In this document: positions 1 to 64,000 of the stretch, piece by piece
Layout of the letters: every line of letters starts with the position of its first letter
Position numbering within the stretch: the first letter of the stretch is position 1
NCBI GenBank assembly: GCA_000293845.2
Contig: ALYF01000002.1
Span: forward strand, 372,001 to 436,000
Reading direction: 5' to 3'
DNA: 64,000 bases
Source of the DNA: an alpha proteobacterium IMCC14465
GTDB lineage: Bacteria > Pseudomonadota > Alphaproteobacteria > RS24
Made by a program: the position numbers and the translations under genes
The notes under the pieces: generated by a model
What the model was told of the DNA's origin: nothing
Database searches by the model: none
What the model saw: only the letters and a program-made list of their open reading frames with translations

Positions 1-508
1 CCAAAGCCGGGTCTTGTAAAATTGGGTTGAGGCCACTGCCTTCAAATGGAGGAGAAATCAGGCGGGAAAAGGGGTTAGAGGTAAACAAAGAGAAGGCGAG
101 AAATAACACACCAATTATGCCTTGCACACCAAGCACCCGCGCCTTCAGCGCAGCCGGCATAGATTTGCCAAATTGAGCAATGCCCGCGCCATAGGCCGCG
201 AGCATCAAAATCCATAATAGCATTGACCCTTCATGATTGCCCCACACGCCGGTGAGACGGTAAATAAAGGGTTTGTCTGCATGACTATTGGCGGTAACAA
301 GCCAGAGCGAAAAATCCGATTGGACAAACTTTACGGTCAGAACCGCAAACGCCCAGAGCAATAAAATAAATTGTAACTTAGCGGCAGGAACCGCCATATC
401 GATAAAGGCCTGACGCTCACGCTGCGCGCCGTAAAGCGGAAGTGTTGACTGAAGCAAAGCAACACAAAACGCCAATATCATCGCAAAATGCCCAGACTCT
501 GTAATCAC
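1..508 (-). CDS. ccmF: Cytochrome c maturation heme lyase subunit CcmF (N-terminal part)
   Basis: Partial: the gene runs off the left edge, leaving about 169 N-terminal residues. CcmF is the multi-spanning inner-membrane protein that, with CcmH and CcmI, attaches heme delivered by CcmE to apocytochrome c in the periplasm. The translation opens with a hydrophobic helix (ITESGHFAMILAFCVALLQS) and contains the family motif TGVWGNHEGSMLLW at about residues 98-111, followed by another hydrophobic segment and NPF. The start is a GTG at 508-506 that overlaps the ccmE stop codon (GTGA), which implies translational coupling. The order ccmI-ccmE-ccmF matches the cycHJK layout of alphaproteobacteria, so ccmH probably lies beyond the edge. 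Confidence 0.95.
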   Translation of the reverse strand, partial: MITESGHFAMILAFCVALLQSTLPLYGAQRERQAFIDMAVPAAKLQFILLLWAFAVLTVKFVQSDFSLWLVTANSHADKPFIYRLTGVWGNHEGSMLLWILMLAAYGAGIAQFGKSMPAALKARVLGVQGIIGVLFLAFSLFTSNPFSRLISPPFEGSGLNPILQDPAL

Positions 509-957
509 TCAGCCACTCCTAGCGCATCATCACCCTGCCAAACGCCTGTTTCTTTAAGTGCGTCTGCGACTTCACGGGGCATATAATTTTCATCATGTTT
601 TGCCAAAACCGTATCGGCGATAAATGCGCCTGTCTGGTCAAACTGACCTTCTGCGACCACACCCTGCCCTTCTCGAAACAAATCCGGCAGCACGCCTTGA
701 AAAGAAACATCTATGAGATTTTGCAAATCTGTTACGACAAACCGACTTTCCAGCCCAGCCTGATATAGACTTTCTTCAGCGACCAAACCGCCAATTCTGA
801 TTTTACCTTTGGGAAGTGTTGGGCTTTCGGCAATATCGGTTGGGGTTTTAAAATAAACGAGATTATCCCCTAAAGCCGTTAAGGCAATAAAGGCTGTCAC
901 TCCCAGCATAAAAAGGCCAAGAGCCAGAAACAGCAAACGAGTTTGGCGTTGAGTCAT
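505..957 (-). CDS. ccmE: Cytochrome c-type biogenesis protein CcmE (heme chaperone)
   Basis: About 150 residues. CcmE binds heme covalently at the periplasmic face of the membrane and passes it to CcmF. An N-terminal membrane anchor (residues about 7-28) is followed by an OB-fold domain with KIRIGGLV and GVLPDLFREGQGVVAEG. The heme-binding histidine lies in KHDENYMP (H about 121, Y about 125), the HxxxY form of the family. I chose the ATG at 957 because AGGAG lies 7 bases upstream. A longer reading from 972 would place that Shine-Dalgarno sequence inside the gene. The stop overlaps the GTG start of ccmF. Confidence 0.96.
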   Translation of the reverse strand: MTQRQTRLLFLALGLFMLGVTAFIALTALGDNLVYFKTPTDIAESPTLPKGKIRIGGLVAEESLYQAGLESRFVVTDLQNLIDVSFQGVLPDLFREGQGVVAEGQFDQTGAFIADTVLAKHDENYMPREVADALKETGVWQGDDALGVAE

Positions 958-1048
958 AATATCTCCTGTCAAGAATATATGGGCTAAACGCGAAAAGATG
1001 AAAGGTGAAAAACCGACGCATGTGGAATAATGGTCGGATATTTATGAT

Positions 1049-1726
1049 TTATTGATGGAGGGAAAGCTGTGCCCGGAGAAATATCTGCCACGGGCTATCA
1101 GGCTGCGCCGCAGTCAGCAAACCTTTCCAGAGGTTCAAAGCTGCAGTTTTATCGCCTTGTTGAAGGTGTGAAAGACCACGCAAATATAAACCGCGTGGAT
1201 GCTGGGGATTAATGTCGAGGGCGCGCGTAATCAGCTGTTCCACTGATTCATCTACCAGCCCGTCTTGTTGTTGCAATCGGCTTTCCGCCAACATCACCAA
1301 AATATCAGGACTTTGTTCGCCTTGCTGAAGGGAAAAAACAGTCTTCAAGGCATCCTCGGCTCTATCTGCTTCCCCGAGTGCCATGCGGGTTCGCGCCAGC
1401 ATCAGCCATCCTTCAGTGTCATTAGGGGTGTTTTTAAGCCGTTGTTCAAGATGAACAACCAAACCTTCAAGGGGAAGTGTTTCAGGAGGTACATCCAGCC
1501 TGTCAGCCAGCGGCATGTCAGAATAGCCCGGAGATCCAAGTAACAGATAAAGTAAAAGCGCGAGGCCCGGCATAAAACTGGCTATCGCGATAAAAGAAAT
1601 AGAACCTATCGATGTGTCATCAGTCTTGTTTTTCAGGAGAGGACGCAAAATAAAATAGCTCACAACTGCACTCATAAGCGCAAGCAAGCTCCAAAGCATC
1701 ATATCCTGAAACAGAAATTCAAACAT
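1049..1726 (-). CDS. ccmI: Cytochrome c biogenesis protein CcmI (TPR apocytochrome chaperone)
   Basis: 225 residues. There are two N-terminal membrane helices (about 10-27 and 46-63) joined by a short basic loop, then a tetratricopeptide domain (for example LEQRLKNTPNDTEGWLMLAR and ITRALDINPQHPRGLYLRG). This is the CcmI/CycH layout. In the family the TPR domain holds the C-terminus of apocytochrome c for the CcmFH heme lyase. The protein is shorter than many alphaproteobacterial CcmI proteins, with no large extra C-terminal domain. It lies 91 bases upstream of ccmE on the same strand, as the first recognisable ccm gene of the operon. Confidence 0.9.
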   Translation of the reverse strand: MFEFLFQDMMLWSLLALMSAVVSYFILRPLLKNKTDDTSIGSISFIAIASFMPGLALLLYLLLGSPGYSDMPLADRLDVPPETLPLEGLVVHLEQRLKNTPNDTEGWLMLARTRMALGEADRAEDALKTVFSLQQGEQSPDILVMLAESRLQQQDGLVDESVEQLITRALDINPQHPRGLYLRGLSHLQQGDKTAALNLWKGLLTAAQPDSPWQIFLRAQLSLHQ

Positions 1727-1737
1727 GGTGTTTCTTA

Positions 1738-2064
1738 TCAGTCAGGGTCAGCTTCTGGAAGGGCAAATTTCATCGCATAAATCTTAAGCCTGATTTTTCC
1801 ACTCGAAAATTGACCAGATGTCGGCGTCAACTTTACGGGCGTATCGGCATAATAAGTTACAGGCGAAGAGGAAACACCAATGACGGTGGAATCTTTTTGA
1901 TAGCCAATTTGATTGCCATATCTGTCCTCAGAACCTGCCACACCCAGCTTCCATGTGCGCGCACCACCCAACACAGTTAAAACACGGCCGGTAATAGCAA
2001 GCACCTTAGTTTTATTCGGAATAGTAAGTGCGGTATCATTAGACGCGCCCGAATTTATTTTCAT
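1738..2064 (-). CDS. Small protein resembling the C-terminal module of DUF2793 phage/GTA-type proteins
   Basis: 108 residues, ending only 11 bases before the ccmI start, so it may be cotranscribed with the ccm genes. It has no signal peptide or membrane helix. The segments LTIPNKTKVLAITGRVLTVL, TWKLGVAGSEDRYGN and PVTYYADTPVKLTPTSGQF look like the beta-rich module I associate with the end of DUF2793 proteins. Those occur with tail genes of phages and gene transfer agents in alphaproteobacteria. That link is from memory of the pattern, not from a search. No other phage or GTA genes lie near it, so it would be an orphan or a reused carbohydrate/adhesion-like domain. Function unknown. Confidence 0.5.
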   Translation of the reverse strand: MKINSGASNDTALTIPNKTKVLAITGRVLTVLGGARTWKLGVAGSEDRYGNQIGYQKDSTVIGVSSSPVTYYADTPVKLTPTSGQFSSGKIRLKIYAMKFALPEADPD

Positions 2065-2144
2065 TTTTTATGCAAAACAGTCTTTATTTTTCCCACGTCT
2101 GATTGTTGACGTGCAGTCTCGGCTCTGCCACCTTTAGTCTAGTG

Positions 2145-3158
2145 ATGTATCGAGCAAACAAAATATTAGAAAAATCAAAATGCCTGAGCTTACTGGTAGG
2201 CCTCACTTTTATCGTCAGCTTACTCATTAAGAATGCCAATGCTCTCGAGCCGGTCACTTTTGCGACAGACTGGAAAGCACAAGCTGAACAAGGCGGCTTC
2301 TATCAGGCCAAGGCGTTAGGGCTTTACGAAAAAGCCGGATTAGATGTGCGTATTCGCGGCGGTGGTCCCGGGATTAATATCCCTCAATTACTCGGCGCAA
2401 ATGCAATCGATTTTGCAATGGGATCAAATAGTTTCATTTTGTTGAATATGGTGCAAGCGGGAGTTCCTGCCAAAGCTGTTATGGCCGCCTTTCAAAAAGA
2501 CCCTCAGGTTTTAATAACCCATGACCGTGACGATATTAAGTCGATTTCTGATATGAAAGACAAACCCATTATGATTGCCGATGCATCAATTAATGCCTTC
2601 TGGGTCTGGATGCGCGCACGTTATGGTTTTTCAGATAAGCAAATCCGAAAATATACATTTAACCTTGCCCCCTTTATCGTTGACAAAAATGCCATCCAAC
2701 AAGGTTACGCCACCTCGGAGCCCTACACAATTTCCAAAAATGGGGTAACGCCAAAAGTATTTCTTCTTTCAGATGAAGGCTATCCCTCTTATGCCGCAAT
2801 GGTCATCGCTCAAAATAGGCTCATCGAAGAGAAGCCTGAAATCGTCGAGGCTTTTGTGGCAGCCTCAATAGAAGGCTGGCGGAGCTATTTGATGGATGAC
2901 CCAAGCCCCGGCAATAGGCTGATACTCGCTTCAAATCAGGATATGACGCAGGACATTCTAAATCAGGCCATTACTCAAATTCGCGACCGCGGTCTTGTCC
3001 TATCTGGAGATGCGCTGGATAAAGGCATTGGTATAATGACACGCCAGAGATGGGAAACATTTTTTACCCTAATGGCGCAAAACAATCTGTATGATATGGA
3101 CATGAACTGGGAAAGTGCTTTCACAACCGATTTTGTCAATAAGGCTCAAACAGATTAA
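2145..3158 (+). CDS. NMT1/THI5-like ABC transporter substrate-binding protein
   Basis: 337 residues from the ATG at 2145. The n-region MYRANKILEKSKC precedes a hydrophobic stretch ending in KNANA|LEP, a likely signal peptidase I site, so the mature protein would be periplasmic. ATDWKAQAEQGGFYQAKALG and a following GGPG are typical of NMT1/THI5-like binding proteins (ThiY, RibY, SsuA, TauA relatives). The GGFYQAKA form is closest to those for thiamine precursors or related heterocycles. The ligand is not determined. The stop overlaps the start of the ATPase gene (TAATG). A longer reading from 2103 would add residues before the basic n-region and looks less likely. No TPP riboswitch is visible upstream. 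Confidence 0.85.
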   Translation: MYRANKILEKSKCLSLLVGLTFIVSLLIKNANALEPVTFATDWKAQAEQGGFYQAKALGLYEKAGLDVRIRGGGPGINIPQLLGANAIDFAMGSNSFILLNMVQAGVPAKAVMAAFQKDPQVLITHDRDDIKSISDMKDKPIMIADASINAFWVWMRARYGFSDKQIRKYTFNLAPFIVDKNAIQQGYATSEPYTISKNGVTPKVFLLSDEGYPSYAAMVIAQNRLIEEKPEIVEAFVAASIEGWRSYLMDDPSPGNRLILASNQDMTQDILNQAITQIRDRGLVLSGDALDKGIGIMTRQRWETFFTLMAQNNLYDMDMNWESAFTTDFVNKAQTD

Positions 3159-3895
3159 TGTCCCTCGCAATTAAAGTAACAAATCTCAATATGGCCTATG
3201 CGGATAATATTGAGGTACTTAAAGGTTTCACCTTCGCCTTCGAGGCTGGCAGCTTTACCGCTATCGTGGGCCCTTCCGGTTGTGGAAAAAGCTCTCTCTT
3301 ACGAATCTTAGCCGGCCTGCAAACGCCGTCCAGCGGAGATGTGGAGATAAATCAGGACACATCCATCGGCTATGTTTTTCAAGAGCCCACCTTATTAGCG
3401 TGGCGCACAGTATTTGATAATGTGGCTTTGCCGCTTAAAATTAAAGGCCTCGACAAGCAACTGATTGATACCCGCGTCACTGACGCTTTGGCACTTGTTG
3501 GCCTGGTTGACCGCCAGCTCGCACTCCCACGGGAATTGTCTGGTGGCATGAAAATGCGCGTTTCCCTTGCCAGAGCTCTCGCACAAAATCCCGATGTCTT
3601 ATTCATGGACGAGCCATTTGGCGCATTAGATGAACTCACACGTCTAAAACTTGATGATGATTTACTGGATATTTGGCGCCGCCAAAAATGTACCATCCTA
3701 TTTGTGACACATACTGTTTCAGAAGCTACTTATCTGGCAGAGCGGGTCCTGGTTATGTCGTCTGACGGGCAACTCAAAGATGATATTAAAATCGAAAGCG
3801 ATACACGAAACGAGGCCTTTCGTTCCTCCCCTGAATTTCATGCCACCCGTCTAGCCATTACGCAATCTCTTGAGCATAATCGTGAGGCGGTATAA
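3158..3895 (+). CDS. ABC transporter ATP-binding protein (NitT/TauT type)
   Basis: 245 residues. It shows Walker A GPSGCGKSS (about 38-46), a Q-loop in YVFQEPTLLAW, the signature LSGGMKMRV (about 127-135) and Walker B DVLFMDEP (about 146-153), with the switch His in FVTHTV. This is the cytoplasmic ATPase that powers the importer formed with the flanking binding protein and permease. It overlaps both neighbours by one base in TAATG junctions, so the three genes form a tightly coupled operon. The signature has GGMKMR where most ATPases have GGMRQR; this is common in the NitT/TauT group. Confidence 0.93.
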   Translation: MSLAIKVTNLNMAYADNIEVLKGFTFAFEAGSFTAIVGPSGCGKSSLLRILAGLQTPSSGDVEINQDTSIGYVFQEPTLLAWRTVFDNVALPLKIKGLDKQLIDTRVTDALALVGLVDRQLALPRELSGGMKMRVSLARALAQNPDVLFMDEPFGALDELTRLKLDDDLLDIWRRQKCTILFVTHTVSEATYLAERVLVMSSDGQLKDDIKIESDTRNEAFRSSPEFHATRLAITQSLEHNREAV

Positions 3896-4656
3896 TGAGA
3901 TTTACACTTCCTTTGCTTGTCGGTTTTGCCCTCATAGGGTTTTGGGAATGGATTGTCGGCTTTTTAGCCATACCAATTTTTGTTTTACCCCCACCTTCTG
4001 AAATAGCTCATGCCCTGATTGAGAATTTCGCTTCCCTGATGGCATCTCTTTTTGTCACGCTGAGTGTTACAGGGTTTGCCTATTTCTGGGCATTAATTGG
4101 CGGCGTTGCCCTTGCTATTTTGTTTACGCGGTCACGATTTATCGAACTTTCGCTCGCCCCTTATGTGGTTACGCTTCAAGTAACGCCAGTTGTTGCCATC
4201 GCCCCGTTAATTCTAATTTGGGTCGGGTTTGAAAATACCAACCGCGCCATGATTATCATTGCCTGGATTGTTGCCTTTTTTCCTATTTTGACAAATACCC
4301 TTCAGGGGATCAGAAGTGTCGATAACGGCCTCCATCAAATCATGCAATTAAGCGGCGCAAAATGGTGGCAGACCCTCATCTATCTTGAACTCCCCGCAGC
4401 CTTGCCGTCCATTCTCACAGGCGCAAAAATTTCAGGAGGTCTCGCGCTTATCGGTGCTGTTGTTGCTGAATTTGTCGCCGGCTCAGGCACATCGACAGGT
4501 CTGGCGTGGCGTATTATTGAAGCGGGCAATCGGCTGGAAATAGCCACCATGTTTGCAGCACTGACACTATTATCGCTTCTCGGTATCGTTATTTATTATG
4601 CTCATAGCCTTGTTGAATGGATATTGCTAAGAAGATGGCATGAAAGCTTCAACTAA
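3895..4656 (+). CDS. ABC transporter permease (NitT/TauT, BPD_transp_1 type)
   Basis: 253 residues with about six hydrophobic segments. The EAA loop is visible as QIMQLSGAKWWQTLIYLELPAALPS, where the conserved glycine contacts the ATPase. LPPPSEI near the N-terminus is characteristic of permeases that partner NMT1/THI5-type binding proteins. It is the third gene of the importer operon (binding protein, ATPase, permease). No enzyme gene that would reveal the substrate follows: the next gene starts 99 bases on and belongs to the sulfite reductase cassette. Confidence 0.92.
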   Translation: MRFTLPLLVGFALIGFWEWIVGFLAIPIFVLPPPSEIAHALIENFASLMASLFVTLSVTGFAYFWALIGGVALAILFTRSRFIELSLAPYVVTLQVTPVVAIAPLILIWVGFENTNRAMIIIAWIVAFFPILTNTLQGIRSVDNGLHQIMQLSGAKWWQTLIYLELPAALPSILTGAKISGGLALIGAVVAEFVAGSGTSTGLAWRIIEAGNRLEIATMFAALTLLSLLGIVIYYAHSLVEWILLRRWHESFN

Positions 4657-4755
4657 AATACATAATATTTATGTATAATAAATTATTCTACACCTTCTTG
4701 AAGTTTTATCTGAAAAAAGGCAATATGCGGCAACCATTCATAAGCGGAAACCCAA

Positions 4756-5076
4756 ATGGCACAACATAGTTCAAAAGGCGCGCGTTTTCAGGCCGTCACA
4801 GCAAACAGACTGAATGATGGCGAAGTCGTTTACTTCAAAGATAATGGCTGGGTTGAAGATTTTGCCGAAGCTGAAATCGCAGACGGACTGGAAGCTGCCG
4901 AGGCGCTTTTGACCAGAGCCAGCCCTGACAATCTCGAGGTGTTTATTCTCGACCCTTATCTTTTTGAAGTTTCCGAATCTGATAACGGTTTTACACCCGT
5001 CAGCGTGCGCGAAAATATTCGCGCCAAAGGGCCGACCGTGCGGTTAGATTTAGGCAAACAGGCTACAGCGCATTAA
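4756..5076 (+). CDS. DUF2849 protein, sulfite-reduction accessory
   Basis: 106 residues, no signal peptide. VTANRLNDGEVVYFKDNGWV and an acidic mid-region fit DUF2849, a small alphaproteobacterial family almost always found just before the siroheme sulfite/nitrite reductase gene. Its biochemical role is not established. The position, 45 bases before the reductase gene on the same strand, supports the call. The 99-base gap upstream is AT-rich and may hold the promoter of this cassette. Confidence 0.85.
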   Translation: MAQHSSKGARFQAVTANRLNDGEVVYFKDNGWVEDFAEAEIADGLEAAEALLTRASPDNLEVFILDPYLFEVSESDNGFTPVSVRENIRAKGPTVRLDLGKQATAH

Positions 5077-5121
5077 CACCACTTAGGCCTGAATAAAGCA
5101 GGCAAATATCAAGGATAACTG

Positions 5122-6777
5122 ATGTATCGTTACGATGAATTTGATCACAAAATTGTCACTGACAGGGTGAACCAATTCCGTGGGCAGGTGAACCGCCGTA
5201 TCAATGGCGAGATAACCGAGGATGCCTTTAAGCCACTTAGATTAATGAACGGCGTTTACCTTCAATTACATGCCTATATGCTGCGTGTCGCAATTCCCTA
5301 TGGGACATTATCCTCAAAGCAAATGCGGATGCAGGCGCATATTGCCCGCAAATATGACCGCGGTTATGGTCACTTCACCACCCGGCAGAATATTCAATAT
5401 AATTGGCCCGCGCTGGATCGCATCCCCGACCTTCTTGACGAACTAGCCAGTGTTGAAATGCACGCCATTCAGACTTCGGGTAATTGCATCCGTAATGTAA
5501 CTGCTGACCAATATGCGGGCGCGATTGCAGATGAAATTGAAGACCCACGAATAATTTCCGAGATTATTCGTCAATGGTCGACCTTCCACCCTGAATTTTC
5601 TTATCTCCCCCGCAAATTTAAAATCGCCGTGACAGGTCACAAAAATGACCGCGCCGCCATTAAGCTTCATGATATCGGCATTGTCATTGTCCGGAATAAT
5701 CAAGGTGAGATTGGCTATGAGGTGCATGTTGGCGGCGGTCAAGGGCGCTCACCTTTCATTGCCAAAAAACTTGCAGATTTCGTACCAGCTGAAAAGCTGC
5801 TCGCCTATCTGGAAGCTGTGATGCGGGTCTATAACATGCTCGGCCGAAGAGATAATTCATACAAAGCCCGCATCAAAATTCTAGTTCATGAAACCGGTGA
5901 AGCTGAAATGCGCCGTCTGGTCGAGGAAGAATTTTCCAAAATAGACTCGAGCCAAATGCTCAACCTGCCAGAAGCAGAGTTAGAACGTATCGCCGCTTAT
6001 TTTGCGCCACCAAATTATGAAAGCCTACCGGCGCAAAGCGACAGTTTTGAGACGGCAAAACAAAATAATGCAGAATTCAGCCATTGGGTGAAAACTAATC
6101 TCGTGGCGCATAAGACACCAGGCTATGGCATTGTGAATATCTCATTAAAGCCGATAGGTGGTATTCCAGGGGACGCGACGGATGCCCAGATGGATGTCAT
6201 TGCTGATTTAGCCGAGCGTTACGCGCTTGATGAAGTTAGGGTAACGCATGAACAAAACCTCGTCCTGCCGCATGTGAAACTTGATGACGTCAAAGAGGTT
6301 TATGACATTCTATCCAACCACGAACTCGCCACCCCAAATATCGGCCTAATTTCCGACAGCATTGCCTGCCCGGGTCTTGATTATTGTAACCTTGCCAATG
6401 CCCGCTCCATTCCACTGGCACAAGAAATCTCAACGCATTTTGCCGACCTCGATAAGCAATATGATATTGGCGAACTCAAAATAAAAATCTCCGGCTGCAT
6501 TAATGCCTGCGGTCATCACCATGTCGGTCACATCGGCATCCTAGGCGTGGATAAAAAAGGCACCGAGTTTTATCAAATATCACTTGGCGGCTCTGCCGAT
6601 GAGAAGGCAAGCCTTGGCGACATCACAGGACAGGCCTTTACCGAAGACAAGGTGGTTGATGCCGTTGATACTATCGTTGAAACCTATCTAGATCTGAGAC
6701 AGCCGGAAGAACGTTTCCTAGACACTTACAGACGTGTCGGCATGGAGCCATTCAAGGAGCAATTATATGCCGACTAA
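5122..6777 (+). CDS. Nitrite/sulfite reductase hemoprotein (siroheme, 4Fe-4S)
   Basis: 551 residues. This enzyme reduces sulfite to sulfide by six electrons in assimilatory sulfur metabolism (or nitrite to ammonium in relatives). The cofactor cysteines are visible as ACPGLDYC (about C416 and C422) and SGCINACGHH (about C459 and C463), the Cx5C...Cx3C pattern binding the 4Fe-4S cluster bridged to siroheme. FTTRQNIQ near residue 90 and TSGNCIRNVT are conserved anion/siroheme-site segments. The length matches the single-chain type. The 3' end overlaps the DUF934 gene by 11 bases. Context with DUF2849 and DUF934 favours sulfite as substrate; nitrite cannot be excluded. Confidence 0.93.
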   Translation: MYRYDEFDHKIVTDRVNQFRGQVNRRINGEITEDAFKPLRLMNGVYLQLHAYMLRVAIPYGTLSSKQMRMQAHIARKYDRGYGHFTTRQNIQYNWPALDRIPDLLDELASVEMHAIQTSGNCIRNVTADQYAGAIADEIEDPRIISEIIRQWSTFHPEFSYLPRKFKIAVTGHKNDRAAIKLHDIGIVIVRNNQGEIGYEVHVGGGQGRSPFIAKKLADFVPAEKLLAYLEAVMRVYNMLGRRDNSYKARIKILVHETGEAEMRRLVEEEFSKIDSSQMLNLPEAELERIAAYFAPPNYESLPAQSDSFETAKQNNAEFSHWVKTNLVAHKTPGYGIVNISLKPIGGIPGDATDAQMDVIADLAERYALDEVRVTHEQNLVLPHVKLDDVKEVYDILSNHELATPNIGLISDSIACPGLDYCNLANARSIPLAQEISTHFADLDKQYDIGELKIKISGCINACGHHHVGHIGILGVDKKGTEFYQISLGGSADEKASLGDITGQAFTEDKVVDAVDTIVETYLDLRQPEERFLDTYRRVGMEPFKEQLYAD

Positions 6778-7291
6778 AACGCACCTTATTGCCAATGGCG
6801 CCATTATTGATGACCCGTGGGTGTTCATAGATGACGACCTGCCACTTGGAGACACACCCTCAATAATCTCGTTGGATAGATTAAAAACAGAGGCCGATGC
6901 GTTACGTTCGCGGAATGCAAAGCTAGGCGTTGTTCTGCGAACAGACACGCAAGGCAAAACCAAACTCGGCGAGGATGTTCGTGAACTCGCTCCTTATCTC
7001 GATATGCTGAGCATTATTGCTATTGATTTCCCCGTCTATCGTAATGGTCGCGGCTATTCAGATGCGCGCATATTACGCGAAGAAATGGGTTTTGATGGCG
7101 AGCTTCGCGCGATTGGCGAGGTATTGTTTGACCAATGGTCATTTATGGCACGATGCGGCTTTACCGCCTTTGAAATCGACGCAGACATCCCACTTAAAAC
7201 TTTCAATGAAGCTTTGAGTGAACTTGGTGAGGCCTATCAACCGGCCTCAGATAATCAGCGCGGTGTCCTATGGCGGCGTCACGGCCTTTAA
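6767..7291 (+). CDS. DUF934 protein, sulfite-reduction accessory
   Basis: 174 residues from the ATG at 6767, which has AAGGAG 7 bases upstream inside the end of the reductase gene. The pattern (GKTKLGEDVRELAPYLDMLS, then FPVYRNGRGYSDARILRE and RCGFTAFEID) is that of DUF934, often annotated as an oxidoreductase linked to sulfite reduction. In many relatives a PAPS/APS reductase gene (cysH) lies between the siroheme reductase and DUF934. Here the two genes overlap and no cysH is present in the window. Probably translated coupled to the reductase. Confidence 0.87.
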   Translation: MPTKTHLIANGAIIDDPWVFIDDDLPLGDTPSIISLDRLKTEADALRSRNAKLGVVLRTDTQGKTKLGEDVRELAPYLDMLSIIAIDFPVYRNGRGYSDARILREEMGFDGELRAIGEVLFDQWSFMARCGFTAFEIDADIPLKTFNEALSELGEAYQPASDNQRGVLWRRHGL

Positions 7292-7309
7292 GAAACACGC
7301 GGTTTCAAT

Positions 7310-8590
7310 CTAAAGACGTCCACTCACATAAGACCGCTTGATTTTATAAGGCGTCATATCAAGTGCCGTCTGACGGCCCGCCATCATATCGGTCAGAAGT
7401 TGGGCGGTGCCATGAGACAATGTCCACCCCAACGTGCCATGACCGGTATTGAACCAGAGATTCTTCAGGCTTTCCGCTTCCCCAATAATGGGCGCACCAT
7501 CAGGCGTCATGGGTCTAAACCCTGTCCAGCTTTCTCCCCTTTGATAATCTGCCGCGCCAGGAAATAACTCTTCTAGTCGGTTACGCGCGGCTAAGGCACG
7601 TCCGGCATCACAGCTTGCATCACCGCCAATTTCAGCAAAGCCGGCAACCCGTAAACGCTTTCCCAGACGGCTTATCACCAGACGGTGCTTCAAGTCCGTA
7701 CAAGACGAAATTGGCACAAGACTTTCATCAATAATCGGCACAGTGACCGAATATCCTTTAATTGGCAAAACTGGAATGGAAATACCAATTTTCTTGGCAA
7801 GTCCTCGGCTCGCTATGCCGGAAGATAAAACCACACGTTCAGCTGTGAAGTCGCCCTGAGATGTCATCACACCTGTCACACAACCATTCTGAGATATGAA
7901 ATCAGTAACATGACAATCCATGCGAATTTCGACACCACGGTTTTTCATTTCTTCTACGAGCCTCAGTGCAAAAAGGCGTGCATCGCCGCTTTCATCTGCC
8001 ACACCCATAACAGCACCTGTAAAAAGTTTTTTTTCTACAGCAGAAGCAAATGCTGGATCTTGCGCCGCTAAATCGTCCGGCGCCATCCAAATTTTTTTAT
8101 CGTCTATATGATGTGTCGCAAAATAATCCCGAGCGGCATCAGCTTCTTTTTGATTCCCGATTAATCGGACAATCCCTGACTGGCTGTCATCATATGTAAA
8201 ATCATTGCCAAGAGTGCTACGGGTCTGTTGCAACCGTTCAAGACTATAAGTTGCCAAATTAAGATTACGCGCCGTACCTGCAGACAAAGCCTCCCCCCTA
8301 CAATTTAGGAGAAACAAATAGAGCCAGCGCCATTGCGCGGGGTCTAATCTGGGGCGAAGGCGAAATGGTGCATCTTTTCGCCCTAGCCATCGTAAGACTT
8401 TGAACGGCACAGAAGGCGCAGCCCATGGCGCGCTATCAGACACTGCAATTTGTCCGCCATTGGCATAACTTGTCTGACCAGCAATATCCTTTCCGGCTTC
8501 AAGTAGCGTGACATCATGACCGTCATTCAATAAGGCCCAAGCAGAGGTAACGCCGATAATGCCACCGCCAATAATAATCACTTTGCTCAT
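7310..8590 (-). CDS. dadA: D-amino acid dehydrogenase (FAD-dependent, DadA-like)
   Basis: 426 residues from the ATG at 8590. It begins at once with the FAD-binding fold VIIIGGGIIGVTSAWALL and the acidic end of the second strand (LLEAG), then TSYANGGQIAVSD. The C-terminal GFRPMTPDGAPIIG and NTGHGTLGWTLS are typical of DadA. The family oxidises D-amino acids (chiefly D-alanine) to 2-oxoacids plus ammonia at the inner face of the membrane. The longer reading from 8728 lies inside the upstream mscS-like gene and lacks family features. The Shine-Dalgarno sequence is weak. Related glycine/sarcosine oxidases are an alternative, but the motifs and length favour DadA. Confidence 0.88.
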   Translation of the reverse strand: MSKVIIIGGGIIGVTSAWALLNDGHDVTLLEAGKDIAGQTSYANGGQIAVSDSAPWAAPSVPFKVLRWLGRKDAPFRLRPRLDPAQWRWLYLFLLNCRGEALSAGTARNLNLATYSLERLQQTRSTLGNDFTYDDSQSGIVRLIGNQKEADAARDYFATHHIDDKKIWMAPDDLAAQDPAFASAVEKKLFTGAVMGVADESGDARLFALRLVEEMKNRGVEIRMDCHVTDFISQNGCVTGVMTSQGDFTAERVVLSSGIASRGLAKKIGISIPVLPIKGYSVTVPIIDESLVPISSCTDLKHRLVISRLGKRLRVAGFAEIGGDASCDAGRALAARNRLEELFPGAADYQRGESWTGFRPMTPDGAPIIGEAESLKNLWFNTGHGTLGWTLSHGTAQLLTDMMAGRQTALDMTPYKIKRSYVSGRL

Positions 8591-8606
8591 AAAGAACTCA
8601 TATGAT

Positions 8607-9755
8607 TTAGATTTCTTCCTTATCACCAGATGAGCCGGGCGCCTGCATGGGAGCCATTTCAGGCGTTTGAACTTCTTGATAAATTGACACACTTGGAAAC
8701 GCAAAAGCGGTACCAGCGTTTTCGACAATTTCCTTGATAGCTATGGCGAGCCTCTCCTTATGACCCAGCCATGCTTCCCAATTTGTATCAATAGTAAAGC
8801 AGTAAACGATTAAATCGATCGAACTGTCATTGAAGCTGTCGACATATACGAAACAGGGAGGCGTCGGCCCCGACAAAAACGCATCGTCATCCTTTAACCA
8901 TGTCAGAATTTCATCCCTAACTTGCCGCAGCTGAGAGGAAGTCGTGCGATATTCCAACCCGACCTTCCAGTAAATCCTCCGATGGGTCATTTGCGAATAA
9001 TTTACCAGCGCATGGTCGGCAAACATATTATTCGGCACAATCACCGGAACAAGGTCAAACCGCCTTACCCGGGTTGAGCGGAAGCCAATCTGCTCAATCG
9101 TTCCTGAAACAACCCCATCCACTTCAATCCAATCATCAATGGCAAAACGTCTTTCCACCAAAATGGAAATACCCCCCAAAAGATTTTTAAATAAATCCTG
9201 AGCACCAAGTGCGACGGCCACACCAAACAAACCAAACCCGGCAATAATCGGCGCGATTTGAATACCCCAAATCTGTAGCACCGTCGCCATGCCGGTGAGA
9301 ATGACCCCCCAGCGTGCAACAGTGACCAACCAATTCACGATTTCTTTGGATAGAATATTTTCTAGATTATTCAGTGTGTAAGAAAGCGGCGTAACCGCTG
9401 CATAAATAAACCAGAACAGACCGACCGCAACAAAACTGGTCAGTATTTTTTCTGAAATAATAGCCGGCATCCCACTTAATTGAAGATACTCAACAGCAAA
9501 AAATATACCGATGACTAGAAAAAAGAATTTTAACGGACGTTCGAGAGCAACAATTAGCATATCATCAATTTGCGTCTGCGTGGCAGCAGCTAGTCGGCTT
9601 ATCCGCTGGAGAACAAATCTTGAAAAAAGCCCACGCAAAACAGCAAAAAAGAGAAAAATCATAAAGGCAGAGAGCATTTTCTCCATGCCAATACCAAATC
9701 CGCTTGTTCGCCAGACCTCTAATATCAATTCACTAAAATTCAGAATAGTGTCCAT
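8607..9755 (-). CDS. MscS-family mechanosensitive ion channel
   Basis: 382 residues. Several N-terminal membrane helices lead into the pore-lining helix and the MscS beta domain (IIAGFGLFGVAVALGAQDLF, then NLLGGISILVERRFAIDDWI and GTIEQIGFRSTRVR). The C-terminal soluble domain follows. The family releases solutes on hypo-osmotic shock or controls membrane tension. The acidic, proline-rich tail (residues about 365-382) is short. The gene sits 16 bases upstream of dadA on the same strand, so both may be transcribed together, with no obvious functional link. Confidence 0.92.
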   Translation of the reverse strand: MDTILNFSELILEVWRTSGFGIGMEKMLSAFMIFLFFAVLRGLFSRFVLQRISRLAAATQTQIDDMLIVALERPLKFFFLVIGIFFAVEYLQLSGMPAIISEKILTSFVAVGLFWFIYAAVTPLSYTLNNLENILSKEIVNWLVTVARWGVILTGMATVLQIWGIQIAPIIAGFGLFGVAVALGAQDLFKNLLGGISILVERRFAIDDWIEVDGVVSGTIEQIGFRSTRVRRFDLVPVIVPNNMFADHALVNYSQMTHRRIYWKVGLEYRTTSSQLRQVRDEILTWLKDDDAFLSGPTPPCFVYVDSFNDSSIDLIVYCFTIDTNWEAWLGHKERLAIAIKEIVENAGTAFAFPSVSIYQEVQTPEMAPMQAPGSSGDKEEI

Positions 9756-9763
9756 ACATTCAT

Positions 9764-10099
9764 TTAACGGAATTTTTTAACCGTTTCCTCTAAAAAATGT
9801 CTGCCTTGGCGGTCTTCTATTTCAACCACCCATAAATCTGGGTCAATGCGTAAATCCTTTTCAATTAACCCGTCAATTGTCTGATTATCGGTTCCACTTT
9901 CCACGCGCTCCTGCCAAATGCGTTCCCCCTCCGGGCCAAAAATAGGTGAAAACAGACTTGATGACCCATCCAGAGTATTCACGCGCACAAGGCATCCCCC
10001 CGCATCCTTATCACCACGATTGAAAACCATCGCCATTGCACCACCGTGAGAGGCGCGCAGTATGAGGGCTTGAACCCAGATTTCCGTTTTTAATCGCAT
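9764..10099 (-). CDS. DUF1491 family protein
   Basis: 111 residues. It starts MRLKTEIWVQALILRASHGG and contains a central KDAGGCLVRVN and DPDLWVVEIEDRQGRHF, the pattern of DUF1491, an alphaproteobacterial family of unknown function. No membrane segment or signal peptide. It ends 8 bases before the mscS-like gene and probably heads a short operon with it. Identification rests on recalled family pattern; no role can be derived from the context. Confidence 0.8.
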   Translation of the reverse strand: MRLKTEIWVQALILRASHGGAMAMVFNRGDKDAGGCLVRVNTLDGSSSLFSPIFGPEGERIWQERVESGTDNQTIDGLIEKDLRIDPDLWVVEIEDRQGRHFLEETVKKFR

Positions 10100-10219
10100 A
10101 TATAGCCTTGCTACATTATAAATTTAATGACGCATACCATATTGAAGAAATAAGCGTCAAAACTTGCCTCATACACATTTCGGAATTAAATCATGGTGTA
10201 CACAAGTTAAAGGTTAAAA

Positions 10220-10642
10220 ATGTCGCCAGAAAATTTGATAGAAAATTTGATAGAAGATTTTGCCCTTTTCGACGATTGGGAAGACAGATACAAATTCATT
10301 ATTGAACTTGGCGCTAAACTAGAGCCTTTGTCAGAAGATGAACATAATGAGATAAACAAAGTCCCCGGCTGTGTCAGCCAAGTCTGGCTTGTCTCAGAGG
10401 GATCCGCTCATCAGCTTCAATTTAGAGGTGATAGCGACGCCCATATCGTCAAAGGGCTTGTCGCAATTTTGCTGTCTATTTTTTCGGGGAAATCCGCACA
10501 AGAAATTCGAGAAATTAATGCACAGGACATATTTGAAAAGCTAGGCCTCCAAGATCATTTAACGCCACAAAGGTCGAATGGTTTTTACGCGATGGTTTCA
10601 AGAATCCGTGCTGATGCAGAAGCCTTAGATGCAGGCAAATAG
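10220..10642 (+). CDS. sufE: SufE cysteine-desulfurase activator
   Basis: 140 residues. SufE accepts persulfide sulfur from the SufS desulfurase and passes it to the Fe-S scaffold. The active cysteine is C51 in VPGCVSQVW; DWEDRYKFIIELG and GDSDAHIVKGLVAIL are family segments. The N-terminus carries a short DNA tandem repeat giving NLIENLIEDF. No other suf genes lie in the window. The last 58 bases overlap the end of the convergent DUF6456 gene on the other strand. Confidence 0.94.
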   Translation: MSPENLIENLIEDFALFDDWEDRYKFIIELGAKLEPLSEDEHNEINKVPGCVSQVWLVSEGSAHQLQFRGDSDAHIVKGLVAILLSIFSGKSAQEIREINAQDIFEKLGLQDHLTPQRSNGFYAMVSRIRADAEALDAGK

Positions 10643-11367
10643 CCATAATGCTGAGCCAAACGGCGGAGTGCAATTTTAAGCACAAGCTTACCGGAACGAT
10701 TGGGCCAGCCCAGTTTTTTCTCCATTTCCACCAATCCAACATGAAAACAGCAGGTTTTTATTAACACCTCGTCCAAATCAGGGCCTACAGCCTCGATAGC
10801 TTTACGCAAACGCTTACGAGCATCCAGGACAGCACCAGGTATATCAGAATATTGATGACCAGCACGACGGCCATCTTGAACCGATACCCGGCTTAAATCT
10901 AAGGTCATACTCTTACAGGACTGACTTAATTCAAAATCTCGGCACAAACGTTCACCCGAGGTGAATTCAACATCCTCAAAAACCACCGCACCTTTTTGAC
11001 TCTTACCATTACGGGACTTTAGCCATGCCAAAGGCGTCTGAGCATTTTTCAGTGTCGGACCATCGTCATGTGTCTCAAGTTGATGATGCTGTGCCAGAAA
11101 AGCATGAGAAGGCGTTTTACCGCGCAAGTAAAAAGACCTGCCGGGGTCAGAAATAACAAATTTATTAACATCAGAGGTATCTCTTTGTAACAAATCCTCG
11201 GATACAAATTTTTGAACGTCTTCTTCAGAACACTGCATGACAGCTTTCGTCCATCTGTTACGCTTGACCATTAAGCCGAAATGCTTTTGTTCACGCTTCA
11301 AATAAGCGCCTGTCTCGGTCAAGCGACGCGCGATACGCATAAATTCTTGACGCTCTCCAGGGGTCAT
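10585..11367 (-). CDS. DUF6456 domain protein
   Basis: 260 residues. The C-terminal half (RRAGHQYSDIPGAVLDARKR, EKKLGWPNRSGKLVLKIAL, then RLAQHYG) matches the DUF6456 domain of alphaproteobacteria, which I know mainly as a partner of small DnaA-C-terminal-like proteins. The N-terminal half is basic and not recognised. Its start overlaps the stop of the DnaA-like gene by four bases, so the two are one coupled unit. The stop lies inside the end of sufE on the other strand. Function unknown; a DNA-associated role is inferred from the partner and the basic charge. Confidence 0.75.
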   Translation of the reverse strand: MTPGERQEFMRIARRLTETGAYLKREQKHFGLMVKRNRWTKAVMQCSEEDVQKFVSEDLLQRDTSDVNKFVISDPGRSFYLRGKTPSHAFLAQHHQLETHDDGPTLKNAQTPLAWLKSRNGKSQKGAVVFEDVEFTSGERLCRDFELSQSCKSMTLDLSRVSVQDGRRAGHQYSDIPGAVLDARKRLRKAIEAVGPDLDEVLIKTCCFHVGLVEMEKKLGWPNRSGKLVLKIALRRLAQHYGYLPASKASASARILETIA

Positions 11368-11762
11368 CTTGTGTGCAACTCCAATGAATTGGCAAATTCG
11401 ACAATGGCAGCCTCGAGTATTTCAAGCGCCAAATCTTTATCCGAACAATCCCGCATTTCCTCAACCTTTCGGCATGCATGCGTCACAGAGGTTCTATCTC
11501 TTTTGAAAAGTTTACCAATTTTTGTGAAGGTCATCCCAAAGCCGATATGACATAGATATTCAGAACATTGGCGACATTGAGAAATCTTCTCCCGTCCCCG
11601 CATCGAATGTGTCATCATCATTGCTGGAATATTATAAATCAGGGACATGTTAATCATAACCAAATGAGCACAGGCAATTTCCCTGATATTCTCAGTAGAT
11701 GGGTTTTTTTGTCTGTAAAACCCCGCACGCTTTCTATTTTCCCAGAATTTATTTTTTTGCAT
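11364..11762 (-). CDS. Small helix-turn-helix protein resembling DnaA domain IV
   Basis: 132 residues from the ATG at 11762, with GGTGAG 7 bases upstream. A GTG at 11774 is a possible longer start. The C-terminal half copies the layout of the DnaA DNA-binding domain: HSMRGREKISQCRQCSEYLC corresponds to the basic loop and following helix, and FTKIGKLFKRDRTSVTHACR to the DnaA signature helix-turn-helix. There is no AAA+ ATPase region, so it cannot be an initiator like DnaA itself. Where DnaA normally has RDHTTV this protein has RDRTSV, so box recognition may differ. It is coupled to the DUF6456 gene and divergent from a winged-helix gene. A regulator of gene expression or replication is the likely role. 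Confidence 0.78.
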   Translation of the reverse strand: MQKNKFWENRKRAGFYRQKNPSTENIREIACAHLVMINMSLIYNIPAMMMTHSMRGREKISQCRQCSEYLCHIGFGMTFTKIGKLFKRDRTSVTHACRKVEEMRDCSDKDLALEILEAAIVEFANSLELHTR

Positions 11763-11774
11763 AATCACACTCAC

Positions 11775-12045
11775 CTCTCAGTACCATCAATTATCAATCA
11801 TGTCGTTTTAACGCAGGTAGATTTATAATATCATTTAATAACAATGGCTTATCCAGATAAATAGTTTAAACAAAGATTAATTTTTTGTATTTTTTTTAAT
11901 TATCTTTTTTTACTATTATTTTTGCTCTTTAAGTGTTATATTTCATACGAATTGAAAAACAAAAAATTTCTACTTTTTGTAACATCTGTTTAAGTTGCTT
12001 TCGTCTAGTTAATTTGCTGTCCAATCTTTAACTGGAAAGAAAATA
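11775..12045. promoter_or_regulatory. AT-rich divergent intergenic region
   Basis: About 270 bases between the divergent DnaA-like gene and the winged-helix gene. The central part (about 11860-11975) is very AT-rich, with long T and A runs and no open frame of note. It must hold promoters for both directions. The DnaA-domain-IV-like protein and the winged-helix protein on either side are obvious candidates to bind it. I do not see a clear consensus sigma-70 promoter or a DnaA box. Confidence 0.5.
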
Positions 12046-12513
12046 ATGAACAAAAGAGCCTCTCGAACAAACTCAAGCCTGCCAAATGGTGGCGAATTCA
12101 CTCTACCCAAAGAAATTAACAGCTTCGTTCCCGGCATGCTTCCAGAGGCGGTGCGCGCCATAAATGTGCTGCTTAACGCTCATGAATTTGGGACAGAATT
12201 ATTCGAAACCAAAGCACCGCACTATGAAGACTGGATTATGCTGTTTATTCTCATCGCCAATGAGGCTGAAGAAAAATCAACTGTGACGAAAAACTTTGTG
12301 GAGGTTACCGGTCGCGCTTACGGAACGGTAAGGGCGTCCCTTAAAAGGTTTGAGGAACGCGGTTATATTCACACCCTACAAAAAATCGGCAGATCCGAAC
12401 TATATGTCCCGACTGACAAACTAAAAAAAGCTGTCAATCAATGGGGGCGCCAGCTCTGGCCTTGTATTGAAAGCTATGAGCGCACCAATAAAGCCAACAG
12501 AACTATCAGCTAG
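12046..12513 (+). CDS. Winged-helix (MarR-like) DNA-binding protein
   Basis: 155 residues. Residues about 65-125 look like a winged helix-turn-helix: [20 protein letters not shown], then [20 protein letters not shown] as a recognition helix and wing. The N-terminus is polar and basic. It lacks the effector-binding residues that would identify a MarR subfamily, so the target and ligand are unknown. It is transcribed away from the DnaA-like/DUF6456 pair across an AT-rich gap, which suggests it may regulate that gap. The downstream msrB begins 52 bases after its stop. Confidence 0.65.
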
Positions 12514-12565
12514 TTTAAAACCAAAAAACTATCCCCCTGCCCCGTGTTTTATGGCATTATGGGGC

Positions 12566-12994
12566 ATGACTTCAGATACAGATAAAAAATGGCCTATTCA
12601 AAAATCTCAGGATGAATGGCTGGAACAACTCTCTCCCGAGCAATATTATGTGACGCGAGAAGCAGGCACTGAAATGCCTTTTAAAGGCCCTCATCTTGAT
12701 GACAAATCAGCGGGGGTTTTTCATTGTATATGTTGCGACACGCCGCTTTTCTCGTCCCAAACAAAATTTGACAGCGGCACAGGCTGGCCGAGCTTCTTTC
12801 AACCATTTGAGGCTAGCAATGTCGCTGAACACACCGATACGTCACATGGCATGACACGAACAGAGGTTCTGTGTAGCCAATGTGGCGCGCATCTTGGTCA
12901 CGTATTCCCTGACGGCCCACAGCCCACAGGCCTTCGGTACTGTATTAACGGCACGGCACTCGATAAGAAAACGGATAATCCAAGCGATGAGTGA
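12566..12994 (+). CDS. msrB: Peptide-methionine (R)-S-oxide reductase MsrB
   Basis: 142 residues from the ATG at 12566. MsrB repairs oxidised methionine (R epimer) in proteins. The structural zinc cysteines are in [11 protein letters not shown] and [14 protein letters not shown], and the catalytic cysteine is in RYCINGTAL near the C-terminus. [11 protein letters not shown] and the HTDTSHGM segment complete the family pattern. An in-frame start at 12551 is possible. The last codons overlap the start of the oligopeptidase gene (ATGAGTGA), so the two genes are translationally coupled. Confidence 0.95.
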
Positions 12995-15101
12995 GCCGCA
13001 ATCTCGCCCACCGGTTGCTAAAAAAATAAATACTACCGATATACGGCACTCGATTACCAGAAATGACGCCTATGCCTGGATGCGGGATGATAACTGGCAA
13101 GATGTTTTGCGCCATCCCGAGAAATTACGCGCTGACATCCATGAACATCTTGAAGCCGAAAATGACTACACAGATGAGATTCTGAAATCCAGCGAGACAA
13201 TACGGAACAAGCTTTACAACGAAATGCGGGGGAGAATTAAAGAAAATGACTCCTCACCTCCTTCACCTAAAGATAATTGGGCATGGTTTTCGAAATACGA
13301 GACCGGACAAGAACATCAACAAATTTGTCGACAAGCTCTCACCTCAGGTCAAAGAATAACGCAACGGGACAGCGCAGCTGATATTATTCTCGACGCTAAT
13401 AAGCAAGCCGCAGGGTTGGATTATTTCAAACTCGGCGGCACCGCCATAAGCCCGCAACAAGCCTATTTGGCATGGGCTTATGATGCCAAAGGCTCAGAAT
13501 ATTTCACCATCAAAATTCGAGACATTTCTTCCGGCATAGATTTACCGGATGAACTCCTCAATACATCTGGTTCGATAGCTTGGTCTCTTGATACGCGTTT
13601 TATTTTCTACATCTTGCTGGATGAAAATCACAGACCGAGCAAGGTGATGCGCCATAAAATCGGCACTGAACAAAGCGCAGATATTATGGTTTATGAGGAG
13701 GCAGATGCAGGTTTCTTTGTCTCCCTATCTCAATCAAGAAGTGACGCGCTCATATTTATTTCCGCCCATGACCATGAAACTTCCGAAGTTCATATGATTG
13801 ACGCCGCCGCGCCGGAAAATAATCCCATTTTAATCACGCCCAGACAGGCACATCTCGAATATGATGTTAGTCATGATGCCGCCCGTAATCGCCTGATTAT
13901 TTTAACCAATAAGGATGCGATTGATTTCCGTCTAATGTGGGCTGACATAAAGACACCGCATGAATGGCATGAGCTTGTCCCACATAAAAAGGGCACACTT
14001 ATTCTACATGTCGCGGCTTATAAAAATTATATTGTCTGGCTTTACCGGGAAAAAGCGCTGCCAAAGATTAAAATCTTATCAACCGACACAAATGCGATCA
14101 CCGAAATTGCCTTTGAAGAAGCTGCCTATGATTTGTCGATTGATACAGGGCTGGAATATGAGACTGACACGGTCAGGTTCGCTTACACCTCCATGACCAC
14201 ACCCAAACAAATCTTTGACTATAATATGATCTCTGGAGAGCGGCATATGGTCTATGAACAATCTGTGCCGTCTGGCCATAACGCACAAGATTATGTCACC
14301 AAACGCCTCTGGGCGCCTATCGATGATGCAGAGCAAGAAATTCCAATCACTTTACTCTATCATAAAGATACACCATTGGATGGCACAGCACCGGTTTTGC
14401 TTTACGGCTATGGAGCGTATGGAATTTCTATACCGGCGAATTTTTCTGGTAATCGCCTCTCTCTCGTTGATCGTGGGTTTATTTATGCGATTGCTCATAT
14501 TCGCGGTGGTAAGGAAATGGGCTTTGACTGGTTTCTTCAAGGGCGGAAAGAAAATAAAATCAACAGCTTCAAAGATTTTGCTGCAGCCGCCCAGCACCTT
14601 ATCGACAAAAAGCTGACCCAAAAGGGAAATATTACTATTCATGGTGGGAGCGCCGGCGGACTTCTGGTCGGTGCAACACTCAATTTGGCGCCGGATTTAT
14701 TCCGCGGCGCCATAGCTGAAGTACCCTTCGTAGATGTGTTAAACACAATGCTGGATGACACTCTCCCCCTAACACCTCCGGAATGGCCGGAATGGGGAAA
14801 CCCAATTTTAAATGCTGCGGATTATCAAACCATCGCCGCATATGCGCCATATGAAAATATCACTGAAACCGCTTATCCGCATATTCTCGCTACTGCAGGC
14901 TTAACCGACCCGCGTGTAACTTATTGGGAACCAGCAAAATGGGTCGCCAGATTACGCGATAAACGCACGGATGACGGGCTGACACTCTTGCGAACAGAAA
15001 TGTCCGCCGGTCATGGCGGTAAAGCCGGGCGATTCAACCAGCTTGAGGAACTTGCATTGGTTTATTCATTTGTACTTTTAATCCATGAGATAAATGTCTA
15101 A
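12987..15101 (+). CDS. ptrB: Oligopeptidase B (prolyl oligopeptidase family S9A)
   Basis: 704 residues from the ATG at 12987, which overlaps the msrB stop. The long N-terminal part is the beta-propeller that filters substrates. The C-terminal hydrolase domain contains the nucleophile in [12 protein letters not shown] (Ser about 555), the acid in [12 protein letters not shown] (Asp about 641) and the base in [10 protein letters not shown] (His about 676). [12 protein letters not shown] and [12 protein letters not shown] are typical of S9A. The family cleaves short peptides after basic residues in the cytoplasm. The length matches PtrB. The overlap with msrB suggests shared expression, perhaps in protein damage response (inference). 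Confidence 0.93.
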
Positions 15102-15110
15102 TTAACCTAA

Positions 15111-16346
15111 ATGCTTGAAAACACTTCTCATTATGGATTTGACTCCGATCGCCTGACCCGCGCTTTAGGCGAGCTGTCTACAAAATATGTGGATAGTGGC
15201 AAGCTATCCGGCTTTTCAGTGCTGATTGCTAGAAACCGTGAAGTGGCAGGCATGTATCACACTGGCTATAGCGCTATGGGTGATGAAAAAGATGCTGCCT
15301 TCGCACTTCAAGAAGACAGTATTTACCGCATCTACTCTATGACTAAACCGATAACGGCATTTGCGATGATGCGCTTTGTCGAACGCGGACAAATTAATCT
15401 CGATGATAAGGTGAAAGATTACATCCCTGCCTTTAGTAACCCTCAAATCTGGGTGGAGGGCGATACGCGGAATTACACAACAAGACCATCAGAAAGAGAC
15501 ATTACTGTTCATGATTTACTCACGCACCAATCGGGGCTGACTTATGACTTTCTGGGAGAGCACCCAATAGATGCACTTTATCGGCGCAAACAATTAACAG
15601 CAGGACGCGCTTGCAGGCCTTCACTTGAAGAATTTGTTGATGAGGTTGCGGCGATGCCGCTCTTATTCACGCCTGGCGAAAAATGGAATTACTCATTCGC
15701 TCTCGATATTGTCGGACGCATTATGGAAGTCGAGACTGGAAAATCTCTCGACAAGATTTTACATGAAGAGGTTTTTGCACCTCTCGACATGCAGGATACC
15801 GGCTTCACGCTTCCCGCCAGTAAAGCATCCCGCATGACACATCTCTATTTCAAAGATCAGCGCAAAGACCTCATACGCTGTATTGATCGTGGACGGGAGA
15901 CAACATTTTTAAAGCCCGCAGAAATGCTCGGCGGCGGCGGCGGGTTATTCTCAACCCTCACAGATTATTATAAATTTTGTCACATGCTTGAGAGTAATGG
16001 CGCAGTTCAAGGTGAACACCTGATCTCTAAAAAAACATTGGATATGATGCGCACTAACCAACTTCCCGGTGGCGCGACCATGAAGGAACGTGCCGCGTGT
16101 AAATTCAGCGAAAGTGATATGGAAGGCACAGGTTTCGGTATCAGCTGGTCTATCATTACCGACCCATCAGTTGAGGGAAACTTTGCATCTCGGGGAACTT
16201 ACTCTTGGGGCGGGCTGGGCAATACATATTTCTTCATCGATCCGGTTGAAAAAATAACTGTCATTTTGATGACCCAGATAGTGCCATACGGAATTTACCC
16301 CATTCGAACAGAGCTGAAAGAAATCATCTATAAGGCTCTTTTATAA
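15111..16346 (+). CDS. Serine hydrolase, beta-lactamase/esterase (class C fold)
   Basis: 411 residues. It has the SxxK nucleophile motif as SMTK (S76, K79), a Tyr in KWNYSFALDI that takes the place of the YxN motif, and GGGGGLFSTLTDYYKF. This is the beta-lactamase-related family of carboxylesterases, D-peptidases and class C lactamases. No signal peptide is seen, so a cytoplasmic esterase is more likely than a secreted antibiotic-resistance enzyme. It starts 9 bases after the oligopeptidase stop on the same strand. The substrate is unknown. Confidence 0.88.
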   Translation: MLENTSHYGFDSDRLTRALGELSTKYVDSGKLSGFSVLIARNREVAGMYHTGYSAMGDEKDAAFALQEDSIYRIYSMTKPITAFAMMRFVERGQINLDDKVKDYIPAFSNPQIWVEGDTRNYTTRPSERDITVHDLLTHQSGLTYDFLGEHPIDALYRRKQLTAGRACRPSLEEFVDEVAAMPLLFTPGEKWNYSFALDIVGRIMEVETGKSLDKILHEEVFAPLDMQDTGFTLPASKASRMTHLYFKDQRKDLIRCIDRGRETTFLKPAEMLGGGGGLFSTLTDYYKFCHMLESNGAVQGEHLISKKTLDMMRTNQLPGGATMKERAACKFSESDMEGTGFGISWSIITDPSVEGNFASRGTYSWGGLGNTYFFIDPVEKITVILMTQIVPYGIYPIRTELKEIIYKALL

Positions 16347-16429
16347 AATCTTGCTAGAATGGTGTTAATTTTTTGTTGCCAGCAGGGTCTGTACAATTAA
16401 GTTACTTTAATATTGTAAGGGGATTAGAA

Positions 16430-17407
16430 ATGTTACCAGATATTTTAAAAGATAATTTGCGCCTCCCGGTTATCGGGTCGCCCATGTTCATAGTTTCAAA
16501 TCCAACGCTGGTAACAGCTCAGTGTAAAGCTGGGATTGTCGGCTCGTTTCCGGCACTTAATGCCCGCCCCCAATCTTTACTAAAAGATTGGATTAGGGAA
16601 ATTAAAGACGACCTCGCTGCCTATAAGGAAGAAAATCCCACCGCGAAAGTCGCCCCTTTTGCCGTCAACCAGATTTGTCACATCACCAATGACCGTCTTA
16701 TGGCTGACATGGAAACATGCGTCGAAGAGCAAGTGCCAATCATCATCACCAGCCTGCGCCCCCCGCAAGAAATCGTAGATGCGGCACATAGCTATGGCGG
16801 TCTCGTTTATCATGATGTCATTAATATGCGTCATGCCCGTAAAGCGGCCGAGGAAGGCGTAGATGGTCTTATCCTTGTGGCAGCAGGCGCGGGTGGTCAT
16901 GCCGGTACGTTGAGCCCCTTCGCGATTGTGCGCGAAGTCAAAAAATGGTTTGACGGAACGATTTTGCTCTCCGGCGCGATTGGTGATGGTTTCTGCGTCG
17001 CCTCAGCGCTCGCCATGGGTGCGGATTTGGCTTATATCGGTTCACGTTTTATCGCGACCAAAGAAGCAAATGCGGAAGAAGAATATAAACAAATGCTGGT
17101 CGACTCTGCAGCAGATGACATTGTTTACTCTTCTCTATTTACAGGAGTTCACGGTAATTACCTCAAGCCATCAGTCAGTCAAGCCGGTTTTGACCCCGAT
17201 AATTTGCCTGAAGCCGATAAAACCTCAATGAATTTTGGTTCAGGCGGCAATACAGACGCCAAAGCATGGAAAGATATCTGGGGCTGTGGTCAGGGCATCG
17301 GCAATATTGAAAGTATTGAAACTATCGGTGATGTTGTTGATAGCCTCGAGGCTGAATACAAAGAAGCCATTGCCGAATTGCAAAATAAAGAGGCAATGCT
17401 GGGCTAG
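16430..17407 (+). CDS. Nitronate monooxygenase family FMN protein
   Basis: 325 residues from the ATG at 16430, which has AAGGGG 8 bases upstream. A TIM-barrel flavoprotein: NLRLPVIGSPMFIVSNP at the N-terminus, HDVINMRHARKAAEEGVDG, then AAGAGGHAGTLSPFA and ALAMGADLAYIGSRFIAT, typical of the 2-nitropropane dioxygenase/NMO group. The family oxidises nitronates, or acts as an enoyl reductase (FabK-like) in some members. The GAGGH segment contains the histidine usually proposed as catalytic. Nothing in the neighbourhood fixes the substrate. Confidence 0.88.
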   Translation: MLPDILKDNLRLPVIGSPMFIVSNPTLVTAQCKAGIVGSFPALNARPQSLLKDWIREIKDDLAAYKEENPTAKVAPFAVNQICHITNDRLMADMETCVEEQVPIIITSLRPPQEIVDAAHSYGGLVYHDVINMRHARKAAEEGVDGLILVAAGAGGHAGTLSPFAIVREVKKWFDGTILLSGAIGDGFCVASALAMGADLAYIGSRFIATKEANAEEEYKQMLVDSAADDIVYSSLFTGVHGNYLKPSVSQAGFDPDNLPEADKTSMNFGSGGNTDAKAWKDIWGCGQGIGNIESIETIGDVVDSLEAEYKEAIAELQNKEAMLG

Positions 17408-17475
17408 ACACCAAGCGAAGCAATTTACTAGGTCATATACTTAAAAATCTGGATTTCTAGAAAAACTGGGAAAGC

Positions 17476-17550
<75 letters not shown>

Positions 17551-17597
17551 TTAAGCCTGCGTTTTATAACCTGAGCCGTCGGCTTGGTCTAGTGCAA

Positions 17598-18725
17598 TTA
17601 TGGGCTTATTGGAGAGGGTATAATCCCAATCGCATTATTTTGCAAACTCGACAAAAATAACAATCCATTTTTCTCTTTGACATTAGTCACAGCATAAATA
17701 TCTGAGTGACGGGCATCCAATGCATGGATAACTTTACCGCTTTCATCCAAATATAAAGCCCATGTTTCTCCCCAAGGCGGCTCAAATTTAATCAACCGCA
17801 ACGCTCTGAAGATAAGTTTCCGCATAAATGAAGATGGCATTAATGCATCTAGATTTTCATCCCGCCCATTGACCAAAGCGACCCAGAAACCGCCATCTGG
17901 AGCTCTTGTAATATTATCAGGATAACCTGGGAGATTGTCTGCAAATAGCTCTGTTTGCCCAGCTTTAGAACCCTTTAACCAGTATTTCTGTATTCGGTAA
18001 CGATAAGTCTCAGCTACAAGGACAAAGCTTTCATCCTTAGAAAGCGCTACGCCATTGGCAAAATGCAACCCTTCCAACGCAATTTCGGTTTTTCCGGTTT
18101 TCAAATCATAGCTTAGTAATCGACCGGCGGCAGGCGTTTCCATCCCTTCATAAAGCGTGTCGTGAATGCCATAACGCGAAGAGGCATCAGAGAACCAGAC
18201 AACACCATCGCTTGAAATATCAAGATCATCGGCAAAACGAATAGCTGTTCCATTCACCTCATTAGTTAATGTTTTCAATTCCCCGCTTGGCGTTATTGCC
18301 AACAACCCTAAAGGCGCATCGCAAATAATTAAATCAGTTTGCACATTCGTAATAGCTTCACGCGCGAATTGCATCGCCAACGGGCGTCCACCTGTATTAA
18401 GGATATCCGTAAAATCATTAGTAGCCGGGTCAATAGCAATAATCCGCCCATCAGCAAGGCCTGTAAAAATCAAACCATCATCCGCAAAAGCGCTTCCCTC
18501 AGGGCCTTGACCATCCAGTTCGATTAAACGGGCATCAGCAAGGCGATTATTTCGTTCAAAGGGCGGCATACCAGCCGGGTTTTTATTCGGCGTCCAAACT
18601 TCGGGTGATATGCCAACCGGCCAAAAAAACAGATAACCAATAGGCAAAGACACCACTATCAATACAGCGCCAAAGATATTTTTTGCTTTAATTTTCAAAA
18701 CCACTCCCATAGCTTTGCGTAGCAT
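17598..18725 (-). CDS. SMP-30/strictosidine synthase-like beta-propeller protein, membrane anchored
   Basis: 375 residues from the ATG at 18725 (18710 and 18782 are alternatives; none has a strong Shine-Dalgarno sequence). A basic n-region and one hydrophobic helix (VLIVVSLPIGYLFFWPVG) anchor the protein or act as an uncleaved signal. The rest is a six-bladed propeller: GPEGSAFADDGLIFTGLADG, RFADDLDISSDGVVWFSDAS, HFANGVALSKDESFVLVAET and PGYPDNITRAPDGGFWVALV. This pattern is shared by gluconolactonase/SMP-30, strictosidine synthase-like and plant/animal plasma-membrane-associated proteins. A lactonase or esterase role is plausible; substrate unknown. Confidence 0.82.
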   Translation of the reverse strand: MLRKAMGVVLKIKAKNIFGAVLIVVSLPIGYLFFWPVGISPEVWTPNKNPAGMPPFERNNRLADARLIELDGQGPEGSAFADDGLIFTGLADGRIIAIDPATNDFTDILNTGGRPLAMQFAREAITNVQTDLIICDAPLGLLAITPSGELKTLTNEVNGTAIRFADDLDISSDGVVWFSDASSRYGIHDTLYEGMETPAAGRLLSYDLKTGKTEIALEGLHFANGVALSKDESFVLVAETYRYRIQKYWLKGSKAGQTELFADNLPGYPDNITRAPDGGFWVALVNGRDENLDALMPSSFMRKLIFRALRLIKFEPPWGETWALYLDESGKVIHALDARHSDIYAVTNVKEKNGLLFLSSLQNNAIGIIPSPISP

Positions 18726-18850
18726 ACATTTTGACTGTCTTAATGTAACCCCGATAAATTCCTTCTCTTGGCAATATTTCACCCAGCGGGTATAAATTTT
18801 AGAGGGAAAAATGATGTCGATACAGACACTAAAATTTTATGAGGGGTAAC

Positions 18851-19345
18851 ATGTCTTACGATTACGAGAATATCGAACAAATCAAACAGCTCAAATACAG
18901 ATATTGCCGCGGCATTGATAGCTGCAACATTGATGAGCTTGGTCGCGTCTTTACAGATGATGCGCGCATTAATTATCAAGGTGGCAGCTATACTTTTGAA
19001 GCTGAAGGCAAAGATAATATCCTGAATGCCATGAAATTTGCTTTTCACGACAAGCTTGTTTCCTGCCATACCGTTCACATGCCTATTATTGAAATCACTG
19101 GCGATACAACCGCTAAAGGTCAATGGCGGTTGCTGGATTATGCGATGAATCTAGCTGAAGATAATAAAGTCACTGTTGGCGGGGCAGAATATATTGATGA
19201 CTATGTGAAAAATACCGACGGAGTTTGGCAGATAAAACAATCGGCCTATACGCGCGTATATGAACAGGTCTTCTTACAGAGTGAACATAATCTCACTCAT
19301 TATCAACTTGGCGGTGGCGTGGTTAAGGGCGAGTTCTCAATTTAG
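18851..19345 (+). CDS. SnoaL-like (NTF2 fold) protein
   Basis: 164 residues from the ATG at 18851, preceded by GAGGGGT. The start YENIEQIKQLKYRYCRGIDS, then ELGRVFTDDARINY and a Trp-rich end (TDGVWQIKQSAYTR), are typical of the SnoaL_4/NTF2-like fold used by dehydratases, isomerases and ring-hydroxylating enzymes. Catalytic residues cannot be assigned from sequence alone. It lies just upstream of a metallo-beta-lactamase-fold gene on the same strand (49-base gap), and both may be part of a small catabolic unit that includes the convergent acyl-CoA ligase (inference). Confidence 0.78.
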   Translation: MSYDYENIEQIKQLKYRYCRGIDSCNIDELGRVFTDDARINYQGGSYTFEAEGKDNILNAMKFAFHDKLVSCHTVHMPIIEITGDTTAKGQWRLLDYAMNLAEDNKVTVGGAEYIDDYVKNTDGVWQIKQSAYTRVYEQVFLQSEHNLTHYQLGGGVVKGEFSI

Positions 19346-19394
19346 AGACACGTCTTATCATTTATAAACCAGCAAATTGCGATAAGGATACAGC

Positions 19395-20330
19395 TTGGCA
19401 ATACCTTATATATTTGAAGACGATATTGAACATGGTGTATGCACACGCCTGACCCCGCTTGTGAGGCGTGTGATTTGCAATAATCCGGGTCCATTCACCT
19501 ATACAGGCACGACCAGCTTTATTGTCGGCAACGGGGTTGTGGCCATTATCGACCCCGGCCCGGATAATGCCGAGCATCTAGACGCACTATTGAACGCACT
19601 GGACCCTGGTGAAATCGTCAGTCATATTTTAGTGACCCATACACATAGCGATCACTCTCCTCTGGCTCAGGCTCTTAAAAAGAAAACAGGTGCTGAGGTT
19701 TGCGGCTATGCCAATACTGACAGCTCAAGCAGCGGAAGCCAAATTGATACAAAGGTTGCCATTGAGGATGCTAATTTTGTCGAAATGGAAGAAGCCATCC
19801 AACGCGACTTCAACCCAGATATCCCTCTTCAACACCAAGACATCCTTAACGGCCCTGACTGGACGCTGGAAGCGATACACACACCTGGCCATATAAGTAA
19901 TCACTTATGTTTTTCACTGCATGAAGAAAAAACAGTTTTCACCGGTGACCATATTATGGGCTGGGCGACGAGTGTTATCGTCCCACCGGATGGCAATATG
20001 GCAGACTATATGGCCTCATTGGCTTATCTTCTGAACTACGACATCGACCTACTTCGCCCCACACATGGTCCGGCGATTGAAAACCCCGATACCTTCATAA
20101 ATGCCTATATCACCCATCGCCAAAATCGTGAGGAACAAATTCTTGGTCAACTCGCTCAGGGCGTGACGCAGATACAGGATATGATTCCAGTGCTTTATGC
20201 CGATACCGACAAACGACTTTATCCTGCCGCCGCCATGTCCGTTCTGGCGCATCTTGAAGGTCTGGTCAGCACCGGCAAAGTTGCCTGTGACAATCAGATA
20301 AAATTATACTCAGATTTTCGGATAAAATAA
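19395..20330 (+). CDS. Metallo-beta-lactamase-fold hydrolase (LACTB2-like)
   Basis: 311 residues. The metal motif is THTHSDH (H82, H84, D86, H87), with further ligands in HTPGHISNH and FTGDHIMGW, and a late His in RPTHGPAIE. A C-terminal winged-helix-like segment follows, as in LACTB2-like proteins. The start is a TTG at 19395, preceded by AAGGATA. An uncommon start, but the next internal ATG would cut into the conserved N-terminal strand. Members of this group hydrolyse thioesters or RNA; the substrate here is unknown. Confidence 0.85.
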   Translation: MAIPYIFEDDIEHGVCTRLTPLVRRVICNNPGPFTYTGTTSFIVGNGVVAIIDPGPDNAEHLDALLNALDPGEIVSHILVTHTHSDHSPLAQALKKKTGAEVCGYANTDSSSSGSQIDTKVAIEDANFVEMEEAIQRDFNPDIPLQHQDILNGPDWTLEAIHTPGHISNHLCFSLHEEKTVFTGDHIMGWATSVIVPPDGNMADYMASLAYLLNYDIDLLRPTHGPAIENPDTFINAYITHRQNREEQILGQLAQGVTQIQDMIPVLYADTDKRLYPAAAMSVLAHLEGLVSTGKVACDNQIKLYSDFRIK

Positions 20331-20331
20331 A

Positions 20332-21969
20332 TCAGCTATCAGAAGCGTTCGGCAAGACATAATCTTTAAATTGCTCCCTCAATGTCAGCTTTTGGATTTT
20401 ACCTGTCGCTGTGTGAGGTATCTCTTCCACAAAGACCACATCATCCGGCATCCACCATTTGGCAATTTTACCTTCCATAAAACTCAGTACGTCATCGCGT
20501 GACAAATCCACATCGTCTTTTTTAATGACAATTAATATCGGACGTTCATCCCATTTTGGATGTGCCACCCCAATCACGGCAGCTTCAACAATATCAGGAT
20601 GACCGACGGCAATATTCTCAAGCTCAATGGATGAAATCCACTCGCCCCCCGATTTCACGACATCTTTGGAACGGTCGGTAATTTGCATAAACCCGTCAGC
20701 ATCTAAGGTTGCGACATCACCCGTATCGAAGAAACCTTCATCATCCAAAACATCGCCGCCCTCGCCCTTCATATAGCTTTCTATAATAAACGGCCCTTTA
20801 ACCTTTAAATTCCCAAAGGTTTTCCCATCTCGGGGTAATTCATTACCGTCATCATCCGTAATTTTCATTTGAACGAGGTAAGGCGGACGACCCTGCTTCA
20901 CTTTTATGTCGACTTTTTCATCAAAGGGAAGATCTTTCATTTTTCCGGTCAAAACACCCATCGTTCCTAAGGGAGATAATTCTGTCATGCCCCAAGCATG
21001 ATTGACCTCCACCTCGTAATCTCTTTCGAATTTTTCAATCATCATGCGCGGTGCCGCCGACCCGCCAATCACCACCGTATCCAGATAAGGCAATTTGAGG
21101 TTTTGTTCCTCAAGGTGCTGTAACAACATAAGCCAGACGGTTGGCACGGCAGCTGTAAAGCTAACCTGCTCGGCATCTAAAAGCTCATATATACTCGGAC
21201 CATCCATTTGCGGCCCGGGATTAACCATCGTGGCTCCAACCATCGGGCACGTAAAAACCAGCCCCCATGCATTGGCATGGAACATCGGGACAACAGGCAA
21301 CACGACAGATTTACTACCTAGCCCCATAACATCCTGGCTCACAGCAACCAGTGAATGCAGCACATTGGAGCGATGGGAATATACAACGCCCTTTGGATTC
21401 CCCGTTGTGCCGGAGGTATAGCAAATGCCACAGGCATCATTCTCGTCTAGTTGAACCCAACTAAAATCACCGTCATTGGCATTGATAAGCGTCTCATAGC
21501 AATAGGCATTATCAAGTGTCGTCTCCGGCATTTCATCTTCGTTACAATAAATGATGAACCCTTTAACGGTGTCGAGTTTTTCCTGAATCGCCTCAAGAAT
21601 GGGTACGAATGTCAAATCGACGAAAATAAACTTATCTTCAGCATGGTTAATAATATAGATAAGCTGGTCGGCAAACAGACGCGGATTAAGCGTATGATAA
21701 ACGGCGCCTATGCCAGCAATCGCATACCAGCTTTCAAAATGCCGATGGTTATTCCAAGCAAGCGTGGCAACAACATCCCCCTTACTTAGCCCGAGCGATT
21801 GGAGCGCTTGTGACATTTTTCTGGCTCTTAAATGCGCCTCTGCATAGGTTTCTCGATGTATTTTACCTCCCACCAGACGGGAAACGATTTCTACATCCGA
21901 ATGATAAATATTTGCATGATCTAGAATATCATTAACCAGCAATGCCGATGTCTGCATTCTTCCAAGCAT
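20332..21969 (-). CDS. Long-chain acyl-CoA synthetase (AMP-forming)
   Basis: 545 residues. It activates a carboxylic acid with ATP and CoA. Visible motifs are the P-loop [18 protein letters not shown], the mid-motif [10 protein letters not shown], the hinge region [20 protein letters not shown] with [12 protein letters not shown], and the C-terminal catalytic Lys in [10 protein letters not shown]. The length and the WHNNRHFE-type N-terminus match the fatty acyl-CoA synthetase group rather than acetyl-CoA synthetase. It converges on the MBL-fold gene with a 1-base gap. The fatty acid range is not predictable from this. Confidence 0.93.
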
Positions 21970-22106
21970 ATTACCCTCACTAACTTATCTATATTTTTCA
22001 ACGACTTCACGGCTATACATGACAACCACTTAAAGACATTTCAAGATAGACATAGAAGTCGCGTAATTCAACAACAACCAGATAATATGAAGTGACGAAA
22101 GAGGGT

Positions 22107-22706
22107 CTAAGGAAACAAACGAACCGTCTGCCAACCCGATACATCGTCAGGGCGACGATAGACAATCCGGTCATGCAACCTAAAGTCACCATCTTGCCAA
22201 AATTCTATTTCCTGCGGTTTTATCAACCAGCCTGACCAATGCGATGGGCGTGGCACATCTTGATTGGCAAATTTCTCTTCAAATTCCGCCACCCGGGCTT
22301 CTAGCGTTTCTCTATCGGAGAGAGGCGTTGATTGCTGAGATGCCCAAGCACCTATCTGGCTGCCTCTTGCGCGTGAGGCATAATATGCATCCGCTTCGGC
22401 GTCGCTCACTTGTTCAACATCCCCCCGCACCCGCACCTGACGGTGTAGCGATTTCCAGTGAAAACATAATGCCGCCTTGGCTGTCATGCCAAGTTCTTGG
22501 CCCTTAGCGCTTTCTAGATTGGTGTAAAACACAAACCCCTCATCACTGACGCCTTTTAGAAGCACAACCCTGACATTGGGCATGCCTTGAGTGTCCACCG
22601 TCGCGACAGACATGGCATTTGGATCATTTGGTTCTGTTTTTTCAGCTTCGGATAACCAAGCTGCAAAAGCTGTGAGGGGATTATCCGGCGGGGATTGAAA
22701 GTCCAT
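22107..22706 (-). CDS. pdxH: Pyridoxine/pyridoxamine 5'-phosphate oxidase
   Basis: 199 residues. PdxH oxidises pyridoxine or pyridoxamine 5'-phosphate to PLP with FMN. Family segments are [54 protein letters not shown] and the C-terminal [20 protein letters not shown]. The extreme C-terminal VRLFP is close to the RLAP ending of the family. The gene stands alone between divergent and convergent neighbours. Confidence 0.95.
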
Positions 22707-22804
22707 AATAACCTTTCCAATAATTCATTTTTAAATTAGACCGATTTTTCCTATATTCAAAACGGAACATAATGAACTACTCACATTAAAACGATAAGGG
22801 AGTC

Positions 22805-23293
22805 ATGACTTTGTTTTCTATCAAAAACCCACTCATCTGGTGCACTGTAATTGTATTTTCATTCATTCAAGCCGGTTGCGCGGATAACCCGAACAGACAA
22901 CAAGAAATTGGCGCGGTTACAGGCATGTTACTTGGTGGTCTTGTCGGCTCCCAGATAGGCGATGGTAACGGCAGACGTGCTGCAATTGTGACAGGTGCAT
23001 TTTTGGGCACGCTGGCAGGCAGTGAGATTGGTCGTCGCTTAGATGAAGCCGATAAAATGAAAATGGGAATGGCAACTACAGATGCCCTAAATAATAATAA
23101 AATCGGGACAGCGAGCCGTTGGGAGAGTGATAAGTCAGATATTGCAGGTGTTGTCACCCCTACCCGTGATTACACAGATGCAAACGGAAATTATTGCCGC
23201 GAAATAAAGCAAACTGTGGTTATTCAGGGTGAAACAAAACAAGAAACCGGACAAGCCTGCCGCGAAAAAGACGGATCTTGGTCTTTAAGCTAA
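22805..23293 (+). CDS. Glycine-zipper outer-membrane lipoprotein (17 kDa antigen-like)
   Basis: 162 residues. A lipoprotein signal ends in the lipobox IQAG|C (Cys about 25). A glycine-rich double helix follows (GMLLGGLVGSQIGDGNGRRA, then LGTLAGSEIGRRLDEADK), the glycine-zipper 2TM pattern. The C-terminal part (YTDANGNYCREIKQTVVIQG, then QACREKDGSW) is the surface-antigen domain common in alphaproteobacteria such as the rickettsial 17 kDa antigen. Probably an abundant envelope lipoprotein of structural role. Confidence 0.87.
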   Translation: MTLFSIKNPLIWCTVIVFSFIQAGCADNPNRQQEIGAVTGMLLGGLVGSQIGDGNGRRAAIVTGAFLGTLAGSEIGRRLDEADKMKMGMATTDALNNNKIGTASRWESDKSDIAGVVTPTRDYTDANGNYCREIKQTVVIQGETKQETGQACREKDGSWSLS

Positions 23294-23340
23294 TCGGACA
23301 GGCTTAAAAAAACCTGTATATTGCCTTTTCTTAGTTTATG

Positions 23341-23358
23341 AGGGGGTTACTTCCCCCT
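23341..23358. other. GC-rich hairpin ahead of fabI
   Basis: A perfect 6-bp inverted repeat (AGGGGG and CCCCCT) with a 6-base loop lies between the lipoprotein gene and fabI. It is followed by TTATAATG rather than a T run, so it is at best a weak terminator for the lipoprotein gene. It may also shape the fabI leader. Confidence 0.4.
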
Positions 23359-23430
23359 TATAATGACTGAGTCGCACTCTTAAAGGTCAGTGTCTTAATG
23401 GACGTTGAATCAGAAAAAAGGAAAACGGAA

Positions 23431-24243
23431 ATGTCGGGTATGATGCAAGGAAAACGCGGTCTCATCATGGGCGTGGCGAATAAAAACTCCATTGCGTGGG
23501 GCATTGCCCGCGCCTGTGCAGATGCAGGGGCGGAACTGGCATTCACCTATCAGGGCGAGGCGCTAGAAAAGCGCATTTTTCCGCTGGCGGAATCAGTCGG
23601 CGCAAACATTATCGAACCCTGTGATGTAACAGATGAAGAAAGCCTGAAAGCATTATTTGAAAAACTGAAACTTGAATGGGGTCATCTCGATTTTGTCGTT
23701 CACGCCATTGCTTTTGCCGGCAAGGAAGAACTGATGGGGCGTTATGTCGACACCTCTTCCAAGGCTTTCGATATGGCACTGAATATTTCTTGCTACTCCT
23801 TCACGTCGGTATGTCGTCATGCCGAACCCCTTATGTCGGAAGGCGGGTCATTGCTCACCCTGTCCTATTATGGGGCAGAGAAAGTCATTCCCCATTATAA
23901 CGTTATGGGCGTTGCCAAGGCCGCATTGGAAGCAAGCGTACGCTACCTCGCCAGTGATTTGGGGCCAGAAGGCTTGCGCGTAAATGGCATATCCGCAGGG
24001 CCTATCCGCACACTTGCCGCCGCAGGTATTGGCGATTTCAAGGAAATGCTAAAATGGAACGAGGCCAACGCACCTTTGCGTCAAAATGTGACGCAAGAAC
24101 AAGTCGGTCAGTCTGCACTCTACCTTTTATCAGATATGGGGTCAGGGGTTACCGGTGAAATTCACTATGTTGATTGCGGCTATAACACGATTGGTCTGGC
24201 TGCTTTTGACAGTCTCAAAGACGAAAAAGCTTCAGAGTCTTAG
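23431..24243 (+). CDS. fabI: Enoyl-[acyl-carrier-protein] reductase (NADH) FabI
   Basis: 270 residues from the ATG at 23431, preceded by a purine-rich GGAAAACGGAA. The upstream in-frame ATG at 23398 adds a polar stretch not seen in the family. FabI reduces trans-2-enoyl-ACP in the last step of fatty acid elongation. GKRGLIMGVANKNSIAWGIA is the cofactor loop. The catalytic residues appear in SYYGAEKVIPHYNVMGVAK (Tyr146, Tyr156, Lys163), the YX6K spacing of FabI rather than YX3K. The following aroC, 49 bases on, may be cotranscribed. Confidence 0.96.
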   Translation: MSGMMQGKRGLIMGVANKNSIAWGIARACADAGAELAFTYQGEALEKRIFPLAESVGANIIEPCDVTDEESLKALFEKLKLEWGHLDFVVHAIAFAGKEELMGRYVDTSSKAFDMALNISCYSFTSVCRHAEPLMSEGGSLLTLSYYGAEKVIPHYNVMGVAKAALEASVRYLASDLGPEGLRVNGISAGPIRTLAAAGIGDFKEMLKWNEANAPLRQNVTQEQVGQSALYLLSDMGSGVTGEIHYVDCGYNTIGLAAFDSLKDEKASES

Positions 24244-24292
24244 GCAAAATAAGAGACTGATACTTTAACTTTAAAACTCGAAACAGAAATAC

Positions 24293-25390
24293 ATGTCACA
24301 TAATTCATTTGGTCATCTTTTTAGATTTACAAGCTGGGGCGAAAGCCACGGACCCGCGATAGGGTGTGTTGTTGATGGCACGCCTGCCCGTATCCCCCTG
24401 CTCGAAAAAGATATTCAGCACTGGCTGGATCGGCGCAAGCCTGGGCAAAATCGTTTCACCACGCAAAGGCAAGAACCGGATGAAGTCAAAATTCTTTCCG
24501 GCGTTTTTGAGGACCCCGAAACTGGTGAGCAAGTGACAACTGGCACCCCCATCTCTTTGCATATTGAGAACACCGACCAGCGGTCAAAAGATTATTCTGA
24601 CATCAAAGATAGCTACCGACCCGGGCATGCAGATTTCACCTATACGGAAAAATACGGCATTCGGGATTATCGCGGCGGTGGACGCCAATCTGCGCGTGAA
24701 ACGGCAACGCGTGTCGCCGCAGGGGCGATCGCGCGCAAAATCCTTCCTGATGTGTCTATTATCGGTTCGCTGGTTCAAATGGGACCTCATGCAATTAATC
24801 GGGATAATTGGCATGATGCCGTGATTGATGAGAACCCTTTCTGGTGTCCCGATAAAGAAGCCGCCGCCATGTGGGAAGACTATCTAGACGGCGTACGCAA
24901 AGCCGGTTCATCATGCGGCGCAATCATTGAGGTCACGGCCAAAAACGTACCTGTCGGCCTCGGTGCGCCAATTTACGGCAAGTTGGACGCAGATTTGGCA
25001 AACGCCATGATGAGCATTAATGCTGTTAAAGGTGTCGAAATCGGTGAAGGGTTTGCTGCTGCGGCTTTATCGGGTGAAATGAACGCCGATGAAATGTCAG
25101 CTTCAAAAACTACCGACAAAAGCGCGCCTGAATTCTCCAGCAATCATGCTGGTGGTATTCTGGGTGGCATCTCAACCGGTCAAGACATCACACTCAGATT
25201 CGCGGTTAAACCAACCTCATCTATTTTGACACCGCGCAAAACCATCACCGCGTCGGGCGAAGAAACTGAAATCATCACAAAAGGCCGTCATGACCCCTGT
25301 GTTGGCATCAGAGCCGTGCCGGTTGGTGAAGCCATGATGGCGATTGTTCTCGCCGACCATTATCTCAGAAACCGCGGACAAAACGGATAG
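24293..25390 (+). CDS. aroC: Chorismate synthase
   Basis: 365 residues. AroC converts EPSP to chorismate with reduced FMN, the last shikimate pathway step. The three signatures are visible: [20 protein letters not shown] at the N-terminus, [17 protein letters not shown] with GAIARKIL near residues 120-140, and the C-terminal [20 protein letters not shown]. The length is normal. The next gene, thiE, begins 8 bases after the stop. Confidence 0.97.
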
Positions 25391-25398
25391 AGCTTTCC

Positions 25399-26046
25399 AT
25401 GCAATGTCGTTTATATCTGATTACGCCACCGGCTATCGATTTAGACAGGTTTCCCGACCTATTAGATAAAACGCTCGCCGCCGGTGACGTCGCCTGCCTA
25501 CAATTACGCTTAAAACGGCCTGACGAGACACCTGTCGCCGACGGTCTGATTTTACAGGCAGCTGAAAAGCTCCTTCCTATAGCCCATAAGCATGATGTGA
25601 GCTTATTGATTAATGATCGGGCTGACCTCGCTTTGACATCTGGTGCAGATGGGGTGCATATCGGTCAAGAAGACACACCCTATGCGGAAGCACGGCAGAT
25701 ACTCGGTCAAGACTCAATTATTGGCGTGACCTGCCATGATAGCCGTCACCTGGCTATGGTCGCAGGTGAAGACGGTGCTGACTATGTTGCCTTTGGCGCA
25801 TTTTTCCCTACCTCGACCAAAACACCCTCTCGTCAGGCGGACCCTGAATTGCTCACATGGTGGCAGGAAACAACAGAACTCCCTTGTGTTGCCATTGGCG
25901 GCATTACCACAGATAACGCAGCTTCACTGATAAAAGCTGGCGCCGACTTTTTAGCCGTTTCAGGCGGTGTCTGGGGCTATGCGCACGGACCTGAAGAAGC
26001 CGTTAAAGCCTTTAACGCACTTTTTCTCGCCTTAGATGAAAGCTAG
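25399..26046 (+). CDS. thiE: Thiamine-phosphate synthase
   Basis: 215 residues. ThiE joins HMP-pyrophosphate and the thiazole phosphate to form thiamine phosphate. [52 protein letters not shown] and [14 protein letters not shown] with [11 protein letters not shown] are the barrel and phosphate-binding motifs of the family. It is close behind aroC. No TPP riboswitch was seen before it, so it is likely expressed with aroC. TenI-like regulators share the fold, but the full set of catalytic segments favours ThiE. Confidence 0.93.
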
Positions 26047-26122
26047 GCTTTTTTTTAGAAACTGAAAGTGTTATCAGTGCGACACGATTGGTCTTATTGA
26101 GACCATATCCTGAGGAGCTAAC

Positions 26123-26686
26123 ATGAAAATCAACGGCAACGAAATCCGTCCCGGAAATGTCATCATGCATAATGGAGAATTATGGGTCGCGGTCAAACTG
26201 CAACATGTTAAGCCTGGCAAAGGCGGTGCATTTGCACAGGTGGAACTTAAAAACCTTCTCAATGGATCTAAGCTCAATGAAAGATTCCGCTCCGCCGATA
26301 AGGTCGAGCGCGTCAGACTGGAGCAAAGAGATTATCAATTTCTTTATGAAGCCGATGGTGCACTTACCTTTATGGACACAGAAACCTATGACCAGATTGA
26401 ACTGCAAACAGATTTCGTTGGAGAGCGCGCCGCATTTTTGCAGGACGGCATGATGGTTGTTGTCGAAATTCATGAAGGCAAGCCGATTGGCGTTCGCCTG
26501 CCTGATCAGGTGACACTGGCTGTTTCTGAAACTGAACCTGTTGTGAAAGGTCAAACGGCCGCGTCATCTAACAAGCCTGCAATGCTGGAAAATGGCGTTC
26601 GGGTCATGGTGCCGCCTTTTGTTGAAGCCGGTGATAAAATCGTCGTTGAAACCAATGAAGTCGTCTATCTGAAGCGTGCCGATTAG
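26123..26686 (+). CDS. efp: Translation elongation factor P
   Basis: 187 residues. EF-P relieves ribosome stalling at polyproline. All three domains are present: [20 protein letters not shown], the modification loop [12 protein letters not shown] with the target lysine at K33, and the C-terminal domain with [19 protein letters not shown]. The loop is the lysine type, usually beta-lysylated by EpmA and EpmB; neither enzyme gene lies in this window. AGGAG precedes the ATG. The inositol-monophosphatase-type gene follows with no gap. Confidence 0.96.
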
Positions 26687-27472
26687 ATGCCGGCAACCTC
26701 CCCCACACTCAATGTTATGATGCTGGCCGCGCGCAAAGCCGCCAGAGATTTGCGCCGTGATTTTGGCGAAGTAGAGAATCTGCAGGTCTCCAAAAAAGGA
26801 CCCGGCGATTTCGTGTCCAATGCTGACCTCAAAGCCGAACAAACTATCTTTGAAGAACTTTCCCACGCCAGACCCGGCTACGGCTTCATCATGGAAGAAA
26901 GCGGTGTGCGTGAAGGCAAAGACAAAACTCATAATTGGATTGTCGACCCGCTGGATGGCACAAGCAATTTCTTGCATGGTATTCCGCATTTTGCGACCTC
27001 TATCGCCCTTGAGCGCGAAGGTCAGCTTGTTGCCGGCGTTGTCTATAATCCTGTAACTGACGAAATGTATTATGCCGAAAAAGGCACAGGCGCTTATTTC
27101 AATGACAAGCGCATGCGGGTTGCAGGGCGTACCCGCCTCTCAGATGCGGTTCTTGCCTGCGGTATTCCCCATGGTGTTCGTGCAGGTCAAGAGGCTTTTG
27201 CAAACGAGATTAAAACCCTTCTTCCCAAAGTTGCGGGCGTCAGACGTTTTGGCGCGGCCGCACTAGACCTAGCTTATGTCGCCGCTGGACGTGTTGATGG
27301 TTTCTGGGAACGTGGGCTGTCATCATGGGACATGGCCGCAGGTGTCGTGCTGGTTCGAGAAGCAGGCGGCATAGTCACTGATCTCAAACAAGGCTCCAAC
27401 TTCCTCGAAACCGGTGACATCGTTGCCGCTAATGACACCCTGCATGACAGGCTCATTCCTGAACTTGGATAA
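26687..27472 (+). CDS. Inositol monophosphatase family protein (SuhB-like)
   Basis: 261 residues, beginning on the base after the efp stop. Metal-binding motifs are visible: GDFVSNADLKAE, MEEESG-like MEESGVREG, WIVDPLDGTSNFLHGIPHFA and the late WERGLSSWDMAAGVVLVREA. The family dephosphorylates inositol phosphates and related sugar phosphates in a Mg-dependent way; SuhB also binds the rRNA antitermination complex in gamma-proteobacteria. The efp neighbour fits a link with translation, but that is inference. Confidence 0.92.
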   Translation: MPATSPTLNVMMLAARKAARDLRRDFGEVENLQVSKKGPGDFVSNADLKAEQTIFEELSHARPGYGFIMEESGVREGKDKTHNWIVDPLDGTSNFLHGIPHFATSIALEREGQLVAGVVYNPVTDEMYYAEKGTGAYFNDKRMRVAGRTRLSDAVLACGIPHGVRAGQEAFANEIKTLLPKVAGVRRFGAAALDLAYVAAGRVDGFWERGLSSWDMAAGVVLVREAGGIVTDLKQGSNFLETGDIVAANDTLHDRLIPELG

Positions 27473-27480
27473 ACGGTTCT

Positions 27481-29310
27481 TCAGGTCTGAATGACCTGCA
27501 AATTCCCCTTACTTTCCCCAAATTGCAGATTGGCAAGTCTTCGATAGAGACCTTCCTGTTCCAGCAATTGCGCATGCGTTCCGGTGGCAATAACCTTCCC
27601 CGCATCCATAACAATAATCCGGTCAGCTTTGAGAACGGTTGCAAGGCGGTGGGCGATAACAAGTGTTGTGCGCCCTTCCATTAAGCGCTCCAATGCCGTT
27701 TGCACGACTTTTTCGCTCTCTGCATCCAGCGCGGATGTTGCTTCATCCAGCAATAAAAGTGGGGCATTGCGTAAAATTGCCCGGGCAATAGCAATACGCT
27801 GGCGCTGTCCACCACTGAGCGTTACCCCACGCTCACCCAGCTTCGTGTCATAGCCTTCCGGCAATTGCCTGACAAACTCATCTGCCAGCGCTTTATCCGC
27901 TGCAGCATAAACTTCATTTGCAGATGCTGATGGGCGTCCGAAAAGAATATTTTGATAAACCGTATCTGCGAAAATCACGGTCTCCTGCGGAACAATGGAA
28001 ATCTGCTGGCGGATATCCAGCGGATCAGCTTGCTGGAGATTGACATCATCTAGCCCGACAAACCCATCTGTTGGATCATAAAACCGCATGAGAAGCTGAA
28101 AAACAGTACTCTTGCCCGCCCCGGATGGCCCGACCAGCGCAACTGTTTCTCCCGGGGATACAGAGAATGAAAACCCATCCAGCGCTGCAATTTGAGGGCG
28201 CGTTGGATAATGAAAAACCACATCCTTGAAATCAACATGCCCTTCAACACGGGTCGGGATATTAACAGGGTTCTGCGGCGCCTTGATTTGCGGCTCCACA
28301 TTGAGAATTTCAACCAGACGCTCAGTTGCCCCAGCCGCCAGTTGAATATCTCCCCACACCTCAGACAGGGCTGCAATCGCTGTCGAACATAAAATCGCAT
28401 AAATGATGAATTGTCCGAGCATGCCACTGCTCATATCGCCCGATACTACTTTTTGTGCGCCAAGCCATAAAATGCCAACAACACCAGCAAAAACCAGCGT
28501 AAAAGCCAATGCCGTGAGTAAAGACCGCGCTAAAACACGCATCCGCGCCGTAGCAAATGAGCTTTCGACGATACCGGAAAATTTGCGACGGTCTTCTTCT
28601 TCATGCGTAAAAGCCTGCACCACTTGGATAGACTGGATGGTTTCAGATGCCATTGCACTCGTATCCGCAATTCTGTCCTGACTGTCACGAGACAGACGGC
28701 GCACCATGCGCCCGAATAAAATCATAGGCACAATAACCATCGGCAAAATCAGAACCGCAAGACTGCTGAGAGATGGGCTGGTAATACTCAACATGAAGGC
28801 CGCACCAATAAACATGAACATATTGCGCAAAGCAATTGAGGCAGACGAGCCGATAACAGTTTTAATCAAAGTTGTATCCGCTGTCAGACGCGACAGCACC
28901 TCACCCGTTTTTGTTACTTCAAAAAAGGACGGGCTGAGCTTGGTAATATGATTATAAACCGCCAGTCGCAGGTCAGAAGTTACGCGCTCTCCCAGCCATG
29001 ACACAAAATAAAACCGCGACGCGCTAGCAATACCAATAACAACGGCCACCGCCATCATAGCTTTAAAGTAAATATCAACCGCCGCAGCATCCGTACCGGA
29101 GAAACCATTATCAATAACATAACGCACGGCCACAGGAAGCGTCAGAGTAGAAGCCGCCGCCAGCACGAGCGAAATAAATGCCCCCAATACCCGCCAAGGA
29201 TATTGCACAATAAACGGCATTAAGGCCTTGAGAGGCCTGACATTTTTGGATTTCTGCCGCCGGCGCGCCTGCTCTTCTAGTTTTTGGGCTGGGTGAACAC
29301 TATCTGACAT
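27481..29310 (-). CDS. ABC exporter, fused membrane and ATPase domains (MsbA-like)
   Basis: 609 residues. Six membrane helices occupy residues about 30-330 ([20 protein letters not shown] onward, then ELSPSFFEV-type coupling segment [20 protein letters not shown]). The ATPase has Walker [13 protein letters not shown], signature [16 protein letters not shown] and Walker [13 protein letters not shown]. This is a half-size exporter of the ABCB type, working as a homodimer on lipids, lipopolysaccharide precursors or drugs. The substrate cannot be read from sequence. The gene is convergent with the inositol-phosphatase gene. Confidence 0.93.
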
Positions 29311-29459
29311 AAATCATCCTTACAGAGGGTATATAATATTTTGTCCGTTATGAAACAATTTGAAGTTTGAAAAAACTGTTTTATTCAATTCGCAACGCTT
29401 GCATAGAGCGCATCTAATCGGTATAAGGCATCATAATTTACGAGATGATTGGCTAGATT

Positions 29460-29684
29460 ATGAAAAAAGATATTCATCCAGACTATCACATGATAACTGT
29501 TGTGATGACCGATGGCTCCACTTTTCAGACCCGTTCAACTTATGGTTCTGAGGGCGACACATTAGCTTTGGACATTGATCCATCCACACATCCGGCTTGG
29601 ACAGCTGGGTCAACTCAAATTGTTGACCGTGGTGGACGTGTGAGCCGCTTTAACAAGAAATTCGATAGCTTCTTGGGCGAATAA
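29460..29684 (+). CDS. rpmE: 50S ribosomal protein L31
   Basis: 74 residues: [20 protein letters not shown], then [20 protein letters not shown] and a final [11 protein letters not shown]. It has no CxxC zinc motif, so it is the zinc-free form of L31 common in alphaproteobacteria. The leader of about 150 bases between it and the divergent exporter gene is AT-rich and could hold promoters for both. Confidence 0.95.
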
Positions 29685-29698
29685 AGCGTCACGCTTTA
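29682..29698. terminator. Short hairpin between convergent rpmE and DUF1192 genes
   Basis: A 7-bp inverted repeat (TAAAGCG and CGCTTTA) with a 3-base loop overlaps the rpmE stop region and precedes the end of the convergent DUF1192 gene at 29704. Being symmetric it could end transcripts from both sides. The T run is short, so efficiency is uncertain. Confidence 0.5.
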
Positions 29699-29703
29699 AT
29701 CCG

Positions 29704-29895
29704 TTAAGCTTTAAAGAGGGCTTCTGCATCTGCGCGGGAGCCCTTTTTGCTTTCCAGAACCTCTGCAACCCTATCAATTTCAGCTTTAAGCGTGGTTATT
29801 CTATCTTCAAGCTCTTCAAGCCCCAAAAGGCTCAAATCTTCATCAACCAAAGCCGATAAAGTTTCGCTTTTGCGTATAATGTCTTCTTCCATCAT
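29704..29895 (-). CDS. DUF1192 family small protein
   Basis: 63 residues, acidic, with a predicted coiled-coil helix (GLEELEDRITTLKAEIDRVA). The core SLLGLEELEDRI is the hallmark of DUF1192, an alphaproteobacterial family of unknown function usually next to metabolic or ribosomal genes. The ATG at 29895 (or the next one at 29892) begins MMEEDIIRKSETLS. No further clue to its role is in the context. Confidence 0.85.
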   Translation of the reverse strand: MMEEDIIRKSETLSALVDEDLSLLGLEELEDRITTLKAEIDRVAEVLESKKGSRADAEALFKA

Positions 29896-30059
29896 AAAGT
29901 AACGCTATCATTTCATTGAATAATCTGGCAAGCCATCAAACATTCGCCGTAAGTGCATAAATTTCTTTTCTGGAAACTTAAACTGTCCTATAAAGACGCA
30001 TTCCCTACTTTGCGGATTACTTATCTTTGGAGCCTGACGGTTCTAAAAAAGGAGAAAAT

Positions 30060-30827
30060 ATGTCTTTTCCACTCATGCCCAAGGCAACGGCTGTATGGCT
30101 AATAGATAATACGGCACTCAGTTTTGACCAAATTGCAGATTTTTGCGGATTACACGCGCTGGAAGTCAAAGGCATTGCTGATGGCGATGTTGCGCAAGGC
30201 ATTAAAGGTCTTGACCCAATCAGTAATGGTCAATTGACCCGTGATGAGCTGGAACGGTGCCAGCAAGACCCTGAATCACGCTTAAAAATCTCCGAAAGTA
30301 GAAGCAATCTACCTGAGCAGAAACAGAAAAAAGGCGCAAAATACACGCCTCTATCGAAAAGACAAGAGCGTCCAGACGCCATTTATTGGCTGGTGCGCAA
30401 TCACCCTGAACTGAATGATGCACAGGTCAGCCGCCTGATTGGCACAACAAAACCAACCATTCAATCTATCCGTAACCGGGATCACTGGAATATGGGCAGT
30501 CTAAAGCCTGTCGATCCGGTCACTCTCGGCTTATGCAAGCAACTTGATCTCGATACTGAAGTGGAAAAAGCCGCCAAACGCTTTGCCCGCCAGCAGAAGA
30601 AACTCAATAAAACGGCGACGCCGGATGACGTGACGCTTATGTCGGCTGACACAGCCCTAGAGCCTGAAGCACCCGCTTATGAAGAGGATAAGCCCCTACC
30701 AAGCGCAGTGCCATCAGATGTTTTTGGTCAAAGCCCAACCCCAGAAAGCCAGCCAGCTGAAGAAGAAGTTCCCAGCGCGGAATCTGTTTTTGGCAATTTC
30801 GGCACCTCAACGGATGAAGAAAACTAG
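30060..30827 (+). CDS. trcR: DUF1013 cell-cycle regulator TrcR
   Basis: 255 residues from the ATG at 30060, which has AAGGAG 6 bases upstream. The N-terminal 140 residues (FPLMPKATAVWLIDNTALSF, GLHALEVKGIADGDVAQGIK, GAKYTPLSKRQERPDAIYWL) are the DUF1013 domain. It corresponds to TrcR, a transcriptional regulator described in Caulobacter and conserved in alphaproteobacteria. KPTIQSIRNRDHWN looks like a DNA-binding helix-turn-helix. The C-terminal 60 residues are acidic and proline-rich, and variable in the family. The stop overlaps the end of the convergent DUF465 gene by four bases. Confidence 0.87.
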   Translation: MSFPLMPKATAVWLIDNTALSFDQIADFCGLHALEVKGIADGDVAQGIKGLDPISNGQLTRDELERCQQDPESRLKISESRSNLPEQKQKKGAKYTPLSKRQERPDAIYWLVRNHPELNDAQVSRLIGTTKPTIQSIRNRDHWNMGSLKPVDPVTLGLCKQLDLDTEVEKAAKRFARQQKKLNKTATPDDVTLMSADTALEPEAPAYEEDKPLPSAVPSDVFGQSPTPESQPAEEEVPSAESVFGNFGTSTDEEN

Positions 30828-30988
30828 ACTTTCAAACGTTCCATTTCTTCTTTGATGCGGAGTTTCTTGATTTTCAAGTCATTCAGCATCAATTGATCCG
30901 GATTGGGCCGATTTGTTTCGTTTTTAATAATGCTTTCCAATTCTGCGTGACGTTCATGCAATTTTGAAAAGCGTGCTTCACTCGTCAT
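30824..30988 (-). CDS. DUF465 (YdcH-like) small helical protein
   Basis: 54 residues, charged and entirely helical in appearance: MTSEARFSKLHERHAELESI, then KNETNRPNPDQLMLNDLKIK and KLRIKEEMERLKV. This is the DUF465/YdcH pattern, a two-helix coiled-coil hairpin of unknown function. It converges on trcR with a four-base overlap of stop codons (TAG on each strand). Confidence 0.87.
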   Translation of the reverse strand: MTSEARFSKLHERHAELESIIKNETNRPNPDQLMLNDLKIKKLRIKEEMERLKV

Positions 30989-31148
30989 ATACAAACCATC
31001 CTATTCACATAACTAGATTGCCAGAGCTGTTTCCTGTTGTCGAATCCGATTGTGGATAAATTTCGTATTGTAAGAAAAGACGGAAAAACTTGCCAAAAAG
31101 TCAATTTTACTGTTAATTCCGTCTTTCTTCTGAAACTGGAGATGAATT

Positions 31149-31640
31149 ATGTCGCAAGCACTTGTTTCAATCATTATGGGTAGCCAGTCAGATTGGCCAA
31201 CAATGTCCCATGCTGCCGAAACGTTGGAAACGCTGGGCATCTCCTATGAAAGCAAGATTGTTTCTGCACATAGAACCCCTCAACGCCTATATGACTTCGC
31301 GCATCAGGCCAAAGACCGCGGCATACAGGTTATAATCGCCGGTGCCGGTGGGGCTGCGCATTTGCCGGGTATGACTGCGGCAATGACCTCTCTCCCCGTT
31401 TTTGGTGTGCCTGTTGAAAGCAAAGCTCTCAGCGGGCAAGACTCCCTCTATTCGATTGTGCAAATGCCTGCGGGTATTCCGGTAGGAACACTTGCTATTG
31501 GCAAGCCAGGTGCAATTAACGCGGCTTTACTTGCTGCCGCCGTGCTGTCGCTATCCGATGATACAATCGCTAAAAACTTGGATATTTGGCGTCAAGAACG
31601 CACGGATATGGTTGCCCTCGAACCTTCAAACGAGAAATGA
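31149..31640 (+). CDS. purE: N5-carboxyaminoimidazole ribonucleotide mutase
   Basis: 163 residues. PurE moves the carboxyl group of N5-CAIR to form CAIR in purine synthesis. [13 protein letters not shown] at the N-terminus holds the conserved Ser-Asp, followed by [19 protein letters not shown] and [18 protein letters not shown], the class I PurE signature. The stop overlaps the purK start (ATGA), so PurE and PurK form the usual coupled pair. A 150-base leader upstream is AT-rich. Confidence 0.97.
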
Positions 31641-32752
31641 CCCAACAAGCCTCCCCTCTCCCTTCCGGCAGTATTATAGGTATTTTAGGCACGGGGCAGC
31701 TCGGACGTATGCTCAGCCTCGCAGGCGCGCAATTGGGCTTTAAGACACATATTTACGGCCCGGAAGAAAACACCCCGGCCTCAGAGGTCTCATGGCAGAC
31801 AACCACCGCCGATTACCGTGATGAGAGTTCTCTGGCACGTTTTGCAGAATCTGTGGATGTCGTGACCTATGAATTTGAAAATGTGCCACAAGAAACAGCA
31901 AACTTTCTGTCTCAATTTGTGCCAGTGCGCCCCCCTGTCCGAGCGTTAGAAGTCGCACAAGACCGCCTGACAGAAAAAAACTTCCTCAAGGAATGCGGCT
32001 TGTCGGTTGCAGATTTTCAAGACATTCAAACCTTTAAAGACCTTGAAGAAGGTCACGCACGATTTGATGGTACAGGCATCATCAAAACCCGCCGATTTGG
32101 ATATGACGGCAAAGGTCAATGGCGCATGACGCCCGACACGGATTTACATACCTTATTTACCGAACTCGATAACCGTCCCGCTATTTGCGAAGCATTTATC
32201 CCATTTGATGGTGAGGTATCCGTCGTCGCGGCTCGTGGCCTATCGGGACAAAGCGTGACCTTTGATGTGGCTGATAATATTCACGAAAACCATATTCTCC
32301 GTCATAGCTTTGCCCCTAGCGGTCTGGCAGATAATTTAAAGCAACAATCGGCGGATATGGCATGTCGTCTCTTATCCGAACTTGATTATATCGGCGTTCT
32401 AACTTTAGAAATTTTCGTGTGTCAGGACAAATTACTGATTAATGAAATCGCGCCACGCGTTCACAATTCAGGTCACTGGACGATTGATGCCTGCGCGACT
32501 GACCAGTTTGAGCAGCATATGCGCGCCGTTGCGGGGTGGCCTCTAGGCTCAACGCAGCGCTATTATGATGCGGTTATGACCAATCTGCTGGGGGAAGAAA
32601 TCAATCATATTGATGAGCTGTCTAAAGACGAAATGACAAAAATTCATTTTTACGGCAAGCATGAAGCCAAGCCAGGTCGCAAAATGGGGCATGTCTCAAG
32701 GCTATTTGTAACGGGGCATAGACCCAATATTGAAGGCTATAACCTATTCTAA
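31637..32752 (+). CDS. purK: N5-carboxyaminoimidazole ribonucleotide synthase
   Basis: 371 residues from the ATG overlapping the purE stop. PurK is an ATP-grasp enzyme that carboxylates AIR with bicarbonate. [20 protein letters not shown] begins the N-terminal fold, and [11 protein letters not shown] is a PurK-specific segment. The ATP-grasp core shows [35 protein letters not shown] and [19 protein letters not shown]. The stop overlaps the convergent COQ9 gene's stop. Confidence 0.96.
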
Positions 32753-33396
32753 CGGTAACGAAATTTTGCCAGCGTCTCTAACGGGTCGCCGAGTTTTTCT
32801 TTAAACTCTCTGAACTTAGCTTTGCCTTTTTCAATCTGCATCACATTATCAATCCGACGATCCAAAAATGCCCAGCTATCTTTTGTATCGTCACTGTCAT
32901 CATTCAACCAAAACAGACGTGTCGCGCTATAGACAGCCGCAAGCGTTGCCCGTTTTGTATAAAAATTAAAATCCGTACTTTTATCGCCAGTTGACCGCCA
33001 CATAACATCCACCGTATGCGCCAAGCAGGCGCTGGCCTCTTTCGCATTGCCGGGTAAGGCGAGCAAATTAAAAGCACGGCGCGCTACTTCCTTATTATCT
33101 GCATCGACCTTTAATCTGGTTTGCACGGCAATATTGATTCGTTCGCGAATTTTCATGCTTTCAATATCAAGCGTTGCCAGTTTAGCTTCCATCTCAGCAA
33201 CACCATGGCGAACAAAATAAACAGCAAGGTCTATCCCCCCGCGCGGAAAAGCAAGTGCAGCTTCAGCAGGGTCGATGGCTGCAGATTGGACAGCTTTATC
33301 TATGACGGCATCCGTAAAGCCGTCAAATGCCAGGTCCTGCAATGCCGCCTGAAGAATATCCGCTTTAATCGTTTCTGACATTTCGTGATGATCCAT
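32749..33396 (-). CDS. COQ9-like ubiquinone biosynthesis protein
   Basis: 215 residues (a start at 33381 is equally possible). The pattern AALQDLAFDGFTDAVIDKAV, then AAIDPAEAALAFPRGGIDL and the late LARMFWLND-like SATRLFWLNDDSDD matches COQ9, a TetR-fold protein that carries quinone intermediates to COQ7 in mitochondria and alphaproteobacteria. The N-terminal part is a TetR-like helix bundle but without a functional DNA-binding role in this family. Convergent with purK. Confidence 0.87.
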   Translation of the reverse strand: MDHHEMSETIKADILQAALQDLAFDGFTDAVIDKAVQSAAIDPAEAALAFPRGGIDLAVYFVRHGVAEMEAKLATLDIESMKIRERINIAVQTRLKVDADNKEVARRAFNLLALPGNAKEASACLAHTVDVMWRSTGDKSTDFNFYTKRATLAAVYSATRLFWLNDDSDDTKDSWAFLDRRIDNVMQIEKGKAKFREFKEKLGDPLETLAKFRYR

Positions 33397-33548
33397 AACA
33401 TATATATGGCCTCAACCATGCCTCCCGACAAGATGAAAATACGCATACATCTTACATGATTGTTTTTTTCACCTGAGACTGGACAGGTGAAGCGTTATTT
33501 GCTATCCACATCCATCATATTCGAACACTTTGAAATGGGGTGAAATAG

Positions 33549-33773
33549 GTGCAGGTATCTGTCCGAGACAATAACGTAGATCAGGCTTACAAGGTTCTTA
33601 AAAAGAAGCTTCAGCGTGAAGGTGTTTTCCGTGAAATGAAATTGCGGGATCATTATGAAAAGCCCTCGGAAAAAAAGGCACGCGAAAAGGCTGAGTCAAT
33701 CCGCCGTGTTCGCAAGCTGGCACGTAAAGCTGCTCAACGCGAAGGTATGGTTACCGGACGTCGTAAGCGCTAA
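33549..33773 (+). CDS. rpsU: 30S ribosomal protein S21
   Basis: 74 residues, very basic: [20 protein letters not shown], then [20 protein letters not shown] and a C-terminal run of Arg/Lys. The start is GTG at 33549 with GGGGTGAAATAG upstream. The single-gene transcript is closed by a strong terminator 20 bases after the stop. In many bacteria S21 governs initiation of selected messages. Confidence 0.95.
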
Positions 33774-33794
33774 TCGCCTAATTATCCAAATCAA

Positions 33795-33822
33795 AAAACC
33801 CCGCTCCAAAGAGCGGGGTTTT
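33795..33822. terminator. Rho-independent terminator, bidirectional
   Basis: Perfect 12-bp inverted repeat (AAAACCCCGCTC, loop CAAA, GAGCGGGGTTTT). It has a GC-rich core and T runs on both strands, placed between the convergent rpsU and pntB genes. It fits termination of both. Confidence 0.92.
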
Positions 33823-33858
33823 CTCGTTCTGGTATATACCTAACTGCTGCTTAACTGA

Positions 33859-35274
33859 TTACATCGCTTTAACGATGTTCTCGACCATTTTCTTGGCATC
33901 AGCAAAAAGCATCATTGTATTGTCTCTAAAGAACAATTCATTCTCAACACCGGCATAACCCGACCCCATACCACGCTTAATGAACAAGACAGTCCCGGCT
34001 CTTTCAACTTCCAGAATTGGCATGCCATAAATTGGGCTTTGCGGGTCAGTTTTAGCCGCAGGGTTGGTTACATCATTAGCGCCGATAACAAAAGCTACAT
34101 CCGCTTGAGCAAATTCACTATTAATATCCTCAAGCTCATAAACCTCGTCATAGGGCACATTGGCTTCAGCCAAAAGCACATTCATGTGGCCAGGCATTCT
34201 GCCCGCAACAGGGTGAATAGCGTAAGACACTTTTACACCCTCCGCTTTGAGAGCATCTGCCATTTCACGAAGCGCATGCTGGGCTTGCGCAACCGCCATA
34301 CCATAGCCAGGAACGATAATGACTGAACCGGCATTTTTCATGATAAAGGCCGCATCATCCGCACTACCTTGCTTCACAGGGCGTTGTTCAACTTCTCCAC
34401 TAGATGCAATCGCACCACCATCCCCGCCAAAACCGCCAAGAATAACGGAGATGAAAGATCTGTTCATGCCCTTACACATAATATAGGAGAGAATAGCGCC
34501 TGAAGAGCCGACCAAAGAACCGGTAATGATCAACGCCATATTGTTCAAGGTAAAGCCAATACCGGCAGCAGCCCAGCCTGAATAAGAATTCAGCATAGAC
34601 ACAACAACCGGCATATCAGCGCCACCAATCGGGATAATAATCAAAAACCCGATAATGAAAGACATCAGCGTGACAAGCAGGAATAACTCAATCGTCTGAT
34701 TTGCAGTCTCAAGGCACAAAATAGCAATGCCACCGACAATGCCGACAAACAGTAAAAGATTAATCAGATGCCTCAGTGGCAGAATAATTGGCGCACCGGA
34801 CATTGTGCCCTGCAGCTTAGCAAAAGCAATAATAGAGCCGGAAAATGTAATCGCGCCAATTGCGACGCCGAGTGACATTTCAACCAGGCTGGCAGTTTTA
34901 ATATAACCGTCAGGGGCGATGCCAAAACTTTCGGGTGCCAAATAAGCCGCCCAAGCCACCAGCACAGCCGCGAGACCGACAAGTGAGTGGAAAGCCGCCA
35001 CTAATTGCGGCATAGCTGTCATGGAAATGCGTCTGGCAATAATGCTGCCTATAACGCCACCAATCACAATACCCGCCACCACAAGCTGAACAACTGACGG
35101 GTTGCTCATATCAATACTGGGGTCAAATAGTGTTGTAACGATGGCAATAGTCATGCCGACAATACCGAAATAGTTTCCTTGTCTGGAAGTTTCGGGAGAA
35201 CTCAATCCCCTCAAGGCCATTATGAAAAATACGCCTGAGACGAGATATAAAATTGCAGAAATATTAGCGTCCAT
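33859..35274 (-). CDS. pntB: NAD(P) transhydrogenase subunit beta
   Basis: 471 residues from the ATG at 35274, with GAGG 6 bases upstream; a GTG at 35286 would overlap pntA2 more. PntB carries most proton-channel helices and the NADP-binding domain III. Membrane helices fill residues about 1-260. Domain III shows VIIVPGYGMAVAQAQHALRE (the GxGxxA dinucleotide site), HPVAGRMPGHMNVLLAEANV, VIGANDVTNPAA and the lid KRGMGSGYAGVENELFF. The enzyme uses the proton gradient to make NADPH from NADH. Last gene of the pnt operon. Confidence 0.96.
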   Translation of the reverse strand: MDANISAILYLVSGVFFIMALRGLSSPETSRQGNYFGIVGMTIAIVTTLFDPSIDMSNPSVVQLVVAGIVIGGVIGSIIARRISMTAMPQLVAAFHSLVGLAAVLVAWAAYLAPESFGIAPDGYIKTASLVEMSLGVAIGAITFSGSIIAFAKLQGTMSGAPIILPLRHLINLLLFVGIVGGIAILCLETANQTIELFLLVTLMSFIIGFLIIIPIGGADMPVVVSMLNSYSGWAAAGIGFTLNNMALIITGSLVGSSGAILSYIMCKGMNRSFISVILGGFGGDGGAIASSGEVEQRPVKQGSADDAAFIMKNAGSVIIVPGYGMAVAQAQHALREMADALKAEGVKVSYAIHPVAGRMPGHMNVLLAEANVPYDEVYELEDINSEFAQADVAFVIGANDVTNPAAKTDPQSPIYGMPILEVERAGTVLFIKRGMGSGYAGVENELFFRDNTMMLFADAKKMVENIVKAM

Positions 35275-35282
35275 CTCCGGCC

Positions 35283-35594
35283 TCACTTATCTTTTTTACG
35301 ATACATTGCCAGCATGCGCTGGGTTACAAGAAATCCGCCGAAAATGTTAATGGCAGCCAGAACAACGGCACCAAAACCTAACCAACGGGCGACAGAGTTT
35401 TGAACAGCATTTGCGCCACCATCTTCAACACCAAGCGCAATGAGCGCGCCAACGATAATCACCGAAGAAATCGCATTGGTGACTGACATTAAAGGCGTGT
35501 GCAGAGCAGGTGTTACTGACCAGACCACATAATATCCCACAAAAACGGCAAGGACAAAAATACTAAGGAGATAAATTATCGGTTCGATATCCAT
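35283..35594 (-). CDS. pntAB: NAD(P) transhydrogenase subunit alpha 2
   Basis: 103 residues with three membrane helices: [20 protein letters not shown], the [19 protein letters not shown] segment with the conserved His-Thr-Pro region, and a last helix [20 protein letters not shown]. This is domain IIa, which in E. coli is fused to the NAD-binding part; here it is a separate gene, as in Rhodospirillum rubrum. It starts 5 bases from pntA1 and overlaps the region of the pntB start. Confidence 0.94.
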
Positions 35595-35599
35595 GATGA

Positions 35600-36889
35600 C
35601 TATCCTTTCGATCCGGTTTTACTGGCTGCAGCCTTACGCGCAGCTGGCTTTTTAGCTGGTGCTTTTTTTGCAACTGGCTTTTTAGCCGCTGGTTTTTTGG
35701 CTGCTGGCTTCTGAGCAACAGGCTTCTTAGCAACAGGTTTCTTTGCAGAGGTCTTCGCTTGCACAAAGCCGCTATGAACGATTGCCCCTTTATGGGTCAA
35801 CTGCACACCTTGAATAATTTCGTCATTACGATCAAAGACAGCTTTTTTGCCTTCCCTATCGAAAAACGCTTCAACGAAATTATACAAGTTACGCGCATAA
35901 AGCTCAGAAGCATTCGCAGGCAAACGACCAGGAACATTATCATATCCGAGGATTTTCACGCCGTTAGCAATAACCGTTTTACCAAGCTTTGATAAAGGAC
36001 AGTTACCGCCGCGCTCAACCGCCAAATCTACAATCACTGAACCGGGATTCATGCTGGCAACCATCTCTTTAGTAACAAGTTCCGGTGCAGGTCTACCGGG
36101 AATAAGCGCCGTGCAGATAACAATATCCTGTTTCGCAATGTGCTGGGCTACGAGTTCGGCCTGACGCTTTTGATAGTCTTCGCTCATTTCTTTTGCGTAA
36201 CCACCTTCAGTCTCACCAGACTCACCTTCATCGGCTTCCACCATAACGAAGCTGGCACCAAGACTTTCAACCTGTTCACCTGCAGCAGCCCGCACATCTG
36301 TCGCACTTACAACAGCACCTAAGCGCTTGGCAGTCGCGATAGCCTGCAAGCCAGCAACACCCGCGCCCATAACAAAGACCTTCGCTGGCGCAATCGTTCC
36401 CGCAGCAGTCATCATCATCGGCAAGGCACGCCCAAATTCAGTCGTGGCATCAAGTACTGCCTTATAGCCCGCCAGATTAGATTGAGACGAGAGCACATCC
36501 ATAGATTGCGCACGTGTAATACGCGGCATGAGTTCCATAGACATGGTTTCAATACCGGCCTTGGCATAGCTTTCCAATGCTTTTTGATCATCATAAGGGT
36601 TAAGCATGGCAATAAGCGTTGCACCCTTTTTGAAGTTTTTCAGCCTTACAGGGGCTGGCGCATTAACCGAAAGAACAATATCCGCGTCCTTCAGAAATGC
36701 GGGGGTTTTAGCAATGACCGCACCCGCTTCTTCATAAGCTTTATTTGTGAAACCGGCTTTTTTGCCAGCATCGGCTTCAATGGTAACGGTGCATCCTAGA
36801 GAGACAAATTTTTTAACCGTCTCTGGAGACGCCGCCGCCCGAGTTTCATTGGTTTTGCCATCCTTGAGGACGGCCAATTTGGTTGACAT
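35600..36889 (-). CDS. pntAA: NAD(P) transhydrogenase subunit alpha 1 with Lys/Ala-rich tail
   Basis: 429 residues. The first about 375 residues are the soluble NAD(H)-binding domain [60 protein letters not shown], and [17 protein letters not shown]. After residue about 375 comes a repetitive basic tail of about 50 residues made of [10 protein letters not shown] units (bases 35603-35755), ending in SKTGSKG. This resembles histone H1/AlgP-like tails and is not part of the enzyme fold. It could be a flexible linker, since domain II lies on a separate protein, or bind nucleic acid or the membrane. First gene of the pnt operon. Confidence 0.94.
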
Positions 36890-36917
36890 TGCTAATTACT
36901 CCTGATTGGAAAACAGT

Positions 36918-37070
36918 CTAGAAATATACAAAAAATAGAAGAAAGCCGAGAATGGCTGTGACTGCTATGCTTCCCCATTTGATGATGCCAAGAAACAGAT
37001 TATAGGTATTACCGTGTTCAGAGCTATCCATCTCTTCACCCCAGTCATCTGTGTCATGAGTATTTTCCAT
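36918..37070 (-). CDS. aa3-type cytochrome c oxidase subunit IV
   Basis: 50 residues, from the ATG at 37070 with GAGGGG upstream. An acidic N-terminus (ENTHDTDDWGEEMDSSEHGN) leads to TYNLFLGIIKWGSIAVTAIL and one membrane helix ending LLFFVYF. This is the small subunit IV of alphaproteobacterial aa3 oxidases, often encoded beside the transhydrogenase genes rather than with the other oxidase subunits. It lies 28 bases upstream of pntA1 and may share its transcript. Confidence 0.87.
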   Translation of the reverse strand: MENTHDTDDWGEEMDSSEHGNTYNLFLGIIKWGSIAVTAILGFLLFFVYF

Positions 37071-37127
37071 TATAAACCCCTCGATTTTTAGCTTTATATC
37101 AGGCCTGCCCTATTAATCAAAGCCTGC

Positions 37128-37952
37128 TTAGTGGTTTTCATTATAAATTTTGGAATTATTTTCAGTAAATGAACCGAAAAATTTCCTTTCTGAACATGCT
37201 GTGTCCATTTCTGCGGCTTTTAAGGCATTTTCCAGAAAAGGAACCCAGTCAGCGCAATCCGCATCACGTATTAAGCAATCCTGTCGTAACTCTATCAAAG
37301 CATGAGGTATACCATTTTCTGTCCCATGCCGGAACAAGCAATCATTTTTCAATCTGCCCGAATAAGGCTGATTATCGCCGATTAATTTTTCACTCTTTTC
37401 AAGTGAGGTAAATAAGTGCTTTGCCAGCCTGTCGTCTTTATCCCACAACACCGCAGCAGACCAGGGCCTGTCGACTCCTTTGAAATGGGGTGTAAAGGAA
37501 TGTACTGAAAGAATAATCGGCACTTGATCGCCAAAAGATGCTTGCTCAAGTGCAGACGCAATCGCCTGATGATAAGGCATGTAAAACCTATCCACCCTCT
37601 TCTGCCATGCAGATAGATTATTATGTCGGTCAACATTCAGATTTCCCGGAATGATACTCCCGTCAGAAAGCTTCATAATAAGTGTCGGATCATCTAACCC
37701 GCGATTGGGGTCAATCAGCAATCTTGAGAACCCTCCCAAAATAGCCGGGCACGCCAAAACATCAGCCAGTTTTCGTGTGACGTCAGCAGCACCGATATCC
37801 CATGCAACATGTCGTTCCAACTCACTTTCAGACAATCCGAGCTGCGCATAATCATCCGGTATGGCGTTACTGGCATGGTCACAGATAAGCAGAAAGCGAG
37901 ACGTATTGCCCTCATTAAGAATTTCATAAGGTGATGTGTAAGGTATTGGCAT
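37128..37952 (-). CDS. N-formylglutamate amidohydrolase family protein
   Basis: 274 residues. The family hydrolyses N-formyl-glutamate or related N-acyl amino acids. Conserved segments are FLLICDHASNAIPDDYAQLG, HVAWDIGAADVTRKLADVL, GGFSRLLIDPNRGLDDPTLI and SVHSFTPHFKGVDRPWS, where the His and Glu/Asp are likely metal ligands. It starts on the stop codon of the alpha/beta hydrolase gene (TAATG), so the two are translated coupled. No histidine-degradation genes are nearby, so the physiological substrate is open. Confidence 0.9.
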   Translation of the reverse strand: MPIPYTSPYEILNEGNTSRFLLICDHASNAIPDDYAQLGLSESELERHVAWDIGAADVTRKLADVLACPAILGGFSRLLIDPNRGLDDPTLIMKLSDGSIIPGNLNVDRHNNLSAWQKRVDRFYMPYHQAIASALEQASFGDQVPIILSVHSFTPHFKGVDRPWSAAVLWDKDDRLAKHLFTSLEKSEKLIGDNQPYSGRLKNDCLFRHGTENGIPHALIELRQDCLIRDADCADWVPFLENALKAAEMDTACSERKFFGSFTENNSKIYNENH

Positions 37953-38971
37953 TATTGTCTTATTTCAGGTTTTTCGTCAAAAAATTCCATCTTACCCGGT
38001 TTCAAAGCCTCGCCTTTTGACATACGCCAAATTTTATCTGCCAAAATATTCGTCTGTGTATGATGCGGCATATGACCGACACCTTTGAACAACAGATACT
38101 CAGATTTAGGTATCTCATTATGCAAGCGTTGAGACTGATTTTTGGAAGACACAATATAATCCTGATGACCCGCAACAATCAAAAAGGGGACGTTAATATC
38201 CTCATACCCTTGAGATATTGCCCCTAAATGCCGCCGCAGATTATAGGAATAAATTGAGTTATGAATGATTGTTGATGGGCGTAAAATAATCTCTATCTGT
38301 GCACCCTCCCGGTAATCACCACGCGCAATTTCAGGTTCAAAAATAGATTTTATAGATAGCGGAATATAAAGCTGGGCTATTTTGTTCAAAAAGAAACGAG
38401 CAAAAATCTGGTTAATCACAGGCGTTTTAAGCAAAATATCGTACCACCCATACGGCCCTTCCCAAGGATAAGCGACCCCGGCAAGTGAGACAGCCCCTGA
38501 GATTTCATTCCCAAATTGCTGCGCATAAGCAATTGCAACCGAACCTCCCCAGCTGTGACCAACGATTATCGGCTTATTAAGTTTAAGTTTCTTCACCGCT
38601 TTATGAATGGCTTGCGCCTGCTTCATCGGGTCAGACATTTCGTAAGGGGTGAGCTTGTTTTCGCTCCATCCAATACCGGGGCGGTCAAAGGCATAGAGAT
38701 CAACATCAGGTGGAAAGGCTTCGAAAAAAGCCAGTTCCATATCCGCCGACGAACCGCTTGAGCCGTGTATCAAAACAATGGGCGCATTATCCTGATTGTC
38801 GGTATTTTGAGCTTTTTTACGGGTTAAATAATGAAGTTTTGCCGTTTCAACATCAACGAAATCCCCGCGCGGCGGATATTTTCGTTCAATCAGGGACACC
38901 ATAAGAAATTCATGGCTTAGGAGAACCACAATGATGAATATGAAAACTGCCAGCATGCGAAACATGACCAC
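37952..38971 (-). CDS. Alpha/beta hydrolase with N-terminal membrane anchor
   Basis: 339 residues. One N-terminal hydrophobic helix (about 5-26) anchors it in the membrane. Catalytic features: APIVLIHGSSGSS (oxyanion hole), nucleophile S140 in VGHSWGGSVAIAYA, acid in IVAGHQDYIV and base in GVGHMPHH. AFDRPGIGWS is typical of the family. Its stop overlaps the start of the N-formylglutamate amidohydrolase gene. The substrate is unknown. Confidence 0.88.
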   Translation of the reverse strand: MVMFRMLAVFIFIIVVLLSHEFLMVSLIERKYPPRGDFVDVETAKLHYLTRKKAQNTDNQDNAPIVLIHGSSGSSADMELAFFEAFPPDVDLYAFDRPGIGWSENKLTPYEMSDPMKQAQAIHKAVKKLKLNKPIIVGHSWGGSVAIAYAQQFGNEISGAVSLAGVAYPWEGPYGWYDILLKTPVINQIFARFFLNKIAQLYIPLSIKSIFEPEIARGDYREGAQIEIILRPSTIIHNSIYSYNLRRHLGAISQGYEDINVPFLIVAGHQDYIVSSKNQSQRLHNEIPKSEYLLFKGVGHMPHHTQTNILADKIWRMSKGEALKPGKMEFFDEKPEIRQ

Positions 38972-39032
38972 TATCTAAATCCAATTTTCTCTCAACACAG
39001 AAAAAAGAGAAAACGATAAATTGGAATATAGT

Positions 39033-39158
39033 TTAGCCTTGGCGTGCTTTAAAACGTTTATTAACTTTGTTGATAATAAATAAGCGGCCACGGCGGCGTA
39101 CGATTTGATTTTTCTGATGTCTATCGCGTAGAGATTTCAGAGAATTTTTGACTTTCAT
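39033..39158 (-). CDS. rpmJ: 50S ribosomal protein L36 (zinc-free, type B)
   Basis: 41 residues: [20 protein letters not shown], then [21 protein letters not shown]. It lacks the zinc-binding cysteines of the standard L36 and ends in KRFKARQG, the type B (YkgO-like) form seen throughout alphaproteobacteria. ATG at 39158, with GGAG and GGGG upstream. Confidence 0.95.
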
Positions 39159-39262
39159 AGCCCCGTGCTCCAAGTCTTCAAAAAGACTTTCATTAAGTTG
39201 TAAGCGCGTTAATTATACGACAGATAGGTATCTGTCAAGACGTCAGAACCCTTTATAACCGC

Positions 39263-40522
39263 TTAAAGTACCCGCGTATCTTGCGATAAAACCCGGTTCA
39301 TATGGCGGAAACCTCGCCCACAAACCATAATAAGCATCAAAGCTGAAACGATAAGCCCTAAAATATAAGGGGCGATTGGGGCAACATAGCTATAAAGCGC
39401 CATAGCTGTTACCGGCACAAAAATAATTCCGATAGCTGCAGTTGCGCCAATAAGTCCGGCAACAGCCCCCTGCTCTTCAGGTCGAACGACAAGCGAGGCA
39501 CCCGCCGCCGTCCCAGTTCTGATGAGGCCAAAACCAAAGCCTGAAATCACCATACAGGCAACAAGCAATATTTGCGACATCGGTAACATGAACATGCAAA
39601 ATGGAATAACAAGGAGAACAGCACCAGAAATCAGCATGGCTCTCACTGACGGGTCAAGCCTTGGTATCAAAACAAGCTGACTGAACAAGGTCATAATCGC
39701 CATACCCATCATACCAATACCAACAAGGCTGGTCGTTTCCTGGGCGTTAAGATGCAGCACATCCAACACAAAGAAAGCGGAAATTTGCAGAAGAATGGCT
39801 TGAACAAAGCTGGTGCCCGCGCCGATGATCATCAGACCACCAATGCGTTTATCGTTCAATTTCAACCGCTTTTCTGGAATATTTTCAAAAACTTCAGGAC
39901 TGCGTCTCTCTGTCAAAAATATCAGGGTGGACATCAACCCTAAAAACCCAAGGAATGCGAGCAAATAGAAAGGCAAGAAAAGGTTATAAACCGCAAGGAT
40001 AGCTGCAAATCCAGGTCCCAATATCGCTCCAAATCCGAACGCCGCCCCAATAGCAGCCACACCTTTGGAGCGTTCAGACCGCGAAGTTCTATCAGCAATA
40101 TAGGCTTGTGCCGCAACCGGCGTACCAGACCCGAAAACACCATAAAGTGCACGGCTCAGCATGAGAAGAATATAAAGTAAGGCCACAGGAACCGCATTCT
40201 CAATGCCATATTGCAAGAGATAACCAAAACTTCCGGTTGAAAAAGCAAAAGCCAGCATACCAATCATGATGACCGGCTTACGCCCAACATTATCGCTTAT
40301 ACGCCCCCAGACAGGACTAAATATAGTCCAGCAAATCGCTGAAAGCGTAAACATCAGCCCGACTTCCATTTCGTTAAGACCGAGATTGCGCGCGATAGGG
40401 GGTAAAAGGGCAGAAAAAAGAGTCTGACCCATGCCAACAGCAACAATGCTGATGAACAAAATTTTAATGCCTCTGCTTTTTTCAGCATCAGAAGTCATTT
40501 GGCTTGTTTCTATCTGGTTCAT
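39263..40522 (-). CDS. MFS transporter (TetA/multidrug efflux-like)
   Basis: 419 residues from the ATG at 40522 (a TTG at 40531 is possible). About twelve membrane helices. The motif A loop between helices 2 and 3 is SPVWGRISDNVGRKPVIMIG, and GFAVGTPVAAQ-like FGSGTPVAAQAYIADRTSRS and GAAFGFGAILGPGFAAILA fit the drug:proton antiporter group (motif C). Substrate unknown. It is followed on the same strand by gmd after 29 bases upstream. Confidence 0.9.
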   Translation of the reverse strand: MNQIETSQMTSDAEKSRGIKILFISIVAVGMGQTLFSALLPPIARNLGLNEMEVGLMFTLSAICWTIFSPVWGRISDNVGRKPVIMIGMLAFAFSTGSFGYLLQYGIENAVPVALLYILLMLSRALYGVFGSGTPVAAQAYIADRTSRSERSKGVAAIGAAFGFGAILGPGFAAILAVYNLFLPFYLLAFLGFLGLMSTLIFLTERRSPEVFENIPEKRLKLNDKRIGGLMIIGAGTSFVQAILLQISAFFVLDVLHLNAQETTSLVGIGMMGMAIMTLFSQLVLIPRLDPSVRAMLISGAVLLVIPFCMFMLPMSQILLVACMVISGFGFGLIRTGTAAGASLVVRPEEQGAVAGLIGATAAIGIIFVPVTAMALYSYVAPIAPYILGLIVSALMLIMVCGRGFRHMNRVLSQDTRVL

Positions 40523-40551
40523 ACTTTTCAAGCGGGTTAGAGAAAACGCAA

Positions 40552-41577
40552 TTACCTAAGGTCTTGCACCCGTTTTAAATCAGCATCAACCATGAGCTCT
40601 ATCAATTCATCGAAGCTAACACGTGGTTCCCAGTTTAGTTTTTTTAAAGCTTTACTGAAATCACCAACCGTTTCATCGGGATCTATTGGTCTATAAAGGG
40701 AGGTATCGATATTTACAAGCAATCTCCCTGATAATTTATCGTAGCCACAAGTCTCATGAGCCTCTCCTTCCCAGATAATATCATAGCCCAGCAGAGCTGC
40801 CGCCTTGTGTGTAAATGACTTAACGGAGTTAGATTTACCGGTGGCTATAACATATTCATCCGGATTATCTTGTTGAAGCATGGCCCACATGGCCTGCACA
40901 TAATCCCCCGCATAGCCCCAATCACGCCTTGCCTCAATATTTCCCAATGAGAGAACCGCATCACTCCCACACGCAATATTGGCGAGCGTATAGGTTATTT
41001 TACGGGTTACAAATTCCAATCCTCGCATCGGACTTTCATGGTTAAACATAATGCCCGCAGAAGCATGAAGGCCATAGGTGTTACGAAAATTTCTGACACC
41101 TAAATGAGCTGTCAATTTCGAGGCAGCATAGGGGCTGATAGGCTGAAAAGGTGACTGCTCATTTTGAGGCGATGTTTTAGACGCCCCAAACATTTCCGAA
41201 GATGACGCCTGATAAAAACGTATCGACCGTTCTGTATCTTTCAAGGCCTCAAGCAAAAGTAAGGCATTAAGGCCGGAATATTTAGCCGCATCCGCCGGAG
41301 AATAAAAACTCGTTTGTACCGATGTTTGACCGCCGAGATTATAAATTTCATCAGGCTTAATTTTTCTCAAAGCTGCAATAATGTCATCCTTATCCTGTAA
41401 ATTTAAATCTAGCATTTCGACATCTTGGTTCAAACCAAGCTCTGAAAACCGCCATAAATCACTAGACGCATTGGGGCGGCGAACACCGATAACGCGGTAA
41501 TTTTTACTCAGCAAAAATTTCGCGAGATAAGATCCGTCCTGTCCGGATATGCCTGTAATGATTGCTATTTTTTGCAT
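40552..41577 (-). CDS. gmd: GDP-mannose 4,6-dehydratase
   Basis: 341 residues from the ATG at 41577 (no clear Shine-Dalgarno). It turns GDP-mannose into GDP-4-keto-6-deoxymannose, the first step to GDP-L-fucose. The NAD(P) site is IAIITGISGQDGSYLAKFLL. The catalytic residues are in FYQASSSEMFGAS (Thr replaced by Ser in the loop) and SPYAASKLTAHL (Tyr and Lys). MFNHESPMRGLEFVTRKI and RRDWGYAGDYVQAMW are GMD hallmarks. The partner enzyme is at 43181. Confidence 0.94.
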   Translation of the reverse strand: MQKIAIITGISGQDGSYLAKFLLSKNYRVIGVRRPNASSDLWRFSELGLNQDVEMLDLNLQDKDDIIAALRKIKPDEIYNLGGQTSVQTSFYSPADAAKYSGLNALLLLEALKDTERSIRFYQASSSEMFGASKTSPQNEQSPFQPISPYAASKLTAHLGVRNFRNTYGLHASAGIMFNHESPMRGLEFVTRKITYTLANIACGSDAVLSLGNIEARRDWGYAGDYVQAMWAMLQQDNPDEYVIATGKSNSVKSFTHKAAALLGYDIIWEGEAHETCGYDKLSGRLLVNIDTSLYRPIDPDETVGDFSKALKKLNWEPRVSFDELIELMVDADLKRVQDLR

Positions 41578-41666
41578 GAGGATAATTCTTTTACCGCGTG
41601 AATTGATTATCACAATAATATAACCTATTAGTTCTCCAAGATTTATTTTCTCCACTGCAGGGTATA

Positions 41667-42728
41667 ATGAGTAATCTTAATCTTTTAATGCTGTTAGTTT
41701 GCCTTGCAGGCGTAATGACGCTCACCACCATCTTTTGCCTTACCCCTCTGGCCAAAAGAATTGGCCTAGTAGATAAACCCGGTGGCCGTAAGAAACATCT
41801 TGGCAACATTCCATTGACTGGTGGCATCAGCATTTTTACTGTCTTGAGTGCATTTGCTGTTTTCACTGGTTATTTTAATAATGATTGGAAGTGGGTGCTA
41901 GGGGTTGCATCAATTCTGATCATAATAGGATTAATTGATGACTTATGGGATATAAGACCCCTTTATAAGCTCGGCGCCCAAATTTTAGCAACCATATTGT
42001 TGATGCTAAGCACAGGGGATTACATCCAAACAATTGCTTATCTCCCCGGCGGCACCCCGGCTAATGTTGCCGAGCTTGGCTATTTGCTAACACTGTTGGC
42101 TGTTGTCGGCCTGATTAATGCTTTTAATATGATGGACGGTATAGACGGGCTTGCGGCGATGCAGGCCATCCTATCCATCATATTAACCTTTATCTCGCTT
42201 TATATTTTTGGTGGTAATTATGCCGGTGATATTTTTGTTATTTTACTTTTAGGCGCGCTCATTGGCTTCCTTGTCGCAAATCTGAGCATATTGCCCAAAA
42301 CAAAAGTATTTCTTGGGGATGCGGGCAGCATGTTGCTTGGATTTTGCGTTGCCTGGATACTTATTTCGAATACTCAAAATCACGGTGGGGAGGGATTGCC
42401 GCCATCTATGGCACTCTGGATAGTGGCTGTTCCTGTTACAGATACGCTCGCGCTCTCCGTGAGACGGATGTTATTGAGGCGTTCACCATTTAGTCCGGAC
42501 AGAAAACACCTCCATCATATCTGCCTGCGATTGGGATTATCGCCTCAGCAATCTCTGATTATGATTTGTACATTTTCACTCATTATTTATTTGATTGGCA
42601 TCTCGGCCTATCTGCTATTCGGTGAGATTGTGTCCATTGTCTTATTTTTTGTGATGATTGGTTTGTATTTTATAATGATTAAAAAAATATGGCGGATTTC
42701 CTCATTATTTAGGCGATTGATTTATTAA
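41667..42728 (+). CDS. WecA/MraY-type undecaprenyl-phosphate sugar-1-phosphate transferase
   Basis: 353 residues, about eleven membrane helices. It moves a sugar-1-phosphate from a UDP-sugar to undecaprenyl phosphate, starting glycan synthesis. The catalytic loops are visible: LIDDLWDIRPLYKLGAQ (DDxxD-like), NAFNMMDGIDGLAAMQ, KTKVFLGDAGSMLLGF and the DRKHLHHICLRLGL loop. The HxHH-type motif at the end suggests the WecA branch. It is a second initiating enzyme besides the PglC-like protein at 50385. Divergent from gmd. Confidence 0.88.
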   Translation: MSNLNLLMLLVCLAGVMTLTTIFCLTPLAKRIGLVDKPGGRKKHLGNIPLTGGISIFTVLSAFAVFTGYFNNDWKWVLGVASILIIIGLIDDLWDIRPLYKLGAQILATILLMLSTGDYIQTIAYLPGGTPANVAELGYLLTLLAVVGLINAFNMMDGIDGLAAMQAILSIILTFISLYIFGGNYAGDIFVILLLGALIGFLVANLSILPKTKVFLGDAGSMLLGFCVAWILISNTQNHGGEGLPPSMALWIVAVPVTDTLALSVRRMLLRRSPFSPDRKHLHHICLRLGLSPQQSLIMICTFSLIIYLIGISAYLLFGEIVSIVLFFVMIGLYFIMIKKIWRISSLFRRLIY

Positions 42729-42732
42729 ACCG

Positions 42733-43095
42733 TCAGCGAATATTTGACGCTTGAGTATTAAATATAAAGACAATGCCTCGGGCAATTAAAATTCCAAAAA
42801 TGATGCCGGCGATATTTGCCCATAAATCCATTATATCTGCCTCACGCCCCCAAAATGGCTGAATGAGCTCGATAAAACCTCCATAGGCCAGAGCAATTAG
42901 AAAAACCAAGAACTGAGGATAAACTCTTTCAAGTGAAACAGGTAAAACCATTACACCATACGCAATAAAATGCAGAAGCTTTTCGGACACCAAAAGTTTT
43001 GGACCTCCCTCTCCCGGTGGCTGGAGCGATAAAAATAAAATAAGGAAGACAATCGCAAGCGTTAGATAAAGGCCTTTAAATTTTAAAAAAGTCAT
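42733..43095 (-). CDS. VanZ-like membrane protein
   Basis: 120 residues with four hydrophobic segments. SEKLLHFIAYGVMVLPVSLE and GGFIELIQPFWGREADIMDL (the E...Q...R...D pattern) are typical of VanZ-like proteins, whose role outside glycopeptide resistance is not established. It lies between two polysaccharide genes on the opposite strand and may be linked to the envelope. Confidence 0.78.
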   Translation of the reverse strand: MTFLKFKGLYLTLAIVFLILFLSLQPPGEGGPKLLVSEKLLHFIAYGVMVLPVSLERVYPQFLVFLIALAYGGFIELIQPFWGREADIMDLWANIAGIIFGILIARGIVFIFNTQASNIR

Positions 43096-43180
43096 TTATG
43101 TTCCTTGGAGTTGAGTTTGAATAATAATTTAAGACTTAAATCTGGAATTGCCGTCAAGATAGTCAGAAATAGAGACGATT

Positions 43181-44119
43181 ATGTCGATTTTTACACTTCA
43201 TGGAAAAAAAATCTGGGTGGCCGGTCACAACGGCATGGTCGGTAAGGCAGTTATGCGTCTTCTTGAAAAAAAAAACTGTGAGATTTTAACGAGTGATCGG
43301 CATTCTCTCGACTTAACAATTCAAAAAGATGTCAATCACTGGGTCGCCTACAATAAACCTGACGTCGTCATCATATGTGCAGCCAAAGTTGGCGGTATTT
43401 TAGCGAATAACAGCTACCCGGCAGAATTCCTCTATCAAAACCTGATGATTGAGGCCAACATTATCCATGCTGCGTATGAGAATGGCGTAGATAAATTACT
43501 TTTTCTTGGCTCCTCATGTATTTATCCAAAACATGCTGAACAGCCAATGAAAGAAACCGCCCTGCTTTCCGGACCACTTGAAGAAACAAATGAATGGTAT
43601 GCATTGGCTAAAATTGCGGGAATTAAATTGTGTCAAGCTTACAGAACACAATATGGCGCAGACTTTATATCAGCCATGCCGACCAATCTATATGGTCCTC
43701 ATGATAATTTCGATTTGCAAAGCAGCCATGTTTTACCCGCCTTGCTCCGCAAAACTCATGAAGCCAAGCTAAACAATCAAAATGAGATTAAAGTTTGGGG
43801 GACGGGTGAGCCCTTAAGAGAGTTTATGCATGTCGATGACTGCGCCGAGGGCATTGTTTTTCTTCTTGAAAATTACTCTGATTTGTCTCACGTCAATATT
43901 GGAACGGGAGAGGAAATTTCAATTAGAGAATTAACTGAAATTATTAAATCCGCTGTTGGTTTTAACGGAAGCACAGAATTTGACACATCCAAACCTAACG
44001 GCACCCCTAGGAAACTTCTTGATACTTCTAAAATTAATAATTTAGGTTGGTATCCAAAAATCAATATGGACAGTGGGTTAGCAGATACTTATGAATGGTT
44101 TTTGGAAAACTACCAATAA
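43181..44119 (+). CDS. fcl: GDP-L-fucose synthase
   Basis: 312 residues. It epimerises and reduces the product of Gmd to GDP-L-fucose. HGKKIWVAGHNGMVGKAVMR is the NADP site, FLGSSCIYPKHAEQPMKETA holds the conserved Ser-Ser-Cys, and EWYALAKIAGIKLCQAYR has the Tyr-Lys pair. PTNLYGPHDNFDLQSSHVLP and REFMHVDDCAEG are family segments. Together with gmd (40552) and manC (62360) the window encodes the route from mannose-1-phosphate to GDP-L-fucose. Confidence 0.94.
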   Translation: MSIFTLHGKKIWVAGHNGMVGKAVMRLLEKKNCEILTSDRHSLDLTIQKDVNHWVAYNKPDVVIICAAKVGGILANNSYPAEFLYQNLMIEANIIHAAYENGVDKLLFLGSSCIYPKHAEQPMKETALLSGPLEETNEWYALAKIAGIKLCQAYRTQYGADFISAMPTNLYGPHDNFDLQSSHVLPALLRKTHEAKLNNQNEIKVWGTGEPLREFMHVDDCAEGIVFLLENYSDLSHVNIGTGEEISIRELTEIIKSAVGFNGSTEFDTSKPNGTPRKLLDTSKINNLGWYPKINMDSGLADTYEWFLENYQ

Positions 44120-44288
44120 GTTAAATTATCAGAGGTGAGATAAGGGGTGAGATAGCCGATATTGCGGGCCCAATATGTGTCGTTTATCACATTTTATGTG
44201 GCGGTCATGGGGTGTTTTTTAAACTTCGACATTGCTTAAGCCAAACGTCCAATCATCAATTTGGCTTCGTTTTGTAAAATACACGTCC
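44120..44288. other. Left margin of the accessory island
   Basis: 169 bases between the GDP-fucose synthase gene and the GC-rich gene pair. It includes two direct copies of GGTGAGATA at 44134-44142 and 44146-44154. No gene or clear terminator is seen. The base composition changes sharply at its right end (about 44285), which marks a probable island edge. Confidence 0.4.
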
Positions 44289-44846
44289 TTACACCTTGTA
44301 GTCATCATTCTGCGCCTTCAGCGCCTTCAGCAGCTGGTTGAGGCTGCGTTTGCGGTAGCGATCAAAGTGCTTGCCGCTAACGATTTTCCGCCAAAATGCG
44401 TCGCCCCTGAGGCCGCCGGGCGGGATCTTGCCGATATGCTGCCCGCCGCCGGTCTTGTAGCTAATATAGTGGTGTGCGCCTAGTTCGATGTCGCGCTGAT
44501 TGTCAAGCGGCAGCGGCGCCAGCGAATTGGGTATGCGCGGGTCCATCAGTGCGTAGGCGGACGCCATGCACATCATGCGGTGGTGCAGCTCATCCTCCGC
44601 CCTGTCGACGCGATCATAGTCCAGGAGGCACAGGGCAACGCGGAAGGCGTGCGTAGGCTGGTATCCGGCTCTTATGAGAACATTCTGGAGGCGGTCGAGG
44701 GCGTCGCCGACCTGTTTCACGTCAATGGGCTGGCTGACGCCGTGGCTCAGGGCGTTTTTACTCGCGCGGCGCTTGCCGGCGCCAGTCCTGGGCCCGGTCG
44801 ACTTCAGCGCGTTTTGCCTATTGGCCTGCCGGCGCGCGCGGCTCAT
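44289..44846 (-). CDS. Unknown protein with STGPRT N-terminal motif, accessory island
   Basis: 185 residues from the ATG at 44846, which has GGAGGAG 7 bases upstream inside the preceding gene (about 29-base overlap, so translation is coupled). The N-terminus is basic and holds NALKSTGPRTGAGKRRASKN followed by ALSHGV. This motif occurs in many uncharacterised bacterial proteins of accessory regions. The rest (LDRLQNVLIRAGYQPTHAFR, MDPRIPNSLAPLPLDNQRDI) is unknown to me; its basic C-terminus (WRKIVSGKHFDRYRKRSLNQ) could bind nucleic acid. GC content is clearly higher than in flanking genes, a sign of transfer. Confidence 0.7.
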   Translation of the reverse strand: MSRARRQANRQNALKSTGPRTGAGKRRASKNALSHGVSQPIDVKQVGDALDRLQNVLIRAGYQPTHAFRVALCLLDYDRVDRAEDELHHRMMCMASAYALMDPRIPNSLAPLPLDNQRDIELGAHHYISYKTGGGQHIGKIPPGGLRGDAFWRKIVSGKHFDRYRKRSLNQLLKALKAQNDDYKV

Positions 44847-45444
44847 CCGGCATCTCCTCCTGGATTTGGGGCGCCTGGTCAATCGTCAGACGCTCATCAG
44901 CGAGCTCTCGCTCGAGGAGCCGTGTCTGCGCCTCAAGGCGGCGGCGCATGGCCGGCGTCAGGCTGGCCGCGGCGTGCATCTTCTGCAATTTGCCGATGCG
45001 CTCGTGGCAGGTGTCGATGTCGCGCACATAGTCGGGGATGCCATACCCAGCAGACTTGAAGACGTCCTGCTGGAGTTCGAACCAGTCGCACTCCTCTTCG
45101 GCGCAAAACTTCGAAATTGCGGTGCTCTCGTCGGGCGATTTGCAGGCCTTCATGTCGAGAAGCGCAGGGCCGAGCGTTTTAGGCTTTATTTTTTCTTCCT
45201 CATAGCACTCGGCGACATAGTCGTGCATATGGTCGTAGAAGGCGCGCCGACGTTTGATTTGGAAATATTCGATGAGCTTGAATTGACGGAAAATCTCGTT
45301 TGAAAAAAAGACTTCCACGGGGCTCAAATTGCTGGCATCGCCAATAAAGGCAGCGAGCGCCTTTTCGTATTGGGTCTGGGATAGGTGCGGCGGCGGGGCG
45401 ATTTTGCCCAGAATGTCGCGAATGGGGTTTGGGAGGGTTGTCAT
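44818..45444 (-). CDS. Unknown accessory-island protein
   Basis: 208 residues. No recognised domain. It is acidic to neutral and helical, with YQLKRRRAFYDHMH-like KRRRAFYDHMHDYVAECYEE and a Cys-bearing FCAEEECDWFELQQDVFKSA, then a long charged helix (LTPAMRRRLEAQTRLLEREL). The start ATG at 45444 lies downstream of a predicted promoter with a palindrome over its -10 box. It is the first gene of a two-gene, GC-rich operon and is coupled to the STGPRT gene. Function not assigned. Confidence 0.7.
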   Translation of the reverse strand: MTTLPNPIRDILGKIAPPPHLSQTQYEKALAAFIGDASNLSPVEVFFSNEIFRQFKLIEYFQIKRRRAFYDHMHDYVAECYEEEKIKPKTLGPALLDMKACKSPDESTAISKFCAEEECDWFELQQDVFKSAGYGIPDYVRDIDTCHERIGKLQKMHAAASLTPAMRRRLEAQTRLLERELADERLTIDQAPQIQEEMPDEPRAPAGQ

Positions 45445-45468
45445 GTCGGGGTCCTTTGCTGCTTGACA

Positions 45469-45510
45469 TACTACATATAGTATCAGAAACCCCTAAATTA
45501 CAATATGTAG
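45469..45510 (-). promoter_or_regulatory. Promoter with operator-like palindromes for the GC-rich gene pair
   Basis: On the minus strand TTGTAA (45503-45498) and TACTAT (45482-45477) are spaced 15 bases, a plausible -35/-10 pair for the gene starting at 45444. The imperfect palindrome TACTACATATAGTA (45469-45482) covers the -10 box. A related inverted copy (ATTACAATATGTAG, 45497-45510) covers the -35. A repressor bound here would block transcription. The XRE protein encoded next door is the natural candidate. Confidence 0.5.
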
Positions 45511-45518
45511 AATTGGAT

Positions 45519-45758
45519 TTATCCCCGTAAATTGAGCGTGACCCCAGGGTTTCTGAGCGGGTCACCGGTGAATTCGATGCCGGCGGCTTCTAAAGTTGTC
45601 TTCAATACAAGAAGGCTTTGAACATTCCCATTTGGAATACCGCTGCCCATCTCATAGCGGCGAATAGTTGTCGCCCCAACGCCAGAATTCTTCGCAAGGA
45701 TGGCTGCACTCCACCCTAAAAGTGCTCTTGCCCCCTTGATTTGCTCAGACGATATCAC
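45519..45758 (-). CDS. XRE-family helix-turn-helix regulator
   Basis: 79 residues, essentially one DNA-binding domain. SSEQIKGARALLGWSAAILA, then KNSGVGATTIRRYEMGSGIP is the Cro/C1-type helix-turn-helix, and EAAGIEFTGD is the usual last segment of this short subgroup. It is divergent from the integrase gene and upstream of the GC-rich pair. Such small XRE proteins commonly repress their own element's genes. Two palindromes that share an AGTAT/ATACT core lie in the two flanking control regions. Confidence 0.88.
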   Translation of the reverse strand: MISSEQIKGARALLGWSAAILAKNSGVGATTIRRYEMGSGIPNGNVQSLLVLKTTLEAAGIEFTGDPLRNPGVTLNLRG

Positions 45759-45762
45759 TATT

Positions 45763-45801
45763 ATTCCTTTATTGGAATATATTTATCCATTTAGTATACT
45801 A
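45763..45801 (+). promoter_or_regulatory. Integrase promoter with palindromic operator
   Basis: TTGGAA (45772-45777) and TATACT (45795-45800) are separated by exactly 17 bases, a good sigma-70 promoter for the integrase gene starting at 45820. The perfect 10-bp palindrome TAGTATACTA (45792-45801) sits on the -10 box, and ATTCC...GGAAT (45763-45778) forms another inverted repeat around the -35. Since the XRE gene starts at 45758 on the other strand, one regulator could control both directions. Confidence 0.6.
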
Positions 45802-45819
45802 TAGTGACTGGAGAATATC

Positions 45820-46683
45820 ATGATTGACGAATTATTTGCAAAGTTTGAGGGCGCCTTCGCCGAAAATACCATTCGCGGATATAGGCATGATTTCGATCAA
45901 TTCGCGAAGTGGTGCTCAAATGAGGGCGTACATCCCCTGCCCGCGCCTTCAGTCAGCATTGCCACTCACATTGACGCCCTATCCGAGACCCACAAGGCGG
46001 CCTCGATACGGCGGCGGATAAATGCGCTGAGCACAATTTACAGGCTGGGCCGCATGGAAGACACCACAAAGGACCCTGACGTGACGCTCGCCATGAAGCG
46101 TATGCACAGGAAGCTGGGGCGCGCGCAAAAGCAGGCCAAGCCGCTCACAAAACTCTATCTAGATAAGATGATAGAAGCCCAAGATGACAGCCCCTGCGGT
46201 CTCAGAAATAAGATACTGCTGCTCATGGGATATGAGACCATGCGCCGACGCGCAGAACTCGTCGGATTTGAATTCAGTGATGTGACTTGCTTGCTGAATG
46301 GCAAGCCGGCTTTGCGTCTTAGATTTTCTAAGGCAGACCAGTATGGAGAAGGCAGGCTAATTGGGATATCCAAGGACTTAGAAGGGCTCATTGCTAAGTG
46401 GCGAAACCTTGTCGGTGGTGAAGGTAAGATCCTACGCTCCGTCGACAAGCACGGAAACATTGGCGAGAAGCTCGAGCCGTCAGCCGTCAGCTATATCCTT
46501 CGCCAGGTGCAGGCAAATATCACCCTTCCCGGCAATAAAAAACCCCGCCAGTGGACGGGGCATTCATTTCGGCTTGGGGCAGCTGTCGACTTAGTCGAGA
46601 GCGGCTATACGATTGAGCAAGTTATGCGAAAAGGTGATTGGAAAAGCGCACAGGCAGGGTTGAGATATGTGATGGCGGAGTAA
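45820..46683 (+). CDS. Tyrosine recombinase (phage-type integrase)
   Basis: 287 residues. An N-terminal SAM-like core-binding domain (FAENTIRGYRHDFDQFAKWC, ASIRRRINALSTIYRLG) precedes the catalytic domain. Active-site residues visible are Arg143 in TMRRRAELVGFEF, His248 and Arg251 in GHSFRLGAA, Trp274 in RKGDWKSA (in place of the second His) and the nucleophile Tyr283 in GLRYVMAE at the very C-terminus. It joins and cuts DNA at short att sites. All catalytic residues are present, so it may be active. Degraded copies of its 3' end lie at 48826 and 49180. Confidence 0.93.
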   Translation: MIDELFAKFEGAFAENTIRGYRHDFDQFAKWCSNEGVHPLPAPSVSIATHIDALSETHKAASIRRRINALSTIYRLGRMEDTTKDPDVTLAMKRMHRKLGRAQKQAKPLTKLYLDKMIEAQDDSPCGLRNKILLLMGYETMRRRAELVGFEFSDVTCLLNGKPALRLRFSKADQYGEGRLIGISKDLEGLIAKWRNLVGGEGKILRSVDKHGNIGEKLEPSAVSYILRQVQANITLPGNKKPRQWTGHSFRLGAAVDLVESGYTIEQVMRKGDWKSAQAGLRYVMAE

Positions 46684-46726
46684 ACTAACTGAGGTTATAA
46701 ATCGGAGGAAAGTTTAATGTGTACGC

Positions 46727-46754
46727 AGGGCTTTAAATTAAAAAATCAAGCCCT
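46727..46754. terminator. Hairpin between convergent integrase and acyltransferase genes
   Basis: A 7-bp inverted repeat (AGGGCTT and AAGCCCT) with a 14-base A/T loop lies between the integrase stop (46683) and the acyltransferase stop (46778). It has no long T run, so it may be a weak or factor-assisted terminator. Confidence 0.4.
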
Positions 46755-46777
46755 ACCAAGGATTGCCTGAGTCAGCC

Positions 46778-48767
46778 TCACTGAAAGTGCGCTTTAAGAA
46801 GATTCTCATATTGCCAGAGGCTTCCTATGACTGAAAGGTGATCATCATCAGCGTATAAAAGTTCATTTTTTTCATTAACTGCAAAACAAATTCCCGACTG
46901 CTCGCGGCAAAACGCAGCAATGCTATCCAATACAATCACGTTATTTAGGGCCATCAAGTTTTCTCGGTAAGCTTTTTGCCCGGCAAGCACAACTTCCAAA
47001 TTCTGATTACATTTGTTCTCGGATATAGCATTGAATGGTCGAGGCAAACAAGAGCGAGCATGAAACTGTAACTCTGGGTTTTCGGTAACATACAGGACCT
47101 CAATATCTTTTTTTCGAATAAAGTTTATAGTGCTTTGCAAGCCTTTAAAATAATCATCCATAGTAATAGAAGGTTCTTTTTTTCTGCTAACAGCAGGCTC
47201 TGTACCTGTCCAGTAGGTAGGCCCCCTACTAAAAAATATCACACGATTTAAGTTTTTGATGTTTGATAAAGATGACAATATTTCCATTGTCCTCTCTGAA
47301 CAATGCGCCCTTTGCTTTTCAGTTCCACCTTCAGGAAATTTAAAAAATGGTGGGCACGATGAGTTGGCCAACAGAACCGAAGTATATCCAAAAGATTCTA
47401 AGCCTTTAGCTATTCCCGGAAAAGCGACATGAGCGTGAGAGTCTCCAATAACAGCGACAACACCTCTTGTGCCCAATTTTCCTATTTTACAATAGTTGAA
47501 CTTACTTTCTGAAAGACCCAAGAACGATAAACATTGCTCTTCCTTGGCCACCGTTCTTTTCAGCTCACTCAAATTCATATTATCATTGGTCACGGCACTT
47601 CGATATTTCACGCCCTCTGAATAACTAACAATCCCCGCCAACAGCCCCAAACCAACCATACATGCCATTAGGTGGGTCACTTTCGGCGCAACTGCAACTT
47701 GCTTGCGAATTGGGCGCTCGACAAATTTGTAAGTTAACCAGGCAAGTAAAACTGAAAAAAGAATAGCGAAAAAGCGAATCTCATATTGCGGAGAGGCACC
47801 TTCGATTATACGCAGAAATGACAATATCGGCCAGTGCCATAAGTAAAGGGGATAGCTGATTAACCCAATCCAGACCGCGATTGAATTCATAAGAAATATT
47901 CGGTTTAACAGCCCTTTTGAGCCGCTAAGTATAATCATTAATGTCCCGGATATCGGAATGAGTGCCCAGGCAGATGGAAAAGCAAGCCCCATCATGCAAG
48001 ATTAGTACGCTGCAGGCCAAGAGCAAAAATCCGACAAATGAAATAAGATTTGATGAGCCTAAAATTTTATGAAAACGGCCTGTTGAGTGGATGAGAAAGT
48101 CACTCCGATAAAGCAATAACCAGGCAAGAATACTTCCAGCCAAAAGTTCCCAAAAACGTCCGATTGGCCAAAAAAATGTTTCTGCAGGCTCTAACTCAAC
48201 AAAATGTAAATTAAGAGTAAAAGAAACGGCTGCAATGATCGCAGTGACTGCCAGTAAATTCATTTGACGTTTCCAAGCGAACCAAAGAACAACAGGCCAT
48301 ATAATATAAAACTGCTCTTCAACCGCTAAGCTCCACAAATGAAGCATTGGCTTGGTTTCCGCAGCATTATCAAAATAACCCGCCTCCCCGGCCAAAACAA
48401 AATTAACAACGAATGCTGCACTAGATGAAATATGCTTGCCCAATTGAGCATATTCATCTGCCAAGAGAGCAATCCATCCAAATGCTAAAGCACTTGCCAT
48501 TACAACAATTAAGGCAGGAAAAATACGTCGAATACGACGGGCAAAAAACTCTGCTAGGCTGAACTGGCCTTTGTCCAAATTTTCGTAAATATGGCCTGTG
48601 ATTAAAAAACCACTAATGACGAAAAACACATCAACACCGACAAAGCCACCACTCACCAGCTCAGGAAAAGCATGAAAAGCAACAACTGACAGAACGGCGA
48701 AGGCACGCAATCCATCTATTTCAGGGCGATAAGTTAACTTTTCAGGCAAAGACGACATAGAAACCAA
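46778..48767 (-). pseudogene. Acyltransferase 3 (OafA/YrhL type) with C-terminal SGNH domain, frameshifted
   Basis: Two overlapping frames make one protein of about 660 residues. The first (48767-47925) has RPEIDGLRAFAVLSVVAFHA, VDVFFVISGFLITGHIY and FARRIRRIFPALIVV, the acyltransferase-3 membrane domain with its catalytic His. The second (from about 47995 to 46778) continues with SYPLYLWHWPILSFLRIIEG and an SGNH-like domain: VVAVIGDSHAHVAFPG and YADDDHLSVIGSLWQYE. Such proteins add acetyl groups to LPS or capsule sugars. The frames separate at a run of four G on the coding strand (bases 47987-47990). Removing one G gives HDG-LAFPSAW, so one extra base likely inactivates the gene, unless it is an assembly error. 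Confidence 0.85.
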
Positions 48768-48825
48768 TAATCAGAACGCGGATTCAAAATAATTTAAAAA
48801 TATATACTAAAAAAAACCCGAAGGT

Positions 48826-48853
48826 GGGGTTGAGATATGTGACAGCGGAATGA
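48826..48853 (+). pseudogene. Remnant of an integrase 3' end (last nine codons)
   Basis: GGGTTGAGATATGTGA followed by GCGGA and a stop repeats the last codons of the intact integrase gene (46656-46683) with 4 differences in 28 bases, encoding GLRYVTAE. It ends in TGA instead of TAA. No open frame leads into it. It lies just beyond the start of the acyltransferase gene, so the acyltransferase is bracketed by this sequence on both sides. Confidence 0.7.
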
Positions 48854-48988
48854 TTATTCCGCAGATTTGGTAGAATTACAGTCAGGAAACAGGCTCATAA
48901 TCGTATCATAGAGCCTTGCAACATGGTCGCCGTCTCAAAATTCCGCCCTCTCTAGGAGCGAAATGATTAAGGCGAAACCGTTGCCCAA
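48854..48988 (-). pseudogene. Decayed C-terminus of an unknown gene
   Basis: On the minus strand one frame reads LGNGFALIISLLERAEF, a TGA stop, then DGDHVARLYDTIMSLFPD and ends CNSTKSAE before a TAA. The two halves share one frame across the stop and look like coding sequence of one lost gene. The family is not known to me. Placed among integrase remnants, it probably belonged to a mobile element. The plus-strand ORF over 48989-49171 has no recognisable domain. Confidence 0.4.
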
Positions 48989-49179
48989 GTGTTCTCCATC
49001 TTTGATGGCAACAGAATTGACACGATAAGCAAACTAAAGGGATGTATCCAAAAACTCATTTGCACCAAGGACACTTCCGTACGTCAGATGGAAGCCGAGA
49101 TAGCTTATATCGCCGAAACAGAATGTGCCGATTATCAAGTTTTAATTTGCGGAAAATGGGTGGGTTTGTAGTAGGGGTG

Positions 49180-49248
49180 TCACCATTCGAAAGTGGTTAT
49201 ACGAATGAACAGGTTATAAGGAGAAGCGATTGGAGGGTTTACGAGTAG
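49180..49248 (+). pseudogene. Second, more diverged remnant of an integrase 3' end
   Basis: The frame SPFESGYTNEQVIRRSDWRV matches VDLVESGYTIEQVMRKGDWK of the intact integrase, then ends YE and TAG. It keeps the conserved Gly-Asp-Trp region (here SDW) but has lost about eight codons before the tyrosine tail. No integrase sequence precedes it in a usable frame. This shows at least a second, older recombinase gene at this place. Confidence 0.7.
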
Positions 49249-49532
49249 GTTGTGGATATAAAAGTCCAGAATAGCGTCAGGTAATTTAGCATAATTATGG
49301 TCAGAGAATAGTTGTAAAATTTCAATAGACCTTTGTACCGTGTTTACATCAGTTTAGTGTTAAACACCAATTTGTAGAATTAATCTTTGCGTGCGTTTTA
49401 CATTTTGCAAGAGGCATCCGCCGGTTAACTGGATAAGGCTCGTGTTCCGATGGGTGCTTACGCTTTGTCGAGTGCGTCGAAGTTGATACGTTTTTATCTA
49501 ACGACTGTTTTCTAAAACTCTACATAATTATG
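49249..49532. other. Intergenic region at right margin of the island
   Basis: About 280 bases between the last integrase remnant and the end of the polysaccharide operon. No protein, tRNA or clear terminator is seen. The part at about 49415-49500 is richer in G+C than its flanks and has no long ORF; a small RNA or a further remnant is possible but unsupported. Confidence 0.35.
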
Positions 49533-50381
49533 TTAATTTTTTTTCAAGATAAATTTTCCGGATATAGCGTTCCAATTTGGTGAATTTAAAAACGATTGGT
49601 CAGGCTCAAACAAAATTTGATCCTCACAAACAACGAAACTTTCTTCAATAATTTCGAAGTTAGTTGAACGGAAAAGAACGAGGTAATCGCTATGCCTCAA
49701 ACGGTTCTGATAGTGATTAGAGTGATTAAAGGACTCCCATTCAGTTTGACTATATCGCAAAAAATTTAGTTCTGAGATGGACCGGTCTGTGTGCGAATAA
49801 TGGTCAGAATAGTCAATTTTTATTGAACAAATACCACCTATTTTCAACACCCTGTATACCTCTAAAAAGATTTTTTCTAATTCTTCTAGCGGTATATGCT
49901 CTAGTGTGTTCGTAGATATGCATGCATCTATAGACCCTTGAGCCAACCCGGTACGCCTAGCATCCGCAGGTGCTCTATAATATATCCCATATTTCTCTAG
50001 GTCCTTATCGGACCGGATATTCAACCTCTTATCTAAGAGCTTGTTGGAATGCAAAGATTCTATAGCAGTAGTTACTAAATCTAAGTCGAGCATATAATTC
50101 AAATCGAATAACCATTGCTTTTCAACAAGACTGGAAAGGTATAAGTTTTGAGCCAAATGGTTTCCCGCTCCGAACTCAAAAATATTTGACAAACAATGGT
50201 ATTTCTCAAGGTTTTTGGCATGAAACACCCAATTTGGATGGGCACTCGATTGACTGAAAGCTCTGACCTTTTTTTTTGCTCGCTTCGTGAGATGCTTGTG
50301 AAACCAAAAAACAAGTCTGCCTGACGGAAATTTATCTAGCAGACGAAAAACTTTAGATTTGAATTTCCATGGAATATTCAA
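49533..50381 (-). CDS. SAM-dependent methyltransferase (class I, Methyltransf_11-like)
   Basis: 282 residues. The N-terminus is basic and not membrane-spanning. The SAM fold is recognised from EFGAGNHLAQNLYLSSL (motif I, here FGAGN), DLNYMLDLDLV, SIDACISTNTLEHIPLEELE (motif IV region) and EVYRVLKIGGICSIKIDYSD. It is the last gene of the polysaccharide operon and starts 3 bases after the sugar-transferase stop. A sugar O-methylation is the likely role, or methylation of a lipid-linked intermediate; the acceptor is unknown. Confidence 0.85.
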   Translation of the reverse strand: MNIPWKFKSKVFRLLDKFPSGRLVFWFHKHLTKRAKKKVRAFSQSSAHPNWVFHAKNLEKYHCLSNIFEFGAGNHLAQNLYLSSLVEKQWLFDLNYMLDLDLVTTAIESLHSNKLLDKRLNIRSDKDLEKYGIYYRAPADARRTGLAQGSIDACISTNTLEHIPLEELEKIFLEVYRVLKIGGICSIKIDYSDHYSHTDRSISELNFLRYSQTEWESFNHSNHYQNRLRHSDYLVLFRSTNFEIIEESFVVCEDQILFEPDQSFLNSPNWNAISGKFILKKN

Positions 50382-50384
50382 TAT

Positions 50385-51077
50385 TCAACCGCCTCTAACT
50401 GTGGTCTCATTCCTAAACTTCTTCTTTAGCCTCTCTGGAGGGAGCGGCAATTTTGGAAAGAAACGAAATATTACTTGTGAATCCCCAGCAAAAACCGAGT
50501 AAATAGTTAATACGATAAGGGTGCAGTATATCGAGAACTTATTGTTTTTAACGTACCAGGATTCTAACTTGTTTTTATAGGGCGCTATCACATTCCGGTA
50601 GAAAGCTCGCTGATCCCTCTCGCCTTCCAACAAACCTTCTTCATTCCGAAATATTATTGACGCGATACCAGTAAGTCCAGGCTTGACTGAGTAGCAATAC
50701 ATCAAGTCCTTTTTTGGTATTCCCTCTAAATCTCTCTCCACGTGCGGCCTCGGACCTACAAGACTCATATTTCCGAGAAATACATTGAACAACTGAGGCA
50801 GCTCATTCAATTTTGTTTTCCTTAAAATTTTACCAACCGGAAGGACCCTTGGGTCATCAGGAACTGTAATTGAGCCAGTTAACATACTTGGACTCGCCTC
50901 TAACATAGTTGCGAATTTTAAAATCCAGAAAGGCTTCAGATTTTGTCCCAATCTCTGCTGCCTGTAAATTATTTTACCCTCGCCCGTTATCCTCAATAAA
51001 AAGCAGATGCAAATAAGCAGAGGTGACAATAGGAAAAGCGCGCTCGAAGCTAGTATTAAATCTGATAGGCGCTGCAT
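50385..51077 (-). CDS. Phosphoglycosyltransferase (PglC-like sugar transferase)
   Basis: 230 residues. One N-terminal re-entrant hydrophobic segment (LILASSALFLLSPLLICICF), then GKIIYRQQRLGQNLKPFWIL, and the core RVLPVGKILRKTKLNELPQL with FLGNMSLVGPRPHVERD. It attaches a sugar-1-phosphate to undecaprenyl phosphate to start repeat-unit synthesis. The usual catalytic Asp-Glu pair is Asn91-Glu92 here. Related family members with this Asn exist to my recollection, but it deserves checking. A last hydrophobic helix (IYCTLIVLTIYSVFA) follows. It overlaps the dehydratase gene by one base. Confidence 0.9.
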   Translation of the reverse strand: MQRLSDLILASSALFLLSPLLICICFLLRITGEGKIIYRQQRLGQNLKPFWILKFATMLEASPSMLTGSITVPDDPRVLPVGKILRKTKLNELPQLFNVFLGNMSLVGPRPHVERDLEGIPKKDLMYCYSVKPGLTGIASIIFRNEEGLLEGERDQRAFYRNVIAPYKNKLESWYVKNNKFSIYCTLIVLTIYSVFAGDSQVIFRFFPKLPLPPERLKKKFRNETTVRGG

Positions 51078-52255
51078 TACATTTTACTGTCTAAAAAGAC
51101 CCCTGTATCAATGTGATTAAATGAAGGGATGAAACCCTTAAATAATCCAATCAACTGTGATGCAGAAGTTTCATGGTTCTGTATAAGCGAATCCAAGCTT
51201 TGAAGAAATAAATCTCTTTCTTGCCGACTAACAGTCTCTTTGTTAATTACTGCAGAGAGAGTTTTAAATCGAGCATCTCCAAATCTTTCATTGCTACTAA
51301 AAAACTCTTCAGCCGTTTTTTCTCCGGTTGTACTGCTTGCAAAAAAATGCAGAGGGATGCTATCATTCCCTAATCGGGCGAATTGCCTCGCTTCGAACTC
51401 AGAATCAAATATTTGAAAATTCAGCCGTCTAAATGCTAGATAAGCCTTCACGAGTTCTGAGATGTTTTCCAATTCAACTTCCCCACCACCTCTTGGGAAC
51501 AGAACCTCCCCAGTCTCGCCAAATAACAATGAAATTAAGCAAATAAAGCCGGCTTCTTGTTCAGTAATAAAATATCTCCAAATATCTTTCGGCGCACTTA
51601 CGGGCTGCTTTTTCTCCACCCTTTGCTTTACGCCAGCGAATAATGATCCGTCGGAAAAAATAACATTTGCAAAGCGCGCAGAAGAAATAGGAATACTGCT
51701 CTTATCAGAAAAAAGGCAAAGCTCCATTGCCTTTTTAGTTGCTCCCATAAAGTTTGCAGGAGCTGAAGATTTGTCGGTTGAGACACAAAAATATTTTTTT
51801 GTACAAGCGCCCAGCCCGTCCAATATAGCAAGTGAATTGAATATATTTACCTGACACATGCGCTTCATTGTAAACACGCTACTCTCGCTACGAACATGTT
51901 TAAGGGCTGACAAGTTTAGAACATAGTCAAAGGATCGTTCTCGCAAAAATTGAAGAAAAATAGAACTTCCGCAATCTAACGCTAAAGTTTCAAATTTTTC
52001 TATGTCATAATCAAAAGAGCTCCTTATATCTCTTACTAGTTCGACCAACCCATTCTCACTCAAATCAACAGCCGTCAAGGATGAGACTTCAAAACCAAAG
52101 AGGAGCTTTGCAACAGAGCGACCGATACTCCCACCCGCGCCCACAACCAGGCATCTAGACCCTTTTAGCGCTCGCCGCATCTCTCCGTTTAAATCATTTA
52201 GATCGGGCTCAAGAAAATTTCTACTGCCCTTAAATAAATCGTCATAACTAGTCAT
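51077..52255 (-). CDS. UDP-sugar 4,6-dehydratase, soluble CapD/PglF/WbpM-like
   Basis: 392 residues. SRCLVVGAGGSIGRSVAKLL is the NAD site. DYVLNLSALKHVRSESS, then STDKSSAPANFMGATKKAMEL (the M-x3-K catalytic pair of this group) and RFANVIFSDGSL match the WbpM/PglF type that makes 4-keto-6-deoxy-GlcNAc from UDP-GlcNAc. It lacks the membrane part of WbpM and has its own C-terminal extension of about 130 residues. The next genes encode a PLP aminotransferase and a PglC-like transferase, the set that makes and loads a 4-amino-4,6-dideoxy sugar. It overlaps the aminotransferase gene by four bases. Confidence 0.87.
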   Translation of the reverse strand: MTSYDDLFKGSRNFLEPDLNDLNGEMRRALKGSRCLVVGAGGSIGRSVAKLLFGFEVSSLTAVDLSENGLVELVRDIRSSFDYDIEKFETLALDCGSSIFLQFLRERSFDYVLNLSALKHVRSESSVFTMKRMCQVNIFNSLAILDGLGACTKKYFCVSTDKSSAPANFMGATKKAMELCLFSDKSSIPISSARFANVIFSDGSLFAGVKQRVEKKQPVSAPKDIWRYFITEQEAGFICLISLLFGETGEVLFPRGGGEVELENISELVKAYLAFRRLNFQIFDSEFEARQFARLGNDSIPLHFFASSTTGEKTAEEFFSSNERFGDARFKTLSAVINKETVSRQERDLFLQSLDSLIQNHETSASQLIGLFKGFIPSFNHIDTGVFLDSKM

Positions 52256-53391
52256 GAGACAACCGTTTCCAAAAGTGCCTTAGCTATATCTTCCACCCCG
52301 GCAATAGTAAGTCTAGGGTGCAGAGGCAGCGACAATTCTCTGTCGCAAATTTCATCACTCACTGGCGCATCACCTTTCTGAATAAACCCGCTATATCCAG
52401 AGAAACTATGAAATGCTGGATAATGAATGCTTGTTTGGATTCCTTGAGCGCTTAACTTGTTTATCACCTTAGCTCTGTTCGCATGCTTTGGCAAAAGAAC
52501 TGGCATGATATGGTGCGCGGATGAATATTTTTCTTCCTTATTAGCTAGCGTAAATGGCAAGATAATGTCTGATGCCGCTAGTAGACTTTTATATTTATTA
52601 GTTAATGTCTCGCGCTTAGCGTTTCCATCCAGAACCTTTCTCAACTGTACACGACCCAATGCAGCCTGCATTTCAGTCATTCGGTAGTTAAGCCCAACGC
52701 CGGCAACATCATAGGAAGATGCCCTGCCCAAATGCCTGTCCAAAGTAAGCGACGACATTGAATGACTCCTGAGGTTACGCAAGCGTTGAACCGATTCACT
52801 CCTGTTTGAACAGATCATTCCTCCCTCGCCACAAGATATGTTTTTGTTTCCATAAAACGAAAAGAATGAATAATCACCTAAAGTCCCGGCGGACTTGCCG
52901 CGAACGGCTGCGCCAGGGGCGTGCGCACAATCCTCAATCAGCAAACAGTCATGAAACTCCGACTTTAAACTCTGAAAATCTCTAACGTATCCAGCAAAAT
53001 GCACCAAAACAATGGCTTTCGTTTTTCTTGAAACCTTACTTCTTATGCTTTTAATGCTGACATTGAGATCGAGCAAAGACTCACTATCTGCGAAAACTGG
53101 TGTTGCACCTAGTTGCCTGACCACGTTTGCATCAGAGACAAACGTAAGTGCAGGTAATATTACCTCATCGCCCGGCCCTATCCCGTTTTCCATCAGGATT
53201 AGATGTAAGGCAGCAGTTGCACTTGATACAGCAACGGACTCGACACTACCTCCTAAAAACTGCGTGAATTCCTCCTCAAAATGTTGAACTTCTGGACCCA
53301 TGGTAATCCATCCAGACCCTACCACTGCATTGACAGCGTCTATTTCGTCTTGTGAATAATTTAGTTCCGACAACTGATATCGCCAATCCAT
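52252..53391 (-). CDS. DegT/DnrJ/EryC1 sugar aminotransferase (PglE-like)
   Basis: 379 residues. PLP-dependent transfer of an amino group to a keto sugar. The PLP Lys is K183 in SFYGNKNISCGEGGMI. SATAALHLILMENGIGPGDE, LPALTFVSDANVVRQLGATP and VSSATAALHL are family segments, and LIEDCAHAPGAA carries the Asp/His of the cofactor site. LNYRMTEMQAALGRVQL is also typical. Given the dehydratase next to it, the substrate is probably UDP-4-keto-6-deoxy-GlcNAc, giving a 4-amino sugar. It overlaps the dehydratase gene. Confidence 0.92.
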   Translation of the reverse strand: MDWRYQLSELNYSQDEIDAVNAVVGSGWITMGPEVQHFEEEFTQFLGGSVESVAVSSATAALHLILMENGIGPGDEVILPALTFVSDANVVRQLGATPVFADSESLLDLNVSIKSIRSKVSRKTKAIVLVHFAGYVRDFQSLKSEFHDCLLIEDCAHAPGAAVRGKSAGTLGDYSFFSFYGNKNISCGEGGMICSNRSESVQRLRNLRSHSMSSLTLDRHLGRASSYDVAGVGLNYRMTEMQAALGRVQLRKVLDGNAKRETLTNKYKSLLAASDIILPFTLANKEEKYSSAHHIMPVLLPKHANRAKVINKLSAQGIQTSIHYPAFHSFSGYSGFIQKGDAPVSDEICDRELSLPLHPRLTIAGVEDIAKALLETVVS

Positions 53392-53406
53392 AACCTCAAC
53401 CCCTCC

Positions 53407-54501
53407 CTAAAATCCAATCCTAATTAATTCAGCGGGGTTGTTCTGTTCGGGTAGGTAATCCCCATGGACATCTACAATTACATCCCCTCTGTGATAAGCC
53501 TGTCTAGCAGAAGCCTGACTAACGGTCATCCCAAAATCTTTCCTAAGAATATCTGCGATTGCTAAATATGGAGAATTCCTGAGATCTTCAACACCACTTT
53601 TAAATGAGAAGGAGGTAAATATAACGCGCTCGGGAGAGTGCTCCATAATTTTTTCCGCCCAATATTTTATAAAAGTATCATTGAAAAACTTTACCTGCGC
53701 TAGCATCTCCGAACCAATGAGTGCTTTTTCTTGAGCCGCAAGTATTTCTGTCTCCTTAGGTAAACAGTATCCGCCGTAAGGTGCACCAGGTTTTAAATAA
53801 GCTTCGCTTATGTTCAATGTATCCAACAAAAATAAATCCGATACTTCCTTAGGGTCAGCATTAAGCTTTTCACAAAGTGTGGCCAGCATGTTTGCAAATG
53901 AAACTTTTGTAGCTCGCCAAGCATTATTTGCCACCTTCAATACAGACAAACTCTCAGGGGTGTAAGTCGAATAATCTTCTAAATGATTTTCTTCAAAATT
54001 TGCGCCCTCAACTATTATTCCTACATAATCCGGTTCATTAACCAGATCCTTGAGCGCCAGACCTTCACGAAGGAACTCAGGCTTAAAGGCTAGACACTGG
54101 AAATTTCCTATTTCATTACCTCTCAATTGACTAATAATCTCTGGAGAGATCGTAGATCTAATCAGGATAAGGGATTCTGGAAGGTTGACTTTGCAATCGT
54201 CAATAGCGTCCATTAAATTTATAGTATCATATACTTCGCCTTTAATCGACACGTCCACGCATATATGAATTTCTACAAAACCGTCAAAACCCAAACTATT
54301 GAGGTCTTGCGATATGTTTTTCATCTGAGGCTCACTTAAAGAAATACCCGGCTCTCGAGATTCTATTAAACCCTTCCTAAGGGCCTCTACCTTTTCTAGA
54401 TTTTTGTCTATTGCAAAGACATTTTTAGCACCCTTTTTTAAACCTAAATGGTGATAAAGAGGTAACCCCACATGTCCTAAACCAACAACCAAATAACGCA
54501 A
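53407..54501 (-). CDS. UDP-glucose/GDP-mannose dehydrogenase family protein
   Basis: 364 residues. YLVVGLGHVGLPLYHHLG is the NAD site, RSTISP and AFKPEFLREGLALKDLVNEP the sugar-binding region, VANNAWRATKVSFANMLATL with Lys199, and APYGGYCLPKETEIL with the catalytic Cys246. These fit an enzyme oxidising a nucleotide sugar to a uronic acid. It is shorter than UDP-glucose dehydrogenase, with a reduced C-terminal domain. A second, separate Ugd-like gene runs off the right edge. The exact sugar cannot be told. Confidence 0.85.
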   Translation of the reverse strand: MRYLVVGLGHVGLPLYHHLGLKKGAKNVFAIDKNLEKVEALRKGLIESREPGISLSEPQMKNISQDLNSLGFDGFVEIHICVDVSIKGEVYDTINLMDAIDDCKVNLPESLILIRSTISPEIISQLRGNEIGNFQCLAFKPEFLREGLALKDLVNEPDYVGIIVEGANFEENHLEDYSTYTPESLSVLKVANNAWRATKVSFANMLATLCEKLNADPKEVSDLFLLDTLNISEAYLKPGAPYGGYCLPKETEILAAQEKALIGSEMLAQVKFFNDTFIKYWAEKIMEHSPERVIFTSFSFKSGVEDLRNSPYLAIADILRKDFGMTVSQASARQAYHRGDVIVDVHGDYLPEQNNPAELIRIGF

Positions 54502-54574
54502 TTAATTTCTCCAACTAAAAAGTAGTGTTTATTCCTAAAAGGATTGATCCAAAGCGGTTATTAAGCACTTTAAA

Positions 54575-55321
54575 TTATTGCCCACGATGCTTCAAAGTAT
54601 TCTGAATAGACCAAATGGCCCACATAGACTTCCGGAGCGCATAACCCAACGTCACGTCTAATTTTGTTGCCTCGTCACCATGCAACCATCCCACTGGGAA
54701 GCTATATTTAAAATGCTCCATAAATTTACCGAAAATCTTTGTTGAGTGCATCTGTGCGGCACTGTCATACATATTGTAAATAGACAACGCTTTTTTGCTT
54801 GGGGTCCCCTCTGTCTTATTGGAGTGGCCTATCACGGAGTATTTCATACCTAGCAACTCGCAAATTTGATACCACTCTTGCTCCAATTTTTCTATTGAAT
54901 ATATGAAATCGTATCTCTCCCTGCAAATATAAATGGGAGAAAAGTAAACCCAGCGTACATTTTGGATAAAATAGGTTGAGAACGATTGCGCCTCGCGGAT
55001 CATCCTTCTTCTGATTAACTGCCCGGCCCCTCTGGCTTTTCGAATTCGATCGGAATTAGGGACCCCTTGATACAAACCAACATGATTAGAGAGTAGCTTA
55101 TGGTAAACCGACACTCTCTCCGTTAACGGATTCCTTACCCCTCCTATGATAAAGTAGTTTTTATAGAGGTCAGGGTAAAAAACCCTCAACTCGTCCAGGT
55201 AGCTATGTTTACTAAGTATCGACTCCCCACCATACTCTTTTACAAGAAGTTCTCCGAGGTCTGTTGAAGCCGTGTGGGGAACTTGGACCAGTATGAGTCT
55301 ATGATCATGACATACTATCAT
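54575..55321 (-). CDS. Sulfotransferase-like protein (Sulfotransfer_2 type)
   Basis: 248 residues. The PAPS 5'-phosphate loop appears as VQVPHTASTDLGELLVKEYG near the N-terminus and the 3'-phosphate region as FIIGGVRNPLTERVSVYHKL. The fold of these two elements is that of carbohydrate sulfotransferases. FIYSIEKLEQEWYQICELLG is also typical. It starts within the last codons of the flippase gene. Inferred role: sulfation of the polysaccharide. A PAPS source is not encoded in this window. Confidence 0.8.
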   Translation of the reverse strand: MIVCHDHRLILVQVPHTASTDLGELLVKEYGGESILSKHSYLDELRVFYPDLYKNYFIIGGVRNPLTERVSVYHKLLSNHVGLYQGVPNSDRIRKARGAGQLIRRRMIREAQSFSTYFIQNVRWVYFSPIYICRERYDFIYSIEKLEQEWYQICELLGMKYSVIGHSNKTEGTPSKKALSIYNMYDSAAQMHSTKIFGKFMEHFKYSFPVGWLHGDEATKLDVTLGYALRKSMWAIWSIQNTLKHRGQ

Positions 55322-56771
55322 TAGCAGCTCCGTTGAAAAGAAGAAGAAACCGTGGTTTTGCCGTCAAAAGCCAGACAAACGCCAGTGCAGCATTGAATGC
55401 AACAATTAAACTTATCTCTGCAGCGCCCTCCGTAACAAACGCTATGAAATAATTCAAAAACAATAGCAATACAGCTAGAATCAAGAGCTTTTGCAGCTGG
55501 CTTCTTGATGCCTGGAGATAAATAATTCTTCTCAACAAAAACAAGGAAACTAAGCCATAAATAGCGACACTTATCATCAATGACCACAATACGGCCTGTT
55601 GGTGGGAAAACAGCAAAACGAGACAGAAATAACAACCTATCTGCAAAATGCATGCCGCTAAAGCGTTATAAGTGTTCAGCGGTTGGAAAAAGATTCCATC
55701 CAGAAATCCTCTAACCATCACGTAAACACAATGAAGGATGATAAATGGACCTGAAATTTTTAAAAAACTAGCTGAGTCAGCGTATCCTTCTCCAAAAAGC
55801 AGAGCTGTTATTTCGCTCGACCAGAAAAATAAGCACACTGTAACAGGGAGAGAAAAGAAAAATAATGATTCAATCGCACAGTTTGCAAAAAAACTCAGCG
55901 CCCTAAATCTCTTTTTTTTTCTTTGAAGAGAAGAATGAAAAACTATCGTCGGGCTCGCAGCCACAGCAAGCGCTTCAGTTGCTCTAAAAAAAAATATCAC
56001 AATCGCGCAAATCGCAGCTGTTTCATAATCAGCGTTAAGAGAACAAATAATAAATGGAAAACCAAAAATAAACGACTTAAGAAACCCGGCTGGCGTCCTG
56101 AGCAATCCGAAAGCAAAATATTCCTTGAGTAAATATGCACGCACTGGAGGTTCAAATTGCATTTTTAACTTGAAAACTATATATATTATAAAAAGGATCG
56201 CCGTGGAAAACATATAGGAAAATCCGAGCAACAAAATAGCTTCCTGCCAATTTTCTGTCATCCAAAGATTAACTAAACATATTGATATGACCGTAATGTT
56301 GAATGGCCCCTTGATTAAGTTAGTCAACCATATCCAGCCCATCCCTCTGAACGTGCCCTCTAAAACCCTTGTGCTGCTAATGCCTATGATTAGCGGTAGG
56401 GCAGTCATTGCATTGCGCAGCAAATCATCAGGCTGCACTTCAAAAAATAGAAAAAGTGAATAAACACCAAACAACAGCGTACCGAACAATATTACAACCA
56501 CGAAGTAAATATTAATACCAGCAACAGCGAGACTCTTTTTAGACACTGCGCCTGCCATTAACTTCGGCAGCGCGATTGCCAAACTGAATGCCGCTACAGG
56601 GGAAAGAAGAACACCCATACTGCGAACTGCCTGAAATTTTCCAAATTCCTCAAGGCTTAGAAACCGGGCCGCCAGAAAGTAAAATGCCACTAGGGACACA
56701 GTTGTAGCCAAAGAGGCCGCTATTGTTAGCAACAGATCGAGCTGCAGCCCTGATAAATTTATACGCTTCAT
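55305..56771 (-). CDS. Flippase of the polysaccharide (Wzx/oligosaccharide transporter family)
   Basis: 488 residues from the ATG at 56771 (a TTG at 56792 is an alternative). About twelve to fourteen membrane helices. LDLLLTIAASLATTVSLVAF, ARFLSLEEFGKFQAVRSMGV and GRGFLDGIFFQPLNTYNALA-like segments fit the MATE/PST flippase superfamily. It would flip lipid-linked repeat units to the periplasmic side. It overlaps the sulfotransferase gene by 17 bases. Confidence 0.85.
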   Translation of the reverse strand: MKRINLSGLQLDLLLTIAASLATTVSLVAFYFLAARFLSLEEFGKFQAVRSMGVLLSPVAAFSLAIALPKLMAGAVSKKSLAVAGINIYFVVVILFGTLLFGVYSLFLFFEVQPDDLLRNAMTALPLIIGISSTRVLEGTFRGMGWIWLTNLIKGPFNITVISICLVNLWMTENWQEAILLLGFSYMFSTAILFIIYIVFKLKMQFEPPVRAYLLKEYFAFGLLRTPAGFLKSFIFGFPFIICSLNADYETAAICAIVIFFFRATEALAVAASPTIVFHSSLQRKKKRFRALSFFANCAIESLFFFSLPVTVCLFFWSSEITALLFGEGYADSASFLKISGPFIILHCVYVMVRGFLDGIFFQPLNTYNALAACILQIGCYFCLVLLFSHQQAVLWSLMISVAIYGLVSLFLLRRIIYLQASRSQLQKLLILAVLLLFLNYFIAFVTEGAAEISLIVAFNAALAFVWLLTAKPRFLLLFNGAANDSMS

Positions 56772-56792
56772 ATTAACGAAATATTTACGCAA

Positions 56793-57323
56793 TTATCCAA
56801 TATTTTGGAGATCTATCGGCTCCACCACAGCGGAAGGAGACCGAACTAAAGAGTTATGGTCGACATTTTTTGGTGAAACTACATTCGCCGCAATAACTGA
56901 GCCACTTCTAATTATAGTGCCAGCAAGCACGACGGACGAATGCGCTAGCCAAACATTATCCTCGATGAGAACAGGCGAGTTTTTATATCCTTGAGCTTTC
57001 ATCACTAAGGTGGGGTTTCGAAATTTGTGGTTTTGTGTTGATATATAGACGTTCTCTGCAATCATTACATTTGAGCCTATTTTAACCTTCCCACCATTGC
57101 CAACAAGTATTGAACCTTCGCCAATATAAACGTTATCGCCGATCTCAATATTCCTTATCCCCTTTACTAGTACAGACGGTCGAATCGTTACGTTTTTGCC
57201 GATTTTTGCCCCAAGGATTCTTAGAAAAATTATTCGCGAAAACTTTAAAATGGTTGAGTATCTTATAAACCTAACAACAAGAAGCAGGAGGGAAAATATG
57301 TATCCAAAAAGCATTGAAATCAC
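56793..57323 (-). CDS. Hexapeptide-repeat acyltransferase (LbH type)
   Basis: 176 residues. One N-terminal membrane helix (ISMLFGYIFSLLLLVVRFI), then a left-handed beta helix built from repeated hexapeptides (IGKNVTIRPSVLVKGIRNIE, IGDNVYIGEGSILVGNGG, VMIAENVYISTQNHKF, VLIEDNVWLAHSSVVLAG). The loop QNHKF carries the likely catalytic His. It would acetylate a sugar; as a candidate for the 4-amino group of the bacillosamine-type sugar it could stand in for PglD (inference). No gap to the flippase gene. Confidence 0.85.
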   Translation of the reverse strand: MISMLFGYIFSLLLLVVRFIRYSTILKFSRIIFLRILGAKIGKNVTIRPSVLVKGIRNIEIGDNVYIGEGSILVGNGGKVKIGSNVMIAENVYISTQNHKFRNPTLVMKAQGYKNSPVLIEDNVWLAHSSVVLAGTIIRSGSVIAANVVSPKNVDHNSLVRSPSAVVEPIDLQNIG

Positions 57324-57324
57324 T

Positions 57325-58425
57325 TTATTCCCTCTGCTTTCTATCTCGATTCCTAGCTACTTTACTGCCCGAGAAAATTGAAAATAAGTTCAAATACTGT
57401 CGGGCTACCTCACTCAAACCAATTGATCTGCGAGGGGCAAATACACCCTCCAAAACTGCAGCATAAAGCCTCCCAGGGTCACGCAATAGGGCCTCAAAAC
57501 TGTAGGATGACGAATAATCGTAATCATTAGCGAAACCCTCAGCATAATTTTCATTCGAAAAGAAAACTGCCTTTTTGTGGGCTGCAGCTAAAGTTGCAAC
57601 ACCAGAATTTGTTACTTCGTAATTTATTAGTAAAGCGAAGGACTTTGCAATTAGATAATTAATTTCTTCGTCGGTAAGAAAACGAAGCAATAGATAAACG
57701 TAATCATCACTATTTTGCATCAAACTATCTATTAGACTTGGGTCATTGCACTTGCCCGCTACAATTAATTTCCGATTAAGAACTCTCAAAACGGGCTTGA
57801 TACTCTCAATGGTTTCAAGAATATTTTTTTCAGCAGTAATTCGTCCAACGATCAAGAAATATCCATTTTCTTCCAAAGGCAAATCTTGAGGCCTAGCTTC
57901 ACCTTCAGCAAACAGCTCTTCTTGAATACCTAGAGGAATCATCGAGCAGGATTGTGGTTTGAGAAAAAGTTTTTGCTCTCTGAATTTTTCTTCAAGAGTT
58001 CGTTGTGATTCTGAGGACGGAAAAATAAAATGATTCACTTGTTTAAATAGCATCCGATAGTAGAGATCTTCAGTCTTAACCCCACATTCATGCTTAAACT
58101 TAATATGCGGATTATGCACTGTCCAAATAATTTTAGTTTTCCGCAATTTACAAAATTCGAATAACAGCCCTAATAAAAGCACTTTAATCAAGGGACGAAA
58201 CCCACTCGACGCGAAAACTCTATCAGGCCAATGTACGTGTATAATGTCGTACTTGTTTAGCAGTAACCTTAGAATCGAGAATTCAAAAACTCTTATCTCT
58301 GCTTGACGGTCACTTTCTATATATTCATAGATAATTGAGAATCTTCGATTACTTAAACCAAACTTGGGCTTCGCTAGAACCTTTACTTTTGAATGATCAA
58401 TGATGAAGGTTTTCTTTAAAGCCAT
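57325..58425 (-). CDS. Glycosyltransferase (GT-B, GT4-like)
   Basis: 366 residues. NKYDIIHVHWPDRVFASSG and IIWTVHNPHIKFKHECGV are the N-domain segments of the GumH/WbaZ-like transferases. The C-domain shows YFLIVGRITAEKNILETIES and GVATLAAAHKKAVFFSNENY where GT4 enzymes have the E-x7-E motif region (here less clear). Cytoplasmic face of the membrane. The donor and acceptor sugars are not determined. It starts 25 bases after the polymerase gene's stop. Confidence 0.82.
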   Translation of the reverse strand: MALKKTFIIDHSKVKVLAKPKFGLSNRRFSIIYEYIESDRQAEIRVFEFSILRLLLNKYDIIHVHWPDRVFASSGFRPLIKVLLLGLLFEFCKLRKTKIIWTVHNPHIKFKHECGVKTEDLYYRMLFKQVNHFIFPSSESQRTLEEKFREQKLFLKPQSCSMIPLGIQEELFAEGEARPQDLPLEENGYFLIVGRITAEKNILETIESIKPVLRVLNRKLIVAGKCNDPSLIDSLMQNSDDYVYLLLRFLTDEEINYLIAKSFALLINYEVTNSGVATLAAAHKKAVFFSNENYAEGFANDYDYSSSYSFEALLRDPGRLYAAVLEGVFAPRRSIGLSEVARQYLNLFSIFSGSKVARNRDRKQRE

Positions 58426-58450
58426 AAACTTACTTCGATAAGTCAGAGTT

Positions 58451-59695
58451 TTATCTCCTACTTCTTGAAAGCACTATGGATAGGAACATAAGCAATAGAA
58501 AACCATGAGTCCCCATCGCGATCACCAAATCAGAGTTAATAAATATGTTAAGTATGAGCGGGGCTGCAGCTGCTGTAATAAGAGCTCTGTTGTTTTTATC
58601 AGCTAGACTGTCAAAAAAGGCGCAAACTAGCATCAATAAGATTGAATATAGGATAATCCCCACCAAACCAGCGTGCATATAGCCGGACGCCATGAACCCA
58701 GAGTTTACGTTTTTATAATTTCCTACATATTCGCCAATAACCTGTCCAGGAGATAAATTCATATATGGATATTCAAGAATTGACGAGAAAATGGTGTTAC
58801 TCCAGTAGAGGTAACCGTATTGTGAAAAGTAATTTATATAATGCGTAAAATTTAATGCCGCCGCAAATATGCTCCTACGAACTAAAAAACTCGAAGCTAA
58901 GTCAAAATTAATTAAGAAAAATGCACCAAAACTGAACGTCAAAAATAGAAGAGTTGTCATTAAGAGTCTTATGAAGCCAGCGTTTTGCATAGATAGAAAA
59001 AGGTAAATTCCGATACTAAGGAAGGGAAAAAGCAATGAAGTTTTCTGATTCGCCACACCAAAAGCCAAAAAAGTTAGAAGCAGAGCCAAAGAGAAAATTA
59101 TATATTTTTTTTTGTGCAGTGAATAAACCGCCATTATTGGCAGCAATACCTTCCCGACCCAGTTTCCTATATAAGCAAATATCCCTGCTTGAACATTTTC
59201 TTTTTGCGTCGCCCTAAAATCATAGACTTGATACAGATTCAAATTAAACTCTGAAAATCCGCTTCTACTCAAAACGAATACGAAATAAGCCGTTATGAAA
59301 GCAAAGAGAACCGAGAGGACCATTGGGTTCTGTTGCTTAATTAACGGAATACGAAATTTTAATTTATTAGTATTAACTAGGATCAAAAGACAGACGAAGG
59401 GAACCAATATATGATGCAGATATCCTCCGCCCAACGCTCCGACAGTTTGATAAGGAAGTAGAACGAAAAGAACGAATAATGAAGTAAAGAAATGGGATGG
59501 GCGCTCATAATTTGGTGCCAAAGCCAGCAGCGCCACAAACGGGAGTAGTACATAACTGAAAACGATCTTCCAATAACTCAGTTCTAGGGTATAGCCTAAA
59601 TAGGACCAATTTCCCGTTAAATATATTATAAAAATTAGGTCGTAGAATGCCCTAAGCAAAAATACCAACAGTATGGCTTTCAAAGCCGGCAACAT
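58451..59695 (-). CDS. O-antigen/EPS polymerase candidate (Wzy-like)
   Basis: 414 residues from the ATG at 59695 (59725 is possible). About ten or more membrane helices and a large extracellular loop around residues 265-345 (YSQYGYLYWSNTIFSSILEY, then NLSPGQVIGEYVGNYKNVNS). The pattern and its place in the operon suit an oligosaccharide repeat-unit polymerase, a family with little sequence conservation. An alternative is an O-antigen ligase-like protein. Confidence 0.7.
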   Translation of the reverse strand: MLPALKAILLVFLLRAFYDLIFIIYLTGNWSYLGYTLELSYWKIVFSYVLLPFVALLALAPNYERPSHFFTSLFVLFVLLPYQTVGALGGGYLHHILVPFVCLLILVNTNKLKFRIPLIKQQNPMVLSVLFAFITAYFVFVLSRSGFSEFNLNLYQVYDFRATQKENVQAGIFAYIGNWVGKVLLPIMAVYSLHKKKYIIFSLALLLTFLAFGVANQKTSLLFPFLSIGIYLFLSMQNAGFIRLLMTTLLFLTFSFGAFFLINFDLASSFLVRRSIFAAALNFTHYINYFSQYGYLYWSNTIFSSILEYPYMNLSPGQVIGEYVGNYKNVNSGFMASGYMHAGLVGIILYSILLMLVCAFFDSLADKNNRALITAAAAPLILNIFINSDLVIAMGTHGFLLLMFLSIVLSRSRR

Positions 59696-59733
59696 TTTTG
59701 GTGCTTTTCTAACGTGGGGCAGCAATCTCGAGC

Positions 59734-60591
59734 TTAATATAGCCCACTCAGCTCAGGAAAATTCTCAAATTCACGCAGAATGTCATTTATCACTGTCGTC
59801 TGGAGCACTTTCTTTCCATTTCCTATTGATGCCATAGAGATATTCTCTCGCCAATAACTTGACACTCCATTAGTAACAATACCAAGGTCTCGGTATACAC
59901 TTTCCAGAGACCCAGGAGAACTGCAAATATCTTCATATTTGACGGTTATTATCTTTTGACCTTCATTAACTTCTATTTCGTTTAGACTCTCTAGCGTTTT
60001 GCTAACACTAATCGCCCATTGTCGCGCACAAATAATGTGCAATGGAAGCCGCACTAGATCTTCTTCTATACCAGAGTAACGAGGCCCCCAGATTGAGGGC
60101 GCATTGCCATCCGCCAGAAACTGGTTCCTTACAAACCACCATGCGTAGCTAATCTCAGATAATGGAAAGTACCTTATTTTCTGGAGTAGGTATCGCAGAT
60201 CTGGCCTCGCATTCCATTGCTCAATAGCTGAAGCCACCACATCAAACCCATTTCGCACGATGTGTACCAATAATGCATCTGGCATACAGGCGTGCACAAA
60301 GGGCACCCTCAACGTGTTTGAAACAGTTTTTTCAACGACAAATGAGTTCGCGGCTAAGAGCTCCTTCTCTTTTATTCCTGACAATCTAATTACCGAACTA
60401 CGGATTTTTTTTGCTGTTTCGGGACTTAAATCCGACAGCGTCAGTTCGTCACTCTGTGACGGATCACAGCCCTGCCTCCAGACATAATTGACGTCGTAAG
60501 GGACCCTAAAACCCCCATTAACAGATGAGATTGCATCCCGCAGCATTTTCGTTCCTGATCTAGCGGCACCCAAGACTAAAACTATTTTCAT
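59734..60591 (-). CDS. Sulfotransferase (Sulfotransfer_3 type)
   Basis: 285 residues. The PAPS loop is at the N-terminus: KIVLVLGAARSGTKMLRDAI (residues 2-21, GAARSGT at 8-14). LVHIVRNGFDVVASAIEQWN fits the 3'-phosphate-binding motif, and ITVKYEDICSSPGSLESVYR a later helix. It is a different subfamily from the sulfotransferase at 54575, so two distinct sulfation sites are likely. It begins four bases before the end of the glycosyltransferase gene (ATGA overlap). Confidence 0.88.
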   Translation of the reverse strand: MKIVLVLGAARSGTKMLRDAISSVNGGFRVPYDVNYVWRQGCDPSQSDELTLSDLSPETAKKIRSSVIRLSGIKEKELLAANSFVVEKTVSNTLRVPFVHACMPDALLVHIVRNGFDVVASAIEQWNARPDLRYLLQKIRYFPLSEISYAWWFVRNQFLADGNAPSIWGPRYSGIEEDLVRLPLHIICARQWAISVSKTLESLNEIEVNEGQKIITVKYEDICSSPGSLESVYRDLGIVTNGVSSYWRENISMASIGNGKKVLQTTVINDILREFENFPELSGLY

Positions 60592-61337
60592 TTTCTATCT
60601 CGCAAGTATCTCTCAAATCTTCTGACCGCTTTCTTAAATGCTTTGCGTTTGTCTGGAACATAAAAAACGTAAGCAGATAGTGTGTAAAACAGCATTTTGA
60701 ATTTGTTAGAAGATACAGATTGCTCTCTCTTGACATAGTCAAAGTAACACCCCGGAGCCCGAACCGATTTGTACCCACGAGAGAGAATGTGGCACCAAAA
60801 CTTAAATGGGTGCCGCGCTTTCATAGATCCAAAACGCGCGCCTTGAATTATCTCACGCCGTAAAACCACAGAGGAACAAAAGATTCCCGTCGTTTCGAGG
60901 AAGTCGTCTAGTGCTATAATCTCTTTTGAAACCCTCCAGCGGTAATCGCATCTGTCTGGCAAAAGAGTTAGTTCCCTCATATCAGTATGAGTAAAGTCCG
61001 CACCCGACCGAAGCAAGGAAATTTGAGTCTCAATTTTATTTAGGGGCCATCTGTCGTCTGCATCACAAAATGCGACATACGGAGCAGACGAAATCGTTAA
61101 AGCCAGATTCCTTGCCGCACCTCCACCTTGGTTTTTTGACAATCTCGTTAATTCTATTCTCTCGTCTAAATCACAAATACTTCTTATATAACCGCTCGCC
61201 TCTTCATTTGATCCGTCATCAACAACTATAATTCTCAGGTTTCTATAACTTTGGCCTGTAATCGAAGCCATCGTCTCTCGGAATTCGGATCCAGGGTTAA
61301 AAACGGGCACCACTACGTCTACCAAGCCGTGATTCAT
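60588..61337 (-). CDS. Family 2 glycosyltransferase (GT-A)
   Basis: 249 residues. VDVVVPVFNPGSEFRETMAS, RIIVVDDGSNEEASGYI, and ALTISSAPYVAFCDADDRWP carry the nucleotide-binding Asp residues, with DADD as the metal site. KNQGGGAARNLAL is the usual ribose-contact segment. It adds one sugar to the growing repeat unit in the cytoplasm. Overlaps both neighbours by four bases (ATGA). Confidence 0.9.
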   Translation of the reverse strand: MNHGLVDVVVPVFNPGSEFRETMASITGQSYRNLRIIVVDDGSNEEASGYIRSICDLDERIELTRLSKNQGGGAARNLALTISSAPYVAFCDADDRWPLNKIETQISLLRSGADFTHTDMRELTLLPDRCDYRWRVSKEIIALDDFLETTGIFCSSVVLRREIIQGARFGSMKARHPFKFWCHILSRGYKSVRAPGCYFDYVKREQSVSSNKFKMLFYTLSAYVFYVPDKRKAFKKAVRRFERYLRDRK

Positions 61338-62071
61338 GAGTTGCGTTCAAAGCTTAAGCCACGATCGTCCAACCCCAAAGAAGTATAGCCAAGCTTTTCA
61401 AACTCAATCTCTAGACCTGATTGGGGTGGAGCAATGCATATTATTCTGGGCCAGTCCTTTTTCTGGATTTCTCCGAGATACTGCCTAACAACTGCCAGCT
61501 CACCACCGTTCGTAGTCACGCTAAGCACCGAAGGGAGATCAGGCGCTCTGTTCGCATAAACTGCGATGGGCAAAGCTCTTACCTCAATTGTCTGCAATTT
61601 TCCATCTCCCAACTTTGTTTTTCGAATTGTCTCACTTAGAACCGGCTTATTCGTAGCCTGACGATTATTCGCTATTTCAAGAAAAAGCTTTCCTTCAAAG
61701 GTAGAAACAGCCCCCTCGAAAATTATTGTTTCCGTTCGAGCATTTTTAAAGGAATTGAAAATTCGGTGACCAGTTGCTACCGAATTGGCGTCAGGCTCAA
61801 CGAGAACCAGGGTTTTAGGTCCCAGAAAATGAAACAAAAGACTCCTCGACCTTCCTTGATTAAGGAGATCTGAGGGCATACCAATTTGCAACACACAATC
61901 GTCACCCCTAATCAAACTATAGGGGACCGTTTTTTTTGCCACGCGCCCGTAAAAGCGCAATTTAGTTTCGAACGGGATAAGCACCTGTGCAGAAACAAAA
62001 AGTTTGCGAGCCAATCTATAGGCAGGAGCCGGAATTTTTCTTCTCAGCTTGGTAAAAAAAATAATCATCAA
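61334..62071 (-). CDS. FkbM-like methyltransferase-related protein
   Basis: 245 residues, first gene of the operon. The first segment is basic (FFTKLRRKIPAPAYRLARKL) and may touch the membrane. TLVLVEPDANSVATGHRIF and LSETIRKTKLGDGKLQTIEV recall FkbM-type methyltransferases, and SVLSVTTNGGELAVVRQYLG the FkbM segment normally reading DIEGxE. The SAM-binding motif I (normally DIGANxG) is CVLQIGMPSD here, and the DIEG motif is changed to TTNGGE. It may be inactive or have another role. Call is moderately supported. Confidence 0.55.
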   Translation of the reverse strand: MMIIFFTKLRRKIPAPAYRLARKLFVSAQVLIPFETKLRFYGRVAKKTVPYSLIRGDDCVLQIGMPSDLLNQGRSRSLLFHFLGPKTLVLVEPDANSVATGHRIFNSFKNARTETIIFEGAVSTFEGKLFLEIANNRQATNKPVLSETIRKTKLGDGKLQTIEVRALPIAVYANRAPDLPSVLSVTTNGGELAVVRQYLGEIQKKDWPRIICIAPPQSGLEIEFEKLGYTSLGLDDRGLSFERNS

Positions 62072-62359
62072 AAAACCTTCTTTAACTGAGGCATACCTAT
62101 ACCAAAAAGCATGGCTCTATTACTATTGCATGACCTTTGTGGCCTTTTTTTCAGTCTGAGTGAAAATTACGGAAGACCATTACTTTAGTTTGCGATTTGA
62201 CGGGAAAACACTCAAGAAACAAACCAGACAAAAGACTAAGTTACCTGTAACAGAATAAGACTTGAACTGAATCACAAGAATACCTTTGGAGGATCTAATT
62301 TTTTTGATGTTAATGTAACAACCAACGGAATAGGACGCAGAGTGCCCTCTAGCTCTTGC
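62072..62359. promoter_or_regulatory. Leader region of the polysaccharide operon
   Basis: About 290 bases between manC and the first gene of the 13-gene operon, both on the minus strand. The stretch near 62140 has a T run on the plus strand, and the middle is A-rich, without open frames. It must hold the promoter of the operon if it is not expressed with manC. I see no certain -35/-10 pair and no JUMPstart/ops element. Confidence 0.45.
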
Positions 62360-63787
62360 TTATTTTCGACCGTATGAGTCTTTTAGGCGCACAATGTCGT
62401 CTTCACCAAGATAGCTGCCCACTTGAACCTCAACCAGCACAAGCTCAGTCTTACCAATGTTTGTCAGCCGATGTTTTTCACCCAGTGGAATATATCGATA
62501 CTCCCCAGGTCCCGTTTCAAACTCCTCATCACCCACTTGCACAATGGCTTTGCCTTGCGTCACCACCCAATGCTCCGCGCGTTTGTGATGATATTGCAGG
62601 CTCAGTTTCTGCCCCGGTGCGACGGTGATGCGCTTGACCTGATAGCCGTCTTCTTGTTTCAGCGTCGCAAAAGTTCCCCATGGCCGATGCACCGTGGCCG
62701 GCAGTTCCGTCAATTCCGCATCTGCGCTTGCTTTTAATGCCTCAACCACCAATTTCACGTCTTGTGACTTAGCACGGTCAGCGACCAGCAATGCATCCGG
62801 TGTGTCGATAATGACCAAATTTTCAACGCCAATCGCGGCGATGACTTTTTCGGTATGGCTGGTGCTTTCAATATGCGTGTTTCGTGCTTCGACAAACCGA
62901 ACTTTGTCAGCACCGGCGATACTGTTGTCGTCACTGTCAGCCTCATGCGCGCTGGCCACCGCGTCCCATGAGCCAACATCCGACCAACCAAAGCCGGCGG
63001 GCACCATGGCTATTTTGTCGGCTTTTTCCATCACCGCATAGTCGATGGAAATATCTGGCTGGGCGATAAAACTGCCTTCCTCAAAGCGTGTCACGCCGCC
63101 TTCTTCTTGCGCCTCGGCAAATGCAGCTTCGGAGGCTGCCCACACATCGCCCGAGTGCATCGCCATGTTTTCAGCCATCACACCGGCGGTAAAACAAAAC
63201 ATGCCTGAATTCCAATAATAGCGGCCGTCGGCGAGATACCTCTCAGCGGTGGTGCGATCGGGTTTTTCAACGAAGCTTTTGAGCGGTTGCGGTGTGTCTC
63301 CCGCCGCAGCGACTTCCAAATACCCATAGCCCGTCTCTGGGCCGGTTGGGCGAATGCCGAAGACGACGAGATTTCCGGCTTGTGCTTGCTCTGCTGCTTG
63401 GCTGACAGCTTTTTCAAAAGCAGCATCGTTGGAAATCAAATGATCAGCCGCCAGAACCAGACACACGGCATCATCACCATGCGTATTTTGAATATGCCGC
63501 ACAGCCAGCGCAATCGCGGGCGCGGTGTTGCGCCCCTTTGGTTCCAACAAATAGGAAACTTTCGGCGCCTTTGAGGTTTCTTTCAGCAAATTCTCTGTCA
63601 GGAAATAGTGATCTTGATTGGTCACGATAAGCGCCTCATCAGCAATCAAAGCGGCACGCTCTAAGGCATGGGCCAAAAGCGGTTTTCCGGCTACCTCCAT
63701 AAAAGGTTTTGGATGCATGCGCCGCGATATTGGCCAAAGCCGCGTCCCAGCACCGCCCGACAGAATAATAGGTATGATTTTAGTCAT
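62360..63787 (-). CDS. manC: Mannose-1-phosphate guanylyltransferase/mannose-6-phosphate isomerase
   Basis: 475 residues. Two domains: the nucleotidyltransferase with PIILSGGAGTRLWPISRRMH at the N-terminus, AADHLISN and the signature FVEKPDRTTAERYLADGRYY, and the C-terminal cupin phosphomannose isomerase (HRPWGTFATLKQEDGYQVKR, then QYHHKRAEHWVV). It makes GDP-mannose, the precursor of GDP-fucose by gmd/fcl. The start overlaps the end of the ugd-like gene by eight bases. Confidence 0.95.
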   Translation of the reverse strand: MTKIIPIILSGGAGTRLWPISRRMHPKPFMEVAGKPLLAHALERAALIADEALIVTNQDHYFLTENLLKETSKAPKVSYLLEPKGRNTAPAIALAVRHIQNTHGDDAVCLVLAADHLISNDAAFEKAVSQAAEQAQAGNLVVFGIRPTGPETGYGYLEVAAAGDTPQPLKSFVEKPDRTTAERYLADGRYYWNSGMFCFTAGVMAENMAMHSGDVWAASEAAFAEAQEEGGVTRFEEGSFIAQPDISIDYAVMEKADKIAMVPAGFGWSDVGSWDAVASAHEADSDDNSIAGADKVRFVEARNTHIESTSHTEKVIAAIGVENLVIIDTPDALLVADRAKSQDVKLVVEALKASADAELTELPATVHRPWGTFATLKQEDGYQVKRITVAPGQKLSLQYHHKRAEHWVVTQGKAIVQVGDEEFETGPGEYRYIPLGEKHRLTNIGKTELVLVEVQVGSYLGEDDIVRLKDSYGRK

Positions 63788-64000
63788 TTCCGAACAAATC
63801 TCGCGTGAACACTTTTTCGCTCACATCGTTTAATTCACTGACCATGCGGTTGGCAATAATCACATCGCAGCGGGACTTGAAGCCGTCAAGCTCATGGGTG
63901 ACTTCAGAGTTGAAGAAATGGGTCTCATCAAGCGATGGTTCATAGACGACGACCTCAAAACCCTTTGCCTTAATCCGTTTCATCACACCTTGCACGGCGG
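63780..64000 (-). CDS. ugd: UDP-glucose 6-dehydrogenase (C-terminal part)
   Basis: Partial: only the last about 73 residues are in the window; the gene continues beyond the right edge. AVQGVMKRIKAKGFEVVVYE, then PSLDETHFFNSEVTHELDGF, CDVIIANRMVSELNDV and the terminal RDLFGND match the UDP-binding C-domain of the Ugd group found with enterobacterial-type capsule loci. It provides UDP-glucuronate. It overlaps manC by eight bases, so the two sugar-nucleotide genes are cotranscribed. Confidence 0.88.
   Translation of the reverse strand, partial: AVQGVMKRIKAKGFEVVVYEPSLDETHFFNSEVTHELDGFKSRCDVIIANRMVSELNDVSEKVFTRDLFGND

Follow-up and report, generated by a model that had tools for sequence, protein, structure and literature searches.

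A Cre-related integrase module and probable relics of earlier integrases in a glycan locus of the alphaproteobacterium IMCC14465

The window, the whole 64,000-nucleotide stretch of the IMCC14465 genome analysed here, carries a set of glycan genes together with an integrase gene between the conserved neighbours fcl and manC. The features of this region are:

43181–44119, plus strand: GDP-L-fucose synthase gene (fcl), conserved left neighbour (Pfam Epimerase, 8.9e-64; 79% identical protein in the congener G005)
44128–62361, no strand: 18.2 kb absent from G005, which has fcl and then manC
44289–44882, minus strand: module protein 1, with a NRQNALKSTGPRT motif (44–55% identity over 35–49 residues with neighbours of related integrases)
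44818–45444, minus strand: module protein 2 (identified only by a location matching that of protein 2 in related modules and by a motif similar to the eye; blastp gave no match)
45519–45758, minus strand: HTH regulator, divergent from the integrase (Pfam HTH_3; 41–48% identity with the HTH beside most Rhodobacterales relatives)
45820–46683, plus strand: intact Cre-related tyrosine recombinase of 287 aa (R, K171, H248, R251, W274 and Y283 conserved)
46778–48767, minus strand: AT3-SGNH acyltransferase gene, frameshifted near 47985 (Pfam Acyl_transf_3, 2.4e-24; SGNH, 2.5e-31; two overlapping ORFs)
48812–48853, plus strand: relic 2, integrase 3' end, VGLRYVTAE and stop (DNA comparison with the integrase tail)
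49184–49248, plus strand: relic 3, integrase 3' region, ESGYTNEQVIRRSDWR (protein and DNA match to the integrase)
49533–62071, minus strand: glycan operon (methyltransferase, sugar transferase, flippase-like protein, glycosyltransferases), convergent with the integrase (large ORFs; methyltransferase from Pfam, other roles read from sequence)
62360–63787, minus strand: manC homologue, conserved right neighbour (61–67% identical in G005, where it directly follows fcl)

In G005, about 60 bases separate fcl from manC and a counterpart of 44128–62361 is missing. These 18.2 kb comprise a module of four genes (hypothetical proteins 1 and 2, the HTH regulator and the integrase), the acyltransferase gene, the relics, and the glycan operon, in which all large ORFs point toward the integrase. 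A search for direct repeats at the two ends, at 44.1 kb (44128) and 62.3 kb (62361), revealed no common stretch of 10 or more bases. The window has a single tRNA gene, located 26 kb away. Protein 2 (208 aa) found no match in 384 other genomes of the class, and its equivalents in related modules were assigned by position only.

The integrase shows a near full-length profile match to Cre of phage P1 (E 1.6e-35) with the catalytic positions aligned. In an alignment of 11 sequences, R143/R144, K171, H248, R251, W274 and Y283 are invariant between the window integrase and its relatives. The protein thus has the residues of a Cre-like tyrosine recombinase, and recombination activity is predicted. 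It ends with GLRYVMAE; the catalytic tyrosine, Y283, lies within this tail region, which is strongly conserved at the protein level in the same alignment. Over its length, the integrase has just 30–35% identity with its relatives and forms a long branch in the tree. The AU test does not reject a tree that unites the glycan-located integrases in one clade (p 0.41), which is no proof of such a clade. The XerA/integron integrase model scores 35.9 bits against a cut-off of 220, and the window contains one repeated tail only. Searches of viruses returned no close relatives, phage records giving distant ones only, and a search of the genome collection yielded one distant match, in Vibrio. No lox-like palindromes common to the loci were found.

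The first-pass annotation had reported three integrase 3' ends in this region, and all three are real and located on the plus strand. The second, at 48826–48853, is identical to the end of the gene (46656–46683) at 23 of 28 bases on recounting, one fewer than the 24 matches originally given, and includes an exact 16-base core, GGGTTGAGATATGTGA. The similarity extends weakly to 48812, and outside the core it goes on at the level of codons (M to T, GAG to GAA, TAA to TGA). The third, at 49188–49236, has the product ESGYTNEQVIRRSDWR, aligned with ESGYTIEQVMRKGDWK in the integrase. In a tblastn search of the whole genome with the integrase it ranks second. It lies 2.5 kb from the gene and shares 37 of 51 bases with the integrase tail; of the 13 differences in a 49-base comparison, 8 affect third codon positions (binomial 0.035).

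Both short copies are the top matches of the integrase tail in the window. The runners-up to copy 2 across the 64 kb reach 17/28 on the same strand and 18/28 on the other, and in a local DNA alignment of the tail copies 2 and 3 score best (36, followed by 29 and 25). The pattern formed by the core plus GCGGA, allowing up to three mismatches, occurs twice in the genome itself and not at all in five congeners. Chance resemblance could be argued for copy 3 taken alone, whose E value in the genome is 0.2, yet we regard it as very improbable for the pair: across the six genomes of the genus, copy 2 is found here alone, and both copies lie on the same strand, within 2.6 kb of the gene, as the best matches in 64 kb.

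Near the window module, no remnants of the 5' part of older integrases were detected. Relics 2 and 3, and the relic in the related locus L095 described below, are all 3' pieces, more than expected if pieces were retained at random. We also considered whether copies 2 and 3 could be two parts of a single split gene in exchanged order; this is unneeded, because copy 3 may run past its stop. Between the two relics lies a 60-aa ORF (48989–49171) with no match in plasmids and a PHROG match at chance level, which may be another decayed piece.

The minus-strand acyltransferase gene lies between the first two plus-strand copies, and its earlier description as framed by recombinase tails in direct order holds. 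The gene consists of two overlapping ORFs, the mark of a frameshift near 47985, rather than of a single intact frame; a sequencing error is possible. At the thresholds used, neither the integrase nor the acyltransferase has a counterpart among 27 other genomes of the same family, suggesting that both were probably acquired. The GC content of the acyltransferase gene equals that of the operon (0.41), unlike that of the integrase module (0.51–0.60), which points to probably different histories for module and acyltransferase.

Related modules are found repeatedly in glycan loci. In 13 of 14 Rhodobacterales loci on annotated plasmids, the integrase stands beside manC, fcl, gmd, rfb or glycosyltransferase genes; the exception (L059, Sulfitobacter W027) has two integrase copies, and the part viewed shows no evident glycan cluster. 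Most related loci also have the divergent HTH gene, and protein 1 has the same motif as in the window. So as not to pick cases, we searched 395 Rhodobacteraceae genomes, almost every one from a different genus. The integrase is carried by 20 of them, and at least one glycan gene was present in 18 of the 21 loci (about 17 kb each), at least two in 14. By comparison, a nearby glycan gene was seen for none of eight sister-clade integrases of other alphaproteobacteria (p 4e-5) and in 2 of 19 control regions from the genomes that supplied the 21 loci (p 3e-6). These p values are guides, since the controls were hand-picked at round coordinates, the window and the plasmid loci supplied part of the glycan gene reference set, and contig ends shortened some survey loci. 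Further chromosomal cases are L032, L033 and L037, the last with a truncated relative of the integrase that has a formyltransferase gene on one side and a capD-like gene on the other. In the literature searched, we found no report of an association between this module and glycan loci.

The related loci also vary in composition. In L067 (10270–11144), L101, L104 and L112, an alternative pair, a protein of about 200 aa and an HGGxSTG-domain protein, takes the place of proteins 1 and 2, and L104 has two such pairs. The integrase of a Pseudosulfitobacter plasmid (L057, 8947–9740) is broken, and the match falls into the same two pieces in some 30 similar plasmids. Two Roseivivax plasmids that are 90% identical diverge just past the integrase terminator (L062, 9953–10989; L068, 9955–11536), where they differ in terminase-small-subunit-like genes, unlike each other and oppositely oriented, and in a MazE gene present in one of them.

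More than one integrase, or its remains, is present in 6 of about 37 loci, although the gene is rare. The closest parallel to the window is L095 (G622), where a full integrase, a convergent sugar transferase gene, an integrase 3' fragment, a dehydratase gene, a glycosyltransferase gene and another full module follow each other in one direction; the first three reproduce the window layout of a full integrase, a single convergent glycan gene and an integrase 3' fragment. Besides the two integrases of L059, a 5' fragment occurs in L069 and internal fragments in L061 and L055. Fragments start at varying points, about 10–14, 20–30 and 60 codons from the stop. Tail copies were sought with a tail profile and by DNA alignment judged against shuffled sequences; they turned up in L095 and, of the other loci, in the separate case L042 only. 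In L042 (G307), a different tyrosine recombinase is followed about 2.8 kb downstream by a degraded copy of its tail (66-base match, broken reading frame).

Two readings had been offered for the tail copies: a crossover (att) sequence within the tail, or older elements reduced to their 3' ends. Under the first, the 28 bases that close the integrase gene would be an attachment site at which an acyltransferase segment of about 2170 bp was captured, with attL at 46656–46683, attR at 48826–48853 and the integrase reading frame restored. The identical 16-base core with diverged arms, the direct orientation and the frame kept through the left copy agree with such a layout, as does L095, where a lone glycan gene is flanked by integrase 3' ends. 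When Pseudosulfitobacter and Sulfitobacter loci are compared in pairs, moreover, nucleotide similarity is lost at the integrase stop or no more than 15 bases from it, and the glycan genes or operons that follow differ. This fits insertion beside the integrase end; it is also expected for diverged genes bordering unrelated sequence. Most relatives lack tail copies downstream, and the other relics are 5' or internal pieces. An att site in the tail is unsupported because fragment start points vary, unlike those of a single crossover site, because some fragments are 5' or internal, and because the tail diverges like coding sequence: among relatives its DNA differs at synonymous sites and has no fixed core, and copy 2 remains similar beyond its own core. 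We therefore consider both the capture and the proposed att layout unlikely. The broader idea of a Cre-related module dedicated to alphaproteobacterial glycan loci, capturing or exchanging glycan genes at a site next to its 3' terminus, is doubtful as well; if it were true, convergent genes would be added singly, driving surface-polysaccharide diversity. A strain with a single junction at the repeat, suggested earlier as a check, was not found, nor were empty sites in plasmids.

Alternatively, glycan blocks could be swapped by homologous recombination through conserved flanks (fcl, gmd, manC), with the integrases as passengers and the relics marking old borders. Replacement islands of this type have been described in aquatic prokaryotes (PMC4033161), and in Pseudosulfitobacter plasmids a manC-fcl-gmd stretch that is 98% alike is followed by different integrases (75%) and operons. 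By itself, however, this process leaves the recurrence of the module at glycan loci and its stacking unexplained, and as the full account we judge it quite improbable. Homologous exchange of glycan blocks may nonetheless have carried modules along.

The reading that we favour, and hold to be probable, is that 46–49 kb is a spot in a surface-glycan locus occupied repeatedly by small integrase modules, the tail copies being relics of successive modules. Of the two earlier proposals, that of older elements cut to their 3' ends is thus retained, because the copies are diverged integrase code, stacking is seen elsewhere and the module family is repeatedly found in glycan loci. The presence of the same module in the same kind of place in relatives likewise speaks for an insertion site that was used repeatedly, not for a cleanly captured cassette. 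Modules would have arrived in the locus one after another, by integrase action or with exchanged glycan blocks, and later arrivals and deletions would have disrupted the older copies. Old tails may still be recognisable because the catalytic-tyrosine region that they encode is conserved. The acyltransferase would be a glycan gene that ended up between two integrase copies and is itself decaying. As no empty site for the module alone was found in the plasmids searched and the ends at 44128 and 62361 share no direct repeats, the integrase as the agent of these arrivals is something that we infer.

The finding is more telling for the habit of the module family than as a cassette. Swaps of O-antigen and exopolysaccharide clusters in marine bacteria have so far been attributed largely to homologous recombination (PMC4033161). 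A recombinase module recurring at the downstream end of glycan clusters, on chromosomes and plasmids, is a testable candidate for a second swap route, of which the tail copies in the window would be a small footprint.

Among known systems, the integrase resembles the Cre recombinase family in its profile match and aligned catalytic positions; in contrast to Cre, it is paired with a divergent HTH gene and hypothetical proteins 1 and 2 inside a glycan locus. Like genomic islands with stacked integrases, the window has several related integrases or remains in direct order, but it has no tRNA target, and att repeats were not found, the 28-base copy by the acyltransferase gene being the sole candidate. 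In aquatic bacteria, O-chain and EPS clusters are exchanged by homologous recombination as replacement flexible genomic islands, and integrases belong to the other, additive kind of island (PMC4033161). The window shares with replacement islands a single locus of related function whose gene content differs between relatives, as seen in the fcl-manC arrangement of G005 without the 18.2 kb and in plasmids with different operons behind the same genes. Unlike the replacement islands described, the island in the window contains an integrase module with relics.
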